Source of the DNA: Fibrobacter succinogenes
GTDB lineage: Bacteria > Fibrobacterota > Fibrobacteria > Fibrobacterales > Fibrobacteraceae
Direction: 5' to 3'
Assembly (NCBI GenBank): GCA_902762795.1
Contig: CACWPM010000026.1
Span: 1 to 64,000 of the forward strand
DNA length: 64,000 nt
The position numbers and the translations under genes were made by a program. Shown in pieces: positions 1 to 64,000 of the stretch. Numbering within the stretch: position 1 is the first letter of the stretch; every line of letters starts with the position of its first letter. The notes under the pieces are model-generated. The model saw only the letters and a list, made by a program, of their open reading frames with translations, ran no database searches and was not told where the DNA came from.

Positions 1-1
1 C

Positions 2-903
2 TGCGGTACCGGTGTGGCCCAGTACAAGGCCGCTATCGAAGGTGGCGCCGATGGCGTCGACCTCGGCCGCAAGCCGCTTTCCGGCGGTACGGCTCAGCCG
101 GACCTCTTCTCCATGTTCCACGCCCTCAAGGGTACGGACTACAAGCTCGCCCTCGGTGAGGACAGCATCGTCGACGATCACATTCCGGAACTCATGGAAG
201 CAAACAACGTCGCTGTCGAATGCCTCAAGGATTACAACTTCCCGCCTGAAGCACGCCAGATTACGACCGACGTTATCTTCAGCCCGATGCCGGGTGGCGC
301 TCTTACCGCTAACACCCTCATGATGCGCGAAACCAAGACCTTCCACCTCTTCCCGAAGGTTATCGAGAACATGAGCGAATGCGTGCGCCGCGGTGGCTTT
401 GCCTCTTCTGTGACGCCGGTTTCCCAGTTCTACTTCCAGCAGGCTTACATGAACACCTTGAACCAGGCTGCCGGTCGCGGTACGTGGTTCAAGATGACCG
501 AAGGCTACGGCAAGATGCTCCTCGGCTACCAGGGCAAGACTCCGTGCGAACCGGATCCGGAACTCGTGAAGATTGCAGCCGACCAGTTCAACATGAAGCC
601 GTTCAAGGAAGCCTATCCGGGCGTCCAGTGCGCAGAAGAAATTCTTCCGCCGGGCATCCCTGCAGCAAAGAAGCTCCTCGAAGAAAACGGTCTCCCGGTC
701 AACGACGAAACCATCTTCATCACGGGCTGCCTCCAGACGAAGGCTGGCAACAAGGGTATCGAATTCCTCAAGGGCAACCGCCACATTGGCGTTCCCAAGA
801 AGCTGTCGACACCAAGAACATGAAGGCAGGAGCCGCAAGCACCTACCGCATCGCTCTTGGCAACCAGAGCTGGGACGTCCAAGTTCAGACCCTCAGCAAG
901 TAA
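2..903 (+). CDS. Oxaloacetate decarboxylase alpha / pyruvate carboxylase B-type carboxyltransferase, 3' part, frameshifted near its end
   Basis: The reading frame is open from base 2 (CGTGVAQYKAAIEGG...) and looks like the C-terminal half of a biotin-dependent carboxyltransferase of the oxaloacetate decarboxylase alpha / PycB family (GGADGVDLG, PLSGGTAQPD, MPGGALTANT and GYGKMLLGYQGKTP segments). Such enzymes move a carboxyl group between a 2-oxo acid and biotin. The frame stops at 823, but the frame one base back continues smoothly from base 799 (EAVDTKNMK...) to a stop at 901-903. Reading PKEAVDTKN would need one extra G in the AAGAAG at 797-802, so a 1-base deletion or sequencing error is likely. 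The restored end (YRIALGNQSWDVQVQTLSK) resembles the short strand-rich region that precedes a biotin domain, but no biotin lysine motif is present. It is followed by a strong terminator. The family is fairly sure; the exact substrate is not. Confidence 0.75.
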
Positions 904-946
904 GCTTCCGCGAAAGTCTAACGACTTCGTCCAAGCCCAAGGCTTT

Positions 947-983
947 AAAAAAGACTTCGAGCAAATGCTCGAGGTCTTTTTTT
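947..983 (+). terminator. Rho-independent terminator after the carboxyltransferase gene
   Basis: A-rich stem 947-963 pairs with 966-983 across a 2-base loop; one G-T wobble; the 3' arm ends in a run of seven T. It lies 44 bases after the stop at 903. Confidence 0.9.
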
Positions 984-1010
984 GTACGTAACGTAAATCA
1001 AAAACGCAGA

Positions 1011-1038
1011 AAGGGTTTCAAGAAATCTCGAAACCCTT
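1011..1038. repeat. Inverted repeat, AAGGGTTTC / GAAACCCTT
   Basis: Perfect 9-base arms 1011-1019 and 1030-1038. Inner bases also pair in part. There is no T-run on either side, so it is not a clear terminator. It lies between the terminator and the 3' end of the convergent minus-strand gene. Confidence 0.6.
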
Positions 1039-1091
1039 ATCAAGGATCTATATGAATAAAGGACAATCTATGTCAAAAAGGCTAAAGGGCA

Positions 1092-1859
1092 TTAAAAGCT
1101 GAATGTTTTGCCAAAGTTCATACCATAACCGACCTTTTCAACTGCAAAAATTCCACCATGGAAACCAGACGGATGGAAGTAATTGAGCATAAATCCGACA
1201 TTCAGCGTTTTAATCCACATGAAGTCAGCATCCAAAGCCAACACTCCATATTGCCCAAGCCTAGCGCCAACGCGAGCCGAAGAATAAAGCTTTACGCCAT
1301 AGCCTTCGTCGTCATTTTCAGCAGAATAATACCTTCCGAAAAAGTCGCGCATGTCGTCGAAATCGCCACCGCCTTCAAACAGTTGGATTCCGGCACCCAG
1401 ACCTAAAATCACAGGGCCTACGTCAAAGTCAGCACCGATGGCAATACGTTCCTGCAAGCTCCAAAATGAATACTTTTTGTTTCCATACGGACCTTCAAGC
1501 CAAGCATTATAGAGGTCATTGCACTTGCCCGCTTCCGAGCAATCAAACGAAGCATTTCCGCCCTTGCCACCAAAGGCCGCCTGCACATACAACGGCGAAG
1601 CGATTCCAAGGGGTCTGTAATTCAAGGCAGCCGTTGCGCCTGCCGAAAAACCGTCTTTGACATTGCGGCCTGTCATTTTAACACCGCCAAAACCATCAAC
1701 AGACACGGTAATTGCCGAAGAATCACCGTTTATAGCATGACGCGGCTGGTGAGCGACAATCATCTGGGATGCGCCCATCGAGCTTAAATGCGGATTCAGA
1801 CAACCGCACAAACACAATGACACTATAGACGAAAGACAGAAAAGAATAGACTTTTTCAT
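1092..1859 (-). CDS. Outer-membrane beta-barrel-like lipoprotein, unknown function
   Basis: 255 residues from the chosen start. The open frame reaches further up to 1907, but the ATG at 1859 has a GGGA ribosome site just upstream and begins a clean lipoprotein signal (MKKSILFCLSSIVSLCLCGC, lipobox LCGC), so it is preferred. The mature part is rich in glycine and alternating hydrophobic strands (AGATAALNYRPLG, IGADFDVGPVILGLGAGIQL, KLYSSARVGARLGQYGVLALDADF, VGYGMNFGKTFSF), the look of an outer-membrane beta barrel or porin-like protein ending in Phe. It lies 67 bases beyond the end of the lipase-like gene on the same strand and may be its last operon member. I do not recognise a specific family. 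Confidence 0.6.
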   Translation of the reverse strand: MKKSILFCLSSIVSLCLCGCLNPHLSSMGASQMIVAHQPRHAINGDSSAITVSVDGFGGVKMTGRNVKDGFSAGATAALNYRPLGIASPLYVQAAFGGKGGNASFDCSEAGKCNDLYNAWLEGPYGNKKYSFWSLQERIAIGADFDVGPVILGLGAGIQLFEGGGDFDDMRDFFGRYYSAENDDEGYGVKLYSSARVGARLGQYGVLALDADFMWIKTLNVGFMLNYFHPSGFHGGIFAVEKVGYGMNFGKTFSF

Positions 1860-1926
1860 TTTTTCCCTACTTATTTGTTTTTTCGCCAATAATATATCTT
1901 TATTCATTTATAGGAGCAAGAGGGCG

Positions 1927-4422
1927 TTATTTCAGCATAATTGACTTTATGGTACAGCGCTCATTCGCAACAACGGATTGGAAATTCAAGCGATGAGCGG
2001 ATTTGGAGCCATGCGGAGTAACGTTCAAGTCTATAATTTCGTTCAAAGGTAAAATTTTTCGTACAAAACCATTTTGCAAACTACCGTTAGCAAGATTTGC
2101 CTGAGTCTGCTTTTGGGAATCAAAATAAGCAAGCGTACGCTGGCAAGTTCCCGGCCAGACATCAATGACCAAATTGTTATAACCATCCATAGAAACCATT
2201 TTACCAAATTCGAAATGCATACCACGCCGAGCATCATCGAACTTGATATCGAGACCAGAACCAAGGCCATCGGCATAGGAATTGACATGGACCAAAGAAT
2301 CCCAAGGGAAATAATCATAACGGCCCGGATAGATTTCCGCAGAACTAATCTCAGGCGGAACAGCGACTTCTCCACGCGTGTTTAAAATCATCCGAGCGTT
2401 CGACATAGTCACATCGCCACCATCAGAATTGAGCACCAAACGGAACCAACGAAGCCCATTCAGAGCGCCATCATTTGCAGGCATTTGCCAACGAAGCGTA
2501 TGCATTCTCCCATCGACAGGGACTGAAATTTCGCTCAATTGCAAATAACCCGAACACGTTTTTGCACGACAAATGAGCAATTCCGCCTTCATCCAGTTTC
2601 CTCTCGGATTTTCGACCTTGACATCGATTTCAAACGAGGTATTCGTCTGGATGTTCGAACCATAATCCCAAAGAGCGACTTTTTTCCAACCTGCCGGCGT
2701 CTTAAATTTTACGATATCGTTTTTCTCAGTCGCCTTATCGTTGTAATCATAACGTGCATAGGCAAAAGGTATCTCTTGAACAACGCCAGCATTGAGAATG
2801 ACATCCGGAATTTTACTCACATCCATGCACGACGTATTGGGCGAAAAATACCCCGTCAACTTAGGATTTCTAAACTGTCCCAAATTAAAGTCGTAATCGT
2901 GATTTGCCACCTGGCATAATATGCGCCACAAATCCACCTGCATTCCCAGCAACGCCGAAAAATTGAAAACTTCATTTTCAAAAGGCATTTCGATATGGCG
3001 ACCGCTAATCGCCTCATTGTAGCGCGGATGTGTCGGATCTACAGCGTACGTTGCACTCGCCGTACTCCGATTTCCCGGATTTTCAAACGGGAAGCCGGCC
3101 GAGCCCTGCAAAAATCCGCATTCTGAACGGATTGCCAAATCGCCATTGCACATCAAGTCCATCGCACTTGCCGTCGGAATGAACGTACTACGGTCTTGCG
3201 TCAACTCGTCTGCACCCCATGCTGTAGAAATATCGATATCCAAAAAGAGCAAACTCTTCTTCATGCCATCGGGCATCGCATCTAAAAAGCCCTCTCGCAA
3301 TGAACTGTAAATTGTAGCCGCAAAGGGATATGTCGAGCCCTGTATAAAGTCATAATTGGACGTTCCTTTATAATCATCCAACGAAGCGTCATTCGTAGTC
3401 TCCTTTTTGCGATTTCGGGCAAGTGTTCCATTACTATCCGAATAATGCATACGGCTTACAGCCGAGCCCAATGTGACCGGGCCTTTTGTCGCATGGCGCT
3501 CCAAGTGATAATAGTCGTTACTATGGTCGGGATCGCGACCTTTCAATTGTCCTTGCGCCACAAGAACTACCGGGAAGCCCTTATATTCCGCAGCCTTACG
3601 ATAATCTTCGAAAAGAAATCTCCCTTTCGTATTCACCTCGGACACACATAAAAGTCCAATGCATTTATTTTCATAGACCAAGAGATCGGCGGCCCCCTTA
3701 GAAAGCAACATGTCTTTAAATATTTCTGCTGCAGAGGAGCCTCCAGCCTTGCTCCAAAAAGCCACCGTATTGAACAGCCCCTTCGGCATGACCGCCCCCT
3801 GGTGCGGAGAATCCAAGGAAGAGAACACCTTGATCGGGGCATCCGATTTGCCACGATGCGAATCATATAAATACGCAGCATAGCGTCCTATCACACCCCC
3901 CTGGCTTATCCCCATAACCACATAGCCATCATCCTTAGCTCCAGGAAACGGAATGAACATATTGTCATTCAAGAACGAAAACAACCTACTTAGAATATTC
4001 GAATTATCTTGAAGCGAAGTTCGTACTGTTTCTGTGAATTGCACAAGAATTGGCGTGTATCCAAGACTTTTTAACGTTTTCGGAAGCCCCACCTGCTGCA
4101 CGTCATTTTCCAGATCCGTAAGCGATCTCTTTTCTACTGGATTCAGATCAATTCCATCCACGATCAAAAACGGGCGTTCCAAATATGAACCGATCGTAGA
4201 AAGCGCATCGTCCGGAGCATCAATCACACGAATACGAACCGAGCCCTTACCGGCATAGCACTTTTTACCATTTGCATCATACCCGTTACTTTGAAATAAG
4301 GATTTTCTCATCTGTATGCAAAAACGATCTTTTGAATCGATAAAAAAAGAGAAATCCCTTGACGTAGCCCAAATATTCGACGAAAGAAGCGCCAAAAGAA
4401 CAAAACATAAGTATCGTATCAT
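1927..4422 (-). CDS. Secreted alpha/beta hydrolase (lipase/esterase-like) with C-terminal beta-rich region
   Basis: 831 residues. A signal peptide (MIRYLCFVLLALLSSNIWA) is followed by an alpha/beta hydrolase region at about 85-330. The nucleophile elbow is GISQGG with Ser173, followed by SSLDSPHQGA near 201-210, a motif seen in lipases and PGAP1-like esterases. A histidine-containing stretch near 315-335 could hold the catalytic His. The remainder to 831 is strand-rich and may hold binding modules. Its ATG shares one base with the TAA of the gene upstream (TAATG at 4424-4420), which points to coupled translation and a joint role. It probably acts on ester bonds outside the cell; the substrate (lipid, acetylated or feruloylated polysaccharide) cannot be told. 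Confidence 0.7.
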   Translation of the reverse strand: MIRYLCFVLLALLSSNIWATSRDFSFFIDSKDRFCIQMRKSLFQSNGYDANGKKCYAGKGSVRIRVIDAPDDALSTIGSYLERPFLIVDGIDLNPVEKRSLTDLENDVQQVGLPKTLKSLGYTPILVQFTETVRTSLQDNSNILSRLFSFLNDNMFIPFPGAKDDGYVVMGISQGGVIGRYAAYLYDSHRGKSDAPIKVFSSLDSPHQGAVMPKGLFNTVAFWSKAGGSSAAEIFKDMLLSKGAADLLVYENKCIGLLCVSEVNTKGRFLFEDYRKAAEYKGFPVVLVAQGQLKGRDPDHSNDYYHLERHATKGPVTLGSAVSRMHYSDSNGTLARNRKKETTNDASLDDYKGTSNYDFIQGSTYPFAATIYSSLREGFLDAMPDGMKKSLLFLDIDISTAWGADELTQDRSTFIPTASAMDLMCNGDLAIRSECGFLQGSAGFPFENPGNRSTASATYAVDPTHPRYNEAISGRHIEMPFENEVFNFSALLGMQVDLWRILCQVANHDYDFNLGQFRNPKLTGYFSPNTSCMDVSKIPDVILNAGVVQEIPFAYARYDYNDKATEKNDIVKFKTPAGWKKVALWDYGSNIQTNTSFEIDVKVENPRGNWMKAELLICRAKTCSGYLQLSEISVPVDGRMHTLRWQMPANDGALNGLRWFRLVLNSDGGDVTMSNARMILNTRGEVAVPPEISSAEIYPGRYDYFPWDSLVHVNSYADGLGSGLDIKFDDARRGMHFEFGKMVSMDGYNNLVIDVWPGTCQRTLAYFDSQKQTQANLANGSLQNGFVRKILPLNEIIDLNVTPHGSKSAHRLNFQSVVANERCTIKSIMLK

Positions 4423-5717
4423 TATTTCACCTCCAAAAACAGATTTTGTTCAATACTTTGCCCACCGCTTTTCATTTTGACCACTATTTTTTGCGTCCCA
4501 GTCGATGGAAATTCAACTTCAAGCCGTTCCTTAAACGAAACAGATTTACATAATCCCGAGAAGCAAACAGAAACCGACGGCAACTCTCGTCGCTTAGTCA
4601 CAACAAAATACGGATCCAATACTAGACTCATTTTCGAGCCACGTACAAATGATGTCGGGAATCCGGCCGTAAGCAAATGGGAATCTACAATGTAAGTCGA
4701 ATTACATGCAGAATCCGCACAGGCGCCATATGCGTAATCCAAATCAGCGACAAGCAGCGGTATTACCGTATAATCCGATTGTGCGGCAACCGCTTCTGCC
4801 TCGAAATAGAGCTGTTTTGGATTTGCCACCACATTTTCGCGAAGTCTATTCCGCAAAACTGAATACAAATTATCGTACCAAGTCATTCTCGATTTTTTTG
4901 CAGTCATTTCAACAGCGCGAACACTATTTACGATTTTCATATGTTCAAGTTCGCTCACAAGGAAATCGCTGTTAGTCCTCGAAATAAGAGTTCCACGCTC
5001 TTGTTCAGAATAAGCAGCGCTAAACTCCGTTTCCACATCGGGCAATAGCCGTGCCTCGCGCTTTTCCGACCAAGCATCCACATTGGAAAATTCATATTCC
5101 CAGGGGCCTTCATCTGCATTTTTCCAAACATCCGACGACGATGAAAAAGATGATGATGACGATACTTCTCTTGGACTTTTCCCAACACAAGTAAATTCGA
5201 TATCGTCAATAAAAAGCGTCATGTATTGGTACTTAGGCACTTGGAATAGCCCCACACCCACATTTTCAACATAAAACGAACCCGTCACACCCAAACTCGC
5301 AAGCGGGACATCGAGCAAGTGCGTTTTATTTGCGCCCAAACTGACATAATAAACGCCACTTTCCGATGTTCCTTTGAGCCAGATCCCGAATTTTACGTTT
5401 TGCGAGGCTCGCACTTTCAAACGAAGTTTGCCACCATCGACACGTAGCGGAAGCGATCGAAAAGAAAGCAGCCCCTTCCAATCCCCCTGCACATTATTCA
5501 TGCCGGACAACCGGATATACGGAGCATCCATTCCATCGAAATTTCCCCAATTCGCCCACCATTCCGGCTTTTCCGGGAACGTTCTTCCCGTCTCGATCAT
5601 TTGACCATTATCGCCACCGTTTGAATACAGCGCGACTCCATTACATTCCTCGGCATAGCCCTCAAGAGCCAACAAAGCGCCCAACAAGGCCACACCCTTA
5701 AACATCCTACTAATCAT
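4422..5717 (-). CDS. Secreted protein with jelly-roll-like N domain and Ser-rich linker, partner of the hydrolase
   Basis: 431 residues with a signal peptide (MISRMFKGVALLGALLALEGYAE). Residues 25-178 form a strand-rich block with aromatic residues (WWANWGNFDGMDAPYIRLSG, VKFGIWLKG, YMTLFIDDIEFTCVG) like a carbohydrate-binding or other jelly-roll domain; the pattern ending in LFIDDIEF is common in such modules. A short serine linker (SSSSSFSSSSD, about 190-200) separates it from a second, unrecognised half with several cysteines. It overlaps the hydrolase start by one base, so the two are made together. The ribosome site AAGGAAAA precedes the ATG at 5717. A role in holding the hydrolase to a polymer is inference. 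Confidence 0.6.
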   Translation of the reverse strand: MISRMFKGVALLGALLALEGYAEECNGVALYSNGGDNGQMIETGRTFPEKPEWWANWGNFDGMDAPYIRLSGMNNVQGDWKGLLSFRSLPLRVDGGKLRLKVRASQNVKFGIWLKGTSESGVYYVSLGANKTHLLDVPLASLGVTGSFYVENVGVGLFQVPKYQYMTLFIDDIEFTCVGKSPREVSSSSSFSSSSDVWKNADEGPWEYEFSNVDAWSEKREARLLPDVETEFSAAYSEQERGTLISRTNSDFLVSELEHMKIVNSVRAVEMTAKKSRMTWYDNLYSVLRNRLRENVVANPKQLYFEAEAVAAQSDYTVIPLLVADLDYAYGACADSACNSTYIVDSHLLTAGFPTSFVRGSKMSLVLDPYFVVTKRRELPSVSVCFSGLCKSVSFKERLEVEFPSTGTQKIVVKMKSGGQSIEQNLFLEVK

Positions 5718-5812
5718 AGGATTTTCCTTTGTATAGATTATTGAGAATAAACAGGCTTATTCAGCCGTAACGATTTAGCGAAGGATGTCGGAAAAGATAT
5801 AATTAAGTATAT

Positions 5813-5840
5813 AAGAAAACGCCCTGATAAAACCAAGGCG
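5813..5840 (-). terminator. Probable terminator after the sensor kinase gene
   Basis: On the minus strand CGCCTTG (5840-5834) pairs with CAGGGCG (5826-5820), one G-T wobble, then TTTTCTT. It lies 54 bases beyond the kinase stop. A second hairpin of C and G runs (5865-5882, CCCCC/GGGGG) lies closer to the kinase but has no T-run. Confidence 0.55.
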
Positions 5841-5893
5841 GTATATAAACTACAATATTTTTTCCCCCATGTAAAGGGGGGGGTGTTAAATTT

Positions 5894-7117
5894 TTATGGA
5901 TTTTCTTTTTTCAAGAAGATTGTCAAGTCGCTAATATACACATCATCGACAATATTCACAGAATACTCATAAGCCCCAGAATAAATCAAATCCAATCTTT
6001 TCTCAAACGTCGCAAGTCCAAGCCCACCATTCTTTCGGCTCGATTTCCTCGGGAAATTCGAATTCTCGGAATGAAAACGTAAAACATTTCCTTCCTGCGT
6101 GATTGTTACATGGGCGAAACTTTTTCCTTTGGGATTCACGCAATGCTTCATCGCATTTTCCATCAAGGGCATCATCAATAACGGTTCTATCATTACATTT
6201 GGATTTTCAAGTTTTATGTTAAATACAAAGTCAAAATCATCATTCAAGCGGAGCTTTTCCAAATCGGCATATTTCTGCAAAATACCTACGTCCTCTTGCA
6301 ACGAGATATACTTATCCTTGACTTGATACAGCATAACTCTCAGCAATTGCGAAAGTTTGTTCATGGAACTTTCAGCTCGTTTCGAATCAATCTGAATCAA
6401 CGCCGAAATGTTGTTCAAAGTATTAAAGAGAAAATGCGGGCTCAACTGGTTTTTCAAAAAATCCAATTCATATTGAAGGCCCATACGTTTCTGCTCGCGA
6501 AGAATGAACGCACGGATAATTTGGCGGACCATCAAATGATAAAATACACAAAGCACACAAACAAGGCTCACCAAAATCACAAAAGTCAAAACGGAACCAA
6601 AACCCAAATGCCCTTTAAGAGACGAAAAACAATAATCCTGAAAAAAAGATAAAACGCCATCACTCGGAGAACGCTCTATAATGAAAAAAGTCACCTCACG
6701 AATAAAAAGAGCGGCAAAAACCAAAATAGAATTGCTTATAAAATAAAATGCATAACGTTTTTTAAAAACAAATGACGGAACAAGATATTTTTGGTTCAAA
6801 AAGAATATAAACAACGTACATAACAAAGGAAAATAGAATGCGATAAGACCTTTTATATTAACGCTAATACTCGAATAACTTGACGGGTCTAAAATCAGGA
6901 CTAGCGGGAATATGATTATGAACAACCAAATAAAGAGCGCCGGAACAAAAAGCGGGATCGGGAACTGGATAAGTTCACGTTCGTCCTGCAACAGCTTACG
7001 CACCTTCATCTCATTGCGTTCAAAGTCCATTTCTTGCAAAACTGCAAGTTTATTTCGAGTTCTCTGGATAAAACCGATACGGTTTTCTGCGCTATTTATA
7101 GAAGAATTGTCATTCAT
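5894..7117 (-). CDS. LytS/YehU-type sensor histidine kinase, orphan
   Basis: 407 residues. About four membrane segments lie between residues 52 and 200. A HisKA_7TM-free kinase core of the LytS type (His_kinase family PF06580) follows: the phospho-accepting His228 in QLSPHFLFNTLNN, an N-box PLMENAMKH near 315-325, and a G-box GGLGLATFEKRL near 370-380. This family normally phosphorylates a LytTR response regulator, but no such gene is next to it: the upstream neighbour is divergent (sigma factor) and the downstream one is the secreted-protein pair. The input signal is not apparent, as there is no large extracellular domain. Family call is firm; the pathway is unknown. Confidence 0.88.
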   Translation of the reverse strand: MNDNSSINSAENRIGFIQRTRNKLAVLQEMDFERNEMKVRKLLQDERELIQFPIPLFVPALFIWLFIIIFPLVLILDPSSYSSISVNIKGLIAFYFPLLCTLFIFFLNQKYLVPSFVFKKRYAFYFISNSILVFAALFIREVTFFIIERSPSDGVLSFFQDYCFSSLKGHLGFGSVLTFVILVSLVCVLCVFYHLMVRQIIRAFILREQKRMGLQYELDFLKNQLSPHFLFNTLNNISALIQIDSKRAESSMNKLSQLLRVMLYQVKDKYISLQEDVGILQKYADLEKLRLNDDFDFVFNIKLENPNVMIEPLLMMPLMENAMKHCVNPKGKSFAHVTITQEGNVLRFHSENSNFPRKSSRKNGGLGLATFEKRLDLIYSGAYEYSVNIVDDVYISDLTIFLKKENP

Positions 7118-7305
7118 AGCAAAAATTTAGTCAAAAAAACATGCTCAATATCACAATTTTGAGCGTTCATGACAATTTCATGACAAAAATCACGATTTTT
7201 TTTAACAAAAACTCAATTTAACTTTTGCACGCAGCATTCTAAGTGATGACACAAGGCATTCGATCCGGAGGTAAATTTGAATACGTAAAAAATAAGGAGG
7301 TTACC

Positions 7306-8157
7306 ATGAAAGCCCTTAACAATCGAGATCAGAAAGATATTTACATGCAATACTTGAACGATATTTCCCGTTATCCGTTACTTACAAGAGAACAGGAAAC
7401 TGTATTGCTCCAGAAATCCGCAGAGGGCAGCAAGGCCGCCTTGGATATGTTGGTCAACTCCAATTTGCGTTTCGTTGTCAACATCGCAAACCTTTACAAA
7501 GGCCGTGGCCTCGACATCATGGAACTCATCAATGAAGGGAACATGGGGCTTATCGAAGCAGCACGTCGTTTTGACCGCTCCCAGAAAATCAAGTTTATCA
7601 GCTACGCCGTGTGGTGGATTCGCCAGAACATCACCCGCGCTCTCGCCGAAAAAGGCCGCATGATCCGCATCAGCGCCGAAAAAGAACTGATGTTACGCCG
7701 TTTCGCCCGCCATGCCAAGGATTCCCACCAGGTTATTGGAGGAACGTTCACCATCAACACACAAAATCTCGAAGGCCTTTCCAAGTACAAGGCTGAAGAA
7801 ATCGAAAAGATCCTGATGATGGGCAGCACGGCATCTTCACTCGACGCACCGGTAAACGACGATGGCGACGCAACGCTTGGCGATACGATTTCCGATACAC
7901 AGAACCGCACCGACGAACTTGCCGATATGAACAACCGTACAGAAGTCTTCGACAAGGTGATGGACAAGAACCTTTCCAAGCAGGAAAAAGAAATCATCAA
8001 GCTCTATTACGGTTTCAAGATGGATTCCGACCTGAACTTGAAAGAAATCGCTCCGATGGTGGGTCTTTCCAAGGAACGCGTCCGCCAGCTCAAGGAAAAC
8101 GCATTGAACAAGCTCCGCGATGCCGAAGTCGAACGCCTCCTCTGCGAAGCCGCTTAA
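7306..8157 (+). CDS. rpoD: RNA polymerase sigma-70 factor, short primary type (RpoD-like)
   Basis: 283 residues from the ATG at 7306, which has a textbook AAGGAGG at 7294-7300; the frame is open from 7243 but that ATG has no ribosome site. It carries region 1.2 (DIYMQYLNDISRYPLLTREQE), region 2 (NLRFVVNIANLYKGRGLDIMELINEGNMGLIEAARRFD, and KFISYAVWWIRQNI that meets the -10 element), region 3 and region 4 (EIAPMVGLSKERVRQLKENALNKLR). There is no region 1.1, as in the short primary sigma factors of the Bacteroidota-Fibrobacterota lineage. The promoters seen elsewhere in this window (TTGACG-17-TAATAT) fit such a factor. Whether it is the primary or a group 2 factor cannot be settled from this window. 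Confidence 0.88.
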   Translation: MKALNNRDQKDIYMQYLNDISRYPLLTREQETVLLQKSAEGSKAALDMLVNSNLRFVVNIANLYKGRGLDIMELINEGNMGLIEAARRFDRSQKIKFISYAVWWIRQNITRALAEKGRMIRISAEKELMLRRFARHAKDSHQVIGGTFTINTQNLEGLSKYKAEEIEKILMMGSTASSLDAPVNDDGDATLGDTISDTQNRTDELADMNNRTEVFDKVMDKNLSKQEKEIIKLYYGFKMDSDLNLKEIAPMVGLSKERVRQLKENALNKLRDAEVERLLCEAA

Positions 8158-8202
8158 TATTAAAAGATTTTTGCTCCAAACAAGTTTCATAACTCTCCTT
8201 CC

Positions 8203-8236
8203 ATAAAAAAAACCGGCTATTCATAGTCGGTTTTTC
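8203..8236 (+). terminator. Rho-independent terminator after the sigma factor gene
   Basis: AAAAACCGGCTA (8208-8219) pairs with TAGTCGGTTTTT (8224-8235) over a 4-base loop, one G-T wobble, with A-run before and T-run after. Confidence 0.92.
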
Positions 8237-8280
8237 CTTATAAGGTGGTGATTTTTTATAGGAAATTGTATTTTTAACGC

Positions 8281-10065
8281 ATGATGTTCAAATTTTTTAG
8301 TATCCGCTCTGTATTTATGGCCTCGCTGTCCGCGCTTTGCATCGCGAACGCTGCTACCGACAAGAAAACTCCTCCCGGAGATTTTTACGACGAAGTTTCA
8401 CGATTGAACAAGGTTCTATCCGAAGTCAACCGCAAATATGTTGAAAACGTCAATCCGACAGAACTTACTGACGCCGCCATCAATGGCATCAGAAATATTC
8501 TGGACCCGCATACAACCGTATTCGCCCCCAAGGACTACGAAAGCCTGCGCGTATCCATGGAAGGCAAGTTCGGTGGCGTAGGCATCACCATCAGCCTCCG
8601 CGACAACATCCTCACGGTGATTTCGCCGCTTTCCGGCACGCCGGCTTTCAAGCTAGGCATCCGTGCCGGAGACCGCATCCGCAAAATCGATGGCAAGGAA
8701 ACAAAAGGACTTTCGCTCGATGACGCCGTCAACAAGTTGCGCGGCAAGATTGGCACGGATGTGACGGTCGCGATTGAACGCGAAGGCGTTCCGGACCTCA
8801 TGGACTTTACTATTACGAGAGCTGAAATCATCGTCCATGCCGTTCCCTATTACGGCATGGTGGCACCGGATATCGGCTACATCAAGCTTGCAACCTTTAG
8901 CGACAAGACGACAAGCGATGTAGAAAACGCCATTCGAGGGCTCCAGAAACAGGGCATGAAGAAACTCATCCTCGACATGCGCTACAATCCAGGTGGACTT
9001 TTAAACCAGGCCATTGAAATCAGCGAACTTTTCCTGAAACCGGGCAACGTGATTGTCAGCACGCGTGGACGCACACAGAAAACAGAAAGCGCCTCCCGCA
9101 GAAACCCGATGCTCAAGGCGGATGTGCCTATGGTCGTCCTCGTGAACCAGGGATCCGCAAGCGCCGCTGAAATTGTCTCCGGAGCGCTGCAGGACTGGGA
9201 CCGCGCCTTGATCGTCGGCAAGACCTCATTCGGTAAAGGTTCCGTACAGACAATTTTCCCGCTCGACAACCAAGGAAACGCACTCAAGCTCACGACGGCA
9301 TTCTACTATCTTCCCTTCGGACGTTGCATCAACAAACCCGAGAACGGCATCAAGGGACTTACACTCCAAGACGAAGATTATGATGACGAAGAAAAGGAAG
9401 CAGCCAAGACGGACTCCGTAAAAGCAGATACGGCAAAGCGCGACACGTTCTACACGAACAACGGACGCATGATGTTTGGCGGCGGCGGTATTACGCCGGA
9501 TGTCGACGTGGAACTCGATCCGATGCCGTGGGTTGTCCAAGTGCAGGAACGCATGGCGATGTACTTCAAGTTCGCCGTGAAGATTCGTCCAAGCCTCGAA
9601 AAGGCAGGAGTCAAGGTGACCCCCGAATGGGTTGTACCAGACACACTCTTCTCACAGTTCAAGGCTTTCTGCAAAAAAGACACGAACTTCATGAAAGTGA
9701 AAAGCAACGCTCTTGTCGGCGTGGACCAGCTTGAAAAGAGCATCATCCGCGAACAGAATTACATGGGCGACAGCGCAAAGACCATTTCGGATTCGAATCT
9801 CGTCAAGAGAATCAACGAAATGCGCAAGGCTCTTGAAGATAACCGCGATGCCCAGTTCGAAGCCAACAAGGACTACATCAAGGACGGCATCAAGCGCGAG
9901 CTCTTAACGGCAATCGTGAACGACTCCGTCAGCACCGCTTTTTCGCTCAAGCGCGACAAGCAACTGAACGAAGCAATCAAATACCTGAGCGACATGCAGC
10001 TCTTCAAGAAGTCTATCAGCGCTCCGCCAAAACAAAAGAAGAATGTTGCAAAGCCAAAGAAATAA
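8281..10065 (+). CDS. Carboxyl-terminal processing protease, S41 family, with PDZ domain
   Basis: 594 residues with a signal peptide (cleavage near residue 24, ANA). An N-terminal helical part leads to a PDZ domain (about 90-180, KFGGVGITISLRDN, GIRAGDRIRKIDG), then the S41 core with the catalytic serine in NQGSASAAEIV (292-294) and the lysine in GKTSFGKGSVQ (Lys319). The C-terminal part beyond 400 is charged and ends in a lysine-rich tail. Such periplasmic enzymes clip C-terminal ends of envelope proteins. The ATG at 8281 is used; a second ATG follows at once and no strong ribosome site is visible. It leads a same-strand block with mlaE, dciA-like, gyrB and polyprenyl synthase. Confidence 0.92.
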   Translation: MMFKFFSIRSVFMASLSALCIANAATDKKTPPGDFYDEVSRLNKVLSEVNRKYVENVNPTELTDAAINGIRNILDPHTTVFAPKDYESLRVSMEGKFGGVGITISLRDNILTVISPLSGTPAFKLGIRAGDRIRKIDGKETKGLSLDDAVNKLRGKIGTDVTVAIEREGVPDLMDFTITRAEIIVHAVPYYGMVAPDIGYIKLATFSDKTTSDVENAIRGLQKQGMKKLILDMRYNPGGLLNQAIEISELFLKPGNVIVSTRGRTQKTESASRRNPMLKADVPMVVLVNQGSASAAEIVSGALQDWDRALIVGKTSFGKGSVQTIFPLDNQGNALKLTTAFYYLPFGRCINKPENGIKGLTLQDEDYDDEEKEAAKTDSVKADTAKRDTFYTNNGRMMFGGGGITPDVDVELDPMPWVVQVQERMAMYFKFAVKIRPSLEKAGVKVTPEWVVPDTLFSQFKAFCKKDTNFMKVKSNALVGVDQLEKSIIREQNYMGDSAKTISDSNLVKRINEMRKALEDNRDAQFEANKDYIKDGIKRELLTAIVNDSVSTAFSLKRDKQLNEAIKYLSDMQLFKKSISAPPKQKKNVAKPKK

Positions 10066-10074
10066 CGGTTCAAT

Positions 10075-10860
10075 TTGATTTCGTTAATAAACAAAATGGT
10101 TGAAGGTCTAGGACGTGTCGTCCGACGATTTTTGAACAAGGTTGTAGGTTACATCGTGTTCATCTGGGAATTGTTCAAGAACATTCCCGGAGCCTTCACC
10201 AATTTGCACACGACAGTAGAACAAATGCACCATGTGGGTATCACGAGTATTCCCGTGGTGTTCGCCGCATCGCTTGCAACAGGCGCCATCATGTCATGGC
10301 AGCTAGCCTACCAATTCGGCGACATGATTCCCATGATGTTTGTCGGCATGGCCGTTGGTAAATCCGTGATGGTGGAACTTTGCCCGATTCTTACCGCAAT
10401 GGTTCTCGCCGGGCGAATTGGCGCTTCGATGTGCTCGGAACTTGGAACGATGGCTGTTACCGAGCAGCTTGACGCATACAAAGTATTAGGTTTAAACCCT
10501 TATAAATATTTACTGGCACCAAGACTTATAGCAACCGTCATTATGCTTCCGGTACTGACAATTTTGAGCATCTTCATCGGCATTGTCGGTGGTTACGAAG
10601 TCGCACACTTGTACAAGGAAGTTTCGTTCTCGGTGTTCTTTTACGGCGTACGCATGTTCTACCAGAACTGGGACCTGGTCGTTGGCCTCATCAAGGCTAC
10701 CCTTTACGGATTTTTCATTTCGAGTTACGCTTGCTTCTTCGGTTTCTTTACGCACAGCGGTGCAGAAGGCGTGGGCAAGAGCACCAAGGCGACAGTCGTT
10801 GCCGGCATGACAAGCATCTTGATTGGCGGGTTCACCCTTTCCAAACTACTGCTTGTTTAA
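10075..10860 (+). CDS. mlaE: MlaE/YrbE-type ABC transporter permease
   Basis: 261 residues, five to six membrane segments. Typical family stretches are present: an N-terminal amphipathic lead, FAASLATGAIMSWQLAYQFG, CPILTAMVLAGRIGASMCSELGTMAVTEQLDAYKVLG and GAEGVGKSTKATVVAGMTSIL. MlaE permeases move phospholipids between the two membranes with MlaF (ATPase) and MlaD (MCE protein); neither is beside it here. The frame starts with TTG at 10075; the first ATG is at 10096 and could be the true start, giving 254 residues. It follows the S41 protease by 9 bases. Confidence 0.9.
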   Translation: MISLINKMVEGLGRVVRRFLNKVVGYIVFIWELFKNIPGAFTNLHTTVEQMHHVGITSIPVVFAASLATGAIMSWQLAYQFGDMIPMMFVGMAVGKSVMVELCPILTAMVLAGRIGASMCSELGTMAVTEQLDAYKVLGLNPYKYLLAPRLIATVIMLPVLTILSIFIGIVGGYEVAHLYKEVSFSVFFYGVRMFYQNWDLVVGLIKATLYGFFISSYACFFGFFTHSGAEGVGKSTKATVVAGMTSILIGGFTLSKLLLV

Positions 10861-10878
10861 CGTGATAAATTTGTACAA

Positions 10879-11202
10879 ATGTTTGAGACCAAACGAAAAA
10901 GTAACAAGAGTTATACAGGGAATAAACTTCAGGACGTCAGCGTCCTTTTAGAGCATGTACTTTTAAAGAACCACATTTCCGAAGATATCCATTTCAAGAC
11001 GATATCCGAGCGCTTCTCGGAAGTGGTCGGCCCCCTACTTGTAAACCATGTCAAGCCCATAGAAATCAATAAAAACATACTGGTGCTACATGTTGCAAAT
11101 TCGTCGCTCAAATTCGAATTGAACATCCAAAAAAAAGCTATTATTGCTAAGTGTAATACCCTTTTAGGGAGACCGTTTATTCAAGGAATACGTTTCGGCT
11201 AA
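10879..11202 (+). CDS. DUF721 / DciA-like protein upstream of gyrB
   Basis: 107 residues, about the usual length of the DUF721 family. The body (LLEHVLLKNHISEDIHFKTISERFSEVVGPLLVNHVKPIEINKNILVLHVANSSLKFELNIQKKAIIAKCNTLLG) matches the family pattern of W/FxxVVG...H..P......L.V.V.SS....L......I...N. Some members (DciA) load the replicative helicase. The position directly before gyrB, 21 bases away, is the classic setting of this family in many bacteria. Confidence 0.8.
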   Translation: MFETKRKSNKSYTGNKLQDVSVLLEHVLLKNHISEDIHFKTISERFSEVVGPLLVNHVKPIEINKNILVLHVANSSLKFELNIQKKAIIAKCNTLLGRPFIQGIRFG

Positions 11203-13164
<1,962 letters not shown>

Positions 13165-14169
13165 ATGAGTCCGACGAAAGCCGACTTCAAAGCCGTTTTA
13201 TCCCAAGCTCGCGACTTGGTGAAAATGGAACTGGACAAAACGGAACAAGTCATTATGCAGGTGGCAAAAAACGCGCCCGCAGGGATTAGTGACCGCCTTG
13301 TAACGCTGTTCAGCCGCAAAGGCAAACGCATCCGATCAACGCTCCTTTGCTTGCTCGCAAACTGCGGAACGCAAAAGCCAGACATCAATCGCGTGGCTCA
13401 CGCCTGCGCTGCCGTGGAGCTGCTGCACCTCGCAAGTTTGGTCCACGATGACATCATCGACGGGACCGATGTCCGCCGCGGACAAAAAACGGCCCACCGA
13501 GAATGGGGTACACAAGTTGCTGTTTTGATTGGCGACTATGTACTTTCGCAGTCCATGCGCTGTGTCATTGACGAAGAAGCCCGCAACGTACCGCTAATCA
13601 TTTCCGACGCAGCAGACAAGCTCATCATCGGCGAAATTCAGGAACTCGACCATTGCGGTGACATGGGACTTTCCCGTAAAGCCTACAACGAAATCATCGA
13701 CGGAAAGACGGCTGCACTCATTGATGCGGCAGCTCGTCTCGGTGGCATCATGGCAGGCTTTGACCAACCTATGGTTGATGAATGTGCCAAGATGGGAACG
13801 CACTTCGGGATAGCATTCCAGATTATCGACGACCTGCTCGATTACGGATACGGTTCCGTGAATATGGACAAAGCGAAATTCACCGACCTTTCGAACGGGC
13901 TTATCACACTCCCGTTGCTTTACTACTTCGAAGATTGCACCGCCGAAGAACGCAGCGAAATGGAAGGCTTTATCGCGAAAGCGTCTGCAGAAGGGATTCC
14001 CGAAAAAATTCAGGACCGCCTGATGGCAAGAAAGAGCTTTGCAAAAGCGAAAGCCGAAGCCCAGGAACACTTGGAACAAGCGCTTGCCATTGCCGACAAG
14101 TTCCCGAAGAGCAACTTTACCGAAGAAATCGTCGCCATGTTCTCTAGCATGAGCGAGCGCGGGAACTAA
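13165..14169 (+). CDS. Trans-type polyprenyl diphosphate synthase
   Basis: 334 residues. The first aspartate-rich motif is LVHDDIIDGTDVRRGQ (DDIID), the second FQIIDDLLDYG (DDLLD); GKRIRSTLL and ELLHLASL flank the first. It joins isopentenyl diphosphate units into a long chain (heptaprenyl or octaprenyl) for the quinone side chain or a related lipid; the small residues before the first motif suggest a long product, but the length cannot be told. Its ATG touches the gyrB stop codon directly, so it is probably translated by coupling. Confidence 0.92.
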   Translation: MSPTKADFKAVLSQARDLVKMELDKTEQVIMQVAKNAPAGISDRLVTLFSRKGKRIRSTLLCLLANCGTQKPDINRVAHACAAVELLHLASLVHDDIIDGTDVRRGQKTAHREWGTQVAVLIGDYVLSQSMRCVIDEEARNVPLIISDAADKLIIGEIQELDHCGDMGLSRKAYNEIIDGKTAALIDAAARLGGIMAGFDQPMVDECAKMGTHFGIAFQIIDDLLDYGYGSVNMDKAKFTDLSNGLITLPLLYYFEDCTAEERSEMEGFIAKASAEGIPEKIQDRLMARKSFAKAKAEAQEHLEQALAIADKFPKSNFTEEIVAMFSSMSERGN

Positions 14170-14203
14170 GGCGGCTTCGCCGCAGTAGGCAGAGGTTACC
14201 TTT

Positions 14204-14235
14204 GCCCACATAAGTGCTTCAGCACTTATGTGGGC
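14204..14235. repeat. Perfect inverted repeat in the gap after the polyprenyl synthase gene
   Basis: GCCCACATAAGTGCT (14204-14218) faces AGCACTTATGTGGGC (14221-14235), 15-base arms with a 2-base centre. A second small palindrome (CCACCT/AGGTGG) follows at about 14240-14253. No T-run, so not a simple terminator. Confidence 0.8.
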
Positions 14236-14282
14236 ATGGCCACCTTTAGGTGGGTGATTAGTCATTGATTATTAACGTTATA

Positions 14283-14311
14283 AAAAACGCGGTCACAACG
14301 GTCGCGTTTTT
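14283..14311 (+). terminator. Terminator for the gyrB - polyprenyl synthase transcript
   Basis: AAAAACGCG (14283-14291) pairs with CGCGTTTTT (14303-14311) over an 11-base loop. The A and T runs are symmetric, so it could also act for the minus strand. Confidence 0.8.
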
Positions 14312-14315
14312 ATTT

Positions 14316-14343
14316 CTAATTCCTAACTCCTAATTACTAATGA
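14316..14343. repeat. Period-7 tandem repeat (unit like CTAATTC, four units)
   Basis: Four consecutive heptamers CTAATTC, CTAACTC, CTAATTA, CTAATGA. It is one of several intergenic heptamer tracts in the window. Confidence 0.75.
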
Positions 14344-14367
14344 GAATAATACTTCGTATTATTCTCA
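14341..14367. repeat. Perfect inverted repeat TGAGAATAATAC / GTATTATTCTCA
   Basis: 12-base arms around TTC. A further small palindrome TAACGC/GCGTTA lies at about 14449-14464. Apart from these the 14170-14502 gap holds no gene. Confidence 0.8.
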
Positions 14368-14502
14368 ACTGCTAGGCTCGGAAAGTCTCGAAAAGCGGAC
14401 GAAGCAGTCAAAAATTATTTGACTATTTCTGAGCTCAAGAGATAACGCTTTAGCGTTAAATAGGCTTGCAAGCAATCCTGCTTCGCTCGCCTTACGCAGT
14501 TG

Positions 14503-15435
14503 TTATTTCTTGCGCATCCAGACGAGCAAGAATGCAAACACGGACAAGAAGCATATAACGATGATAATCCAGAACGCGATTGGCGAACCGACCGTGGCAT
14601 CGCCGTTCATACCAAACGGGAGCTTCACGTTCATGCCGAACAAGCTTGCGAAGAAAGTCGGGAGCGAAATAGAAATCGTCACGATAGTGAGGTTCTTCAT
14701 CAACTGGTTCACGTTGTTGTTGATCACGCTTGCGCGGGCATCCATCATGGATGTCAAAATGTTGGCGTAGATGTTCGCCTGTTGCAGGCTCTGACCATTT
14801 TCGATCTGGATATCTTCAAGGAGTTCGCGTTCGGCTTCGGTCCAGTTGAGGCTACGCCCAAGCTGCAACTTGCGCAAGAGCGTATCGTTGCTGTTCAAGG
14901 CGCTCACGTAGTAAATCAAGCCCTTGTTCAAGCTGAACATAGAGAGAAGGTACTTGTTTTCCATCGACGTGTTGAGGCGCTGTTCCAAGTCGTCATTGAT
15001 GCGGTTGATGATCTTCAAGTGTTCATTGAAATGCGCGATGGCAAAACTCAATACACGGAGCACAAACGTATTCAAGCTGTCGATTTTCGAGAACTTGCGC
15101 TCATCCATCACCGGGATGTCGCTGTCCGTCAAAAGCAAAACCCAATCCTTGAAAATGAATATGCCAAAAGATTCCACACGGAACTGGAAATTATCTTCGG
15201 CAGAATAATTCTTGGGCTTTTTAAACACGATGGTCGTAAAATCATCGTCGTATTCGATACGGGAAAGCTCGTCAGAGTCAAATGCGGAGGCAATCGTATG
15301 TTCAGTAATTTCGTACTCTTTGACAAGAACGCTGCGCTGTTCCTGGCTTAAAGAACCCATCATAACGATGTCAGCAGCTTCTTCGTTCGGAGCTACTGAG
15401 AGACGACCGGATTCGATTTTGTAATACTTGAGCAT
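14503..15435 (-). CDS. corA: CorA-type magnesium transporter
   Basis: 310 residues from the ATG at 15435, which is preceded by AAGGGGGCGG; the frame is open to 15510 but that part overlaps repeat-like intergenic sequence. A large N-terminal cytoplasmic domain with long helices is followed by two C-terminal membrane helices. The signature GMN lies in FFASLFGMNVKLPFGMN, at the end of the first helix, and a basic tail WMRKK ends the protein. CorA forms a pentamer that admits Mg2+ (and Co2+, Ni2+). It stands alone on this strand. Confidence 0.93.
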   Translation of the reverse strand: MLKYYKIESGRLSVAPNEEAADIVMMGSLSQEQRSVLVKEYEITEHTIASAFDSDELSRIEYDDDFTTIVFKKPKNYSAEDNFQFRVESFGIFIFKDWVLLLTDSDIPVMDERKFSKIDSLNTFVLRVLSFAIAHFNEHLKIINRINDDLEQRLNTSMENKYLLSMFSLNKGLIYYVSALNSNDTLLRKLQLGRSLNWTEAERELLEDIQIENGQSLQQANIYANILTSMMDARASVINNNVNQLMKNLTIVTISISLPTFFASLFGMNVKLPFGMNGDATVGSPIAFWIIIVICFLSVFAFLLVWMRKK

Positions 15436-15534
15436 ACCGCCCCCTTTATCGAACAGGCACAATATAGTAAATAGTAGCCCGTAGGCAGTAGCAGTAGGAA
15501 GAAAAGCCAATAAAAAAAAGCAGATAGTAGTAAC

Positions 15535-15561
15535 AAAAAGCCCCAGCTTAATGCCGGGGCT
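15535..15561 (-). terminator. Terminator of secDF
   Basis: On the minus strand AGCCCCGGC...GCTGGGGCT is followed by TTTTT (15539-15535). It lies 56 bases past the secDF stop. Confidence 0.88.
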
Positions 15562-15574
15562 CTCTAGTCTTAAA

Positions 15575-15598
15575 TCTGTAGCCGCGTAGCGGCGTTCT
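15575..15598 (-). repeat. Variable-hairpin dispersed repeat, copy 1 (core GCCGC-TAC-GCGGC)
   Basis: Minus-strand reading is AGAAC, stem-loop GCCGC TAC GCGGC, TACAGA. The same frame with other stem-loops recurs at 18461, 18525, 41662 and 44625. Confidence 0.65.
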
Positions 15599-15616
15599 AC
15601 AAGCGAAGCGGTCTAA

Positions 15617-18232
15617 TTACACACCCTTCTTGAACTTCTTGCTCCACCAGAGAACGATCGGAGAGCAGACGCACACAGAAGAGTAAGTACCGATAAGGAT
15701 ACCGAAGCACTGAACGAGACCGAAGTCGCGGATGGAAGAACCACCCTTAACAGCGAGAACCACGCAAACGAAGAGCGTCGTGAGAGAGGTAATCACCGTA
15801 CGGCTGAAGCACTGGTTCAAAGAGCTATTGATAGTCTGTTCGTACTTGGCAGAACCGAAGAGAGCAGTATTTTCACGGATACGGTCGAAGTTCACGATGG
15901 TATCGTTCACAGAGTAACCGATCATCGTGAGGAGCGAAGCAATCAAGGCGCCATCGAAGGAGAGGCTGAAGGCGGAAATGAAGCCAAGCGTGATGAGGGT
16001 ATCGTGAATAAGGCCAAGCACAGCGGAAACACCGAAGCCAAGGCCCAGCTTACCAAAGCGGAACCACACGTAGAGGGCAATGCAGAGCCATGCGATAATC
16101 ACAGACAAAATAGCATTGAAGCGAAGTTCCTTACCGATAGTCGGACCCACAGTGTCCTTAGCCACGATTTGGCACTTCTGGTTTGCAGCTTCGAAAGCCC
16201 TTGCCATAGCAAGTTCGAAGTTCGCATCATCAGCACGGACGCTGATCTGGTAAGAGTTAGCAGACGTACCGCCGAGAGAACGGACACGAGCGCCCTGGAT
16301 GCCGGCCTTGCTTAAAGCCTTGTTCAAGTCGGTTTCGTGCTTGGCATCATCCTGATACTGGATCGTATAAACCTGGCCACCCGTGAAGTCGATGCTGAAG
16401 TCAAATCCCTTCACAGCGATGCAAGCGATACTTGCAATGATGAGGATCCAGGAAAGAAGCTTGAACTTGCCACGGTTCTTCATAATCTGAAGATTTGCGT
16501 TGTTCAAAGTCTTGAAGCCAGAACCGATAGAAAGCGTAGTTCTGTCACGCTTGGCAAGTCTCCAATCAAACACTGCACGCGAGACCGTGATAGCGCAGAA
16601 GAGAGAAGTGAGGATACCGATCGTTAACGTAAGACCGAAACCCTTGACGGAACCCGTACCGATTTTGTACAAAATAAGACCAGTCAAGACCGTCGTCAAG
16701 TTGGAGTCCAAAATGGCGCTGAATGCACGTTCATAACCCTTGGCAACAGCGGCGCGAGCCGTGAGGCCGTTCTTGAGTTCTTCACGGATACGTTCGTAAA
16801 TAATCACGTTCGCGTCAAGAGACATACCGACAACGAGGATGAAGCCTGCGATACCCGGCAACGTAAGCGTCGCGTTGAACACAGACATCACGGCGGCAGT
16901 CACGAGGGCGTTGATCATCACGCCGATACTTGCGATGAAACCACCGAGACGGTAGTAAGCGACCATGAACACCAAGCAGAGCAAGAGGCCGATAGCACCG
17001 GAACCGAAGCCCTGGACAATGTTTTCTTCACCGAGGGTAGCACCGACGCTACGGCTTTCGATGATCTTCATCGGAGCCTTGAGGGCACCAGCCTTCAAAA
17101 CGACCGCGAGGCGGTTTGCTTCGGCCATATCGTCAAGACCAGTAATCTGAGCTTCACCATTCGGGATACGGTCACGGATGACCGGAGCGGAAATGACTTG
17201 ATTATCAAGGACGATAGCCATCTGCTTGCCGACGTTAGCAGCAGTCACAGCCGAGAACTTTTTAGGACCGATGCCACCAAAGCGGAGGTTCACGGCAACT
17301 TCACCGGCACTCATACCATCGCTCACGCGGTACGGACGAGCATCCGTAATATCGTCACCGCCCATTTCTGCACGGCGCTTGAGGAGGTAAAGACGCTTGG
17401 CCTTGATGTTTGCATCGCGGCGGAGCTTTTCAAGACCGCTGCCAAAAGCGAAAGCGACATCGCGCGGGATGAGCTTCTGCACACCTTCAGTGGCAAGGAG
17501 CTTTTTCACCTTTTCGACGCTTTCTTCAGCAATGAAACCGCCATTGCCAAAAGAAATGAAGAACGAAGAAAGGGACTGTCCGACCACCTCTGCCGGAGCG
17601 GCTTCAGCGGTAGCGGAATCCTTCGTTTCCGAAGTTTCAGTCTTAGCAACGCCACCAGCGAGAAGTTCTTCATCAGACAAGGCCTTTTCCTTCTTCACAG
17701 AATCCTTCTTGGAAGAATCCGTCACAGCGGAATCGGCAACAATGTCGGTCGTCTGGCGAGTCAGGTAGCCATCAATAAGGCTAACAACCTGCGTAAACTT
17801 TTCGGATTCGGCGAGAATCTTGAATTCGAGCTTAGCCGTAGAACCCACGAGAGACTTCGCCGTGGAGTCATCCACACCAGCCAGTTCAACGAGAATGCGG
17901 TCATCGCCAGTCGGAGAAATCTGCGGTTCGGAAAGACCGTACTGGTCAACACGGTTACGAATAATTTCAAGAGACTGAGCCTGGATGTCCTTGATATCGT
18001 CACCATCCTTGAGACCGGACTTGTCGATCTGGAGAGTGATGCTCGTACCACCGGCAAGATCCAAACCGAAGTTGACGGAACGGGAACTCAGTTTCGGATT
18101 TTCTTTAAGGAAGGCCTGCTTGGCTTCACCTTTCTTGGAGTGAACCTGGATAGACGGCCATACAGAGATGGCTGAAAGAATAATGACGAGGAGAATGATA
18201 ATTTCTCGCAAGCCGAATTTGTGTTTATTCAT
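15617..18232 (-). CDS. secDF: Fused protein translocase subunit SecDF
   Basis: 871 residues with about twelve membrane segments in two sets of six. The SecD half has the N-terminal helix and FGLDLAGGTSITLQID, then the large periplasmic domain, and the TM block with GMSLDANVIIYERIREELKNG. The SecF half starts with a TM helix and FSIDFTGGQVYTIQY and has TMIGYSVNDTIVNFDRIREN. It uses proton flow to help pull proteins out of SecYEG. The SecD periplasmic domain carries a charged low-complexity insert (about 165-225, rich in K, S, D, A, E) not usual in SecD. It stands alone and has its own terminator. Confidence 0.96.
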   Translation of the reverse strand: MNKHKFGLREIIILLVIILSAISVWPSIQVHSKKGEAKQAFLKENPKLSSRSVNFGLDLAGGTSITLQIDKSGLKDGDDIKDIQAQSLEIIRNRVDQYGLSEPQISPTGDDRILVELAGVDDSTAKSLVGSTAKLEFKILAESEKFTQVVSLIDGYLTRQTTDIVADSAVTDSSKKDSVKKEKALSDEELLAGGVAKTETSETKDSATAEAAPAEVVGQSLSSFFISFGNGGFIAEESVEKVKKLLATEGVQKLIPRDVAFAFGSGLEKLRRDANIKAKRLYLLKRRAEMGGDDITDARPYRVSDGMSAGEVAVNLRFGGIGPKKFSAVTAANVGKQMAIVLDNQVISAPVIRDRIPNGEAQITGLDDMAEANRLAVVLKAGALKAPMKIIESRSVGATLGEENIVQGFGSGAIGLLLCLVFMVAYYRLGGFIASIGVMINALVTAAVMSVFNATLTLPGIAGFILVVGMSLDANVIIYERIREELKNGLTARAAVAKGYERAFSAILDSNLTTVLTGLILYKIGTGSVKGFGLTLTIGILTSLFCAITVSRAVFDWRLAKRDRTTLSIGSGFKTLNNANLQIMKNRGKFKLLSWILIIASIACIAVKGFDFSIDFTGGQVYTIQYQDDAKHETDLNKALSKAGIQGARVRSLGGTSANSYQISVRADDANFELAMARAFEAANQKCQIVAKDTVGPTIGKELRFNAILSVIIAWLCIALYVWFRFGKLGLGFGVSAVLGLIHDTLITLGFISAFSLSFDGALIASLLTMIGYSVNDTIVNFDRIRENTALFGSAKYEQTINSSLNQCFSRTVITSLTTLFVCVVLAVKGGSSIRDFGLVQCFGILIGTYSSVCVCSPIVLWWSKKFKKGV

Positions 18233-18291
18233 TTGTAATCCCTTAATAAGGCATTAAACATACTAGTTGCGGGGTCAAATTTAGAAAAAAA

Positions 18292-18322
<31 letters not shown>

Positions 18323-18375
18323 ACAAGCTCATTTATAGACCTTTGCGAAAAAAAATATTGAGAAACCCCGAAAAA

Positions 18376-18403
18376 CGTCATAGCGAGCGAAGCGAAGCAA
18401 TCT
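18376..18403. repeat. REP-like intergenic sequence (TAGCGAGCGAAGCGAAGCAATC type)
   Basis: It resembles the widespread GTCATTGCGAGCGAAGCGAAGCAATC repeat found in intergenic DNA of many unrelated bacteria. Only one copy is seen in the window. Confidence 0.6.
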
Positions 18404-18460
18404 ATACGTTCGAATAGTATAAATAATATAGAGAGGGGAAAGCCTTCCCCTGATTGCATC

Positions 18461-18495
18461 TTAGACGACAGAACGCTTCGCTACAGACGAAAGAG
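18461..18495 (+). repeat. Variable-hairpin dispersed repeat, copy 2 (core GC-TTC-GC)
   Basis: TTAGACGACAGAAC, then a short GC TTC GC core, then TACAGACGAAAGA. It faces copy 3 in the opposite orientation about 30 bases away. Confidence 0.7.
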
Positions 18496-18524
18496 GAAAG
18501 AAATTACTAAATAAACATCTATAG

Positions 18525-18564
18525 TCTTTCGTCTGTAGGGCCAAGGCCCGTTCTTTCGTCTAAT
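18525..18564 (-). repeat. Variable-hairpin dispersed repeat, copy 3 (core GGGCC-TT-GGCCC)
   Basis: Minus-strand reading is ATTAGACGAAAGAAC, stem-loop GGGCC TT GGCCC, TACAGACGAAAGA. With copy 2 it makes a larger inverted repeat 18461-18564. Confidence 0.75.
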
Positions 18565-18624
18565 ATTCCATCACCCCTTCTAGCGGAGGCTCAGACGCCG
18601 CCCCCGCAACGCCCGGCTTATAGC

Positions 18625-18659
18625 AGTCGGAAGTAGGAAGTAGACAGTAGGAAGTAGGA
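18625..18659. repeat. Period-7 tandem repeat (AGTAGGA type, five units)
   Basis: Units AGTCGGA, AGTAGGA, AGTAGAC, AGTAGGA, AGTAGGA. A second tract with the same unit lies on the other side of the GH13 gene at 19995. Confidence 0.85.
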
Positions 18660-18730
18660 AGAAAAAAAGTGTTTCCGTCATGCCCGCCACCGAGAAGGCA
18701 TCTCCCATCCTGCAGCAAAAAGTCTACTGT

Positions 18731-19990
18731 TCACTTAATTTCGAACAACGGATCGGGCTTTGCCGCAGTAATCGCGAGCGTCATTTTCGTCTTGCCTAAT
18801 GCACGGACAATTTCCAGACGCCCCGCACTATAAGCAATCTCAAGAGAACCATCCCGAAGCACGTGATTTTTCTTGCGAAGCTCTATCAACCCTTTCATAT
18901 ATTCATATATAGGATGAGTCAGCCCTTCAGACAACTTATCCCACGGGAACGACCTGCGATTGTCAGGATCCTTGCCACCCGCCATGCCAATCTCGTCGCC
19001 GTAATAGACGCACGGGGCGCCCGGCAAAAAGAATAGAATCGAAAGCGCAAGCTTTACACGCTGTAAATTTGAGCACGGAAGCGAGGCCAACCTAACCGTA
19101 TCGTGACTTCCGAGCAAGTTCATTTGCACGCCAAAACGCCCTTCCGGGAACGCCTCCCGCAAGCGCTTCGCGAATTCAGCCATGTCAATCGGGCTCTCGT
19201 CAAAGAGGTACGCGAGCACAGCCTTACGCAAGGGATAATTCATCACGCCATCGAACTGGTCGCCCTTGAGCCAACGCGAAGGCTCGTCCCAAATTTCACC
19301 GACAATATACGCTTCGGGGTTTATCGCCTTGATGCGGCGGCGGAACTCCTGCCAGAAGCTATCGTCGTCAATCTCGTTCGGGACATCGAGACGCCAACCG
19401 TCAATGCCGCGTTTCATCCAGTACTCGCCCACCGAGAAAAGGTAATCGCGAACGTCCGGATTGTCGGTATTGAACTTCGGAAGCGCAGGATACCCCCACC
19501 AGCAATCGTAATTGGGCTTGCCCGAATATGCATGGAGCGGCCATCCATGCACATGGAACCAGTCCACGTACGGAGAATTCCTACCCAGTTCCATCAAGCT
19601 GTTGAACTGGAAAAATCCGCGCGAGCAATGGTTGAACACGCCGTCTAAAATCACGCGGAGCCCAAGCTTGTGCGCTTTCTTGACGAGATTGTCAAAATCC
19701 TTGAGCGTTCCAAGCACCGGATCAATTTCAAAGTAATCGACTGTATGGTAGCGGTGGTTTGAATTGCTCTTGAAAATCGGGCAAAGGTAAATGGCGTTCA
19801 CGCCAAGCGAGGCGATATATTCAAGCTTTTCGTTAATGCCAGCGAGATTTCCGCCGAACATGTTCTCACGTGTCGGAAGCGTATTCCATTCCACGAACTT
19901 CCCGACCGCCTTGTACTTTGCACTACGGCAAAAACGGTCCGGAAAAATTTGATAGAAAACAGCGTCTTTGATCCAGGTGGGGAATGGCAT
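18731..19990 (-). CDS. GH13 alpha-amylase-family enzyme, cytosolic (neopullulanase / cyclomaltodextrinase-like)
   Basis: 419 residues without a signal peptide, so it acts in the cytosol. The (beta/alpha)8 barrel shows all family regions: DGVFNHC (115-121), nucleophile Asp202 in GWRLDVPNEI, acid/base Glu232 in VGEIWDE, and Asp297 in LLGSHDTVR. The start DAVFYQIFPDRF and the GHRYHT-like NHRYHTVDYF stretch are usual for neopullulanase and cyclomaltodextrinase enzymes, though the N-terminal domain of those enzymes is missing. It hydrolyses alpha-1,4 links in maltodextrins. With malQ next on the same strand it fits turnover of maltodextrin or stored glycogen. A short domain C ends the protein at 419. 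Confidence 0.9.
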   Translation of the reverse strand: MPFPTWIKDAVFYQIFPDRFCRSAKYKAVGKFVEWNTLPTRENMFGGNLAGINEKLEYIASLGVNAIYLCPIFKSNSNHRYHTVDYFEIDPVLGTLKDFDNLVKKAHKLGLRVILDGVFNHCSRGFFQFNSLMELGRNSPYVDWFHVHGWPLHAYSGKPNYDCWWGYPALPKFNTDNPDVRDYLFSVGEYWMKRGIDGWRLDVPNEIDDDSFWQEFRRRIKAINPEAYIVGEIWDEPSRWLKGDQFDGVMNYPLRKAVLAYLFDESPIDMAEFAKRLREAFPEGRFGVQMNLLGSHDTVRLASLPCSNLQRVKLALSILFFLPGAPCVYYGDEIGMAGGKDPDNRRSFPWDKLSEGLTHPIYEYMKGLIELRKKNHVLRDGSLEIAYSAGRLEIVRALGKTKMTLAITAAKPDPLFEIK

Positions 19991-20315
19991 GTGTAGTAGG
20001 AAGTAGGAAGTTAGAAGTAGGAAGTAAACAGTGGTTAGTGGTTAAGGTTTTGCCATCCTCGAAGCGATCATCCTCGACCGAAGGGAGGGGATCCAGTGAA
20101 GGTATGGGCTCGGGGCTTACGCCCCTTGGGATATGAGGTATGAGCTATTGTAATAAGAAAGCCCCAAAGCCTTGCAAAGCAAGGCGTGCCCAAGCGTAGC
20201 GAGCTCAAAGCGAGTTTACGAGCTATACAAGACTTGCCAATTTATTGGCTTAGTCGTTGTTATGCCCTTTGGGTAGACCTCATAGCTCATAGCCCAAGCG
20301 TAGCGTGCCCAACGC
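19991..20315. other. Gene-free stretch with hairpin-rich repeats
   Basis: Holds a period-7 tract (19995-20043), hairpins GGGGC-TTAC-GCCCC (20112-20125) and GCCTTGC-AAA-GCAAGGC (20169-20185), and heptamer-like strings at 20129-20150 (GGGATAT GAGGTAT GAGCTAT) and 20278-20291 (CCTCATA GCTCATA). The frame GGGCTCGG-hairpin-...TATGAGC recurs between mnmA and sprA (31303-31355). Confidence 0.6.
19995..20043. repeat. Period-7 tandem repeat (AGTAGGA type, seven units)
   Basis: Units AGTAGGA, AGTAGGA, AGTTAGA, AGTAGGA, AGTAAAC, AGTGGTT, AGTGGTT, directly upstream of the GH13 gene start (minus strand). Confidence 0.85.
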
Positions 20316-22289
20316 CTAAATTTTCCACAGCGGACGCGACCTGCGGTCATCGACAAGCTTGTGAATCTCCGAGACCAATCCAGAATTCGCAAGCAAGTCC
20401 TCGACACTGCACGGCATGCGGTACGTCCAATTTTTGCCACCAACGGTTCCCGGAATGTTGACACGCTCTTCCTTCGGATCGCATGCAGAAAGCACCGACG
20501 AAAGTGCAAAGTAATCCTGAATCGGCGGAATGCAGAACAAACTATTCGCAGAGAACACATGCGCGAGAATGTCCCGCACCACAGGCGGAGAAAGCTTTTC
20601 AGGAGCAACACCCGGCAATCCTGCATGAGACCAGTAGAAACCTCTGTCGAAATCACTCTCTTCCCAGAGGCCACGCAAAGTCGAAGTGTCATGACAACTC
20701 GTCGTGCAAACGGAGAGACGCGGGTATTCATCCATACTGTAATACGGAGAATAAGGCACATTCCAGTTACGAGCCCAGCGTTCAATACGCAGCGACATGA
20801 TGTCGAGTTTCTTGAGCACGGTAGGTACGCACGGCGGCACGGCGCCAAGGTCTTCGGCGCAAACAAGCATATCCGTTTCATTTGCCAGTACAGACAAAAG
20901 TTTCATCGCGTTCTGCTCCCATAGAGCATTTTGCGCCTGTTCGTTCTGGCCAATCAGTTCATGAAGTTTATCTTGTTCGTTCTGCGGGAGCGTAAAGAGC
21001 ACAGGCTGGTTGTACCAGTACCAATACGGATAAAATGTATTTTCGTCTCCTGTCGGAATGAATACGCGATTCCAATAAACACGGAGCATGGAATCCTTGA
21101 TTTCCTGCGGTTCGTCAAGAGCCAGGATAGCGCGTTCCGACAAGAGCTCCGGCTTGAGGATAAAGCGGTCCACGGTCCCGGGCAAATTTTCGAAGTACTT
21201 GGAAACAAGCCATTCCGTCTCTGTACCAAGGAACTCACGCAACTGGTCCACAGAGAAGTTCGGCCGGCGCAAATATTCAAGCGATTCGCGGCAGAAACCC
21301 GCATTGCGCAGCACATCCCACGTGAGCGGGATCGACGGCATGAAGCGCCCCAAAATGCCAGTCGTTTCCGTTTCGGGGATTGCCCAGATGCGGAAGAAGC
21401 CGAGCACATGGTCAATGCGATAAGCATGATAAAACTTGCTCGCCTGAGCCAAACGTCGACGCCACCAGCCAAAATCATCGGCTTCAAGCACGTCCCAGCG
21501 GTAAGTCGGGAAGCCCCAGTTCTGGCCACCGTAGCTGAACATGTCTGGAGGCGCCCCCGCACGGTCTGCAAGGGAGAAGTACTTGCGGTCAAACCACACA
21601 TCGGCGCTGTCTTCGTTGATGAGAATAGGCACATCGCCTTTCAAGCGCAGTCCGAGCTTGGAGACCTCGTTCACAGCAGCGGTAAACTGCCCTTCGGCGG
21701 TGTACTGCATCCAAGCCTGGAACAGCACATCCTTGTAGTTTTTCATCCAAAGTTTATCTATATCGGCAGCGGAAGGATTCTGGAATTTTTTCCAATCCTT
21801 CCAACTAGCTTCACCGTTCTGAGCCTTGAGCGTACAATAGACGCAATAGGATTTGACCCAGGCGTTCTTGTCAATCCATGCCAGGAGTTTCTTAGAAGAC
21901 TTGAGAACATCGTAGCAGGAATCAAAAATTTTACGCAGGATAGCGCGCTTCCAAGTAGTAATGCGGTAGTAGTCTACGCGCTCGATGCCAGCAAACTGTT
22001 CGCACGCCTTTTCAATTTCATGTTCGAACGAAGAAGCGCCTTCGACAGACTGCACGTTGATGAATACTGGGTTCAAGGCAAAAGCACTGCGGGCACTGTA
22101 AGGACTCGGCTCGGACCCTGTATCGTTTACAGGCAAAAGCTGAATGATATTGAAACCACAGAACTTGGACCATTGGGCAAAAGGAATCAAGTCCAAAAAT
22201 TCGCCAATGCCAATACTGTGTTTGCTATGAAGACTGAAAAGAGGAACGGCAACGCCGGTTTGGAAAGAAGTTAAATCACCATATCGCAT
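20316..22289 (-). CDS. malQ: 4-alpha-glucanotransferase, GH77 amylomaltase
   Basis: 657 residues. GH77 marks are clear: GVAVPLFSLHSKHSIGIGEF at the start, LPVNDTG and SPYSARSAFALNPVF, GDVPILINEDSADVW, the nucleophile Asp in YRIDHVLGFFRIW, the acid/base Glu in CAEDLGAVPPCV, and the stabilising Asp in SCHDTSTLRGLWEE. It moves maltosyl or longer units between alpha-1,4 chains. It is longer than the E. coli-like minimum only through insertions in the middle, as in the Bacteroidota/plant DPE2-like core, but lacks N-terminal CBM20 domains. It works with the GH13 enzyme next door. Codon usage is like the core genes. Confidence 0.94.
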   Translation of the reverse strand: MRYGDLTSFQTGVAVPLFSLHSKHSIGIGEFLDLIPFAQWSKFCGFNIIQLLPVNDTGSEPSPYSARSAFALNPVFINVQSVEGASSFEHEIEKACEQFAGIERVDYYRITTWKRAILRKIFDSCYDVLKSSKKLLAWIDKNAWVKSYCVYCTLKAQNGEASWKDWKKFQNPSAADIDKLWMKNYKDVLFQAWMQYTAEGQFTAAVNEVSKLGLRLKGDVPILINEDSADVWFDRKYFSLADRAGAPPDMFSYGGQNWGFPTYRWDVLEADDFGWWRRRLAQASKFYHAYRIDHVLGFFRIWAIPETETTGILGRFMPSIPLTWDVLRNAGFCRESLEYLRRPNFSVDQLREFLGTETEWLVSKYFENLPGTVDRFILKPELLSERAILALDEPQEIKDSMLRVYWNRVFIPTGDENTFYPYWYWYNQPVLFTLPQNEQDKLHELIGQNEQAQNALWEQNAMKLLSVLANETDMLVCAEDLGAVPPCVPTVLKKLDIMSLRIERWARNWNVPYSPYYSMDEYPRLSVCTTSCHDTSTLRGLWEESDFDRGFYWSHAGLPGVAPEKLSPPVVRDILAHVFSANSLFCIPPIQDYFALSSVLSACDPKEERVNIPGTVGGKNWTYRMPCSVEDLLANSGLVSEIHKLVDDRRSRPLWKI

Positions 22290-22342
22290 GGTTCAAATAT
22301 AACTCCAAATTTTTAAAAGAATCTTTCAAAATACGCGCAAAT

Positions 22343-22368
22343 AAAAAAAGGCTCGGAAACCCGAGACC
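22343..22368 (-). terminator. Terminator of small peptide gene 1
   Basis: On the minus strand CTCGG-GTTT-CCGAG (22365-22352) with flanking GG/CC, then CCTTTTTTT. It lies 32 bases past the peptide stop. Confidence 0.85.
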
Positions 22369-22399
22369 ACTTTCTGTTTTCTTAATCTTTCTTTAATAA

Positions 22400-22462
22400 T
22401 TAAGCACGCTTACTGTACTTCTTAAAGCTCTTGATCAAGAGGGCGGCGAGAATGCAATACAT
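22400..22462 (-). CDS. 20-residue hydrophobic-basic peptide, copy 1
   Basis: The peptide is MYCILAALLIKSFKKYSKRA: a hydrophobic half (residues 2-10) and a basic half (11-20), the build of a short membrane-active or membrane-anchored peptide. It has its own full transcription unit on the minus strand: -35 TTGACG (22517-22512), 17-base spacer, -10 TAATAT (22494-22489), ribosome site AAGGAG (22473-22468) five bases before the ATG, and a terminator. The second copy at 23206-23268 differs at five codons, four of them synonymous and one Ser to Ala, which argues that the protein sequence is kept. I do not recognise the family. Candidates are a type I toxin-like peptide, a membrane-protein regulator or a signal peptide; none is shown by the sequence. 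Confidence 0.8.
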   Translation of the reverse strand: MYCILAALLIKSFKKYSKRA

Positions 22463-22488
22463 TTAGACTCCTTGTTTTGACGGCGCCA

Positions 22489-22517
22489 ATATTAACAAAT
22501 TTTTACTACCACGTCAA
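22489..22517 (-). promoter_or_regulatory. Sigma-70 promoter of small peptide gene 1
   Basis: TTGACG, 17 bases, TAATAT on the minus strand. The expected start of transcription is near 22482, giving a leader of about 20 bases with GGCGCC and the ribosome site, as in copy 2. Confidence 0.8.
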
Positions 22518-22627
22518 GGGATTTTAGTATATATTTCGGCAACTTTTTAGACAAATCGTCCATAACAGTATAGAGGCCACCTCTAGACGCCAACTTTCCC
22601 CACATCCTTTTTTTATTTTGTAAAGGT

Positions 22628-23125
22628 ATGTTTTCTCTGAAAAAAATTTTATTTCTTACAAGCTTTTTGTTCGAATTCACATTTGCTGAAGATATTGAAA
22701 AGCTCTACGATTCTGATTACCATATATACAAAACAGAAATAGATTCTACAGAAATCTACGAACGCATGATTCTTCAAGAACAGAGTAATGCATCCACAAC
22801 AGTAGGTCAAATTCTACTCGGTTTTGGGATCCCCTTAACTATCGGAGGAGGCATTGCAATTTACAAGACAGCAACGTTTGATGACGATGAACAATTCAAT
22901 ACCGCAGCATTCGGCATTCCTCTAGCAATCATAGGCGTTCCAATGATACTTTACGGCATCTACGACATTGCAAAATCCACAAGTCACGCACAAAAGTACA
23001 AAGAACTAAAAAAGCGATATTTCTACTACAAATACAAAAAGCAAAAACAGACTGCTCAAATTTTTATAATACCACTAATCAGCATACATTCCCAAGCAGG
23101 CCTCGGCATGCTTCTAAAATTCTAA
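22628..23125 (+). CDS. Small exported or membrane protein, unknown function
   Basis: 165 residues. It starts with a signal-like stretch (MFSLKKILFLTSFLFEFTFAEDIE), followed by a charged part with tyrosines (LYDSDYHIYKTEIDSTEIYERM), two hydrophobic segments of membrane length (about 58-82, VGQILLGFGIPLTIGGGIAIY; 92-113, TAAFGIPLAIIGVPMILYGIYDI), a lysine/tyrosine-rich helix (KYKELKKRYFYYKYKKQKQ) and a hydrophobic end with a final Phe. An AAAGG ribosome site precedes the ATG; a TAGAGG-CCA-CCTCTA palindrome lies at 22571-22585 upstream. It is convergent with small peptide gene 2 and lies between the two peptide copies. The two-helix glycine-rich part resembles that of many small envelope proteins; no family is recognised. 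Confidence 0.7.
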   Translation: MFSLKKILFLTSFLFEFTFAEDIEKLYDSDYHIYKTEIDSTEIYERMILQEQSNASTTVGQILLGFGIPLTIGGGIAIYKTATFDDDEQFNTAAFGIPLAIIGVPMILYGIYDIAKSTSHAQKYKELKKRYFYYKYKKQKQTAQIFIIPLISIHSQAGLGMLLKF

Positions 23126-23130
23126 AACGT

Positions 23131-23164
23131 AAAAAAAAAAGCAAAGCCACGGGGAATCCGTGGC
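23131..23164 (-). terminator. Terminator of small peptide gene 2
   Basis: On the minus strand GCCACGG-ATTCC-CCGTGGC (23164-23146), then TTTGC and ten T. It starts 42 bases past the peptide stop and ends 6 bases from the 3' end of the convergent gene. Confidence 0.9.
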
Positions 23165-23205
23165 ATCGCGTTCAGTTTGGTTGGAGAGAGAAAAAATCTT
23201 TTCGA

Positions 23206-23268
23206 TTATGCGCGCTTGGCGTATTTCTTAAAGCTCTTGATCAAGAGGGCGGCGAGAATGCAGTACAT
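23206..23268 (-). CDS. 20-residue hydrophobic-basic peptide, copy 2
   Basis: The peptide is MYCILAALLIKSFKKYAKRA, one residue different from copy 1 (Ala17 for Ser17). Codons 2, 15, 19 and 20 differ only by synonymous changes. Ribosome site AAGGAG (23279-23274), promoter TTGAAA-17-TATCAT (23324-23296) and a strong terminator complete the unit. The leader keeps GGCGCCGTCAAAA with copy 1, while the sequence after the stop codon is unrelated, so conservation follows the promoter-to-stop unit. The 14-base palindrome CTCTTGATCAAGAG lies in codons 8-12 of both copies. Confidence 0.8.
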   Translation of the reverse strand: MYCILAALLIKSFKKYAKRA

Positions 23269-23295
23269 TTAGACTCCTTGTTTTTGACGGCGCCA

Positions 23296-23324
23296 ATGAT
23301 AACAATTTTTTACTAACGTTTCAA
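23296..23324 (-). promoter_or_regulatory. Sigma-70 promoter of small peptide gene 2
   Basis: TTGAAA, 17 bases, TATCAT on the minus strand, placed as in copy 1; the spacers also align (TTAGTAAAAAATTGT versus GTAGTAAAAATTTGT). Confidence 0.78.
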
Positions 23325-23444
23325 GGGGGAAAAATATAAATTTGCGCAAATTTTTTAAAACGTGCATTTAAGACAGCCATGCCCGCGAAAGCGGAATGAC
23401 AACATCCCGCAACATACAATTCAAGACTCAAAAGAACACAAATC

Positions 23445-23470
23445 TTGCGATTGTTCTATATATATCGCAA
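23445..23470. promoter_or_regulatory. Inverted repeat TTGCGAT / ATCGCAA upstream of batD-1
   Basis: 7-base arms 23445-23451 and 23464-23470 with an AT-rich 12-base centre, 32 bases before the start codon: a possible operator. No binding protein can be named. Confidence 0.4.
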
Positions 23471-23481
23471 TCCCCGGGGTG

Positions 23482-23496
23482 AAAATTTGGTAAATT
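23482..23496 (+). promoter_or_regulatory. Conserved promoter-like block of batD-1
   Basis: AAAATTTGGTAAATT is repeated exactly before batD-3 (25957-25971). If TAAATT is the -10 element, the A of the ATG at 23503 lies 7 bases downstream, which would make the message leaderless. No ribosome site is visible. Confidence 0.45.
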
Positions 23497-23502
23497 CCCT
23501 AC

Positions 23503-24711
23503 ATGAAACGTTTTTTGATTTTATGTCTCAGCCTAACAGCATTTGCAAACGCAACGCATAAGATAACGATAAAAGAGGACCGCGTCGAAGCCGGCCAGAT
23601 ATTCCATTTGCAACTGCAAATTCCATTAAAAGAACTGCCTAAAAATAGAAGTACACCGCAGCTTAAAATCCGCAACGACTTTAGACTTCTTGGACTCGAC
23701 AGTGCAAAAAATCCGATGACATACGAGGCATTGACGACGACTCGTGTCGGTCACAGGATAACCGTCGATACAGCGCAAGTCTATACATTCCAGGTGAAAG
23801 CTCCGCAAAAAACAGGACAATTCGACCTCGGGTCGCTAAGTTGGAAAGTCAAAGGCAAGCAAAGCATCATCAGCGACAACTACCAAGTAACCGTATCCCG
23901 CCCTTACAGCGCCCCAGCCTTAGAAGCAAGCATGACAACAAGCAAGCAAAGAGTTTATGTAGGCGAACAATTCGGCATTAACTTCGAGTTGCATTCATAC
24001 GAGAACTGCATAAGCGTCTTGGGTTCTAACAGTGTTGACTTCGGCAATAATTTCACCTCTTACCGCAACGACAATCTTAAAACGGAAAGCAAAGACTTCG
24101 GATATCATGAAAGTCTGACAACGATTCCTTTTGCATGGTGGCTCATCCCGAACAAAAGCGGAACACTAGAAATCCCGCCCGTCAACTTCACATACTCATC
24201 AATGGGCGAACCAAAGACTGTTAAAGAAGAAAAACAATTGAATGGCCATACGTTCACTAGCACCCACACCTCACAGGAACTCGTCGAAAAAGAAGCCTTT
24301 ACCGCCCCCATCTCCATTACGGTCCTCCCGCTCCCGACTAGAGGCATGCCTACGGATTTTTCAGGAATGGTCGGCTCTTACAAATTCAAAGCCTCTTTCG
24401 ACCGTACAAAAATTAAAATCGACGAAGCCATTACACTAATCGTCAACATCAGCGGCGACGGCGCAATAGGAAACATCACAAATCCGAAGCTCCCCGACCT
24501 AAGCGATTTCCGTTGGGAACTCCCCGAAATAAACATTAACGAAAGAATTGAAGACACAAAAGTTATCACCACCAAAGACATCAAAATGGCGCTCTACCCG
24601 AGAAAAGCGGGAACCTTCAAAATCCCCGCCATTACATATTCCTGGTTCAATCCAGGCAAGAAGAAATACGAAACAGCATCCGCAGGCCCATGGACTATCG
24701 AAGTCGAATAG
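23503..24711 (+). CDS. BatD-like protein without membrane anchor, paralogue 1
   Basis: 402 residues: signal peptide (MKRFLILCLSLTAFANA) and the repeated Ig-like strand blocks of the BatD (oxygen-tolerance, PF13584) family: VEAGQIFHLQLQI, KQRVYVGEQFGINFEL, IKIDEAITLIVNISGDG and PAITYSWFNPGKKKYETAS. It ends at TIEVE, exactly where batD-3 goes on into its anchor region, so it lacks the membrane helix and C-terminal domain and should be a free periplasmic protein or be held by a partner. It is the first of three tandem paralogues. Bat proteins work with MoxR ATPases and VWA proteins in the envelope; those partners are not here. Confidence 0.82.
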   Translation: MKRFLILCLSLTAFANATHKITIKEDRVEAGQIFHLQLQIPLKELPKNRSTPQLKIRNDFRLLGLDSAKNPMTYEALTTTRVGHRITVDTAQVYTFQVKAPQKTGQFDLGSLSWKVKGKQSIISDNYQVTVSRPYSAPALEASMTTSKQRVYVGEQFGINFELHSYENCISVLGSNSVDFGNNFTSYRNDNLKTESKDFGYHESLTTIPFAWWLIPNKSGTLEIPPVNFTYSSMGEPKTVKEEKQLNGHTFTSTHTSQELVEKEAFTAPISITVLPLPTRGMPTDFSGMVGSYKFKASFDRTKIKIDEAITLIVNISGDGAIGNITNPKLPDLSDFRWELPEININERIEDTKVITTKDIKMALYPRKAGTFKIPAITYSWFNPGKKKYETASAGPWTIEVE

Positions 24712-24722
24712 GATCTAACAAC

Positions 24723-25925
24723 ATGAAACGATTTTTCCTTTTATTTTTCAGTCTCGCCGCATTTGTAAACGCAGCGCCCTATACGAACATCGTCAATGAC
24801 GTCATTCAAGCCGAAGAAACATTCATTTACGAGCTCATCGTCCCGCACACGGATCTTCCCAAAAACAGAAGCGCGCTCCGACTGGAAACTCGCAACGACT
24901 TCAAGCTTCTTAAAATCGACAGTACCGACGAATTAAGGCCTCTAGACAAAAACGACTCTTTTACCATGTTTTTCGGCGGCCCCAAAGCTCAAAAAACGCG
25001 CATTTACTCATTCCATATCAAAGCTCCGAAAAAATTAGGAAAGCAGGATCTCGGATCGCTCTACTGGAACGCCGACGGAAAAACAACGACTATCGAAAAA
25101 AACATTTCGGTTTACGTGCATCGCCCCTACAGTAAAGACGCTCTCGATGTAAGTCTCGTCCCCAGCAAAACAACCGTTTACGAAGGAGAAACGTTCAACA
25201 TTACGCTCCATTTCCATTTGTACGATCATTTCCACCTCCCCTTGCAACAACCCGTCATGGACACAAGCAGCAATTTTAACATCAGTCTCATTGAAAAAAC
25301 AAAAACAGACTACAAGCCCGTCGAAGGCACCAACAACGAACTCGAAGCGTCCATGTTATTTGCTTGGCTCAGTCCGACCAAGAGCGGAAAACTCGCAATT
25401 CCGCCCATTAAGGTCAACTATACACAGAGCACTAAAGCTGATGTCGTCAAGACAAAAACACTAAATAGCACATCTTATGAAATCAAAAATGATACCCTTT
25501 CAAAGGTAGCCATAGCCGCCCCGCAATCTATAACGGTTATTCCGCTCCCAGCCGACAACAAGCCCTCAAACTTTTCGGGGATGGTCGGAGAGTTCAGTTT
25601 CGATGCAAACTTTGACCATACACACCTGAAAATCGGTGACGCCCTCACGCTCAACATAAACATCAGCGGAGATGTCCCTTCAGGATTTATCGCCAACCCG
25701 AAAATTCCCGACTTCATCGGCTTCCGCTGGGAAATTCCTGATATAACCATCGTCAAGAAACAGGAAAATTCCAAAACCATCACATCCAAAAATATCAAGG
25801 TGATTCTTTATCCTAAGGAAAAGAAGGTCTTCGAAATCCCCGCCATTACATATTCCTGGTTCAATCCAGGCAAGAAAAAATACGAAACAGCATCCGCAGG
25901 CCCGTGGACCATCGAAGTCGAATAA
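24723..25925 (+). CDS. BatD-like protein without membrane anchor, paralogue 2
   Basis: 400 residues from the ATG at 24723, 11 bases after the stop of paralogue 1; the frame is open from 24690 but MKRFFLLFFSLAAFVNA at 24723 is the signal peptide that matches the other two. Domain order is as in paralogue 1 (AEETFIYELIVP, TTVYEGETFNITLHFHLYDH, LKIGDALTLNINISGD, PAITYSWFNPGKKKYETAS). It also ends at TIEVE. It has no own promoter block and so is probably co-transcribed with paralogue 1. It has diverged most in the middle, around the FHLPLQQPVMDTSSNF stretch. Confidence 0.82.
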   Translation: MKRFFLLFFSLAAFVNAAPYTNIVNDVIQAEETFIYELIVPHTDLPKNRSALRLETRNDFKLLKIDSTDELRPLDKNDSFTMFFGGPKAQKTRIYSFHIKAPKKLGKQDLGSLYWNADGKTTTIEKNISVYVHRPYSKDALDVSLVPSKTTVYEGETFNITLHFHLYDHFHLPLQQPVMDTSSNFNISLIEKTKTDYKPVEGTNNELEASMLFAWLSPTKSGKLAIPPIKVNYTQSTKADVVKTKTLNSTSYEIKNDTLSKVAIAAPQSITVIPLPADNKPSNFSGMVGEFSFDANFDHTHLKIGDALTLNINISGDVPSGFIANPKIPDFIGFRWEIPDITIVKKQENSKTITSKNIKVILYPKEKKVFEIPAITYSWFNPGKKKYETASAGPWTIEVE

Positions 25926-25956
25926 AAATCCGACCATAGCCCCCATCTCGTCCGCT

Positions 25957-25971
25957 AAAATTTGGTAAATT
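25957..25971 (+). promoter_or_regulatory. Conserved promoter-like block of batD-3
   Basis: Exact copy of the AAAATTTGGTAAATT block before batD-1, seven bases before the ATG at 25979. It suggests that full-length batD-3 and batE are also transcribed on their own. Confidence 0.45.
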
Positions 25972-25978
25972 ATGGGGC

Positions 25979-27796
25979 ATGAAACGATTTTTGCTTTTAT
26001 GTCTCAGTTTAACAGCATTTGTAGGCGCAAAGCCCACTCTTCAAGTCGATAGCGACCGCATCGAAGCGGGTCAGACATTCAATTTGCAGTTCATCATCCC
26101 AATTCAGGAACTGCCACAGAACAGAGGCGCGCTCCGCCTCGAAACCCGCAACAACTTCAAGTTCCTCGGGCTCGACAGTGCCGATCAGGTGATGCGCCCG
26201 GACATGGAAGACATTTTCAGTTCATTCTTCGGCGGAGGCGGAAGAGCTTACAAGGCCCGTGTCTATTCGTTCAAGGTTAAAGCCCCAAAAAAGACAGGTA
26301 CGCAAGACCTCGGAAAGCTAATATGGATGATTGGCGGCGAAGCAAGCACCATCAGCAACGAAATTCCGATAACCGTGCAGCGATCCTACAACGATGAAGC
26401 GCTTGCCGCAAGCCTTACCCCAAGCAAGAAGACCGTTTATGAAGGCGAGCAATTCAGCGTCACCCTTAGCCTCCACACTTTCGAGCATTTCCAGGGCGGC
26501 CTCCAGGCCACCGACATGAGCACCGGCAACGATTTCATCGTCCACCGCAACGATCTTTCGAATTTGGATTTTAAACCGGTCGAAGGCGCCCGCCGCGAAA
26601 TGAAGGCATCCGCCAAATACGCATGGTTAAGCCCGACCAAGAGCGGCGCGCTCCAAATTCCGTCATTCAAGTTCAAGTACACCAAGCTCGGAGAACCCAA
26701 GGTCGTCGAAGAAAAGAAGCAGATGGGCGCCATGTCGTTCTCGAGCCGAAGCGTCAAGCAGGAATCCATCGAAACGGAAACCTCCACCACCCCGCTTTCC
26801 ATCACCGTTCTCCCGCTCCCGACCGAAGGCAAGCCCGAAGATTTCTCGGGAATGGTCGGCAACTACAGCTTTAGCGCGAACTTCGACCGCACAAACCTCA
26901 AGGTCGGCGAAGCGTTAACGCTCGCGATTAACATCAAGGGCGACGGCACTCCGGGTACGATTGCCGAACCGAAGCTCCCCGCCTTTAGCGATTTCCGCTC
27001 GGTGCCCCCCGAAAACAGCATCGACAAGAAAGTAAAGGGCAACAAGGTTATCACCTCGAAGGATATCAAGGTATTCCTCTACCCGAAGAAAAAGGGGACC
27101 TTCGAAATTCCGGCCATTACATATTCCTGGTTCAACCCAGCCAAAAAGAAATACGAAACCGCATCGGCAGGCCCGTGGACTATCGAAGTTGAAAAAGGCG
27201 ACGCCCCAGCAGAACCTATTTACCAGGCCCCTGTCGCAACAACACCCGGTTCTTCGACCCCAGCTGTGCAAAAGCAGGAAATCGAATTCCTCGGCAGCGA
27301 CATCCGATTCATCCACCCGATCAAGGAAGTTTCCGAATCTAAAGCCCCGCACAGGAGCGCCTTGTTCTGGCTTCTTTTCCTCGCCGCAATTCCGTTCTAC
27401 CTGATAGCAAACTTCGCCATTACAAGAAAGCGCAAGCGCAACAGCAACACGGCGCTCGTCCGCAAGGGCAAGGCAAACAAGCTGCTCAAGGAAAAATTCG
27501 CGAACGCCCGCGCGGCCCTCAAGAGTGGAGACGGCAAAGGCTTCTACGCCGCCCTCGAAAACGGCCTTATCGATTACCTCAGCAATTTGACGAATGTCGA
27601 ATTCAAGGGCATGACCCGCCCGCAAATGAAGCAGGAACTTGCCAAGCGAGGAGTCAAGAGCGAAACGATTGAAGCCATCAACAGCTGGCTTGAAAAATGC
27701 TCGTTCGTGCGTTTTGCTCCGGTCACAGCAACGACCGAAGAACAGTCCCAAATGCTCGCGGATGTCGAAAAACTCTGCGAGGCGCTGAAGCTATAA
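25979..27796 (+). CDS. batD: BatD, full length with membrane anchor
   Basis: 605 residues. Signal peptide (MKRFLLLCLSLTAFVGA), the three Ig-like blocks, then after TIEVE a linker rich in Pro/Ala/Thr, one membrane helix (about 461-480, ALFWLLFLAAIPFYLIANFAI), a basic stretch (TRKRKRNS) and a cytosolic helical domain of about 110 residues (KANKLLKEKFANARAALKSGDGKGFYAALENGLIDYLSNLTN...). This is the normal BatD build. An FGGGG-like insert (FFGGGGRAYKARVYSF) is typical. It is followed 10 bases later by batE, so the pair is likely one unit of a Bat complex. Confidence 0.88.
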   Translation: MKRFLLLCLSLTAFVGAKPTLQVDSDRIEAGQTFNLQFIIPIQELPQNRGALRLETRNNFKFLGLDSADQVMRPDMEDIFSSFFGGGGRAYKARVYSFKVKAPKKTGTQDLGKLIWMIGGEASTISNEIPITVQRSYNDEALAASLTPSKKTVYEGEQFSVTLSLHTFEHFQGGLQATDMSTGNDFIVHRNDLSNLDFKPVEGARREMKASAKYAWLSPTKSGALQIPSFKFKYTKLGEPKVVEEKKQMGAMSFSSRSVKQESIETETSTTPLSITVLPLPTEGKPEDFSGMVGNYSFSANFDRTNLKVGEALTLAINIKGDGTPGTIAEPKLPAFSDFRSVPPENSIDKKVKGNKVITSKDIKVFLYPKKKGTFEIPAITYSWFNPAKKKYETASAGPWTIEVEKGDAPAEPIYQAPVATTPGSSTPAVQKQEIEFLGSDIRFIHPIKEVSESKAPHRSALFWLLFLAAIPFYLIANFAITRKRKRNSNTALVRKGKANKLLKEKFANARAALKSGDGKGFYAALENGLIDYLSNLTNVEFKGMTRPQMKQELAKRGVKSETIEAINSWLEKCSFVRFAPVTATTEEQSQMLADVEKLCEALKL

Positions 27797-27806
27797 GGAA
27801 GATTTT

Positions 27807-28577
27807 ATGAAACCGAATAGAATTTTTTTGACAATCGCAGCAGCACTTTTGTTTATGGCTACCGTGAGCATTGCAGCCCCCACATGCGCGGGCCTCGAAG
27901 CCGGCACCAAAGCGTACAACGAGAACGACTTTGAACGCGCCATTGACGAATGGCGCACATGCGTCGACGAAGGCATCGTCAATGCAGACCTCTATTACAA
28001 TTTGGGCAACGCCTATTACCGCAGCGGGAAACTCGGCTTTGCGATTTTCTACTACAAGTCCGCCCTCCGTTTGCACCCGAGCGACGACGACATCCAGCAC
28101 AACCTTAATTTCGCACAGACCAAGACCCGCGACAAGGAAGGCGATGAAGAAGAGAACCCAATTCTCGAAGGACTCATGGATCTGCACCACGCAATTTCGC
28201 TCAAGAGCCAGATGAATATCGCGCTCGTACTCTTCTGGGCAATCGCGCTCATAATTCTCGCCCGCAGATTCGTAAACGGCAGCCGCGGCAAGAACATCTG
28301 CACAGGAGTCGTATTCGGCTTGAGCGTTATCCTCTGCACCATTGGCGCAAGCGCTGTCTACAAGATGATTGTCCTCGAAACGGACATCACGGGCGTCGTG
28401 ACCGCCTCAAGCGCCGACGTGACAAGCGCCCCGAGCGACAAGTCGCAAACACTCAACACGCTTAGCGAAGGCACGAGCTTCGAAGTCATCGGCGAACAAG
28501 GAAACTTTGCGGAAATCCGCCTCGGCGAAAAAATCCGTGGTTTCGTGAAGCTCAGCGAAGTCGGGATCGTGAAGTAA
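27807..28577 (+). CDS. batE: BatE-like TPR and SH3-domain membrane protein
   Basis: 256 residues. Signal peptide (MKPNRIFLTIAAALLFMATVSIAA), two or three TPR units (about 29-105: LEAGTKAYNENDFERAIDEWRTCV, ADLYYNLGNAYYRSGKLGFAIFYYKSALRLHP), two membrane helices (about 137-155 and 163-185), and a C-terminal bacterial SH3-like part (TLSEGTSFEVIGEQGNFAEIRLGEKIRGFVKLSEV). This order is that of BatE. AAGGA precedes the ATG. The gene follows batD-3 by 10 bases, and its stop codon touches the end of the convergent lipoprotein gene. Confidence 0.88.
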   Translation: MKPNRIFLTIAAALLFMATVSIAAPTCAGLEAGTKAYNENDFERAIDEWRTCVDEGIVNADLYYNLGNAYYRSGKLGFAIFYYKSALRLHPSDDDIQHNLNFAQTKTRDKEGDEEENPILEGLMDLHHAISLKSQMNIALVLFWAIALIILARRFVNGSRGKNICTGVVFGLSVILCTIGASAVYKMIVLETDITGVVTASSADVTSAPSDKSQTLNTLSEGTSFEVIGEQGNFAEIRLGEKIRGFVKLSEVGIVK

Positions 28578-29054
28578 TTACAACATGGGTTTGTCCCAGG
28601 GGCTAACCCATGTAGTATCATTTCGAATAATGGGAATGGTGACTTCTGTAGGGAATTTTCCAGATTCCCTCGTTGGAACAACAGCTGTAACAACAGCTAC
28701 AGGAAGCGCAATCATATCCAAAAACAACATAGTCATTACAGTTCCAGGGCGGCCTCTACCATCAGAAAAGAACGGCCAGTAACGCAACAAGCCCGCACTA
28801 AAATGATATGAGGACTCGCCGCGATACACCCACAAGCTTCCGTAAACAATTTCATTTTTACGAGCTTCCAAATAAATTGCATCTTCACTTGTTGAAGATT
28901 TAAAGCGGCAATAATCACTTGTCGGACAAACCTGTTCTCCATCGCAATAAATGGAATAATCCCCTTTGCCATCGGATACGGAAACCCTCATTTCGTAACG
29001 AGAAGCACACCCGACAAAAAACAGGGACAGAAATAAAACTATATATCGATTCAT
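28578..29054 (-). CDS. Small lipoprotein, paralogue A
   Basis: 158 residues with a lipoprotein signal (MNRYIVLFLSLFFVGC, lipobox FVGC). Core features are shared with the next gene: VSDGKGDYSIYCDGEQVCPTSDYCRF, NEIVYGSLWVYRGES, then a hydrophobic stretch LFLDMIALPVAVVTAVVPT (about 110-128) and SGKFPTEVTIPI...WVSPWDKP. The block before the hydrophobic stretch looks like a PEGA-like small beta domain with paired cysteines. I cannot name a family. Its last base abuts the stop of batE. It is one of two tandem paralogues on the minus strand. Confidence 0.7.
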   Translation of the reverse strand: MNRYIVLFLSLFFVGCASRYEMRVSVSDGKGDYSIYCDGEQVCPTSDYCRFKSSTSEDAIYLEARKNEIVYGSLWVYRGESSYHFSAGLLRYWPFFSDGRGRPGTVMTMLFLDMIALPVAVVTAVVPTRESGKFPTEVTIPIIRNDTTWVSPWDKPML

Positions 29055-29109
29055 TTTACACGCAAAATATCTTTTTCAAGAGAGCGTATTTCCCTACTTC
29101 AAAAAATTA

Positions 29110-29598
29110 TTACTGGATTGGCTTTTCCCACGGGAAATTCGCTTGAACAGAATCCTTAGGGCCAACAGTCAGGACCACTTCAGCAGGGAATTGCCCTGCT
29201 ATTTTTGAAGGAGTCAAAAAGAATACCGGAAGCGTAAACATACCCGTCACCAATTCAAAAGCATCACTAGGGTGAGTCGATCTCATCCATTTTTCAACAC
29301 CCCGACTTGGCAACGAGGTTCCACTTTCACGATAAACGCGAACGCCACCATAGATGACATTGTTTCTACAAACCTGTATATACATAGATTCGTTTTCCAC
29401 AGGGGTAGAAAATTCACAGCTATCACTCCGAGTACAAACCAACTCACCATCCCGATAAATAGAGTAGTCGCTACGTCCATCCGAAATGCGGACTTTCATA
29501 GCAGGGCCGGACGCACAGGCGTTCAACAGGACAAATAAAATAATTAAAAGAAAATACCATTTCATGCCAGAACCACAATTGTCAAAAAATTTCATCAT
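29110..29598 (-). CDS. Small lipoprotein, paralogue B
   Basis: 162 residues. The ATG at 29598 overlaps the TGA of the gene upstream (ATGA), which favours this start by coupling; the ATG at 29565 (MKWYFLLIILFVLLNAC) gives a shorter signal sequence with the same lipobox LNAC. It shares VRISDGRSDYSIYRDGELVCTRSDSCEF, NNVIYGGVRVYRES, a hydrophobic stretch near 115-132 and AGQFPAEVVLTVGP...FPWEKPIQ with paralogue A, at moderate identity. Probably an outer-membrane or periplasm-facing lipoprotein; no function can be assigned. Confidence 0.7.
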   Translation of the reverse strand: MMKFFDNCGSGMKWYFLLIILFVLLNACASGPAMKVRISDGRSDYSIYRDGELVCTRSDSCEFSTPVENESMYIQVCRNNVIYGGVRVYRESGTSLPSRGVEKWMRSTHPSDAFELVTGMFTLPVFFLTPSKIAGQFPAEVVLTVGPKDSVQANFPWEKPIQ

Positions 29599-29942
29599 TT
29601 AATTCTGCTAGAAACGTAACTTACAATAGGAATAAAGTCATTAGGCACATAGGCGATGTGGCCATAAGACCATACAAGCTTATCGTTTTTCTTTCGCTTT
29701 TCAAAAATGACCGCGACACCGGTATCGTCACGAAAAAGCTTTATTTGCAATAGGTAATCGCTATCTTTTTTATTTGGCACAATGGCATAGCCGTCAATGG
29801 AAGCGTACTCCTTTACTAAAGAAATAATTTTTTTCGCATAATCTTCATGGACGCCCTTTAGTTGCACAGGCAAAATAAAATACTCCGTCTTCGCCCACAA
29901 GGCCGAAGCAAGCAATAGAACAATTGCAATGTAGCGAATCAT
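29595..29942 (-). CDS. Small exported protein, unknown function
   Basis: 115 residues with a signal peptide (MIRYIAIVLLLASALWA). The mature part (EYFILPVQLKGVHEDYAKKIISLVKEYASIDGYAIVPNKKDSDYLLQIKLFRDDTGVAVIFEK) has the pattern of a small alpha/beta domain in which a helix (DYAKKIISLVKEYAS) follows a first strand, as in periplasmic proteins that read or assemble outer-membrane components; a relation to the CsgG/TolB-N fold is a guess. It overlaps the following lipoprotein by four bases, so the three minus-strand genes 29942-28578 are probably one operon. Confidence 0.6.
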   Translation of the reverse strand: MIRYIAIVLLLASALWAKTEYFILPVQLKGVHEDYAKKIISLVKEYASIDGYAIVPNKKDSDYLLQIKLFRDDTGVAVIFEKRKKNDKLVWSYGHIAYVPNDFIPIVSYVSSRIK

Positions 29943-30194
29943 ATTATACCTAAAATAGAAATTGCAAGTCCCAACCTCTTAGGCTCGGTAAAAAACAAGA
30001 GCGATTAGAACTGTATGGATCCCCTTCGCAAGAGCAAAACGAGACATAACAGTTTCCCTCCCTTCGAATGACGGCTTCGAGAATGACCGTGGCTGCAACA
30101 CTCGCCTTTTGAGGTTGGCCCTACGCGTTGCTCCGAGGATGACAGATTCGAGAATGAGATAAAACCTAATACCTATAACCTACAACCCTAAAGC
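29943..30194. repeat. Gene-free stretch with short imperfect repeats and a period-7 tract
   Basis: TTCGAGAATGA-like strings recur at about 30076 and 30146, and related ones (TTCGAATGAC, CCGAGGATGAC) at about 30063 and 30133. The end is a heptamer tract 30164-30191 (ACCTAAT, ACCTATA, ACCTACA, ACCCTAA), three bases from the mnmA stop codon. Confidence 0.6.
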
Positions 30195-31262
30195 TTACAC
30201 AATCTGGCCGCCGCCGAGGACCATGTCGCCATCGTAAAAGACGGCACACTGCCCCGGTGTCACGGCAAAGAGCGGTTCGTCAAAGACGGCGACCGCCTTG
30301 TTTGTATCGACAATTGTAATTTCGCAGCCTACGGCACGCTGGCGATAACGCACCATGCCTTCCGCGCGGAACGTCGTCCCGACCTCCCGCGCACCGCCGT
30401 GCCATTCGCAGTTCACCATTTCCACACGGTCAAAACAGACCGACGACTTGTCACCCGTCACCACAATATCGCCCGTTTCCGGGTCCACGTGCTTCACGAA
30501 CGCAGGCACGCCAATCGCCACGCCCAGACCTTTGCGCTGGCCGACCGTGTACTTATGGAACCCATCGTGCGTATTCCACACCTTGCCCTTTTCATCTACG
30601 AAACGGCCCGGGCGCGTCATCTCGCCAAAACGGTCCTTCAAAAATTCAGTGTATTGCGAGCCGTAAATATCGAAGCAAATGTCCTGGCTGTCGCCCGTTT
30701 TTGCATTCACAAAACCGTTCCGCTCGGCAATTTCACGCACTTCGCTTTTCACGTACGTTCCAAGCGGCGTGAGCACGTGATTGCGGCGTTCATCGGGAAC
30801 CCAGAACAAAAAGTAGCTCTGGTCCTTGCCTGGATCACGACCGCGCAAAAGCCTGCGCACGCCATCCACTTCTTCGATACGAACGTAATGCCCTGTCGCC
30901 AAGAAGTCCGCACCGAGCAATTTGGCGTAATCCATCATCCAGCCGAACTTGATAAAGCGATTGCAGTAGCAGCAAGGGTTCGGCGTACGCGCATGCGAAA
31001 AGTCCGCATGGCAGCGTTTCAAGACCTCGCCTGTAAAGGCATCGGAGCAGTTTGCCACATGATGTTCGATGCCAAGCTTTTCGGCAATCATCTTTGCGCG
31101 CACCACGCTCGGGTCGCTCTCGGCATCAAAGGCGCCATCGACATCAGGCAAAACGCGGAGCGTCACGCCCACGACTTCATAGCCCTGCTGTTGCAAAAGG
31201 AGCGCCGCAACGGACGAATCTACGCCACCGCTCATGCCGACTGCGACCTTTACCTTCGACAT
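30195..31262 (-). CDS. mnmA: tRNA-specific 2-thiouridylase MnmA
   Basis: 355 residues. The PP-loop motif SGGVDSS (10-16) binds ATP. The catalytic cysteine lies in HARTPNPCCYCNRFIKFG and the second in SQDICF, spaced as in the family; the ATGHY and DQSYFLFWV segments are also present. MnmA puts sulfur at position 2 of the wobble uridine of tRNA-Lys, -Glu and -Gln, using persulfide passed from a cysteine desulfurase. It stands alone between repeat-rich gaps and is close to core codon usage. Confidence 0.96.
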   Translation of the reverse strand: MSKVKVAVGMSGGVDSSVAALLLQQQGYEVVGVTLRVLPDVDGAFDAESDPSVVRAKMIAEKLGIEHHVANCSDAFTGEVLKRCHADFSHARTPNPCCYCNRFIKFGWMMDYAKLLGADFLATGHYVRIEEVDGVRRLLRGRDPGKDQSYFLFWVPDERRNHVLTPLGTYVKSEVREIAERNGFVNAKTGDSQDICFDIYGSQYTEFLKDRFGEMTRPGRFVDEKGKVWNTHDGFHKYTVGQRKGLGVAIGVPAFVKHVDPETGDIVVTGDKSSVCFDRVEMVNCEWHGGAREVGTTFRAEGMVRYRQRAVGCEITIVDTNKAVAVFDEPLFAVTPGQCAVFYDGDMVLGGGQIV

Positions 31263-31449
31263 ACTCTATTATACTCCATTTAAAACGCAGTGCGAGATAT
31301 TACAAGCTATGGGCTCGGTCGCCTACGGTTCCCTCTGAGCTATGGGGTATGAGCATAAATCATCAAGATTCAGACTCTTAAGCCCAAAGCGAAGCGACCT
31401 CATAGTGCAAAGCACGACCCCATACCTCATAGCCAAAGCGCCAACGGCG
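31263..31449. repeat. Gene-free stretch with variable-hairpin and period-7 strings
   Basis: GCTATGGGCTCGG...TGAGCTA TGGGGTA TGAGCAT (31303-31356), then CCCAAAGCGAAGCGACCTC and CATAGTGCAAAGCACGACCCCATACCTCATAG further on. The same strings with other hairpins occur at 20100-20300. AGCGCC-AAC-GGCGCT (31437-31451) overlaps the sprA stop. Confidence 0.6.
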
Positions 31450-34400
31450 CTAATCAAATCTCAGCATCAGCGCAAGTTCGAACTGGAGAATCTGGCGCAT
31501 GTGCGCGGTTTCATCATCCAGTTTTTCGTAAATCTGCCTGTATTCGATGTAGGAACTCAGCGAAGCCATCTTGTTGAACTGGTAAGATGCACTTGGGCGA
31601 ATAAACCATTCATGCGTTCTCGACGGGACCGTACGAGAATCCAACTGCAACTTAGGTTTGTAAATAACGCAGTCATCGCATTTCACACCAGAATCGTAGG
31701 ACCATTTCTTAAAGACTCCATCCGTACCGGATTCACTAGCCGTCATCTTGTAACCATCCACAGGACTATATTCCTTACGGATCGTCTTCTTGAAATCATA
31801 ACCAGCAGTGAGTTTCAAGTCGATATCATTATTGAACTTGAAGTACCATTTCCAGAGCTGGAAGCCCTTGTTGAGCTTGAGCGGATAAGAAATCGAGAAA
31901 TCATCACCGATATTGATTGCAAAATCATTGTAAAGCGATGTCGGAATCCATGGCGTTTCAAGGAAATACCTTGTCGTATCACCACAATCTTCGCGATTAG
32001 GATCTCCCGGAGTCCAGCACGGATTCGAAATCACTTCCTGCTTCGGTCGGCGATCCACGTTTTCAATCTTCATGCGAACGCTGTTTTCTATACGCATGTT
32101 GTTTTGCGTGAGGAAGGTGATGCGGATGAGCGGGTTGAAATTCCAAACGCTCGACCAGGAATCTTCAGCACTTTGGAACGGGCGCGAAACGACCGTACGC
32201 GAATAATCAAAGCGATGACTCAAGCTCACGCTGCGGAAACTGTTGAGGAACGACACCTTCTGTGCAATATTCGGGATCGTAATACCAATGCCAAACTTAG
32301 GTAGAAGCGTCGTCGTATCGACATACAACGGATATTCACGAGACTGTGAAAAATCTTCTTTCCACTGGAAGTCCGTAGACAAGGAGATATCCCATATCGG
32401 CAAAGTGAGCCCTGTAGAAATCTGCAACGAACGAGAGACCGAATTGCGGAAACTGCCCTGATAGACAAGCGTATCGACATTCTTGTTCCTGTATTGAGAA
32501 AATCCGGTGAAGTCGTCGCGACTCGTCAAGCCCATGTCGCCAGTCATGATATTCCAAAGTCCACGACCTCGATGACCGTTGCCAAGCCCCAATCCATAAA
32601 GGTAATACTGGAACGGGGTAACGCCCTGTTCTTCGTAAAGCTGCGCAAGCGTAAAGTTTTCACCGATTGTGTTCGTGCTAGCATTCCAGTTAAACTTGAT
32701 TTCACGCCATTTGAGTTTTTCTAGGAACCCAGAAACAGGATTGTTCTTTCCGAACATGTTAGCAAGATCAAGAATTTTCAAAGTCGGAGTAAATTCAAAG
32801 CGGTTCGTCTGTGAAATTGTCCAGTAGTTTTTCTCGATGTTCGCCGGATCATAGAAATCGAAATCATCCGGGATGGTCTTCTGCTGGTTAAAATCAGACG
32901 AGAACTGCATATTGAATGGGATAAAAGGAATCAACCTAGGATTAAAATTGATCCGGAACTGCTGGTTTCTAGAACGTTCGTTACGGAGAATGCCGTACGC
33001 ACGCCCATATTCACGATGGCCAACGCTATCGACCTTGTAGAATGCCGTCGTATCGTAACGGATTTCGTAAGTTTCCGGATTTTGCAAGTCTATGGCCATC
33101 GACCCCTTTGCAACAGTATCCACAGGGAAAACAACAAGGCTATCACGTGATACATAAACCTTTCTGTCAGAATGGTCATGGTCGAAGATATAGCCACTCG
33201 CAAAAAGACCGCCCTCGTCAAACGTAAAGAAATTTTCCTTCGTAAATCCTTCACGGTCACCACCGCCAAACATGTCGCGCTTGATATTCACGGCATAGTT
33301 CACAGAAAGGAACGAAAGGATGTTCCAACGCATATTCAGCTTGTGATTGAGCTCTGCGGTATAGGTCACCACCTTATCGACTTGCGGTTCTACAAAGTCC
33401 GGATCACGGGTCTGGTTGACATAGCGCACATAGTTAAAATCGAAGAGGGTCAAGTCGAATGTCTGCGGCCACGGTTCGAACTCCGTCTTTGCAAAGTCCT
33501 TGAGCCAAGAATACTTGGAAAGGCCTTCGAAAGGCTTAAACTTGAACATGCTGAACGTACCCAACTTATACTCAAATAAAGTATGGTAAGAATAAGTAGA
33601 ATCCGCCGTAGTTGTCGAACGCCCTTCGGACTGATGGTAAGAATAGCTAAGCGCCGGACGTTCCAAGAATGCCTGAGACAGAAATTCGCCGAGCTTGGTT
33701 TCACTGGCCTTGTAATCCTTATGGTAACTGATACTGAAGCTCAAGTCCTGCACGTAGGATTGATAGCCCTTGGATTCCGCATTGTCCCTCAGTTTATTTT
33801 CTTCGTCATCAGATTCCACAGCAAGATCGCTCTGGAACATATCGCCCGTAAGGTCAACAAAGCTGCTCTTTTTAAGCATCATATCGTCAGTGGGCTTCAT
33901 GTACGGGCGTTTCGTTGAACTATGGTAACTAAACGACATCGGGATATGGTAACCAAGCGAATCGTTCAGGAACTTGTTGAGAGCAATAGAAATGTCCGCC
34001 GAGATGTCAAGCTGAGAGGCTGCCTTCGCCGGATCCGGTTTCGGAGAACGACCGGAATTGGAAAGAGTCGCAAAGTCGCCATCCTGATAACGGACCGCAC
34101 CCGAAAGCGAAATGAAGTCAGCAAAATTCACCTGGCCGTTCACACGGGCCGCATAACCCCATTCCGTATCCATGTCTGAAAGGCGGAGGTCATTCAGCCA
34201 GAATGTACCTTTAAGTTCATCCGGTGAGGCCGATGAATCCGCAATGATCACAAACCGCATCCAGTCCACCTTCGTGATAGACGGATTACCAACCAAGCGA
34301 AGCCTTTCTTCCCTTTCGCCACCAATATTTTTTACCACGGGTTCCAAATACGGCGGATGGCGGCCACGCTTCAAGTTCGAGAACTCGACCAAATCCATCG

Positions 34401-37400
34401 CGAAAGCGTTATCGATCCAGTTCTGTTCGTGACAATCCTCAGTGCGTTCGCAGTCATTGCTCAAGCTCTTCGGGCGGAAACTCCATTCGTAAAAATCCTT
34501 CGAACCATCCATCGAACCTTCACCGAACTGCAACGCGAATCGCACAGGAACTTTACTAGTCTTGGCACTTGCGGTGTTTTCGTAATGGATTTCCATTTTC
34601 AAAGACTTGTAAGACGAGAAATTCTTGGTATCCGTTTCGAACAAGCGCGTCACGCCCACTTCCTGGCCCGGGCTCATGTTATGATAGTCGAGGACAAGCG
34701 CCGTTTCCTTAAGCGGGGCGTTCGAATCGGCATCGCGTTCCGTAACCGTATTCGGGGACTTGAAATAGGTCTTCGCATTTTCACGATTATTGATCGTCGA
34801 TACCTTGACATACGTCGTATCGCGGGAAGCCACATATTCAGTAACACGTTTTTCGATGCCGTTCACTTCGACAATCTGCGAATTTTCATTCGTAGATGTG
34901 CGGTAAAGATCTGCAACAGTAGTCTCTTCCCAAGAGTTGCCAAGAACGCCGAGACTTACCACCTGCACCTTCGCTTCAGAGACGCCCGGACTCAAACGCC
35001 CCATCCACATACGGGTGAACTGGGATTCCGCAAGGATTTCCTTATAGCTGTTACCGGTCGAAGAAACAATTGTATCGTACTGGTTCAGCGGGATGCGCCA
35101 CCGGCGCCAGCCATTCAAAAGTTTTTCTACATAAGGAGACGCGTTCGTGTCAGACAAGTCTATGCGGTAACGGACAAAGCTGACATCCATATCGAGAGAG
35201 CCGTTCCTATTGATATCTTCGGTATCATAGGCGCGTTCACCGAGGTTGTTTTCTGTACCGTTAATGCTTCGCGGCGGATCGCTTTCTTCGTCCAAATCTT
35301 TGAAGTTATCGCGGGCAATGTCCGATTCCGAGACATTGACATTTCCGTACATCACCCCGATTAAAGTCGAATCACATCCGGCAACTTTACAGTTCCACTC
35401 GATTCTAGTTTCTTCTTGCCCCGAGACTTCATCAAGACCACGGTCATGCCTTGCAGTTGTCATACCAAGCTGGTTTTCACCGTTATACAGACCGTTAGGA
35501 GCACTACCATTAATCGAAAGGTCTTCGCTGATTAGGCCCAAGTCAATGAAGATGGAACCAGAATTACCTCGGGCGACAATTTCGAGCGTCTTCATTTCGC
35601 TCAAGTCCTGATAGTACGAGCTATTCGGGCGCATGATACCGCCCCAGGAATTGCCCATGAGGTTATCGTTCGGACGAAGCGTCATCTTGAGCACAGTCAA
35701 GTGCTGGTTGTCGACATCGGAATTGCCGACACTGTTATAAATGTACTTATAAAGTTCCGTATTGTTGCTATGCCAGATAAATTCACCCTGATGCTTGTAG
35801 TTCTGGCTTTCGATATAAGTTTTGTCGTCTCGCAGGGAATCGCCACCCGGAGGAGACGCCTGATACCAGGACTGTCTAGACAACGGATACACAAGACCGG
35901 TCGATGTCGTTTCGAAATCTTCAACAAGTGCAGTTTGCGTATTACTCGTATTCGCATTATGGCGACTGCCGGCAAATTCAGCTTCGACACGCCAGTTCGA
36001 GGCGGCTGTCGTATTGATGCCAGGAATTGCATTTACCAAATCCGTAAGCGCCTGTACGGAATCCTGCAAGCGGACGTTGAAGCCCCAGAGGAAACTCGAA
36101 TAAGGTTCATTGCCAAGAGTCGGGACTTCGGCGGTCGTGCTCTGGCTCTTGTAAAGGGCGGTAATACCAAAAATAGAACCAGCGCCAAAACCGTACAAGT
36201 CCAGAGGCAACTCGGCACGCGCACCCAAGAGCAACTTGTTGTCTATTTCAAACAACGGTTCGCATTCGAACTGGACCTTGATTTCCTTGTTCGGGTCAAG
36301 AGCGCGTTCGCTCAAAAGTTCAATCTGCCCAAGTTCATAGTTGACTTCATAGTCCGTGCCACGGATAAGCGTTGTAGAACCGGCCGTCACCTTTTCGGAA
36401 CCCGGAGAAATATCCATGCAGCTTCCGCTGTTAACGGAGTAGCTCGAATTCGGGTCTCGCACGCTGAGCATGGAATTACGGCGCTTACCAACGGACTCAA
36501 AGTAGAACTGGCTCGTATAACGGCTCAAATTATAGACAGGAATCGTGTAGAGCTGATCCATGGTCGCAGAAGAATCCAAATTGCGCAACGGTTCCAAGCA
36601 GTTCTGCATCGCCTTTTCCATTGCTGTGCCGCGATCCTTGTAAACGTTCGTATCGTTAAACTGAATACAGGGCAACCACATTTCACCCGTGAAACTGCCC
36701 GAAGCATCCTTCTTAAAGATGGTGGCATCGTTTACCAAAGGCGTTCCATTCTTTTCATCCGCAAGGCCAAGCTTCTTGAGGTAATCCCCAGAAATACCCG
36801 ACTTGTTTTTCATGCGAAGGACAAAATTGTTCGCGCTTCCATCCGAAATGCCGATCGAATACACATTGCGGAGCATCAACTTGTCGATATCCTTGAGTTC
36901 ACTTAGCGTTGCATCCCATTGAACAAGGACCGCTTCGCCAAAATCGCGCAACTCACCATCCCATTTTGCAGCCACAAGCGTATTGCGATTGATACCATTA
37001 ATCTTTAAGATACCGGATTTGTTGTCATATTCAAAATCCTTAATTTCCACCATGCGATCGACATTCTTTGTAACCGTCGCACCTTGTCGAGTCACATACT
37101 TTACCGTGATATTCTTGAAAACATTGTCCGTTTCATTCAAGGCGCTTCTTTTATAAAGCTTCAAATCCGACAACGACTTGCCCTGAGGAAGCTTACCATT
37201 TGTCGCCATGCTTTTGATATAAGCGTCCCTCATTTCATGGTTCAAGAAGTAATAACGGTATGCAAGGAACTGCTTGTCCGTCACCTGGAACTCAGTAGTC
37301 GTTTCATTAGCCTTGATGGAATACTCTTCTTGCTGGCCGCCATCCTGGGAGGCTATCGTTGTAATCTTCCAGTCCCCCAGTTTCCATTCGGCCTTGATAC

Positions 37401-38685
37401 CGAAAAGCCCCTGGTGGTTTTCGGAATAACCGGTCAGTTCCGTACCGGCAAGAGACAAGTTCGTCGTACCCGCTTCTACGCGCTGCAAAATGTAGTCTTC
37501 GAATTCGCCCTTGAACGACTCTTCGTAGACGACACGGACTTCGTTCTGCGATCCGAGACCTTCTTCGACGTTCTTGATTTCAACCGTGATATAAGGACCA
37601 ATCTTACCTTCAACCATGAAGCTCGGGTTGTAGTCCAAGGACGGAGACGGCCAAAGGCTCGTCTTGGTGCTGCCTTCGGCATCGTCCTTTTCGCCATAGC
37701 CCTTGAGGCGCACATCCATAGTCCCTTTCAGCATGAGCTTGGGCTTGTTGAATCCGAAGTCCTTCATCCAGGCAGGCATGTTCACAGGAATTGTAATATC
37801 AAAGACGGAACCTGTTTCAGGAGCTTCGTATCCATCGTTCTGCCCGATGAGGCCATTCAGCCAAAGACGCTTGCGCCCCACGTCGTACATGTCCGAAACA
37901 TAATCCGCAAGTTCCGGATAATGCGAAGTCCAAAGCACAGTCGTATCGGTACGGGAAACCGTATTCACGCGCTTCTCCGTCACGTCGATTTCACGGGTCG
38001 CGACATCGATATCATGAGAGAATATTTGTCCCTTCGAAGTGTTCATCAGGCCCGGGCGCATTCCTATGCCGCCAAACGGCAAAAGGCCATCGAGCGGAGA
38101 CGTGGACTTGGGCACGGGGAAATACTTGACGGCTGGCGTCCATGCATCCAAAGAGTCTTCAGAGGCATCTTCCATGTCAGGTCCAGACTGCGCCACAGCC
38201 GGCCGTTTAGAAGAAGAAGACGGCGCGAACGACGGCGTTTCGACCGAAGAAGAAACAGGATGCGAAGCGCTCGATGAAACCGGAGCGGCAGAGGACACAG
38301 GAACTACAGGCGAAGCCTCCCCCGATGACGAGAGATTTTCCCCGGCCACCTCAGGCGCCGAAGATGCAGGCACCAACGAAGACTTTGCAGACGACGATTG
38401 AACCGCCGAAGACGGTGCTTCACTCGATACCGGAAGTACCTCGCTAGACAAAGCCGCAGACGAAACCGCCACAGACGGTTGGGACGCCGAAGACACGGGC
38501 GCATCACTTGAAGACGCCACTGACGCCGAAGACTTTACAGGCGGCACGTCCTGAAACAGTTCATCGTCAAAAAGAGATTCATACGAGCTAAGCGTTCCGT
38601 CCTGAGACCAGACGGAACCCACAGCGACAAAGCTGCACGCAGCAAAACCCCAAAGGGCAGATTTAAAAAACTTTCTAAAACGCAA
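31450..38685 (-). CDS. sprA: SprA, type IX secretion outer-membrane translocon
   Basis: 2411 residues, the length and strand-rich pattern of SprA/SOV, a single-chain barrel of 36 strands that forms the type IX secretion channel. A signal peptide (about 1-28) is followed by a long Ser/Ala/Val/Pro-rich linker (about 55-165) that is unusual for SprA of Bacteroidota, then the N-terminal plug region (GMRPGLMNTSKGQ, ANTTTVL-like repeats) and the barrel repeats (e.g. YSYHQSEGRSTT, SLSHRFDYSRTVVS, SASYQFNKMASLSSYIEY) to a final FELALMLRFD. Other type IX genes (porV, gldKLMN) are not in this window. It is monocistronic, preceded on its strand by an unrelated gene with a terminator. Confidence 0.88.
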   Translation of the reverse strand: MRFRKFFKSALWGFAACSFVAVGSVWSQDGTLSSYESLFDDELFQDVPPVKSSASVASSSDAPVSSASQPSVAVSSAALSSEVLPVSSEAPSSAVQSSSAKSSLVPASSAPEVAGENLSSSGEASPVVPVSSAAPVSSSASHPVSSSVETPSFAPSSSSKRPAVAQSGPDMEDASEDSLDAWTPAVKYFPVPKSTSPLDGLLPFGGIGMRPGLMNTSKGQIFSHDIDVATREIDVTEKRVNTVSRTDTTVLWTSHYPELADYVSDMYDVGRKRLWLNGLIGQNDGYEAPETGSVFDITIPVNMPAWMKDFGFNKPKLMLKGTMDVRLKGYGEKDDAEGSTKTSLWPSPSLDYNPSFMVEGKIGPYITVEIKNVEEGLGSQNEVRVVYEESFKGEFEDYILQRVEAGTTNLSLAGTELTGYSENHQGLFGIKAEWKLGDWKITTIASQDGGQQEEYSIKANETTTEFQVTDKQFLAYRYYFLNHEMRDAYIKSMATNGKLPQGKSLSDLKLYKRSALNETDNVFKNITVKYVTRQGATVTKNVDRMVEIKDFEYDNKSGILKINGINRNTLVAAKWDGELRDFGEAVLVQWDATLSELKDIDKLMLRNVYSIGISDGSANNFVLRMKNKSGISGDYLKKLGLADEKNGTPLVNDATIFKKDASGSFTGEMWLPCIQFNDTNVYKDRGTAMEKAMQNCLEPLRNLDSSATMDQLYTIPVYNLSRYTSQFYFESVGKRRNSMLSVRDPNSSYSVNSGSCMDISPGSEKVTAGSTTLIRGTDYEVNYELGQIELLSERALDPNKEIKVQFECEPLFEIDNKLLLGARAELPLDLYGFGAGSIFGITALYKSQSTTAEVPTLGNEPYSSFLWGFNVRLQDSVQALTDLVNAIPGINTTAASNWRVEAEFAGSRHNANTSNTQTALVEDFETTSTGLVYPLSRQSWYQASPPGGDSLRDDKTYIESQNYKHQGEFIWHSNNTELYKYIYNSVGNSDVDNQHLTVLKMTLRPNDNLMGNSWGGIMRPNSSYYQDLSEMKTLEIVARGNSGSIFIDLGLISEDLSINGSAPNGLYNGENQLGMTTARHDRGLDEVSGQEETRIEWNCKVAGCDSTLIGVMYGNVNVSESDIARDNFKDLDEESDPPRSINGTENNLGERAYDTEDINRNGSLDMDVSFVRYRIDLSDTNASPYVEKLLNGWRRWRIPLNQYDTIVSSTGNSYKEILAESQFTRMWMGRLSPGVSEAKVQVVSLGVLGNSWEETTVADLYRTSTNENSQIVEVNGIEKRVTEYVASRDTTYVKVSTINNRENAKTYFKSPNTVTERDADSNAPLKETALVLDYHNMSPGQEVGVTRLFETDTKNFSSYKSLKMEIHYENTASAKTSKVPVRFALQFGEGSMDGSKDFYEWSFRPKSLSNDCERTEDCHEQNWIDNAFAMDLVEFSNLKRGRHPPYLEPVVKNIGGEREERLRLVGNPSITKVDWMRFVIIADSSASPDELKGTFWLNDLRLSDMDTEWGYAARVNGQVNFADFISLSGAVRYQDGDFATLSNSGRSPKPDPAKAASQLDISADISIALNKFLNDSLGYHIPMSFSYHSSTKRPYMKPTDDMMLKKSSFVDLTGDMFQSDLAVESDDEENKLRDNAESKGYQSYVQDLSFSISYHKDYKASETKLGEFLSQAFLERPALSYSYHQSEGRSTTTADSTYSYHTLFEYKLGTFSMFKFKPFEGLSKYSWLKDFAKTEFEPWPQTFDLTLFDFNYVRYVNQTRDPDFVEPQVDKVVTYTAELNHKLNMRWNILSFLSVNYAVNIKRDMFGGGDREGFTKENFFTFDEGGLFASGYIFDHDHSDRKVYVSRDSLVVFPVDTVAKGSMAIDLQNPETYEIRYDTTAFYKVDSVGHREYGRAYGILRNERSRNQQFRINFNPRLIPFIPFNMQFSSDFNQQKTIPDDFDFYDPANIEKNYWTISQTNRFEFTPTLKILDLANMFGKNNPVSGFLEKLKWREIKFNWNASTNTIGENFTLAQLYEEQGVTPFQYYLYGLGLGNGHRGRGLWNIMTGDMGLTSRDDFTGFSQYRNKNVDTLVYQGSFRNSVSRSLQISTGLTLPIWDISLSTDFQWKEDFSQSREYPLYVDTTTLLPKFGIGITIPNIAQKVSFLNSFRSVSLSHRFDYSRTVVSRPFQSAEDSWSSVWNFNPLIRITFLTQNNMRIENSVRMKIENVDRRPKQEVISNPCWTPGDPNREDCGDTTRYFLETPWIPTSLYNDFAINIGDDFSISYPLKLNKGFQLWKWYFKFNNDIDLKLTAGYDFKKTIRKEYSPVDGYKMTASESGTDGVFKKWSYDSGVKCDDCVIYKPKLQLDSRTVPSRTHEWFIRPSASYQFNKMASLSSYIEYRQIYEKLDDETAHMRQILQFELALMLRFD

Positions 38686-38737
38686 CGGTCACAAAATACA
38701 AAAACGGAACATTAAAAATTAGCACCGATAACATAGA

Positions 38738-38768
38738 AAAAAAGAAACGTTCCCGTTTAACGGGAACG
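38738..38768 (-). terminator. Terminator of the AIPR-family gene
   Basis: On the minus strand CGTTCCCG-TTAAA-CGGGAACG (38768-38748), then TTTCTTTTTTT. It separates this gene from sprA. Confidence 0.93.
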
Positions 38769-38807
38769 CTCCAAAAGCGGTTTCTAAACCCTTTTTTACA
38801 AAATAAA

Positions 38808-40700
38808 TTAGAGGAACACTTCGATGCCACCGCGGCACTTTTCCCAAGCAGGGTTCTTCTTGCACAGAAGATCCATCATCTTGTCATAAGTAGCCGTGTT
38901 CGAGAAGCCCTTCCACAAGCGGCGTTCCACGGATTCGCCGGAATCCTTGTCGATCGTCGTAATAGTGTCGTAGTAGGCCGTGTTGTCCTTGAATTCAGAA
39001 ATCAAGATGTTCTTCAAGTCATCCGTGTAAATGCGGGATGCATACTTGAGGATGGAATCGTTGAAGTTGAGTTCGTTTTCGACGAGCCATTCGAAGTCCT
39101 GGATCGGGTTACCGTAAATGAGCCAGTGGCGGAGTGCGAGAGCGACCACGAGGTCCTTCACGGCACTGCGGAAGATGAATTTGTCTTCAAGGCGACCGTT
39201 CCACGTGATGCGGGTCAGCGGATTGTCGTCGTTCGCTTCGATGGACACGCCCTTGCCCGGAGTGACCTTACGGATCTTGATCGGGAGACGGCTAAGGAGC
39301 TGCCAAGCCTTCGTAAAGGCAATCGTCTTGCGGACGAAGTCCTTTTCCTTTTCCGGGGCAACGCGCACAAACGCACCGAAGCAGCGCTGGTAGAGCGTTT
39401 CCTTGTCGAAGATGCAGTCGCTGGAGCGGCATTCACTGAGCTTACCATCCATCATGAACAATGTCTTAGCAAGTTCCGGACGCATGCGGACTTCGAGCTT
39501 ACGGGTACGCGCCTTGAGGCGGACACCGTCCTTGTAAACGTAGGTAAAGCCTTCTTCCTGGTAGCGCTGCCAAATGAAGAACTGCAGGTCATCCGCTGCA
39601 CGCAGATGGTAGCTGAACACCGGGTTCTGGCGGTTGTTAGCCATGGTCACCTGGTTCAAGAAGTTGTCGGCACCCTGGTACGGCACCACAACCTTGACGA
39701 GCACCTGCGGATTCACCGGATGCTTGCTCTTCTTGGCGTACTGTTCGTACGTGAAGAGGGACTGCGCACCGTTGATGATCTTCGGGCGTTCAATGAACAA
39801 CACCTTCTTGCCATCGCGTTCCTTGAGGCGCAGGTCGTCGCCCGTGAGGGTCATACCGTTGTGGAGGAACGGGAAGTCATCGACGTTCACGTTCTTGTCG
39901 TCATTTCTTTCCATCGTCTGGAAGGCATCGATAAGAGCGGCGTTCGTATGAGTGAGGTTACCGAGATAAGTACGAATGTTAGAGCTTACGATAGCCATGT
40001 TGTGCTTGGTCTTGAGGCGCTTACCAAGGGCAACGTGGTAGTCAAAAATCGTGCGGATCGGGCAGAAACCGAGGAAAAGCTCACCATGATCGGAAGTGAG
40101 GTGGAGCGGTTCGGAGTCCATCTCGATTTCAAGCTTGTCGTCTGCGCTGCGGAAGTCACGAGTGAGGTCGTCGTGCTCGGCAATAATTTCAAGCTTAGCC
40201 TTGACGTCGGCCTTCCAGAGAGTGAGCTTTCTGCGCATGTCCTTGAGGGTACGTTCGAGTTCGGAGTCCGTGATATCGCGGCTTGCGCGAGTGCGGAGCA
40301 CCGTGATTTCGAGCGTTTCCATGTACGGACGGCTTGCAGGAGCATCAACATCTTCTTCAGCTTCTTCATCTGAAATCTTGTTGACGGCCCACGGGTCAGC
40401 TTCTTCGCGAAGCGAGAGGAAGAACGGATTGGTCGGGTCGCTGGTGCGGAACACGGCAATCTGAAGCTGTTTCAGATCGGCATTCAAGTGTGCGACAACC
40501 TTTTCGAGCGGAGTATCTTCGTCCAAGAAGATAAAGAATTCCATGAAGCCCTGTGAATACTGGAAGCCGTGGAAGCATCCATTTTCATCCAGGTTCAGAT
40601 GCCGGAGTGCCTTAATTCTATCGTTCGGGTCGTTAGGGTTCAAGCTCAAGAGGCTAGCGACAAATGCTAAGCGGCGTTCCTGCGATTTTGTTAGTTCCAT
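38808..40700 (-). CDS. AIPR-family protein (abortive infection phage resistance)
   Basis: 630 residues from the ATG at 40700, which has TGAGGA eight bases before it; the frame is open to 40742 without support. The central part matches the AIPR pattern: SSNIRTYLGN, a conserved Asn (HTNAALIDAF), FPFLHNGMTL, FIERPKIINGAQSLFTYEQ, VLVKVVVPY, NQVTMANNRQNPVFSYHLRAADDLQ. The N-terminal 150 residues are a separate alpha/beta part ending in an acidic loop. AIPR proteins occur in phage-defence settings but most are uncharacterised. Here it stands alone beside housekeeping genes, has core-like codon usage and a strong terminator, so it may be a resident gene rather than a recent arrival. Confidence 0.78.
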   Translation of the reverse strand: MELTKSQERRLAFVASLLSLNPNDPNDRIKALRHLNLDENGCFHGFQYSQGFMEFFIFLDEDTPLEKVVAHLNADLKQLQIAVFRTSDPTNPFFLSLREEADPWAVNKISDEEAEEDVDAPASRPYMETLEITVLRTRASRDITDSELERTLKDMRRKLTLWKADVKAKLEIIAEHDDLTRDFRSADDKLEIEMDSEPLHLTSDHGELFLGFCPIRTIFDYHVALGKRLKTKHNMAIVSSNIRTYLGNLTHTNAALIDAFQTMERNDDKNVNVDDFPFLHNGMTLTGDDLRLKERDGKKVLFIERPKIINGAQSLFTYEQYAKKSKHPVNPQVLVKVVVPYQGADNFLNQVTMANNRQNPVFSYHLRAADDLQFFIWQRYQEEGFTYVYKDGVRLKARTRKLEVRMRPELAKTLFMMDGKLSECRSSDCIFDKETLYQRCFGAFVRVAPEKEKDFVRKTIAFTKAWQLLSRLPIKIRKVTPGKGVSIEANDDNPLTRITWNGRLEDKFIFRSAVKDLVVALALRHWLIYGNPIQDFEWLVENELNFNDSILKYASRIYTDDLKNILISEFKDNTAYYDTITTIDKDSGESVERRLWKGFSNTATYDKMMDLLCKKNPAWEKCRGGIEVFL

Positions 40701-40857
40701 TTTTTCCTCAATACGTAATTTGCACCCTAAAAATAGTTTCAAATCATAACATTTGCGTGCAAAAAAGATAAAACATTTAATTTTTTTAGGTAATCTAGCA
40801 TTTTTTTAGTGTACAAATGTGTAAAATCCTCATTTTTTTCATTTTTTTTTCATGCCG

Positions 40858-40887
40858 TTACGTTTTTTCTAGCAAAAAAGCTATGAT
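40858..40887 (+). promoter_or_regulatory. Possible promoter of the leucine-rich-repeat gene
   Basis: TATGAT at 40882-40887 with a weak TTACGT 18 bases upstream, in an AT-rich gap between divergent genes. The ribosome site AGGAG (40897-40901) follows. Confidence 0.35.
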
Positions 40888-40907
40888 TTAAACATTAGGA
40901 GCCTTTT

Positions 40908-41660
40908 ATGAATTTACTAGATGTTATCGCCAAAGCAAAAGCCGAAAAGGCAAAGTCACTTGACCTTTCCCAGAAGGGCCTGCGTCTTTTGCCCCCCGAA
41001 CTTTTTGAAATCGAATCTCTCGAGGAACTGAACCTGGACCGCAACATGCTCGTCGAAATTCCCGATGACATCGGTCTCTTGAAGAACCTGAAAAGCCTTT
41101 CCGTGAGCGAAAACGACCTCATGGAACTCCCGGAAGCCATTGGAGAGCTTGTAAACCTGGAACACCTGTATCTGGGCTACAACAGCCTGTCCGAGCTTCC
41201 CGATTCCATCGGCAAGCTTTCCAAGCTCGACACGGTGAACATTGCCAAGAACCAGCTTTTGGACCTCACCAATGAAATCGGCAAGTGCCAAAACATGACC
41301 AAGCTGTCACTCCACGACAACATGCTCAGCGAAGTCCCGGCAACACTCGGCAAGCTTAAAAAGCTTCGTAAACTCTACCTGGACAACAACGAACTCACGA
41401 CTATCCCGGCATCGCTTTCGCACCTGGAATCCCTCGAAGTCCTAATGGTCTCCGGCAACAACCTGGGAGCCATTCCGTCTGAATTCGGCAACCTGAAAAA
41501 ACTCAAGGAACTCGTTCTCGACGCAAACCAGCTCGCGACACTCCCGGAAAGCCTTGCCGAATGCAACAGCCTCGAAACCATTTCCGTCGTCGAGAACCCG
41601 CTCGAAGGAGGAATCCCTCGCGTTCTCCTCGACAAGAAGGGACTGAGCATCGATCAGTAA
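40908..41660 (+). CDS. Leucine-rich-repeat protein
   Basis: 250 residues without a signal peptide. A short N-terminal helix (NLLDVIAKAKAEKAKSLDLS) leads into about nine leucine-rich repeats of 23 residues with the consensus LxxLxLxxNxLxxLPxxIGxL (e.g. SLEELNLDRNMLVEIPDDIG, NLEHLYLGYNSLSELPDSIG, KLRKLYLDNNELTTIPASLS). The single-chain arc is a protein-binding surface. Repeats end at SVVENPLEGG and the protein stops soon after, so no effector domain is attached. It is likely a cytosolic scaffold; the partner is unknown. Its stop is directly followed by copy 4 of the variable-hairpin repeat. Confidence 0.9.
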   Translation: MNLLDVIAKAKAEKAKSLDLSQKGLRLLPPELFEIESLEELNLDRNMLVEIPDDIGLLKNLKSLSVSENDLMELPEAIGELVNLEHLYLGYNSLSELPDSIGKLSKLDTVNIAKNQLLDLTNEIGKCQNMTKLSLHDNMLSEVPATLGKLKKLRKLYLDNNELTTIPASLSHLESLEVLMVSGNNLGAIPSEFGNLKKLKELVLDANQLATLPESLAECNSLETISVVENPLEGGIPRVLLDKKGLSIDQ

Positions 41661-41661
41661 G

Positions 41662-41700
41662 ATTAGACGAAAGAACGCCACTTCGTGGCTACAGACGACA
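41662..41700 (+). repeat. Variable-hairpin dispersed repeat, copy 4 (core GCCAC-TTC-GTGGC)
   Basis: ATTAGACGAAAGAAC, stem-loop GCCAC TTC GTGGC, TACAGACGACA, starting one base after the stop codon of the leucine-rich-repeat gene. Confidence 0.8.
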
Positions 41701-41849
41701 AATGTAGCGTCAACCTTGCTTGGATATGACCGAGACTAGCATTTGGTAATTGAACGAAGTGAAAGTACAATGACAAAAGAGGCTAGGATTAAGGAGTAGA
41801 GGTTTTTCGTGTATATTCATAAACATCTAAACGAACGCAAACATATCAT

Positions 41850-41867
41850 CCCGGACCCCGTTCCGGG
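41850..41867. repeat. Inverted repeat CCCGGA / TCCGGG
   Basis: 6-base arms, 6-base centre, in a gap that also holds a heptamer pair (TCTCGTC x2, about 41882-41895) and GGCCTT...AAGGCC. The upstream part of the S41 frame runs through this DNA, which argues that it is not coding. Confidence 0.5.
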
Positions 41868-41940
41868 CTTTCCTTTTCATTCTCTCGTCTCTCGTCTTTG
41901 GCCTTTCACTTCGTTCAAGGCCCAACCATTCGGCTCGATC

Positions 41941-43290
41941 ATGCCCATGCATGCATGGTCGCGATTCTCGCCTTTTATGGTTGTCGTCTGTATTTTCCTC
42001 TTAGCCGCTTGTTCCGACTTTATCCACCCGGTCAAGAGTACGCCCGAGCCGACCGAATATTCCTTCAATTACTGGCTTCTAAATAACGTTTACCTATACG
42101 AAGAAGAACTCCCGAACCTGCGTGAAGACGGGGATTCCGTCCAAGAGCTTTACACAGTGCTCAAGGATCCCTATACCAACTACACCATACCTTCCCAAAG
42201 TGAAAACAGAGCTACCCAAACCAGCACAAGTCTAGTGATCGGCGGCGATGTCGGGATGCGTTACTACAACTTCTCCGATAGGGAATACCCCATTTTCATC
42301 AGCCGCGTTTACCCCAAAGGTCCCGCCGGGAAAGCAAGCATTCCAAGATACGGAAACATCCTCAAAGTAAACGGGATTGAGCTCAAGGGCGAACACGCTA
42401 GAAACACTTACGATTCAATCCTGACCTTCAACAAGAACATCGAGCTTACTATCGCCTACAAAGGCGTCACCACATTGTACAAGCTGCAAAAGGATTCCGT
42501 ATTTGCGCCGACAGTCTTCGTCGACACTTTGTTCGAAGACAAAGACAAAGGTTACCCGGGCATAGTCTTTGTCACCATCGAAACATTCAAGATCAAGACC
42601 GAGGATAAGAAAAACGGAACCTACGGAGAGGTCAAGGATTATCTGATATCGTCCGCTTCGGACAAACGTGTCCGCGTTCTTGATCTGAGGAACAATCCCG
42701 GAGGAGTCGTCGAGCAGTGCATCAACGTTGCTGATCTTTTCGTAAAAAGCGGAACACTGTCATCTAGGCGGTGGAGAGCCCTGAACGCCGATGGCGCATC
42801 CGTCCTCAGACGACCGTCCAACGAGGCCAAAGCAGGGGACCCCGGCGAAACCGGCAATTTCCTTATTCTCGCCAACCGGGCTTCAGCCAGTTGCGCCGAA
42901 ATTTTCATTGCGGCAGTCACCGAATTAACGGACATTCCATTAGTCGGTTCAAGAACATTCGGAAAAGGAATAGGACAAACCCAATACTGGACATACGCAG
43001 GCGGACTGGCGACAATTACTGACATTGAATTCAGAACACCCAAGGGCAATTCTTATCACGGCATAGGAGTCATTCCCAAGTACGAATGTACAGAAACTCT
43101 ATACGAAGAATGCGCCGCCAAGGTTGCAAATAAACTTTACGGGGTCAAAATTCCAAACCAAGATGCAGCTCTCGCCAAACGCGGGAATGAGTTTGTACTT
43201 AACAATACGAGTAAAGAATTTGAGGGAGGATCTATAGAATGGGCGGATTCAAGCACGTATCTAGAGGCGTTCAAAAAATCAAATCGCTAG
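41941..43290 (+). CDS. S41-family protease lipoprotein, paralogue 1
   Basis: 449 residues from the ATG at 41941; the frame is open from 41809, but the first part runs through repeat DNA and a lipoprotein signal starts only at 41941 (MPMHAWSRFSPFMVVVCIFLLAAC, lipobox LAAC). No strong ribosome site is seen; ATG 41977 is an alternative. It carries a PDZ-like region (about 110-170, ISRVYPKGPAGKASIPRYGNILKVNGIEL) and the S41 core: RVLDLRNNPGGVVEQC, the serine in ANRASASCAEIF and the lysine in SRTFGKGIGQTQ. It is predicted to be an anchored tail-specific protease. The downstream paralogue overlaps its 3' end by 52 bases. Confidence 0.85.
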   Translation: MPMHAWSRFSPFMVVVCIFLLAACSDFIHPVKSTPEPTEYSFNYWLLNNVYLYEEELPNLREDGDSVQELYTVLKDPYTNYTIPSQSENRATQTSTSLVIGGDVGMRYYNFSDREYPIFISRVYPKGPAGKASIPRYGNILKVNGIELKGEHARNTYDSILTFNKNIELTIAYKGVTTLYKLQKDSVFAPTVFVDTLFEDKDKGYPGIVFVTIETFKIKTEDKKNGTYGEVKDYLISSASDKRVRVLDLRNNPGGVVEQCINVADLFVKSGTLSSRRWRALNADGASVLRRPSNEAKAGDPGETGNFLILANRASASCAEIFIAAVTELTDIPLVGSRTFGKGIGQTQYWTYAGGLATITDIEFRTPKGNSYHGIGVIPKYECTETLYEECAAKVANKLYGVKIPNQDAALAKRGNEFVLNNTSKEFEGGSIEWADSSTYLEAFKKSNR

Positions 43291-44648
43291 TTTATACAGT
43301 CCTTGCCATTTCAATTATCGGTCCGGGCATTACCGCCTGCACATCGGATGACGGGACCTCATCACCATATCAGCCCATGCCCACCGGGTTTACCAACGAG
43401 TTCATATTCAACTACGAACTTCTCTACTACTTATACAACGACAAAGACAAATATCTCGACAGACCAGAAAGTTATATCGGGAAAGTGGATACCGAGAAAC
43501 TGGTCGAGGAAGGCTATCCTTGGGACTATCACGATATTTATTACATGTACGCAATGATGAACGACCAGTTCACCTATTACGTGGACCCGTCTCGTTCCAT
43601 AGGCCTGATGAATACGTTGAAGAATTCCGAAGAGAAAATCGATGCCGGTTTTACTCTAGATTCAGCATTTATTCCAAACAAGTACGTCATCAAGACAATC
43701 ATCAAAAGTTCCCCCGCCGACAAGGCAGGGCTTAAAGCCGGGGACGTGATTACAGAAGTCGAAGGAGTAGCGCTCACAAGCGATATCGTATTCCAGAGGC
43801 TGACCGTAGCGGATGAAGGCGATATCATCACTTACACGATCCAGCGAGACTCTACGACAAAGACCATCCCCGTCAAAATAGCTCCCTACTTCACGCCGAC
43901 CGTAGAATTATCTTTCAAAGATTCCATTCCCGTCATCAAGATACATGAATTTGTGTCAAAGACTTCGAACGATTCTGGCACATACGGGGAGTTCACCGAA
44001 TACCTCCGCGCCACAGAGAAATACAAGACAACCATCATTGACTTGCGCAACAACGGCGGTGGAGACGCGGACCAGTGCCTAGCCATGACCCAAGCGCTCC
44101 TTTCGAAAGGGGATACCGCCATAGGCATCATCGCAGCATACGCAGACACTATACGCCAAGAACAAGCCTTCGACACGACCTTTTATGTCAACGATGCCGA
44201 CGGACTTGCCAAAAACCGTTATTTTGTATTCCTGGCCAACGAAATGACAGCCAGTTGTTCAGAAATCATGATTGCGGGAGTAGCCTCGAACAAGAAATAT
44301 CCTGTTATCGGAGCGACCACATATGGCAAAGGCATCGGACAATCACGCCTTTTCACGCCATCGCTTTCGCTAGTGTCCATTACCAGCATGAGAATTATAG
44401 ACAAGCAAAAATTGAGCTACCACAAGTACGGAATCGAGCCCGATTTTGCAATAATGGATAGCGACAAGGCCATTGAAAAAGCCGTAGCCCTTGCAAAAAG
44501 CCAAGATTTCATCCGTGTAGCCGGTTACGGAACAACAAACACCGGACACTTTGCAAAGATTGCCATCGAGCCCGACACCATGTCGGGATTCTATTTCTTA
44601 CCGAAAGAGTACAGGAAAAGATTTTTAGACGGAAGAACGGATTTTTGA
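43239..44648 (+). CDS. S41-family protease lipoprotein, paralogue 2
   Basis: 469 residues. ATG at 43239 with GGGAGGA before it, inside the 3' end of paralogue 1. Lipoprotein signal LVYTVLAISIIGPGITAC (ITAC). PDZ-like region (ITKV-type: IKSSPADKAGLKAGDVITEVEGVALTS) and S41 core: TIIDLRNNGGGDADQCLAM, the serine in LANEMTASCSEIMIAGV and the lysine in ATTYGKGIGQSRLF. The catalytic pair is present as in paralogue 1. The last nine codons, RFLDGRTDF, and the stop are made of copy 5 of the variable-hairpin repeat, so its 3' end may have been replaced by the repeat. Confidence 0.87.
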   Translation: MGGFKHVSRGVQKIKSLVYTVLAISIIGPGITACTSDDGTSSPYQPMPTGFTNEFIFNYELLYYLYNDKDKYLDRPESYIGKVDTEKLVEEGYPWDYHDIYYMYAMMNDQFTYYVDPSRSIGLMNTLKNSEEKIDAGFTLDSAFIPNKYVIKTIIKSSPADKAGLKAGDVITEVEGVALTSDIVFQRLTVADEGDIITYTIQRDSTTKTIPVKIAPYFTPTVELSFKDSIPVIKIHEFVSKTSNDSGTYGEFTEYLRATEKYKTTIIDLRNNGGGDADQCLAMTQALLSKGDTAIGIIAAYADTIRQEQAFDTTFYVNDADGLAKNRYFVFLANEMTASCSEIMIAGVASNKKYPVIGATTYGKGIGQSRLFTPSLSLVSITSMRIIDKQKLSYHKYGIEPDFAIMDSDKAIEKAVALAKSQDFIRVAGYGTTNTGHFAKIAIEPDTMSGFYFLPKEYRKRFLDGRTDF

Positions 44649-44664
44649 TCCTACAGACGAGAGA
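44625..44664 (+). repeat. Variable-hairpin dispersed repeat, copy 5, within the S41 gene end
   Basis: TTAGACGGAAGAAC, stem-loop GGAT-TTTTG-ATCC, TACAGACGAGAGA. It covers the last codons and the stop (44646-44648) of S41 paralogue 2. Confidence 0.75.
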
Positions 44665-44705
44665 CAAAAGAGGTTGTAAATAACAAGTAGCGAGCAATCT
44701 CTCTA

Positions 44706-44740
44706 CCTATCGTCTTTCTTCTATCGCCTATCGTCTAGGC
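44706..44740. repeat. Period-7 tandem repeat (CCTATCG / TCTATCG type, five units)
   Basis: Units CCTATCG, TCTTTCT, TCTATCG, CCTATCG, TCTAGGC, ending one base before the stop codon of the M23 peptidase gene (minus strand). Confidence 0.8.
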
Positions 44741-44741
44741 T

Positions 44742-46058
44742 TTACTTCAGCACGCGCATACGGACCATGACATCCGTGGAGTCGTTTGCCTTGACCGCCG
44801 GAGAAGCAAGAGTCTGTTGCAGTTCCTTGCGGATATCGGCCACCTGTTTTTTAAGCCTGGCAAGGCGGTTGCCTTCGAGTTTCGGCGTCGCGATCATCGT
44901 CTTCTTGGCAGGGTTCATCCAGTTGCCGCGAGCGTCCTTGAAACCCAAGTGCAGATGCGGCCCCGTACTGCGCCCCGTAGAACCCACTTTTCCAATAACC
45001 TGACGCGGAGCCACCTTCGCCCCGACGTTCACGCCGCGCACAGAGAGGTGCATGTACCAGCTTTCGGAATGGTCCCTGTGACGAATGGCAATTTTGTTTC
45101 CGCTCAAATCATCATAACCAGAAACCGTAACGACGCCTGCAGCGACCGCATAAACCGGCGACCCCTTCGGGCTACCGTAATCGATGCCGTGATGGACCGT
45201 ATGACGGCCCGTAATCGGGTGAATTCGAGAACCGTAAGGACTCGTGATGTGCAAACGATCGAGCGGATAGCGCAAGCCCTCATATACAAGCGCTTCGCCC
45301 TTTTCCGTATAATGCGCGTTAAAGGTGCTCTTCGGATCCGGGTCTTCGTAACGGAACGCTTCATGATGCCCCACCGTATGACCGTTGAATTCTGCGTAAA
45401 GCACCTTGCCGCTAATCCAGATGGAATCCTGGTAGAATTTTTCTTCAAGCAAAATGCGGAACTTGTCGCCCGGACGAGCAAGCTGGAATGCGACCTTGCA
45501 TTGCAAAATGCCGCTCACGACCCCCACCATGCGCCCAGGAATACCGACCTTGTAAAGGATGCCGTTCAGGGTGCTACCCTTTTCGAGCGCGCCTTCGAAT
45601 GCAGACTGGCGGATAGTCACCGGCTTGTCGATACGGCTATAGGCAAACCCGGATGCAGTCTTGCTCAACATGTGGACCGTCGCCGGGTTCGGCGCAAAGC
45701 GGAAGCGCTGGACATCGCCCGCGGAATCGAGCGCCGCATAAAAGACCTGCCCCACACGAAGCGCCGCGAGTTCAACCGAGTCCTGCAAGGCAATCACAAT
45801 CTTGCCGCGTTCCTTTTCATTGATGTTCATGCGATACAATACTTGGAACAGCCCGTCGCCCGCACGGACGGTATCGTTTTTCACAAGCCATTTCGAAGAA
45901 GACTCTTGAGCCTTTGCAATCAAGGCCTTCAAGGAATCAGCCGTAGCTTCCAGCTTTGCTTTTTCCTGAGTCAACGCATCAATTTTTTTCTGTTCGTTAC
46001 ATCCGGTCAGCGCAATCGCAACAACGCACAATAAAAATAAAATTCTGGACATGGACAC
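44742..46058 (-). CDS. M23-family peptidase lipoprotein
   Basis: 438 residues. Lipoprotein signal (MSMSRILFLLCVVAIALTGC), a short coiled coil (about 25-52, IDALTQEKAKLEATADSLKALI), an unassigned middle with LysM-like or OapA-like features (VRAGDGLFQVLYRMNIN..., 60-180), and the M23 domain near 265-400 with the zinc ligands in HHGIDYG and HLHLG. Such enzymes cut peptidoglycan cross-bridges or, when altered, activate amidases; here the ligands H, D and H are kept, so it is probably active. The C-terminal helix (LARLKKQVADIRKELQQTL) is extra. Confidence 0.9.
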   Translation of the reverse strand: MSMSRILFLLCVVAIALTGCNEQKKIDALTQEKAKLEATADSLKALIAKAQESSSKWLVKNDTVRAGDGLFQVLYRMNINEKERGKIVIALQDSVELAALRVGQVFYAALDSAGDVQRFRFAPNPATVHMLSKTASGFAYSRIDKPVTIRQSAFEGALEKGSTLNGILYKVGIPGRMVGVVSGILQCKVAFQLARPGDKFRILLEEKFYQDSIWISGKVLYAEFNGHTVGHHEAFRYEDPDPKSTFNAHYTEKGEALVYEGLRYPLDRLHITSPYGSRIHPITGRHTVHHGIDYGSPKGSPVYAVAAGVVTVSGYDDLSGNKIAIRHRDHSESWYMHLSVRGVNVGAKVAPRQVIGKVGSTGRSTGPHLHLGFKDARGNWMNPAKKTMIATPKLEGNRLARLKKQVADIRKELQQTLASPAVKANDSTDVMVRMRVLK

Positions 46059-46133
46059 CCGCTAGAAGAAATTGCAAAAGCAAAGATAAAATTTTCTTTT
46101 TTCAATCCAGTCGTATCGTCTCATGACGACAAC

Positions 46134-46169
46134 AAAAAAAGCCCTGCGGCATATTGCACGCGGGGCTTT
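46134..46169 (-). terminator. Terminator of the FKBP gene
   Basis: On the minus strand AAAGCCCCGC...GCAGGGCTTT followed by TTTTTTT. It lies 26 bases past the stop and is A/T-symmetric. Confidence 0.88.
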
Positions 46170-46194
46170 CGATTTCAAGCGTAAGCGCTGGAAA

Positions 46195-47007
46195 TTACTG
46201 CTGGGCAGCAGCCTTCTTGGCCGGCTTGACAGGCTTAGCAGGCTTTGCAGCCGGCTTAGCTTCTTCGGCGGGCTTTTCCGGAGCGATCACTTCCAAAAGT
46301 TCCATTTCGAACTTGAGGACGGAGTTACCCGGAATAGCGCGGTTGCCACGCGGACCGTAAGCGAGATCGCTCGGAATCCATGCGACGACCTTTCCGCCAA
46401 CCTTCATGAGCTTGAGCATTTCCGTCCAACCCGGAATAACAGCCGTTACCGGGAAATCGAGCGGCTGGCCACGATCGATAGAGCTATCGAACTTGGTGCC
46501 ATCGAGAAGAGTACCGGTATAGTGGACCTTGACCTTGTCGTCGTCCGTCGGAGTAGCACCATTACCTTCGGTAATCACCTTGTACTGGAGACCGGAAGCC
46601 GTGGTCACGACACCTTCAGCAGTCTTGTTCTGAGCGAGGAAAGCTTCGCCTTCAGCCTTGCTCTTTTCGGCAGCAATGCTGTCCTTTCTCATCTTTTCGG
46701 CCTGACGGTCTTGAGAAAGCTTGTTGAGCGTTTCCATGATGATAGAATCATTCATCAAGAACTTGGAAGAATCTTCATTATAGCGTTCCTTGAAAGCCTG
46801 AATGAAAAGATCCAAGTCGAGGTCGATGGAATCGCGAGTAACGAGCTGGAAACGAGCCTGGTTACCAAAATGAGCACCGAGAGCATAGCTATACTTGTCC
46901 TTTTCAGTCACAAGCGATGTCTTTTCAGCAGACGCAGTCTTGCACGGTTCACAACCTGTCATAAGCATGGCGAGAGCGCCAGCAGCAATAATCAATTTAG
47001 TCTTCAT
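46195..47007 (-). CDS. FKBP-type peptidyl-prolyl isomerase lipoprotein
   Basis: 270 residues. Lipoprotein signal (MKTKLIIAAGALAMLMTGC), an N-terminal dimerisation-like helical part (SYALGAHFGNQAR..., 38-115) and the FKBP domain (about 130-230) with VHYTGTLLDGTKFDSS, VIPGWTEMLKLMKVGGK and LAYGPRGNRAIPGNSVLKFEMELLEV. It ends in a low-complexity tail of A, P, K (about 235-270). The build is that of the FkpA/Mip family, which folds outer-membrane and periplasmic proteins. The gene stands alone, with its own terminator. Confidence 0.94.
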   Translation of the reverse strand: MKTKLIIAAGALAMLMTGCEPCKTASAEKTSLVTEKDKYSYALGAHFGNQARFQLVTRDSIDLDLDLFIQAFKERYNEDSSKFLMNDSIIMETLNKLSQDRQAEKMRKDSIAAEKSKAEGEAFLAQNKTAEGVVTTASGLQYKVITEGNGATPTDDDKVKVHYTGTLLDGTKFDSSIDRGQPLDFPVTAVIPGWTEMLKLMKVGGKVVAWIPSDLAYGPRGNRAIPGNSVLKFEMELLEVIAPEKPAEEAKPAAKPAKPVKPAKKAAAQQ

Positions 47008-47135
47008 TTTTATCCTCTATGAAAAAATAGGCTTCTTTAAAATAGTAAAACATTCCGAATAAAGCCTACAATAATTTTCTTTTTACCTCTACTTTTTATA
47101 TATTTCAGCTAAAAAAAGTCAATACCAGGATTATT

Positions 47136-48965
47136 ATGTGCGGAATCATTGGATATAACGGAAAAAGTGAAGCAATACCAGTCCTCGTCGAAGGTCTAAA
47201 AAAAATGGAATACCGAGGCTACGACAGCTCGGGTGTTGCCGTTATCGACCATGACAAAATAAATGTTGTACGTGCATCCGGTAAAATCAAGGCGCTGGAA
47301 GACAAATTAAAAGGGACCCCGCTCAAAGGTTCAGTCGGCATAGCGCACACACGCTGGGCAACACACGGCGCCCCAACCGAAATAAACGCCCATCCACATA
47401 CAAGCTATGATGGAAAAATTTCAATTGTCCACAATGGCATCATCGAAAACTACGCAAGCCTCAAGGCTAAGCTCATTGCCGAAGGTATAGAATTCAAATC
47501 CGAAACCGATACCGAAGTCGTAGCGCACCTCATCGCCCGCTATTACAACGGCGATCTGAAATCCGCCGTTCTCAAGACGCTCAAGCAAATCGAAGGAACT
47601 TTCGGTCTTGGCGTCATTTGCAGTGAAGAGCCAAACGTCCTGATTGGAGCCCGGCGCGGAAGCCCGCTTATTTTGGGAATTGGCAACGAAGGCGATTTTT
47701 ATCTCGCAAGCGATGTCTCCGCCATCATCAACCACACGCAGAAGGTCGTTTATCTGGACGACAACGACGTTGTCCAAATCAAGGACGGCGGTTATTCCAT
47801 CGTAAACATGAGCAGCCACGAAGTGCAACGTGAAGTCCAGGACGTAGAATTCGATGCAGACGCCGTGGCCAAGGGCGGTTTTCCGCACTTTATGCTCAAG
47901 GAAATTTTCGAGCAGCCCGAAGTGCTCCGCAACACCATGCGTGGCCGTCTGCTCATCTCCGAAGGGAACGCGAAACTCGCCGGCCTCGACACGAACATCA
48001 AGGAACTCCGCAGCATCAACCGCATCATCATCACCGCATGCGGAACAAGCTACTATGCCGGCATGGTAGGCGAATACATGATCGAGGACTTGGCCGGCGT
48101 TCCAGTCGAAGTTGAATACGCATCCGAGTTCCGCTACAGGAACCCGATCATCATGCCGGGAACACTCGTAATCGCCATCAGCCAATCCGGAGAAACCGCA
48201 GATACGCTCGCCGCCCTCAAGGAAGCACAACAGAAGGGCGCAACCGTTCTCGCCATTTGTAACGGAGTCGGCTCGTCCATTGCACGAACAAGTGACGGTG
48301 GAGTTTATCTGCACGCAGGCCCGGAAATCGGCGTGGCTAGCACCAAGGCATTCACAAGCCAGGTCACCGTACTCGCCATGATCGCACTCTTGCTCGGCCG
48401 CCAACGCAGACTCAGCTTTGAAACCGGAGCCGATATCGTAAAGGACCTTCTGGATCTTCCGAATCTCGTTTCTGAAACGCTCAAGCTTTCAGACGGCATC
48501 GCCGAAATCGCAAAGACACTGAACAAGGCAAACAACTTTTTGTACCTCGGCCGCCACTTCTGCTACCCGGTCGCCATGGAAGGCGCCTTGAAACTCAAGG
48601 AAATCAGCTACATCCACGCCGAAGGCTATCCCGCTGCAGAAATGAAGCACGGCCCGATCGCCCTTATCGACGAAAACATGCCGGTCGTGGTCATCGCCCC
48701 GAAAGACGCCCTGTTCGACAAGATTATCAGCAACATCCGCGAAATCAAGGCCCGAGGCGGTAAAGTCATCGCCGTCACGACGGAAGATTGCCACCCGCTC
48801 GATGAAATCGCCGACCACATCATCACGGTCCCGAAGACTCGCCCGATGCTCATGCCTATTCTCGCCTGCATTCCGCTCCAGCTGCTCGCCTACCACATCG
48901 CCGTGTTGCGCGGAAACGACGTGGACCAGCCGAGAAACCTGGCGAAGAGCGTGACGGTGGAGTAA
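47136..48965 (+). CDS. glmS: Glutamine-fructose-6-phosphate aminotransferase (isomerizing)
   Basis: 609 residues. The N-terminal glutaminase begins with the catalytic Cys2 after Met (MCGIIGYNG) and has KMEYRGYDSSGVAVI, THTRWATHG-like AHTRWATHGAPTE and HNGIIENY. The two SIS domains carry ITACGTSYYAGMVGEYMIE, AISQSGETADTLAAL, STKAFTSQ and AEGYPAAEMKHGPIALI; the protein ends DQPRNLAKSVTVE as usual. It makes glucosamine-6-phosphate from fructose-6-phosphate and glutamine for peptidoglycan and LPS. AGGA lies before the ATG. No glmS ribozyme is visible upstream. It is the last core gene before the island. Confidence 0.98.
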   Translation: MCGIIGYNGKSEAIPVLVEGLKKMEYRGYDSSGVAVIDHDKINVVRASGKIKALEDKLKGTPLKGSVGIAHTRWATHGAPTEINAHPHTSYDGKISIVHNGIIENYASLKAKLIAEGIEFKSETDTEVVAHLIARYYNGDLKSAVLKTLKQIEGTFGLGVICSEEPNVLIGARRGSPLILGIGNEGDFYLASDVSAIINHTQKVVYLDDNDVVQIKDGGYSIVNMSSHEVQREVQDVEFDADAVAKGGFPHFMLKEIFEQPEVLRNTMRGRLLISEGNAKLAGLDTNIKELRSINRIIITACGTSYYAGMVGEYMIEDLAGVPVEVEYASEFRYRNPIIMPGTLVIAISQSGETADTLAALKEAQQKGATVLAICNGVGSSIARTSDGGVYLHAGPEIGVASTKAFTSQVTVLAMIALLLGRQRRLSFETGADIVKDLLDLPNLVSETLKLSDGIAEIAKTLNKANNFLYLGRHFCYPVAMEGALKLKEISYIHAEGYPAAEMKHGPIALIDENMPVVVIAPKDALFDKIISNIREIKARGGKVIAVTTEDCHPLDEIADHIITVPKTRPMLMPILACIPLQLLAYHIAVLRGNDVDQPRNLAKSVTVE

Positions 48966-48994
48966 TAGGTCTTAGGGTTTTGCCACAGTTGGCG

Positions 48995-49015
48995 GAACTT
49001 AGAACTTAGAGCTTA
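48995..49015. repeat. Period-7 tandem repeat (GAACTTA type, three units)
   Basis: GAACTTA, GAACTTA, GAGCTTA, then GAAAGCAAGC; the same unit as at 18293. Confidence 0.85.
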
Positions 49016-49021
49016 GAAAGC

Positions 49022-49048
49022 AAGCCCCTCCCGACGGGAGGGGTTTTT
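49022..49048 (+). terminator. Terminator of glmS
   Basis: CCCCTCCC (49025-49032), GAC, GGGAGGGG (49036-49043), then TTTTT. Confidence 0.95.
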
Positions 49049-49173
49049 GGGCACATACAAATTATCAGTCATAACCAACCTTTTGTGCCATAAAAATATA
49101 ATAAGGGAGGATTGGCAGTCAAGAGGGGGTAATTTCGGGAAAAACAGACTTTTCCCCGAACCTCAGAAAGCAC

Positions 49174-49250
49174 ATTTAGAGAGTTATACCGCAAAAAAGT
49201 GCTTATAATTCTCTAAATCTCATATTTTTAAGGACATTTAGAGGATTATA
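49174..49250. repeat. Left inverted-repeat element (arms with TTTAGAG)
   Basis: ATTTAGAGAGTTATA (49174-49188), TATAATTCTCTAAAT (49204-49218) and ATTTAGAGGATTATA (49236-49250): the middle arm can pair with either neighbour. The 17-base loop between the last two (CTCATATTTTTAAGGAC) resembles that of the right element at 62163-62274, whose arms are different. Confidence 0.7.
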
Positions 49251-49396
49251 GAGAGGTTTTTGTCAGATAGCGATTTTTTCGAGGGAAATCCGGTAGTGTA
49301 AAAGAATCCGTTTATGATCGATTCTAGGAGGGACCCCTATACAACCTTCAGCTTATAGCTTACGGGGGTATGATTCCTAATACGAAAGAAACTTTT

Positions 49397-52300
49397 TTAC
49401 ATCTTTTCAAATTCAACGCTAAGCAATGGAACCCAGATAGCCTGACCAAATTCATCTTCCCATTTACAAACTTGGATTAATTTAGCTGTTTTCGGCTTAT
49501 AGAAATTTTTCTGGAGATTCCTGAGATAATCTTTTTCAAATTTATTAGAAAATTTGGTAACGTACCGCCCATTAAAGTACGTGTTGTAGCATTGAAATTC
49601 TTGATTAAATTTAATCTCAATTACAGTTCCCAATGGAATGGATGCAAATTTCTCTTGTAAATATCGTGTCCGACTTTTATTCTTTTCATTTACAAGCATA
49701 TATTTGAAAACCAAATCATCTAAGCCGGTTTCAACGTGTACTATCTTAGGTACACTATATTCTTTAAGTCTGCCCATATTTTTAAAATTCTTAATCCAAG
49801 AACTCGGAAGATTCGCCTCAGTTCCTAATACTGTAAGGGTTTTCTTGGCACGCGTTGCAGCAACATAGAGTAATCTGAATTGTTCCTGAGTTTCAGGAAT
49901 CCATTCACCAAGATTTAATATAACGTGATCCCATTCAAGTCCTTTTGAACTATGCATTGTGCCAACATTAACCTGCAAATTTCCTTTTTTATTTAGGTCA
50001 GCATAAGAGACTTCGTTTAGGTATTGTTCAAAATCACTTAAAACAACTTCGTCTTCACCATCTATAAAGTCGTTGATTACAGCATCTAACAATTCAAAGG
50101 AACTTTCGCCTTCATAGTCTTTCTTATACTTTTCTGCAATTTGTTTGAACAGCTCTATAGTCCAAGATCTCTTTGCAATATCTTTATCCGCTTCTACAAT
50201 TGTTTTGAAACCAACAATTTCACGAACTGATTCCACAGGACATTTTTCTAGATCCTGGCTTTTTATGACACGACAATCTACTCCTAATTCTTCTAATTTT
50301 GCTGCCGCCAAAAACACTTCTGAATTTTCTGGACTTAGAATGCAAGCGGAACCATTATCTAATTTACATTTCTCAACCAAAATTTCAGCAGCGGCAAACG
50401 CACCTCGCGTTCTATCGTATTCTTCAAAGAATTCAAGTTTTCCAAGTTCAGGATTAACAGCAACTTGTTTCTTGCCATCTTTAACTCGATAATTTAGACA
50501 GCTCAATATTTCTTCATTTGCTCGAACAAGATTTACCGCAGAACGATAATTATTCGTTAAATAGAATTCTTTCGTATTGGAAAATTCCGATGAAAATTTT
50601 CTAAAAAATTCAGAGGAACTTCCTCGAAATTCAAAAATACTTTGGTCATCATCCCCAACAACTATCAATCTCGGAGGTTTATCTCCATACCTATAGAGGG
50701 CTTTTAACATTTTGTATTCCGAACTAGAAAGGTCTTGAAATTCATCAACAAGAATAACGCCTAGTGAACCAATTCCAACATCTTCGCCTGATTCAACGAC
50801 CTCTGCGGCTTTATTAATAATTTCTTCGCCTTTTTGCGCATTGCCCGTCTTCTTAAAATCCTTCTTAGAGCCCTGAATTCCGAGAATTGAAAAAGCTAAG
50901 GCATGGAAAGTTGTGATAGTAACACCATGGGCCAACCCCTTTGCCAAATCATTTAATCGCTTGCGAAGTTCTCGACAAGCTGAACGTGTAAAAGTCAACA
51001 TCAACAAAGAATTGGGTTGAATCTCTTCGAGCCACAACAAAGACGCGGCCTTATGAACAAGCATGTGCGTCTTGCCAGACCCTGGTCCAGCGCCAACTAA
51101 AATATGTCTCGCATTACTTTTGATAATGGCCTTCTGTTCTTTATTAACCGCGTTTATACGTTCACGCAAATTTATGGAAACTGCACCCTTTTCATCGGGA
51201 GACATCATGTATTTTTGACGAAATTGGTTAATATTCAACGCAAAATAGTCATTCAGCAATTCTTGTGCGGCATCTTTATTATTAAGCATCATTTCGGCAT
51301 ACCTGCCGACAATATGAATCGCTTCAGCCTTGTTTTCATAAAAGTCGTGGAGTTTCTGAAAATCTTGTTCGCTAAATGGTTTTATCCTATTTTCAGGACT
51401 TATATCCAAAACAAGCCCGGTATAGAATACCATCAATCCATTTTCTAGACAAATAGCTCCAATCAAATGCAAGAAGAGTAAAGCATATTCAAATTGCGCT
51501 TGCCTTGCAAGGTCTTCAATGTCGTCTTCCCCATAGATTCTCAAGATGAGATTGTCTATAGAGAACCAAACAGTATCATTAAGAGTATCATCTTTCTTTT
51601 TTCCCTGCTCTTTTTGTATAACAAGCAGAGTATCGATAATCTTTTCAAAACATTCCCAGTTATCAACAAGATTCTTACGGACAATATCAAGTTCTTTTAG
51701 AAATTCAATTTGGTATCGCTGATGACCAGCCTCTATTAAATGAATTTCTGCAATACTTTCATGAGCCCAATAACGAAGAATACCTCGCAAAATTTGCAGA
51801 CATTTCCTTGTTTCAGTTCCAGATTCAGTTTCACCTCGAGCAGCGTTAACTTTCGTCAAATTCAGCAAAAACGGCTCATTGATACAATGTCCCTCACAAC
51901 TTTTTAACAGAATTTCTTGCAAACCTTTCGCCCGTTCCAGCATTCGTTTGCAATTAAAGGTCCCCAAGCGTTGAATCTTTGCACTCCAATCATTTCGTTG
52001 GTCTAAAAGACGTTTGCTACGAAGCAGCCGTAAAGCCTCATTTGCATCTTTTCGTTCAATGCCCAAATTTACTGTGATATCATCAAGAGTACATTCAGGA
52101 TTCTTTGTCCATCTTTTAGTGATAATATGTCGCATGATTCTAAATGCGATGTTTTCAATTGTATTTAACTTATCAATGTTTGGACTATCTAAAATGTACC
52201 GAATCTGCGAAACAGTTTCTATGGCAATAGAGGAACCAAATACTTGTGTTTGATTACGTTTTCTTTTCAAAAAGCCCTGATCTTCCAAAAGCATAATGGC

Positions 52301-54334
52301 GTGTTTAACTTTTGTTTCTAGCGCTCCTATATTTTCATTTTGCTCAGTCCAACCGCATTTATCTGCAATTTCCAAAGCAGACATCACAAGCCGTTCACGT
52401 TTTTCGCTTTGCTTTATTAACACACGCCAAATGTCACCAATTTCTTTTTCAGATAATTTTGATTGCTGTAGAAGTTGAAAATTGGTATCCAAATCTTTTG
52501 AATTGTACAAAGCAACACAGAACGCCTGCATATCCGGTTTTCTACCCGCACGACCAGCCTCTTGCACATAGTTTTCTAATGTACTTGAGATTTCGTAATG
52601 AGCAACTAATTTAACATTGTCTTTGTCAACCCCCATTCCAAATGCTGTAGTAGCAACAATTGTATCAATATTTCCGTCAGCTTTTTGAAATTCTTCCTGA
52701 ACATCTATTTTGATATCTGCATCCATTTGACCATTATAGCAACCACTTTTGAAACCATACTCTTTTAAACTTTCTGCTAATTTTTCGGTTGTTTTAACTG
52801 TAGTTGCATAAACTATTTTAGGCCCATCATACAACTTCAACAAATTAACAAGCTCTTTTCCACGTTCATGTTTATCTCTAGATGCAGGTATAACAGAATA
52901 TTCCAAATTTTTTCTTGTTGCAGAGCTAACAATCTTTACCAAATCAAGATTCATTCTTTTCTTAAAATATCCACAAATATCATCAACGACATCCTGTTTC
53001 GCTGTTGCCGTAAAACAACTGATTGGAATAGATGATTCTAAGCGCTTTTCTTCTTCGAGATCTTTGATAAAATCGGCAAGATAAAGATAATCGACTCGGA
53101 AATCTTGTCCCCAAGCGCTAAAGCAATGCGCTTCATCTATAACAAATCGATTTATACGGCGTTGTTTTAGCAATTTAAATATCGTATTGGAACGAAGAGC
53201 TTCGGGCGAAATATAAAGAATGTCTTTTTCATTATCAAGAATAGCCCTAATTGTATTTTTTCGCTCTAATGGAGAAATTTGTGAGTATATATACGCAGCA
53301 CGATCTATCCCAAAACGCTTTGTCAATACGTCCACTTGGTCTTTCATCAAGGCAACAATCGGAGATATTACAACAGTCAAGGCACCTATCTGACTCCCCG
53401 CAATCAAAGCAGGCAACTGGAAAGTCATTGACTTTCCACCGCCAGTCGGGAATACTGCTAAAAGGGACTTGCCTCGCATTGCAGTTTCAACAACTCGCTG
53501 TTGTAGAGGAATTTTCTCGTCTTTTTCGAAAGAACGGAAAGCATCAAATCCAAACCATTTCTTTAATTGTTTTATTGAACTTAGCTGTTCGGAGCAATAT
53601 GGACATTGAGAATTGCCACAAGGAACAAGGCGACGACGATGCAAAATACTTTCAAGATGTGGGTACTGGTAGCGAACCCAATGGGGAACAAAATCACTAG
53701 GTCCTTCTTCATGAAATAATGTTAGAAGAAAACACCATTCGACACGATAGACCGCCCACTCGTTTTCAAAATCTTGATGCAAGCAAATCGATTTCTCATA
53801 ATGCGCAGTAAACCAACGTTGTATTTCAGACAGATTGGAGCGCAATTTACTTTGTTCAGGAACTTCTACAAGATTAAAGAACGGAGCAAAACCAGGTTCA
53901 TTCTTTAAAAACTGAAATAAGAGATAACGAAGTTGCCAAGGATAGCTACCCCATTTTTCCACGCAATCTTGTAAAAGTCGTTTGCAAAGCTCTGCATCTT
54001 TTAAAGGATCTGATGGTTCATCTTCGTTTTTCAGATATTCCTTACGCAACTTGTGATACGGTTTGCACGGGAACAATAACGAAGAAAGCATCAAGGTATC
54101 CAACGCCTTAACATTGGGGAAATCTATAGAAAAGTACTGTCTAAGAATCGGAGCATCATGACGGAGAACATTGTGTCCCACAATAAATTTCGCTTTTTGA
54201 GCCGCTAGTTCTAATTTCGCTGGATTTTTTTCACGAGCACGTTCTTCACCTAGAATATAACCGTATTCCCGAACCGCTTCTGTTCCAGGATTATATTCCA
54301 AATCAAAAAATAAAAAGTCGTGCAAATTATCCAT
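49397..54334 (-). CDS. Exonuclease - RecQ helicase - UvrD helicase fusion
   Basis: 1645 residues, a single chain with two full helicase engines. Residues 5-130: DEDD-type 3'-5' exonuclease-like (FFDLEYNPG with D11/E13, GHNVLRHD, DAELCKRLL). Residues 239-247: CGNSQCPYC, a possible metal site. Residues 275-600: RecQ helicase with PTGGGKS (296-302), the DEAH box in VIDEAHCFSAWGQDFR (399 on), TATAKQDV and QEAGRAGR (592-599). Residues 600-1050: RecQ C-terminal-like and unassigned helical part. Residues 1055-1540: UvrD/PcrA type with GAGPGSGKTH (1082-1091), VDEFQD (1196-1201), GDDDQSIFEFRG, MHSSKGLEWD and VAATRAKK. Last gene of the operon, 64 bases after the previous one. Likely DNA unwinding and trimming. 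Confidence 0.88.
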   Translation of the reverse strand: MDNLHDFLFFDLEYNPGTEAVREYGYILGEERAREKNPAKLELAAQKAKFIVGHNVLRHDAPILRQYFSIDFPNVKALDTLMLSSLLFPCKPYHKLRKEYLKNEDEPSDPLKDAELCKRLLQDCVEKWGSYPWQLRYLLFQFLKNEPGFAPFFNLVEVPEQSKLRSNLSEIQRWFTAHYEKSICLHQDFENEWAVYRVEWCFLLTLFHEEGPSDFVPHWVRYQYPHLESILHRRRLVPCGNSQCPYCSEQLSSIKQLKKWFGFDAFRSFEKDEKIPLQQRVVETAMRGKSLLAVFPTGGGKSMTFQLPALIAGSQIGALTVVISPIVALMKDQVDVLTKRFGIDRAAYIYSQISPLERKNTIRAILDNEKDILYISPEALRSNTIFKLLKQRRINRFVIDEAHCFSAWGQDFRVDYLYLADFIKDLEEEKRLESSIPISCFTATAKQDVVDDICGYFKKRMNLDLVKIVSSATRKNLEYSVIPASRDKHERGKELVNLLKLYDGPKIVYATTVKTTEKLAESLKEYGFKSGCYNGQMDADIKIDVQEEFQKADGNIDTIVATTAFGMGVDKDNVKLVAHYEISSTLENYVQEAGRAGRKPDMQAFCVALYNSKDLDTNFQLLQQSKLSEKEIGDIWRVLIKQSEKRERLVMSALEIADKCGWTEQNENIGALETKVKHAIMLLEDQGFLKRKRNQTQVFGSSIAIETVSQIRYILDSPNIDKLNTIENIAFRIMRHIITKRWTKNPECTLDDITVNLGIERKDANEALRLLRSKRLLDQRNDWSAKIQRLGTFNCKRMLERAKGLQEILLKSCEGHCINEPFLLNLTKVNAARGETESGTETRKCLQILRGILRYWAHESIAEIHLIEAGHQRYQIEFLKELDIVRKNLVDNWECFEKIIDTLLVIQKEQGKKKDDTLNDTVWFSIDNLILRIYGEDDIEDLARQAQFEYALLFLHLIGAICLENGLMVFYTGLVLDISPENRIKPFSEQDFQKLHDFYENKAEAIHIVGRYAEMMLNNKDAAQELLNDYFALNINQFRQKYMMSPDEKGAVSINLRERINAVNKEQKAIIKSNARHILVGAGPGSGKTHMLVHKAASLLWLEEIQPNSLLMLTFTRSACRELRKRLNDLAKGLAHGVTITTFHALAFSILGIQGSKKDFKKTGNAQKGEEIINKAAEVVESGEDVGIGSLGVILVDEFQDLSSSEYKMLKALYRYGDKPPRLIVVGDDDQSIFEFRGSSSEFFRKFSSEFSNTKEFYLTNNYRSAVNLVRANEEILSCLNYRVKDGKKQVAVNPELGKLEFFEEYDRTRGAFAAAEILVEKCKLDNGSACILSPENSEVFLAAAKLEELGVDCRVIKSQDLEKCPVESVREIVGFKTIVEADKDIAKRSWTIELFKQIAEKYKKDYEGESSFELLDAVINDFIDGEDEVVLSDFEQYLNEVSYADLNKKGNLQVNVGTMHSSKGLEWDHVILNLGEWIPETQEQFRLLYVAATRAKKTLTVLGTEANLPSSWIKNFKNMGRLKEYSVPKIVHVETGLDDLVFKYMLVNEKNKSRTRYLQEKFASIPLGTVIEIKFNQEFQCYNTYFNGRYVTKFSNKFEKDYLRNLQKNFYKPKTAKLIQVCKWEDEFGQAIWVPLLSVEFEKM

Positions 54335-54398
54335 ACTCTACAAATATATAAGAAAAAATTTCAAAACAAGTCTCGCACGAAAAAACAATCCACTTCAA

Positions 54399-57300
54399 TC
54401 AGTTGCTAAACTCATTCCAAATGAACTTTTCCTTATATTCGCAAGCGGGATAATTAGAACATCCCACAAAATAATGCCCATTGTTGCCTTTTCGTTTTAT
54501 AAGAAAGCCCCCACAATTAGGACATATTTTAGGACTTGACAAAATAGTCACGTCTCTTTGCGCATACCGACACCGAGGAAAATTAGAACACCCCACAAAA
54601 GATTTTCCATCATGTTCAACTTTCAGCAAGTCCCCCGTTTTGCAAAGAGGACATTTCGTCAGTTTTCCGTTTGTTCTTCGTCCCGTTGATTTGAAGAATA
54701 CAGATGTAGATTCTGAAAATTCCTTGAAAAATGGAGATGGGTTCTTGTTATCCACAAGGACATAGGTTCTATTTTTTGTTCGAGTAATAGCAACATAAAA
54801 TAAACGACGTTCTTCCGCAAATCTGTAATCTTCCGCATTTGTAAGAACAAAATTCAAAACAGGATCATCAATCATCTGATTCGGAAAACCAAGTTTATCA
54901 TTTCTAAAATTCAGAAGAATAACATTATCAGCTTCCAATCCCTTGGATTTGTGAACGGAAAGGAATTGTATTGACAACATCGGATTTTGAATGTACTCTA
55001 GCGCATCAGCACCATTCTTCCGAATCTCTCGGAATAAGCCGGTATCTTTTGCAATTTCTATATCGTAATTTGTTCTCCCTAAAAGTAAAATGGACGAATT
55101 CGTTCCATAATCCAAAGCAATTTTATTGATTATCGCTTGCAAAGCGTTTCTCGGATTGTCATCGAAGCCCCAAAAAACAAGAGGATAATCTAGCTTTTTA
55201 TCGGAGCGTAAACATTTCTTGAGCTGAAGTGGATTTTGCAAAACAAAATGCGAAGCTTCATCGATTAACTTTTGCGAATTACGATAAGTTTTCTCAATTT
55301 TCAATATTTTCGTTTTTCCAAAATACTTTGCAATATCGGTAAATAACGAAATATCGCTACCAGCAAACCTATATATGGATTGCCAGTCATCCCCTACACA
55401 GAATAACTTCGCTTTTGTTTTATCGACAATAGCCTTTAACAGATTAAATCTGGCCTTCGAGATATCCTGATATTCATCAACAATCACATACTTATACAAA
55501 GGAATTTCGCAACCACCATTAACATTCTCAGTCGCATTGTTTATCATATCCGAAAAATCGATTGAATCATTGGCAATTAAGTGTTTTTGATAAGTATCTA
55601 ATATTACTCTTATTATATTCAAAAAGGTATTGTTTCTTCTTTGCAAGAAACTTTTATCTTCTAACGAAAGCCAATCTTTCCAATCATCGATCGTTTCTAC
55701 TGTATAATTATTAGACTTAAAAAGTACGATAAAAGTTCCGCATAACTTCACAAATTCAGAGAAATACTTATTCGTCTTGGTTGCGTAAACAGTATTGAAA
55801 ATATCCATGAAATTTCTTGATTTCAGAACAACCCCATTTTGTTTTAGAAGTTCTTCAAGTTTTTGCAGGAGAACACCTTCTGAATTGTAGTATGAATAAG
55901 TTTCAATCAACTTGGTATTATTCTGCTTATGAAATTCTCTTTTCCATTCAATTCCATCTAAATATTTTTGAGCTTCAACAAGAGAAAGCCACGGAACCGT
56001 ATAGTCTCTTGTTATTCCAAAATGTTCTAAATAAATATCATAATCTTTCAAATAAAAATCCGGCCTATATGCTTTTCGCAAGGGATCCTGACTTTCGAAA
56101 GGATAGATTTTTTCATATTCGTAATTTACGCCATTTAAAAAAAGAAAATTTGCAATCTGAACTTCTTGAAGACTTTTTACTTTTTCATTTTTAAGCGTTG
56201 TATGATCCTGCGCTTTCTTTATTTTTTCTTCATGTATATATTTTTCTTGATCATATTTTGATTTAAGAGTTTCTAAATCTACGCTTTTTTCAGCCTCATA
56301 CATTTCACCCAACGAAGAACATTCTTCCATATTTTGCGGGATATCGATATAATATGCAAAGTATTCAATTATATTTTTTACTAAATCAGGATAATTTACA
56401 AGTTCCTTTTCAAAAAAAACATGTATAAATTTATTAAAGAGAGATTCATCAAGAACGTCAGGCCTTTTCCCATCAGCACTTTTAATTATATCAAGACCCA
56501 ATTTATGAAAAGTTGTTGATTTAACAGGGATTCCCAACTTTCCTTGAATTCTATCGGTCATTTCTTGAGCAGATTTTTTCGTAAACGAAATAAGTAATAT
56601 TTCTTCTGGACTTATATTCTTCGCATCACATAGATATTTGACTTTGCCTGCAATCGTCAGCGTTTTTCCACTACCCGCCCCTGCCAAAACAAGAATTCTA
56701 TCTTCATCGGTTATGACAGCTTCTCTTTGTTGCATATCTAAGGACTTTCCATCTATGTTGGAAAACAGATAATCATATTTTTGCGATTCCTGCACAATAA
56801 ACGATTTATTCGCTTTTTCTAAATAATTAAAAAGATCCTCATAGATTATTTCAAAATGACTTATTTCCCCATACTCTTCATCATTCACATTCAAATTACA
56901 AATAGCAACATCTTGAGACAATTTTTTCCATTTCTGATAAAATATTTTTCCATCAGAGTCTGTAACATAACGACTAGTCAAGAAATCAAGTTCATTAAAG
57001 AAAATATTCACAAATTGCAAAAGCAACTTGAGTTGTTCCTTACGCCTAAACTCTGCATTTGATTCTAAAACGAGTCTTGGAAAACTTTTATACTTTCTTT
57101 TAAACTCCTCTAATCTTACAAAGGTCTTTACTTTTGAAGACTTCCGACTGCACTCTTGCAATTCAAAATACAATGTTTGATATTTCTTAATAAAAGCATC
57201 TCTTTCTGCATCTTGAATATAGTGTTTAAACAATCCATCATATTCAATTGAAAACGAATTAACTTCTATTAAAAACTCTTTGCATTTGATTTCCACATTC

Positions 57301-57623
57301 GATTCTAAAACGAGCCTTGGGAAATCTTTGTACTTTTTCTTAAAATCTTCTAACTTTACAAAATCATCAACTTTTGATGGAATACCACTATACCTTTGCA
57401 ACTCATAATACAACACTTTATACTTAGAAACAAAGGCGTCCCTTTCTGCATCCTGAATATAATGATTAAAAATCCCGTCAAAGTCAACGAAAAAAGAATC
57501 ACATACTTCTATGAAGCTTTCTACTTTTTGTTCAAATTCTTTAGCAAGTTGTCTACGACGTGCTACATAAAAAAGAGCAATTGAGGTGAATAATACAATT
57601 ATTAGCACAAACATGTTTAGCAA
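54399..57623 (-). CDS. UvrD/HelD-type helicase with N-terminal repeats, nuclease-like insert and zinc ribbons
   Basis: 1074 residues, starting with TTG at 57623 (AAGGGG eight bases upstream) or ATG at 57614. A membrane helix (about 4-20) is followed by two near-identical 75-residue repeats (37-111, 117-191; both contain HYIQDAERDAF and FPRLVLESN) and a third, weaker one (about 201-272). The helicase has GAGSGKT (315-321), a VDEYQD box, GDDWQSIYRFAGSD, VHKSKGLEAD and VAITRTKN. Between the first motifs lies a PD-(D/E)XK-like stretch (QEVQIANFLF, RPDFYLKDYDIYLEHFG near 487-536), as in HelD relatives. The end has two topoisomerase-type zinc ribbons (CPLCKTG..., CPNCGG...). The HNH gene ends 5 bases upstream. 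Confidence 0.87.
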   Translation of the reverse strand: MLNMFVLIIVLFTSIALFYVARRRQLAKEFEQKVESFIEVCDSFFVDFDGIFNHYIQDAERDAFVSKYKVLYYELQRYSGIPSKVDDFVKLEDFKKKYKDFPRLVLESNVEIKCKEFLIEVNSFSIEYDGLFKHYIQDAERDAFIKKYQTLYFELQECSRKSSKVKTFVRLEEFKRKYKSFPRLVLESNAEFRRKEQLKLLLQFVNIFFNELDFLTSRYVTDSDGKIFYQKWKKLSQDVAICNLNVNDEEYGEISHFEIIYEDLFNYLEKANKSFIVQESQKYDYLFSNIDGKSLDMQQREAVITDEDRILVLAGAGSGKTLTIAGKVKYLCDAKNISPEEILLISFTKKSAQEMTDRIQGKLGIPVKSTTFHKLGLDIIKSADGKRPDVLDESLFNKFIHVFFEKELVNYPDLVKNIIEYFAYYIDIPQNMEECSSLGEMYEAEKSVDLETLKSKYDQEKYIHEEKIKKAQDHTTLKNEKVKSLQEVQIANFLFLNGVNYEYEKIYPFESQDPLRKAYRPDFYLKDYDIYLEHFGITRDYTVPWLSLVEAQKYLDGIEWKREFHKQNNTKLIETYSYYNSEGVLLQKLEELLKQNGVVLKSRNFMDIFNTVYATKTNKYFSEFVKLCGTFIVLFKSNNYTVETIDDWKDWLSLEDKSFLQRRNNTFLNIIRVILDTYQKHLIANDSIDFSDMINNATENVNGGCEIPLYKYVIVDEYQDISKARFNLLKAIVDKTKAKLFCVGDDWQSIYRFAGSDISLFTDIAKYFGKTKILKIEKTYRNSQKLIDEASHFVLQNPLQLKKCLRSDKKLDYPLVFWGFDDNPRNALQAIINKIALDYGTNSSILLLGRTNYDIEIAKDTGLFREIRKNGADALEYIQNPMLSIQFLSVHKSKGLEADNVILLNFRNDKLGFPNQMIDDPVLNFVLTNAEDYRFAEERRLFYVAITRTKNRTYVLVDNKNPSPFFKEFSESTSVFFKSTGRRTNGKLTKCPLCKTGDLLKVEHDGKSFVGCSNFPRCRYAQRDVTILSSPKICPNCGGFLIKRKGNNGHYFVGCSNYPACEYKEKFIWNEFSN

Positions 57624-57628
57624 ACGCC

Positions 57629-58810
57629 TTACCCCTTAAAATTCCAAATTTCGTACCCTTGCCGTCTTGCAGAATCATATACGGGTTGCATGTTCTTTTT
57701 CAGAATATTGATAAATTGTTCTTCACTATTTCCCGCTCTAAAAAGCTCCGTTTCAGCCCATATCGAATGTAGATTATCGCGATAGCATTTTTCAAAACGG
57801 CCGCGGATAGAATCGTCATTCCACATCAATCGATACATTTCATATTGGTTCAAAGCAAATCGCTTAAAAAAAGTCCAATGAGGCAAACGATTTCCCTTAG
57901 AGGAATTGAGAGAGGAATTCATCGGAGATAGATTCCACAGTTCATCATTCATCACAAATGACCATGGAATAAAATGGTCAATGTCGTAATCATTTTCAAT
58001 AGGCTTATTTGTATAGATGTCAAGAATCGTTTCGCGTTGCAAGACTATTTCCCACAATTTGCGAACTTGTTCAAGTTTTCGCACACTCGCATCCATAGGA
58101 GAAAGTTTATATACAATTCCCGGAACTTCGGGATTGTTGACTTGCAACCATTTTGATTTTTCATGCTGAATCCATCCAAGAATCGCAACCGAATTGTCTT
58201 GAATATATTGTTTCCATATCGGATTAAAAACAACTTTACGATTTAGCTGCGGATTTTCATCAAAAATGTATGGAAGCAAAATACGTTGATTGACCTTCTT
58301 TGTGTAATCAATAATGGCTTGCAAACTATTCCAGTTAACTTTTTCCCCACGTCCCTGTTCGTAACGATTATAAAATCCTGCCAACGCTCGATAAGGAACA
58401 TATTTTGTCAATGCGATTTTATACTTCTTGATATCTCCGTTAAATTCTTTAATTGCGTTCTTGATTTCTATCTTGGATGCATTGGATTGCAAGCCACTCT
58501 TTTCGGCTAAATCAGTAACGGCCAATTCTAACGCATCGCGAAATTCGCCTTTCAGCATGCCGCTCAAATGAATGTGGTATTCACGGACAGTGAACCATGC
58601 ATTCGCAATCATTTCGTCAATAATCGCATCAAAACTTGCAATATTCACATCCTCATCAATCAGTTTGACAATCGCTTCAAGCCAGTAGAACTTGTAACAA
58701 CACGTCGGATCTTTCATCATGAGCGAAAAGCACTCGACATCGAGTTGATTGCAATAGGGCGAATTAATATCTAAAGCTAAGCTTTGCGGGAAAGGATTAT
58801 ATTCATCCAT
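57629..58810 (-). CDS. HNH endonuclease
   Basis: 393 residues. The HNH motif lies at 270-310: IYTNKPIENDYDIDHFIPWSF (DH 278-279), LWNLSPMNSSLNSSKGNRLP with the central Asn293 and later N/K. The first 265 residues are mostly helical and of unknown kind (VPYRALAGFYNRYEQGRGEKVNWNSL is notable). Enzymes with this HNH build cut DNA near bound metal and are common in restriction and phage-defence operons. It starts inside the methyltransferase gene (34 bases shared) with AGGAG before the ATG, and its stop overlaps the ribosome site of the helicase gene downstream. The tight packing shows the four genes act together. Confidence 0.85.
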   Translation of the reverse strand: MDEYNPFPQSLALDINSPYCNQLDVECFSLMMKDPTCCYKFYWLEAIVKLIDEDVNIASFDAIIDEMIANAWFTVREYHIHLSGMLKGEFRDALELAVTDLAEKSGLQSNASKIEIKNAIKEFNGDIKKYKIALTKYVPYRALAGFYNRYEQGRGEKVNWNSLQAIIDYTKKVNQRILLPYIFDENPQLNRKVVFNPIWKQYIQDNSVAILGWIQHEKSKWLQVNNPEVPGIVYKLSPMDASVRKLEQVRKLWEIVLQRETILDIYTNKPIENDYDIDHFIPWSFVMNDELWNLSPMNSSLNSSKGNRLPHWTFFKRFALNQYEMYRLMWNDDSIRGRFEKCYRDNLHSIWAETELFRAGNSEEQFINILKKNMQPVYDSARRQGYEIWNFKG

Positions 58811-59367
58811 TTTTCTTCGCTCCTATTCGGTCTTACATCCTTAGAAATCCAGTATTCATCGCATTTCAATTCTGGAATATTCAAAAGAAATCCGGTAAAT
58901 GTTTGCTCAGTAAAATCAGAAAAAAAGCGGTCGTTTCTTTTGCCAGAAAAAGTTCCATACTTGAACGAAGTATAAATTATTCCAGTAGGTTTTAGAGCCA
59001 CCGACATTTTTTTCATAACTGAAACAAGTTCGTCATTCGGTAAATGAAGAATAGAAGCGCACGCCCAAATTCCATCATATTTTGCAACAGCATCTAATTG
59101 TTGAAAAAACATTTGCCTAACGGCAATTCCCGTATAGAGACTCGCAATCTTGCATAATTCTTCTGAACCGTCAACTGCATCTACATCAAAGCCTTTTTCA
59201 AGGAACGCTTTCGTATCGCGACCTGCACCGCACCCGAAATCCAATATTTTTGCATGTTGCGGCAAATAATCGAGGAACCGTTCCTGGGTAGAAGAAAAAT
59301 CTACACCAATAGTACTGCTGGAGTATTCCTTCGCATTTTTATTATAATAATCAATAGTTGTTGTCAT
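58777..59367 (-). CDS. Class I SAM-dependent methyltransferase
   Basis: 196 residues. The Rossmann fold is marked by motif I ILDFGCGAGRDTKAFLEKG (about 40-60), DAVDGSEELCKIAS as motif II, YDGIWACASILHLP as motif IV, and GIIYTSFKYG. The start (IDYYNKNAKEYSSST) is of the Methyltransf_11/25 type. It lacks a DNA-methylase DPPY/NPPY motif, so DNA base methylation is not indicated; a small molecule, nucleotide or protein is a likelier target. It is the first gene of the four-gene operon. Confidence 0.87.
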   Translation of the reverse strand: MTTTIDYYNKNAKEYSSSTIGVDFSSTQERFLDYLPQHAKILDFGCGAGRDTKAFLEKGFDVDAVDGSEELCKIASLYTGIAVRQMFFQQLDAVAKYDGIWACASILHLPNDELVSVMKKMSVALKPTGIIYTSFKYGTFSGKRNDRFFSDFTEQTFTGFLLNIPELKCDEYWISKDVRPNRSEEKWMNIILSRKA

Positions 59368-59596
59368 GAGTATTTTAAGCTTTATACTATGCTTAGAAAT
59401 TTATATAAAAATGCGACAGATAAAGCAAAAAGACCTCAAAAATAACGTCTAAAGCAAATAAAGGAAGAAAACTCAACAAACCGCGACATATTTGCAAAAT
59501 AAGCCCTCTGGATGAGGACGGCAAAGGCGCCGATGAAGTCAAACACCCTCACTTGCCTCCCCTCGCCGTATTTTGTATATTCCCCAATAGTAAAGC
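59368..59596. other. Divergent gap before the ORF6N gene
   Basis: About 230 bases between the methyltransferase start (minus) and the ORF6N leader (plus). TATAAA (59380-59375, minus) lies just ahead of the methyltransferase; no other feature is clear. Confidence 0.4.
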
Positions 59597-59662
59597 TATA
59601 GTGGCAGGACAAACCTGCGACAAGCCGTATTTCTTATATCTAAAGGAATACGGCTTTTTTTG
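59597..59662 (+). promoter_or_regulatory. Leader of the ORF6N gene with hairpin and intrinsic terminator
   Basis: A -10-like TATAGT (59597-59602) is followed at once by a hairpin GCAGG-ACAAA-CCTGC (59604-59618) and a strong terminator: AAGCCGTATT (59622-59631) / AATACGGCTT (59647-59656) with TTTTTTT to 59661. The ribosome site AAGGAG (59667-59672) and the ATG (59678) come straight after. So transcription must pass a terminator to reach the gene: attenuation, or a separate small RNA of about 55 nt. Confidence 0.6.
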
Positions 59663-59677
59663 TTATAAGGAGAAAAA

Positions 59678-60667
59678 ATGAACAAAAAGACCGACAATAC
59701 AGATGTCATCGTACAGAATCCAATCGTCAATTCGTCCGTCGAAAAGATGATTCAAGTCATCCGAGACAAGCAGGTTCTGCTAGATCGCGACTTGGCGACG
59801 CTTTATGGAGTAGAAACGAAGCGTATCAATGAGCAAGTAAAACGCAATAAAGAGCGATTTCCTGAGGATTTTTGCTTTCTGCTGACTATGGAAGAAACGA
59901 AAATTCTAAGGTCGCAAAATGCGACCTTAGAGAAGGAATCTGCTAATCTGAAAGGAAAACATTCAAAATACCGGTCTTTGGCGTTCACGGAACAAGGTAT
60001 CGCGATGCTCTCGTCTGTCCTGAAAAGTGAAACGGCCATCAGAGTGAACATTGCCATCATGCGTGCTTTTGTCGCAGCTCGGCAAATCCTGATGCAAAAC
60101 GGCGGTTTGGTCAATCGCCTGTCCAACGTGGAGTCCAAAATGCTCGAGCAGGACGCGCGTTTGCAGGAACACGACCATAAATTCGACACGATTTTCGAGG
60201 CGATGGACCGCGGCGAGCTGCAATCGAAGGGGCTGTATTACAACAACCAGATTTTCGACGCCTATGTGTTCGTATGCGGGCTAATCAGGCAGGCGAAAAG
60301 GCGGATTGTCCTTGTGGACCGCTACGTGGACGAGAAGGTACTTGCGATGATGCTCAAGCGCAGCAAAGGCGTATCGGTGACAATCTACACCTACGATAAG
60401 AGCAAAGTTTTCGAAGTGGATTTGGCAACATACAACGCACAGTATGCGGACAGTCCCATTGAAATTTTACCATGTTATGGAATGCACGATCGATTCCTAT
60501 TCATAGACAATATAGCTTACCATTTTGGCGCATCCCTGAAAGACCTGGGAACAAGCACATTTTTCTTCAGCAAAGAAGATTTCACACTAGACGAAGTGCT
60601 AAAGAAATCAGAGGAAAAGCGACAATTACAAGAGTTATTAGCAACCGAACCGTCAAGGAATACTTGA
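59678..60667 (+). CDS. ORF6N-domain protein with a PLD-like C-terminal domain
   Basis: 329 residues. Residues 15-110 form the ORF6N DNA-binding domain (MIQVIRDKQVLLDRDLATLYGVETKRINEQVKRNKERFPEDFCFLLT, YRSLAFTEQGIAMLSSVL), a phage-derived domain frequent in Bacteroidota and their relatives. A short coiled coil follows (145-180). The C-terminal 140 residues (NQIFDAYVFVCGLIRQAKRRIVLVDRYVD, MHDRFLFIDNIAYHFGASLKDLG) look like a single PLD-family unit, with HDRFLFID in place of the HKD motif (HxK to HxR). AAGGAG precedes the ATG. It lies in the island between the operon and the ATPase. Confidence 0.82.
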   Translation: MNKKTDNTDVIVQNPIVNSSVEKMIQVIRDKQVLLDRDLATLYGVETKRINEQVKRNKERFPEDFCFLLTMEETKILRSQNATLEKESANLKGKHSKYRSLAFTEQGIAMLSSVLKSETAIRVNIAIMRAFVAARQILMQNGGLVNRLSNVESKMLEQDARLQEHDHKFDTIFEAMDRGELQSKGLYYNNQIFDAYVFVCGLIRQAKRRIVLVDRYVDEKVLAMMLKRSKGVSVTIYTYDKSKVFEVDLATYNAQYADSPIEILPCYGMHDRFLFIDNIAYHFGASLKDLGTSTFFFSKEDFTLDEVLKKSEEKRQLQELLATEPSRNT

Positions 60668-60680
60668 CAGGGGAAAACCT

Positions 60681-62117
60681 TTATATCGTATTTTCCCTGA
60701 ACAAATCCTCCATCGTGATTTCTTGTTGCGCGACACTGCTGTTGGCACCTTCGGCCACGCCATAGGTAGTTACCATTGTGGGAACGATGGCGTACTTGGT
60801 TTTCGTTTTGGCACGGAATAGTTCGGCCCTATCGCGAATGTAATCGGCATATTCCGCCGTCATTTGATACTTGCCTATAGCGAATTTAATTTCGCACAAG
60901 TTTATTGTTCTGTCAGCCCTTGAAATAACCAAGTCAATTTGGGCTCCTTTTTCAGAATCGCTTTTCGGCACATATCTCCACGCAGACACATCCGTCGCAA
61001 CGCCAGCAATACCCAGTTTCTGCTTTATGGCATCGACATGCGTCATGCAGACAAGTTCAAAAGTCTGTCCAAGCCAAGTTTCTACGCTATGCGAGTTGAA
61101 ATGTTTACTCCACCATTGTTCATCAAGAGAGTTGTTCGCCTGCACATACTTAAAATAAAAGAGAGTATAAAAATCAGACAACCGATAGATGGCGTCCTTG
61201 ACCTTGTTACCAAGCTGGCTATATCGCAAAAGAAAATCGCACCGTTCAAGGTTCTTCAGCACGGCAGTCAGTGTTTTGCCATCAAAATCGACCTTTTTGT
61301 CTATTTGGGAACGCGTCAAGCCTTCCTTATGGTTTGCTAACAGTTGAGCCACTTGTACATAGTAATCTGCATGGGCGAACAAAGCGTTGTACAGTTCGTC
61401 AAATTCAATTTTCAGTAGTGCGTTTTTACGGAAGAAAACACGGTCGATGTTTTGGACAAGACTCAAGCGGGTATCCAGCAAGCTCCAGTAAAACGGGACT
61501 CCGCCCAAAATCATGTACGCCTGGAGAATCTGGTACCTGTCCCATGCGCATTTCCTAGCACGGAGATATTGTTCCGATTCATAAAGTGTAAAAGGATTCA
61601 GGTAGATGCTGTTCGTAATGCGGCAATGCAACCCACCTTGGTTTTCGACGAGTTTGTCGATCATCCGGCTGGTTGCGCTACCCGTTGCAATAAACAATAT
61701 ATCTTTACGGCGTGCGGCCCAGCCATTCCAAAAGTTCTCAAACGCCTCAACAAAATCCGATTTTGGTGTGTCGATCCAGGGCATTTCGTCAAAAAAGATG
61801 ACCTTTTTATGGTCATTGGATTGCGACTCAATCCACTCAGCCAAAGAATCAAATGCATTGGACCAATCGGCGAACTCTGGCAATTTTGGCAGATGCGCGT
61901 AATGTTTGATAGCCTTTGCGAAATTACGCAACTGCTTTTTCACAGGTAGATTGTGACCACCGACAAAAGAAAAGTCATATTGACGATTGAAGAACTCTTC
62001 CACAAGGAAGGTTTTGCCGACACGGCGACGGCCATATACGACAACAAACTCTGACTGGTCACTTTTTAGGCATCGGTCGAGTTCCCCTATTTCACGATTT
62101 CGTCCAATTAGGTTCAT
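60681..62117 (-). CDS. AAA ATPase of the archaeal ATPase / DUF234 type
   Basis: 478 residues from the ATG at 62117, which is preceded by GGGGGA; the frame is open to 62174 without support. The N-terminal ATPase has MNLIGRNREIGELDR, Walker A VYGRRRVGKTFLVEEFF and Walker B KVIFFDEMPWID, then a sensor region IATGSATSRMI. A winged-helix part (about 270-340, GLTRSQIDKKVDFDGKTLTAVLKNLERCDFL) precedes the DUF234-like C-terminal domain with a nuclease-like EIKFAIGKY near 430 (INLCEIKFA). Such ATPases are numerous in this lineage and in archaea, and their function is unknown. It is convergent with the ORF6N gene, 13 bases apart. Confidence 0.85.
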   Translation of the reverse strand: MNLIGRNREIGELDRCLKSDQSEFVVVYGRRRVGKTFLVEEFFNRQYDFSFVGGHNLPVKKQLRNFAKAIKHYAHLPKLPEFADWSNAFDSLAEWIESQSNDHKKVIFFDEMPWIDTPKSDFVEAFENFWNGWAARRKDILFIATGSATSRMIDKLVENQGGLHCRITNSIYLNPFTLYESEQYLRARKCAWDRYQILQAYMILGGVPFYWSLLDTRLSLVQNIDRVFFRKNALLKIEFDELYNALFAHADYYVQVAQLLANHKEGLTRSQIDKKVDFDGKTLTAVLKNLERCDFLLRYSQLGNKVKDAIYRLSDFYTLFYFKYVQANNSLDEQWWSKHFNSHSVETWLGQTFELVCMTHVDAIKQKLGIAGVATDVSAWRYVPKSDSEKGAQIDLVISRADRTINLCEIKFAIGKYQMTAEYADYIRDRAELFRAKTKTKYAIVPTMVTTYGVAEGANSSVAQQEITMEDLFRENTI

Positions 62118-62162
62118 CAGAATCCCCCATATTGTTTTTCTATATATAAAAAAAACAATCGG

Positions 62163-62274
62163 ATATTTTCCCAAAAGTTATAATTTTTACAGGATTTTGG
62201 GAAATTATCTATCAAAAATAGACGATATTTCCCCAAATCTCATAATTTTTGTAACATTTTGGGAAATTATATAT
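62163..62274. repeat. Right inverted-repeat element, two tandem units (arms TTTCCCAAA / TTTTGGGAAA)
   Basis: Two 50-base units (62163-62212, 62225-62274; spacing 62) start 46 bases upstream of the ATPase start. Each has arms like CCCAAA and TTTGGG around a 16-18-base loop (CTCATAATTTTTGTAAC in unit 2). The loop and its placement match the left element at 49204-49250 although the arms differ. Beyond it, 62275-62419 shows nothing further. Confidence 0.75.
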
Positions 62275-62419
62275 TTTTGAGAAATTCCTCAAAATTCAAG
62301 CAGCCTTAAATCGTTCCTGCTATTTATTAGACATCTTAATGGACTCTTTATTGGACATTCCTACAATGGCAAGTGGCAATTCGTCTAACAACCCCATCTA
62401 ATTTCTATATTATCGTTCA

Positions 62420-64000
62420 ATGGTTGATTCCGAAGTTCTTGAGCAAGAAGACTACGAGGTAAAAATCGGTTCGTTTAACGGGCCGATGGATTTGCTCGTC
62501 TATCTCGTTCAGAAAAAGGAAATGACGCTGGACCAGATTCCGATTGCAGAAATCGCGGACGACTTTCTCAAGTGGGTAAACGAGTATTCCGAAACGGACC
62601 TTTCCAAGGCAGGCGATTTCTTGTTCATGGCAAGCCGCTTGATGGCGCTCAAGGTTCAGGAATTACTCCCGGCCGAAGAACGCGATCCGGAGATGGTCGA
62701 GGAATACAACGAAGACCGCGAAAAGCTCATGCAGGAAATGTTGGAATACCAACGTTTCAAGCAGGTCGCGAGCGGGCTCCAGGAAATGGAAGCGAAGAAC
62801 TTCGGGACGTATTCCCGTGGGCGCCTCGAAAAGACGCAGAGCGACGATGACACGCTCGCGGACGCGAACATCTGGCAACTTTTCCGCGCTTACCAGAAGA
62901 GTTTAAAGACAAAGATTTCCGAGACGATCCACCATATTGAATTGGATTACGTGACCATTCAGGACCGTCAGCAGGCGATCAACAACTTCTTGAATGTGCA
63001 TGGTCGTGCGCTTTTTGAAGACTTGCTCGACAACGATTCGCATCCGATTGTCGCGGCGGTGACGTTCATGGCCATGCTCGAAATGATCAAGACGGACGAT
63101 ATTGTTTTCCGCCAGAGCGAACTTTTCGGACCGATTTGGATTTACCGCAAAAAGAACAATCCCGAGTATGCCGATGAAATGGCGCACGAGACGGTGTTCT
63201 TCAGCAAGGATCCCGAGGTCAAGGCGGGGCTTGTGGAAACGATCCGCAGCCAGGCGATTGCGCGTTCCAAGGAAAAGAGCGTGGGCGACCTTGCCGCGAC
63301 GATGCGCGAAGCCGTGCTTTGGACGGAACGCGGCAGGAACGTTACCGACGAAGACCTCAATGCCATGCTCGAAGGTCGCGAAGATATTTCCGAAGTGCAG
63401 GAGAATCCGTTCGCCGACATGATTGCGGAAGCGGACGACGCCGAAGGCGCATTGCAGGCCGCAAGCGTACCCGTTGGAGAAGCATCGAGCTCACTAGACG
63501 CCAATGCGCAAGCGCCGGCACAAGATTCCGCACAGTCAACAAATCAAGTTCCCGCGCAGTCCACAGAAGCATCCGCTAGCGAAGACGCCGCAACTCTGAG
63601 CCAAGATGCCGCGCAGTCCGCAACGAACACAGCAAGCGAAGAAGCATCAATTCCGACATTCGGATCGTCAAGCATCGAAGACGAAACTCCAGTGCTTACA
63701 CAGGGTTCGATTCCTGAATTCGGGACAAATGAAGAAACTGATTTTGAGGAACGCGCCCACACGTTCGAGCCGGTCGATGAAGCCGACGAAAACCCGGTTG
63801 AACAAGAATCGGCTGAAGTCACAGATTTCGAAAGCGCGGACAATTCCAACAGCGCAAGCATTTCAGTCAACGACATACAAGGCTTGAACGAAGATGCCGT
63901 CAAGCAGATGAGTGACGAAGAGTTTGCCTCCTTTATGCAGAAGGCCCAGGCATTCTACAACAACGCAAGTTCCGCGCAGTCTAGCGATGCACAGTTCACA
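62420..64000 (+). CDS. scpA: Segregation and condensation protein A (ScpA), 5' part, with long acidic extension
   Basis: 527 residues to the window edge. Residues 1-240 are ScpA/kleisin-like: YEVKIGSFNGPMDLLVYLVQKKEMTLDQIPIAEIADDFLKWV, LFMASRLMALKVQELLP, then a helical middle and a C-terminal winged helix (VAAVTFMAMLEMIKTDDIVFRQSELFGPIWIYR). ScpA bridges SMC heads in the condensin complex. Family members are about 250 residues; this one adds over 270 more, rich in Ala, Ser, Gln, Asp and Glu, probably disordered. No ribosome site is seen; TATATT (62406-62411) ends 8 bases before the ATG, so a leaderless message is possible. scpB is not in view. Confidence 0.9.
   Translation, partial: MVDSEVLEQEDYEVKIGSFNGPMDLLVYLVQKKEMTLDQIPIAEIADDFLKWVNEYSETDLSKAGDFLFMASRLMALKVQELLPAEERDPEMVEEYNEDREKLMQEMLEYQRFKQVASGLQEMEAKNFGTYSRGRLEKTQSDDDTLADANIWQLFRAYQKSLKTKISETIHHIELDYVTIQDRQQAINNFLNVHGRALFEDLLDNDSHPIVAAVTFMAMLEMIKTDDIVFRQSELFGPIWIYRKKNNPEYADEMAHETVFFSKDPEVKAGLVETIRSQAIARSKEKSVGDLAATMREAVLWTERGRNVTDEDLNAMLEGREDISEVQENPFADMIAEADDAEGALQAASVPVGEASSSLDANAQAPAQDSAQSTNQVPAQSTEASASEDAATLSQDAAQSATNTASEEASIPTFGSSSIEDETPVLTQGSIPEFGTNEETDFEERAHTFEPVDEADENPVEQESAEVTDFESADNSNSASISVNDIQGLNEDAVKQMSDEEFASFMQKAQAFYNNASSAQSSDAQFT

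Follow-up and report, generated by a model that had tools for sequence, protein, structure and literature searches.

The 64,000-nucleotide stretch of Fibrobacter succinogenes DNA analysed here (the window) carries two nearly identical reading frames of only 20 codons, which raises the question of whether so short a frame encodes a protein and what this protein would do. Both frames are located on the minus strand. Copy 1, which is proximal to batD and occupies the ancestral position, spans 23206..23268 and encodes MYCILAALLIKSFKKYAKRA followed by TAA. The malQ-proximal copy 2 spans 22400..22462 and encodes MYCILAALLIKSFKKYSKRA followed by TAA (in reading direction 23268-23206 and 22462-22400, stop codons included). 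An earlier note on this DNA had described MYCILAALLIKSFKKYSKRA together with a form carrying Ala17, and the codon comparison agreed with it. Five codons differ between copy 2 and copy 1 (2 TAT/TAC, 15 AAG/AAA, 17 AGT/GCC, 19 CGT/CGC and 20 GCT/GCA), which amounts to four synonymous changes and one Ser-to-Ala exchange at residue 17. Homology of the two units (88% over 122 nt) extends from the -35 element through the stop codon and no further, in agreement with the earlier description of the sequence after the stop as unrelated. A search of the window's genome revealed no third copy of the unit; besides the two units there was one 29-nt match at E 0.06. Between the twins lies a 165-aa ORF on the plus strand (22628-23125), for which we obtained a sub-threshold DUF7139 match only. 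It is 72% identical to an ORF in genome G006 (L023) and unmatched between other twins.

The likeness of the twins had been taken as a mark of selection on a tiny protein. As the twins resemble each other in promoter and leader about as much as in the ORF, their identity is by itself no proof of such selection, and a moderately recent duplication of the promoter-ORF block could explain the twins alone. Since the untranslated part is alike too, the proof of coding must come from other species. In a first search of 61 genomes (the window's own and 60 relatives) the peptide was present in 31, all of one genus. A profile search of 168 genomes of the phylum then yielded matches at E<1e-10, which we call type A, in 63 of 80 Fibrobacter genomes, 15 of which hold two copies as counted from the profile-search table. 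Among 40 distinct type A sequences of 63 nt, 18 of 19 codons are variable at the third position, and six each at the first and at the second. Along an approximate minimum spanning tree we counted 79 synonymous and 36 nonsynonymous changes, which puts the synonymous share at 69% where 32% would be expected (omega about 0.21, P 4e-16). The type A units had been collected by peptide similarity, which biases this count; the divergent type B described below is free of the bias. For type B the counts were 15 synonymous and 4 nonsynonymous changes (P 5e-5, omega 0.13). Moreover, the ORF is intact, start and stop codons included, in 58 distinct units and its length is held at 18-21 aa. These substitution patterns strongly show that the reading frame is under purifying selection across species. 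The claim of selection thus stands on the cross-species comparison and not on the likeness of the twins, and a peptide is almost certainly made from this frame.

One might also regard the unit as a small non-coding RNA with an accidental frame, given that it is short and isolated and has a strong promoter and terminator. However, the third-position pattern and the intact frame in 58 distinct units speak against this, as does the constancy of peptide length over a promoter-to-ATG distance of about 26-108 nt. A search of the units against Rfam gave no match. By codon pattern and absent Rfam match this explanation was rejected, and we consider it very improbable.

Type B, with the sequence MYCLLAYLIVKQLKSGKALI or one near to it, was found in five genomes lacking a strong type A match. 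In each of these the promoter pattern alone had one match, followed by an ORF of 20 residues. In four of the five a marginal profile match (E 0.2-0.7) at the same place had prompted the look, whereas in G025 the promoter was the only guide. Type B shares with type A the length of 20 residues, the MYC start, the ribosome site and mqnC as a neighbour. Because these loci were settled via the promoter and not via peptide similarity, this agreement represents an independent confirmation. A contig scan with type B as first query sequence confirmed three type B loci and left 40 other pattern matches unclassified. Finding a divergent type by its promoter offers a route to tiny proteins that sequence search misses.

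Taking both types together, the peptide is present in 68 of the 80 Fibrobacter genomes sampled, and none of the 88 other Fibrobacterota genomes gave a strong match in the profile search, the best having E 0.04 over ten residues. Among the genomes searched, the family is confined to the genus Fibrobacter. A search of Fibrobacterota genomes had been proposed earlier, with a lack of both ribosome occupancy and further homologues, or else frame-broken copies, as the outcomes that would speak against the peptide; homologues turned out to be abundant, with the frame intact in every one of the 58 distinct units. Twelve genomes of the genus were without a match. Four of them (G036, G116, G125 and G129) are 99% complete, so that with at least four near-complete genomes without a detectable copy the peptide is dispensable for the genus.

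The signals around the two frames in the window are of the kind that the earlier note had listed, namely promoters with 17-base spacers, AAGGAG at equal distance from the start, and terminators. The promoter of copy 2 (22489..22517, minus strand) reads TTGACG-N17-TAATAT and that of copy 1 (23296..23324, minus strand) TTGAAA-N17-TATCAT, both with GTAAA in the spacer and an extended -10 TG. AAGGAG is placed 5 nt before the ATG in both units (22468..22473 in copy 2 and 23274..23279 in copy 1, minus strand), and a purine-rich stretch precedes the ATG in the units inspected. Downstream, copy 2 ends in the intrinsic terminator CTCGGGTTTCCGAG plus a T-run (22343..22365, stem 22365-22352, minus strand), upstream of malQ (20316-22289). 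The terminator of copy 1 consists of GCCACGGATTCCCCGTGGC plus a T-run (23131..23164, stem 23164-23146, minus strand). With predicted transcripts of about 140-230 nt (one of 304), these signals show each unit to be a predicted monocistronic transcription unit of its own. Across species, TTG-N20-TANNNTTGG with exactly 17 bases between the hexamers was present in 58 of 58 distinct units, in all of which the spacer GTAAA and several flanking bases are invariant as well. Within the window a looser promoter pattern matched the two units only, compared with 0.04 matches expected, and in the window's genome the unit promoter with up to 3 mismatches was likewise found at the two units only. In other genera the pattern did not exceed the control level. 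Such a fixed spacer hints at a regulator or at a promoter of a specialised type; TANNNTTGG at -10 recalls the Bacteroidota -7 element TAnnTTTG. Leader length ranges between about 26 and 108 nt, and the terminator hairpin differs in sequence from clade to clade, so that promoter and peptide are conserved while the intervening sequence is freer. Besides, the codon preference scores of the two copies (0.91 and 0.94; 19 codons are a small sample) are higher than those of all 21 longer genes of the window that were tested (0.69-0.89). Such preferred codons in both copies are as would be expected for strongly expressed genes.

In nearly all of the loci examined, a batD homologue is transcribed divergently from the unit. 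In 17 single-copy loci a convergent mqnC follows downstream (assigned by TIGR03699 at 423 bits, just under the cut-off of 428); in most species other than that of the window with mqnC in reach, the unit sits between divergent batD and convergent mqnC. With these two orientations the unit leads no gene. No conserved downstream gene in the unit's orientation was found across the loci; malQ takes this place only in the twin clade. In the window's clade malQ lies downstream of the twins and mqnC elsewhere in the genome; such a separation was seen in the window's own genome (contig G000:C6) and in G140. The copy 2 unit is on the malQ strand, 110 nt before malQ with the terminator between, and could on this account be read as a leader peptide or attenuator for the downstream gene. 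However, copy 1 is followed by a convergent ORF or by the second unit, and in the 17 single-copy loci with convergent mqnC there is nothing to attenuate. Synteny largely refutes this role, and we therefore judge it very improbable. In a tree of MqnC, some deeper nodes of which are weakly supported, type A occurs on early and late branches, and type B groups with G011 next to the unit-less G036, G116, G126 and G129. In the latter four batD directly abuts mqnC, which leaves a clean empty site and is consistent with loss of the unit. Beside the units, three batD-like genes are arranged in tandem in the window (23503-27796), two of which were checked and match PF13584. Another tandem arrangement is located at 41809-44648, where two adjacent genes, by impression from their sequence, resemble secreted S41-type proteases. 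Carriage of the peptide as phage cargo was rejected, as the sole IMG/VR contig with the peptide pair (L151) has it in a host flank that matches the batD/malQ region of the window. This contig, from a relative of the window's species, contains, between batD and the twins, a provirus-like stretch (1-14877) with ORFs resembling an integrase and other phage genes.

The peptide always begins with MYC[IL]LA, and types A and B alike keep M1, Y2, C3, L5, A6 and K11 without exception. Its first ten residues are hydrophobic, with a mean Kyte-Doolittle value of 2.7, the second half is basic and lysine-rich, and the net charge is +5. The helical moment of residues 9-18 is 0.73-0.76 in the main type, 0.57 in an Arg-rich type A variant and 0.38 in type B; in the last two amphipathicity is weak (permutation fraction 0.21-0.24). 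Overall we favour, somewhat above even chance, a stand-alone, strongly expressed and membrane-associated peptide that acts on a specific membrane partner. Its first ten residues, hydrophobic and including the invariant Cys3, would reach into the inner membrane, although ten residues are short for a span; the remaining part, lysine-rich and amphipathic, would rest on the cytoplasmic face of this membrane. The peptide might then bind and modulate a specific membrane protein or complex, which is the less certain step. Association with the membrane is probable, whereas for a specific protein partner the chances appear about even. A specific contact is suggested because M-Y-C-[IL]-L-A is the most strictly kept part, as a contact surface would be; generic disruption of the membrane accounts for this less well. 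The duplication of the whole unit in one clade, with both copies intact, would fit an advantage of dosage or of expressing the copies separately. Of the functions guessed earlier, the small membrane regulator remains the best reading, while the type I toxin lacks an antisense signal in the scan made, and for the quorum peptide no cassette for processing or reception was seen.

The toxin deserves a closer look, since size, hydrophobicity, basic C-terminus, cysteine and tandem duplication all fit known members of type I toxin-antitoxin loci, in which a short hydrophobic peptide depolarises the membrane and is restrained by an antisense RNA. With 20 residues, the first ten of them hydrophobic, the peptide falls within the usual size and hydrophobicity range (<60 residues); IbsC has 19 aa and ShoB 26 aa, and most type I toxins have positively charged C-termini (PMC8309996). 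However, the best antisense promoter score was 7.67 compared with 7.77 in shuffles, at positions not common between units, in a scan that could miss weak or atypical promoters. Looking for antisense RNA over the unit had been recommended earlier; the sequence scan revealed no conserved antisense promoter, and filing the peptide as a type I toxin is therefore unsupported. Moreover, the genome contains no trans-encoded copy of the unit, the ribosome site is not strongly sequestered in predicted folds, and the unit appears, from its strong promoter and codon choice, to be expressed steadily at a high level. The peptide is also invariant at its N-terminus, whereas the toxicity of IbsC mostly survives N-terminal deletions (PMC8309996), a contrast that speaks for a specific contact. 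We regard a toxin as unlikely. A secreted surfactant or signalling peptide, either like phenol-soluble modulins or for quorum sensing, appears more improbable still. It would agree with a leaderless, basic peptide of 20 residues with a partly amphipathic helix and with the tandem copies in 15 genomes, but exporter, protease or receptor genes were not seen travelling along within the 1.5-kb flanks, the N-terminus is invariant throughout the genus where pherotypes would typically diverge, and in type B charge and amphipathicity are much reduced.

The transcript itself might have a second function. In a dual-function RNA like VcdRP it would encode the peptide and also pair with other mRNAs, here through a CUCUCU element in its 3' part. 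The 3' UTR of copy 1 contains the pyrimidine element TTCTCTCTCC (approximately 23182..23192, minus strand), which is kept in most single-copy units. CTCTC(TC) lies 11-30 nt beyond the stop codon and is ten times as frequent as in shuffles. When units with a copy-2-type terminator are set aside, 35 of the 43 type A units have CTCTC within 60 nt of their stop, compared with 3.6 expected in shuffles and 1 in the upstream control. The length of the predicted transcripts, with their own promoter and terminator, also resembles that of sRNAs. Nevertheless, the element is missing from copy 2, type B and eight further units, and leaders and terminators are otherwise unconserved. A dual-function RNA is thus a doubtful explanation. 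Equally tentative is a broader version, a genus-specific dual-function transcript combining the dedicated GTAAA-spacer promoter, a partner-specific membrane peptide and a CU-rich element for base pairing with the ribosome sites on other mRNAs, in which duplication would have split the roles, with copy 2 keeping the peptide and losing the element.

The peptide had no match in Pfam and NCBIfam, matched PDB sequences only at E>4, and neither it nor Fibrobacter small proteins were found in the open papers searched. The earlier statement that no described family exists holds for these sources; large smORF catalogues lay outside the search. GMSC, whose ORF prediction went down to 30 nt (PMC11364881), may contain the sequence without comment. 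Since the usual gene callers and databases set a minimum length of 30 residues or more (PMC11796252, the sORFdb paper), a protein of 20 residues is easily missed. The small protein is real, and as judged from Pfam, NCBIfam, PDB sequences and open papers it was unlisted before and constitutes a new family. It is conserved in most of Fibrobacter, a genus of major degraders of plant fibre, and one or two short genes together with natural empty-site species provide a defined target for the role of a very short membrane peptide in an under-studied phylum. The peptide matters to small-protein and rumen microbiologists, and pending a partner or phenotype it is one more orphan small membrane peptide.

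Among known systems, Ibs/Sib, ShoB/OhsC and TisB/IstR of E. coli resemble the unit in their hydrophobic peptides of 19-29 residues from own short transcripts, often with a basic C-terminus and some in tandem loci (PMC8309996). The Fibrobacter unit differs in the missing antisense signal, the invariant N-terminus and the suggested high steady expression, and sequence similarity was not shown. With VcdRP/VcdP of Vibrio cholerae it shares a short transcript, a small protein (29 residues in VcdP) and a candidate pairing element (PMC8672173). In Fibrobacter, however, this candidate is absent in copy 2 and type B. Phenol-soluble modulins are likewise leaderless peptides of about 20 residues from tandem genes, but they form a full amphipathic helix, whereas the Fibrobacter peptide has a hydrophobic block followed by a basic block, and no linked exporter was seen. 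SpoVM and other amphipathic membrane-surface peptides are comparable in being short and basic, with an amphipathic stretch and a stand-alone gene. In contrast to SpoVM, the Fibrobacter peptide has no link to sporulation, shows no evident sequence similarity and is less amphipathic in type B. A CydX-like role was rejected, as none of the 80 genomes of the genus scored above the PF01654 cut-off (cytochrome bd subunit I), for which 10 of 14 control genomes were positive. CydX, KdpF, MgtS and AcrZ are nevertheless similar in kind, being very short single-helix subunits or regulators that act on a larger membrane complex, whereas the Fibrobacter peptide, with its 20 residues, is free-standing and would be encoded outside the operon of its partner.

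Follow-up and report, generated by a model that had tools for sequence, protein, structure and literature searches.

The four-gene locus and its setting

Four tightly packed genes on a Fibrobacter succinogenes contig (CACWPM010000026.1) raise the question of whether a methyltransferase, an HNH nuclease and two large helicase proteins make up a single defence system. A first-pass annotation of the window, by which we mean the whole stretch of 64,000 nucleotides analysed here, had proposed that they do. In the ORF list, all four genes lie on the minus strand: a 196-aa class I SAM-dependent methyltransferase (MT, 58777..59367), a 393-aa predicted HNH_4 endonuclease (HNH, 57629..58810), a 1074-aa HelD-like UvrD helicase with a TTG start (HelD, 54399–57623) and a 1645-aa exonuclease–RecQ–UvrD fusion (RecQ–UvrD, 49397..54334). 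The MT and HNH reading frames overlap by 34 nt (58777..58810, minus strand), HelD follows HNH after 5 nt and RecQ–UvrD follows HelD after 64 nt, so that the tight packing described at first pass is borne out. The description of AT-rich DNA between glmS and scpA also holds. The GC fraction per kb is 0.305–0.397 at 49–60 kb against 0.44–0.56 in the flanks (0.45–0.56 at 43–49 kb and 0.44–0.54 at 60–64 kb).

The glmS gene occupies 47136–48965 and scpA starts at 62420. Compared with three close relatives (G105, G134 and G060), in which the site is empty and measures 113–194 bp, the DNA from 48966 to 62419 is an insert. Outside the module, PADLOC and Pfam find two more genes in this insert, encoding an ORF6N-domain protein (PADLOC candidate PDC-S05; 59678..60667, plus strand) and an ATPase (PADLOC candidate PDC-S27; 60681..62174, minus strand). 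When the window genes were scanned with PADLOC (PADLOC-DB 2.0.0), Pfam, NCBIfam and PHROG, no named system emerged, in agreement with the first-pass annotation; for the two helicase proteins this refers to the best 25 PADLOC matches listed. Its count of three helicase engines was correct. The composition of the locus is defence-like, and the glmS–scpA site is an exchange hotspot.

Distribution of the four genes in Fibrobacterota

At the outset we took the helicases for the hallmark of the locus. The phylum searches and the loci showed the opposite. MT and a full-length HNH occur in the same 9 of 167 Fibrobacterota genomes, and the two genes are adjacent in all eight carriers other than the window, with overlaps of 28–40 nt at each of these eight loci. 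HelD was found in 18 and RecQ–UvrD in 32 of the 167 genomes, and genomes without MT–HNH account for 12 of the 18 HelD and 26 of the 32 RecQ–UvrD cases. At the glmS–scpA site itself, some strains carry HelD (G064 and G106) or RecQ–UvrD (G126 and G131) without the other three genes. Among 12 neighbouring glmS regions that we fetched, three had no scpA in view (L189, L190 and L193). The MT–HNH pair is the recurring unit, whereas HelD and the exonuclease–RecQ–UvrD gene come and go. Because the two helicase genes lie mostly apart from MT–HNH, also at the same site, the first proposal of one four-gene system is not supported.

A narrower version of that proposal is that the four genes work as one system in this lineage, in which MT–HNH would sense and nick while HelD and the exonuclease–RecQ–UvrD protein would unwind and degrade. 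A gene order that the window shares with G128, G114 and, as far as that contig reaches, G082 speaks for it. So does the enrichment of MT–HNH carriers in HelD (6/9 versus 12/158 other genomes; Fisher p 4.6e-5) and in RecQ–UvrD (6/9 versus 26/158; p 0.0018), values that ignore kinship. The mutual association of HelD and RecQ–UvrD is, however, weak (p 0.05, kinship likewise ignored). RecQ–UvrD begins 64 nt behind HelD, occurs mostly in genomes without the pair, can occupy the site without the other three genes, and lies elsewhere in the genome in two of the six MT–HNH carriers that possess it. None of 12 extra RecQ–UvrD loci that we fetched had MT, HNH or HelD alongside. We consider a four-gene system quite unlikely. 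As for the conservation of gene order, the MT–HNH pair passed, but the four-gene set is confined to four of the nine carriers, all of a single genus and one of them cut by a contig end.

HelD stands directly after HNH in six of the nine MT–HNH carriers, and in the window's genus it starts 3–5 nt past HNH. At a site shared by two strains, in which MT and the 5′ part of HNH are 96–100% identical, one strain has HelD and the other (G134) has homologues of DdmD and DdmE, and the exchanged genes begin 3 nt after the HNH stop. The DdmD homologue of G134 matches PADLOC at E 4e-46. Its DdmE homologue has no PADLOC match and is recognised through PDB 9iw3 over a C-terminal stretch (E 9e-13). DdmD of this type is present in 6 of the 167 genomes, and among the nine MT–HNH carriers in G134 only.

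These observations lead us to read the locus as a composite of separable defence-type cassettes gathered in an exchange hotspot, with the two-gene MT–HNH module of overlapping frames as its core, which we infer to be restriction-like. We give this reading about an even chance.

The methyltransferase

MT has the class I motif I DFGCGAGRD (residue 43), followed by WACASILHL (101) and SFKYG (134). Its Pfam match is Methyltransf_25, and its closest solved relative is 3e23 (RPA2492, uncharacterised; E 2.8e-38). The first-pass annotation had noted that it lacks a DNA-methylase motif, and this proved right: its 196 residues contain no PP or PC dipeptide, as the [DNS]PP[YFW] or PC motifs of DNA-base methylases would require, and its Pfam and NCBIfam matches include no DNA-methylase family. 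The families matched there are general, small-molecule or protein class I methyltransferases, and one PHROG match is a tRNA methyltransferase (E 4e-8). In PADLOC, MT matches mad2 of the MADS system over a partial profile only (E 6e-13) and, weakly, RT_UG35.

The HNH protein

AlphaFold2 models and VIA-align divide HNH into an N-terminal helical, winged-helix-like domain (residues about 25–236; 58103..58738, minus strand) and a C-terminal Cas9-type HNH domain (residues about 244–386; 57653..58081, minus strand). The HNH_4 match in Pfam has an E value of 8.6e-11. The C-terminal domain retrieves Cas9 HNH domains in the structure comparison and conserves the D-H…N…N residues (D278-H279…N293…N302), so that we class it as a catalytic HNH domain. 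In PADLOC, the protein matches Cas9 only.

The N-terminal domain weakly resembles, at the level of models, the phosphorothioate-DNA-binding domain (SBD). The idea of an SBD came from Dnd-linked HNH homologues together with the resemblance of the ScoMcrA SBD to ORC described in PMC6224610. We examined 12 plasmid records with distant HNH homologues: in five the homologue lies within a phosphorothioation locus, and two of the 12 have uninformative annotation. With the isolated domain, the top VIA-align row was the Hga SBD (8h0l; Z 6.3 over 122/152 residues), tied with ORC winged helices (Z 6.2); no row reached Z 8, and the tool notes that values below 8 are common for unrelated folds. Foldseek returned nothing at E <0.001 for the isolated domain, the best row (0.24) being an unrelated protein. 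No sequence profile supported an SBD, and the protein has no match to NF045808, the SBD–HNH family. A search for this family in 100 related genomes gave matches in 18 and none above the cut-off. One NF045808 match, on another contig of the window's own genome, covers the family's second half only. In a profile search with the N-terminal domain, 9lc0 appeared at E 0.041 and was disregarded.

Judged by motif order rather than by structural superposition, position 74 would correspond to the SBD pocket proline. This position is proline in all 12 homologues filed as not MT-linked, T, S or M in all 28 MT-linked rows, and Q in the four rows of a second MT-linked HNH type, in an alignment from which near-copies (L016–L019, L021) and rows that are truncated or odd (L117, L144, L167) were excluded. 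One homologue filed as not MT-linked, L012, keeps the proline; about 1.2 kb from it, on the opposite strand, lies an MT homologue (42%). DndC is absent from all nine MT–HNH carrier genomes.

The two helicase proteins

HelD combines a UvrD helicase core with an N-terminal hydrophobic stretch (residues 7–20) and two topoisomerase-type C4 zinc ribbons (residues 991–1066; 54426..54653, minus strand), seen in Pfam as UvrD-helicase and two Zn_ribbon_Top1 stretches. Among the best 25 PADLOC matches listed, its core matches GajB PDLC00117 at E 5e-43; against NCBIfam helicase IV it scores 344 bits, under the cut-off of 543. An insertion at residues about 395–645 (55689..56441, minus strand) is PD-(D/E)XK-like, with RPDF at 520 and YLEHFG at 531. 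All four PDB profile matches of this insertion (E up to 1, best 0.023) are endonuclease I. These matches are no more than suggestive of a further nuclease-like part, one missing from the first-pass list.

In the fusion, Pfam finds DEAD, Helicase_C and UvrD-helicase. PADLOC and NCBIfam place a RecQ core at residues 254–648 (52391..53575), and Pfam and NCBIfam a UvrD core at residues 1058–1510 (49805..51163), both on the minus strand. Among the best 25 PADLOC matches listed for each of the two helicase proteins, the RecQ and UvrD parts match DpdF, GajB, RTasHel and similar proteins. Within residues 1–240 (53615..54334, minus strand) lies a putative DEDD-type 3′-5′ exonuclease-like region. Three observations underlie the exonuclease label of the 1645-aa protein. 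An alignment of 12 sequences shows the motifs D11-x-E13, H54-N-x3-H59-D60 and D113, N55 being almost invariant; PHROG yields a weak match to a polymerase exonuclease subunit (E 4.8e-4); and a single PDB match is not significant (E 0.017).

Partners of the methyltransferase beyond the locus

We also checked what accompanies MT elsewhere, in a census of at least 80 loci chosen by MT similarity and mostly from Lachnospiraceae. Among the 80 loci listed, a PLD–helicase lies near MT in 42, HNH in 25 and NUDIX in 13. HNH follows MT directly in 20 loci, 12 of them with an overlap of exactly 40 nt; PLD does so in 31, of which 17 have an overlap of exactly 31 nt. The slot directly after MT is filled either by a SauUSI-like PLD–helicase or by an HNH protein, which is of the window type in Fibrobacterota and Firmicutes and of a second, distant type in Acinetobacter and Pseudoalteromonas. 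PLD and DUF3427 domains are present in these partner genes outside the window, and on a Polaromonas plasmid MT, PLD and helicase parts lie within one CDS. NUDIX is the third recurrent partner, and NUDIX–MT fusions occur in L138, L162 and L178. The MT tree, built without L145, L147 and L169 in which no MT ORF was called, shows at least 13 changes between HNH and PLD partners; it is a quick tree with many weak forks, and its well-supported branches force just 5–6 changes per label.

No partner was found in 18 of the 80 loci listed, two of them at contig ends, which suggests that some MT genes may do something else; among the 16 not at an end, a profile recognises the second HNH type in L144. HelD lies near MT above thresholds in one of the 80 loci, L108, apparently the same contig as L018 (58,181 bp each), and the coupling of HelD to HNH is seen in Fibrobacterota only. 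Below the census thresholds, L111 has a 1095-aa ORF 31% similar to RecQ–UvrD, and in L125 an ORF of 254 aa matches HelD locally. A single ORF with MT and HNH parts in L167 was not counted as evidence for fusion, since each half is cut short where the two meet. In viral_contigs, a scan with the HNH alignment found no relative. A scan with MT gave five loci, and L026 alone among them has MT followed by HNH, of the second type.

An ordinary two-gene restriction–modification system might explain the pair, in which MT would be a host-DNA methylase of unrecognised kind and HNH would cut DNA left unmethylated. In favour of this, HNH restriction enzymes exist, the MT–nuclease pair is tightly coupled, and the nuclease is repeatedly exchanged. 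MT, however, lacks PP and PC, and apart from the partial mad2 match its families are not DNA methylases. Moreover, its alternative partner is SauUSI-like, a family that, according to PMC3874153, cuts methylated DNA and would thus be ill suited to a protective DNA methylase. We regard restriction–modification as improbable.

The neighbourhoods of related MT–HNH pairs bear on a further explanation, an addiction pair of the toxin–antitoxin kind: HNH would be toxic, MT would neutralise it, and the pair would ride defence islands without defending. The overlap of the genes would suit such a pair, as would stand-alone pairs among housekeeping genes; several Lachnospiraceae pairs are located among ordinary genes. 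Against this, the MT family is often linked to the restriction-like PLD–helicase and NUDIX, and pairs lie next to several defence systems: Wadjet, Druantia, AbiL-like, type I-Fv Cas or BREX genes adjoin some, and DdmDE genes stand beside that of G134. We doubt strongly that the pair is merely addictive. Of 10 neighbour proteins scanned, three had no PADLOC family. A 982-aa neighbour in L167, at one time read as McrBC-like, was without a PADLOC match. The defence-island position claimed at first pass stands for the hotspot with its empty sites and for some pairs, but not for those among ordinary genes.

Discussion

In our reading, MT–HNH is a module of the restriction-like kind whose methyltransferase lacks DNA-methylase motifs. 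HNH would be the DNA-cutting effector, and its N-terminal domain may read a feature of foreign DNA or a modification on it. MT would not methylate DNA bases; it may protect the cell or license the nuclease, together with NUDIX where present, and its target could be a nucleotide, a modified-base precursor, RNA or protein. HelD would serve as an unwinding and degrading motor; one relative would use DdmD instead, and other loci the PLD–helicase. RecQ–UvrD would be a neighbouring stand-alone helicase–nuclease.

A wider idea, which we offer tentatively and think rather unlikely, is that MT is the hallmark of a restriction-like form of immunity not yet described, with an invariant methyltransferase not acting on DNA bases and a replaceable DNA-cutting cartridge. 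Two kinds of cartridge would be in use, a SauUSI-like PLD–helicase and a Cas9-type HNH preceded by an SBD-like reader, to which NUDIX, HelD or DdmDE could be added. The substrate of MT and NUDIX would be the nucleotide pool or a modified nucleotide that arises during infection, and the nuclease would thereby distinguish self from invader by a mark other than base methylation or phosphorothioation.

If the restriction-like reading is right, a widespread family annotated just as 'class I SAM-dependent methyltransferase' would mark restriction-like modules that had no PADLOC-DB 2.0.0 name here, and the co-occurrence of SauUSI-like enzymes, NUDIX genes and Cas9-type HNH proteins would be explained. 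MT–HNH also offers a simple two-gene target for asking what MT methylates. From the window we learn that adjacency in a hotspot does not equal a four-gene system.

Comparison with known systems

In the open PMC literature, queried in part with narrow terms, we found no description of an MT–HNH pair. SauUSI-type type IV enzymes (PADLOC mREase_IV PDLC03658/03659) share with the module their position directly after the same MT family. Their homologues beside MutT (NUDIX) genes are already published (PMC7641849). The four window proteins differ from them in having neither PLD nor DUF3427; the nuclease is an HNH and the helicases are on separate genes. Like the SBD–HNH phosphorothioate-dependent enzymes (ScoMcrA, SprMcrA and EcoWI), HNH has a putative N-terminal reader and a C-terminal HNH domain. 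It departs from them in its lack of an NF045808 match, its SBD score tied with ORC and the loss of proline 74 in the MT-linked forms.

A survey of BREX loci (PMC12839542) reports HNH nucleases beside BREX as auxiliary effectors, stand-alone ones included; BREX genes also follow one MT–HNH pair, whose HNH is of the second type. The survey's passages on these nucleases mention no methyltransferase partner, and the six window proteins scanned include no BREX gene (for the helicases, among the best 25 PADLOC matches listed). DdmDE plasmid defence, its genes outside the window, is linked to the module through the replacement of HelD in G134.

HelD has the same UvrD core as Gabija (GajB), helicase IV and PcrA/UvrD, from which its inserted nuclease-like domain and zinc ribbons set it apart. 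The six window proteins scanned have no OLD or TOPRIM Pfam domain, and the complete PADLOC matches of four of them, the two helicases aside, do not include GajA. The fusion resembles RecQ-family proteins such as WRN (exonuclease and RecQ) in placing an exonuclease-like N-terminus before a RecQ core, and differs from them in its additional fused UvrD helicase.

Constant and variable parts of the four-gene set

The four minus-strand genes were found in AT-rich surroundings at the coordinates claimed by the first-pass annotation, with a 34-nt overlap followed by gaps of 5 and 64 nt. They encode a 196-aa class I SAM methyltransferase (MT, 58777–59367), a 393-aa protein with an HNH_4 domain (HNH, 57629–58810), a HelD-like, UvrD-type helicase with two topoisomerase-type Zn-ribbons (HelD, 54399–57623), and a fusion of an exonuclease-like N-terminus with RecQ and UvrD cores (RecQ–UvrD, 49397–54334). 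An insertion in HelD carries RPDF and YLEHFG motifs, and 4/4 of its PDB profile matches were endonuclease I (best E 0.023); its sequence is suggestive of a PD-(D/E)XK fold. Further along the window, an ORF6N protein (59678–60667) and an ATPase (60681–62174) match the PADLOC candidates PDC-S05 and PDC-S27, respectively.

We searched 167 genomes of the phylum Fibrobacterota for each gene (E ≤1e-5 for HNH, ≤1e-20 for MT, ≤1e-100 for HelD and RecQ–UvrD). HNH matched in 10 genomes, 9 at full length and 1 partially (29% identity). MT matched in exactly the 9 genomes with full-length HNH (the carriers, including the window's own) and adjoined HNH in all 8 of the others. HelD and RecQ–UvrD matched in 18 and 32 of the 167 genomes, respectively. 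HelD lay directly 3′ of HNH in 6/9 carriers, spaced by 3–5 nt, and RecQ–UvrD followed HelD in 4/9, one of these ending at a contig end. Behind HNH, carrier G093 had a PLD–helicase with DUF3427 (150 nt away) plus a NUDIX gene, and G139 had a short ORF that is HerA-like by reading. In G134, homologues of DdmD and DdmE, a plasmid-defence pair, stood straight after MT–HNH in HelD's place (locus L020, 5807–12769). Ignoring kinship, HelD was commoner in carriers than in other genomes (6/9 versus 12/158, p 4.6e-5), and the enrichment of RecQ–UvrD was weaker (6/9 versus 26/158, p 0.0018), adjacency being seen in only 4 of the 6 carriers that have it. The four genes had been proposed as one operon system. 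Across the phylum, the MT–HNH pair of that order held up, but the HelD/RecQ–UvrD tail did not, the full order being present in just those four carriers.

Partners of the MT family beyond the phylum

An MT alignment was scanned against one genome per species (84,980 species), and partners were called by tblastn on the same strand within 4.5 kb of MT in the best 80 loci, mostly Lachnospiraceae. Among these, MT had a SauUSI-like PLD–helicase alone in 34, HNH alone in 14, HNH with PLD–helicase and NUDIX in 6, HNH with NUDIX in 4, NUDIX alone in 2, and HNH with PLD–helicase or PLD–helicase with NUDIX in 1 each; no partner was called in 18, 2 of them at contig ends. Beyond these calls, a profile placed a second, distant HNH type straight after MT in locus L144. 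HelD or RecQ–UvrD exceeded the thresholds near MT in only one of the 80 loci, L108, whose contig appears to be that of L018 (58,181 bp each). With start codons picked mechanically, the frames overlapped in 19/20 direct MT→HNH pairs (exactly 40 nt in 12) and in 28/31 direct MT→PLD pairs (exactly 31 nt in 17). A quick MT tree of 89 rows gave at least 13 HNH/PLD partner changes over the 70 rows that had a partner, well-supported branches forcing just 5–6 changes per label. On a Polaromonas plasmid, a single CDS adjoining a transposase gene holds MT, PLD, and helicase domains.

MT was also fused to NUDIX (L138, L162, and L178, by tblastn and by reading) and, by reading, to a macrodomain-like part (L124) and a HAD phosphatase-like part (L119). 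These fusions hint at nucleotide-related chemistry. A phage-like viral contig (L027, 9818–10582) carries an MT-family member with an N-terminal extension, near which no HNH or PLD partner was found by eye.

Insertion sites and defence neighbours

The glmS–scpA site is an exchange hotspot in Fibrobacter, with differing helicase, ORF6N, and ATPase contents (the window and L088, L089, L100, L101, L106, L188, L191, and L192). The two genes are 13.4 kb apart in the window (48966–62419), and the site is empty in three close relatives, at 113 bp (G105), 139 bp (G134), and 194 bp (G060). HelD occupies it without the other three genes in G064 and, with one more small ORF, in G106. RecQ–UvrD does so with an ORF6N gene in G126, and in G131, where the contig stops before scpA. 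G102 holds at this site only a distant RecQ–UvrD and the window's ATPase gene at 95% identity. Three more glmS regions had no visible scpA.

At a second site, MT–HNH stands with HelD or DdmD beside xpt-like and feoB-like genes (names by reading); an xpt-like gene, again by reading, also precedes RecQ–UvrD in G067. Here, G134 and G126 share 96–100% DNA identity in the flanking DNA, in MT, and over the 5′ portion of HNH, diverge in mid-HNH, and carry unlike genes from 3 nt past the HNH stop. Thus, whatever follows HNH is swapped in cassette form. Between L020 and L021, and between the window and L017, DNA identity falls sharply mid-HNH and then recovers, as recombination inside the HNH gene would give.

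The suggested defence-island position applied to some MT–HNH pairs, while others sit among ordinary genes. Pairs adjoin Wadjet (L116 and, by reading, L019), Druantia (L132), and AbiL-like or candidate ATPases (L176, L168); those of the second HNH type neighbour type I-Fv Cas and BREX genes. At E ≤1e-10, 7/10 scanned neighbour proteins matched PADLOC families and 3 matched none.

HNH structure and its possible target

The AlphaFold2 model of HNH (mean pLDDT 85) has a C-terminus matching Cas9 HNH domains. When the N-terminal domain was modelled in isolation (pLDDT 88), its top VIA-align row was the sulfur-binding domain (SBD) of Hga on phosphorothioated DNA (8h0l; rmsd 3.6, 122/152 residues), and no row reached Z ≥8. 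Foldseek returned no significant match for this domain, and no sequence profile connected it to SBD.

Distant HNH homologues (24.6–31.4% identical) came from 12 of 15 plasmid records, the other 3 being Synechocystis plasmids with match coordinates about the same as one used. By annotation, 5/12 lie inside phosphorothioation clusters, 2 records having no informative annotation. All 12 have W-aromatic-P at positions 72–74; close to one of them, L012, an MT homologue lies on the opposite strand. In MT-linked HNH, position 74 is T, S, or M instead of P (28/28 rows used), and Q in 4/4 rows of a second MT-linked type. DndC was found in 0/9 carriers. We infer that MT-linked HNH proteins recognise a feature other than phosphorothioate.

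The phosphorothioation clusters belong to cyanobacteria and Hymenobacter, and their uncharacterised HNH proteins (L011, L013, L014, L204, L205) carry the conserved W-aromatic-P motif. Separately, the window's genome encodes a second HNH protein (L209, G000:C16:20467–20817) whose similarity to the SBD–HNH family NF045808 lies in that family's HNH half (E 3.8e-18, short of the family cut-off).

Proposed function and comparison with known systems

In the most likely scheme, HNH would cut foreign DNA, MT would protect or license through a substrate that is not a DNA base, and HelD or another helicase would assist where present. Taking its genomic and biochemical parts together, we give this module even chances. 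The genomic part is computed; the biochemistry is what we infer.

Our partly narrow searches of the open-access literature found no description of the MT–HNH pair, but SauUSI beside MutT (PMC7641849) and HNH nucleases beside BREX (PMC12839542) are already in print. We therefore class it as restriction-like defence, known in kind and belonging to no named family. For the modelled N-terminal domain of the window HNH, the Hga SBD row (Z 6.3) is tied with ORC winged-helix rows (Z 6.2); for the ScoMcrA SBD too, the nearest structure was an ORC-type protein (PMC6224610). As with the BREX-side nucleases, one MT–HNH pair of the second HNH type lies near BREX genes, and the MT family likewise neighbours the SauUSI-like PLD–helicase and NUDIX.
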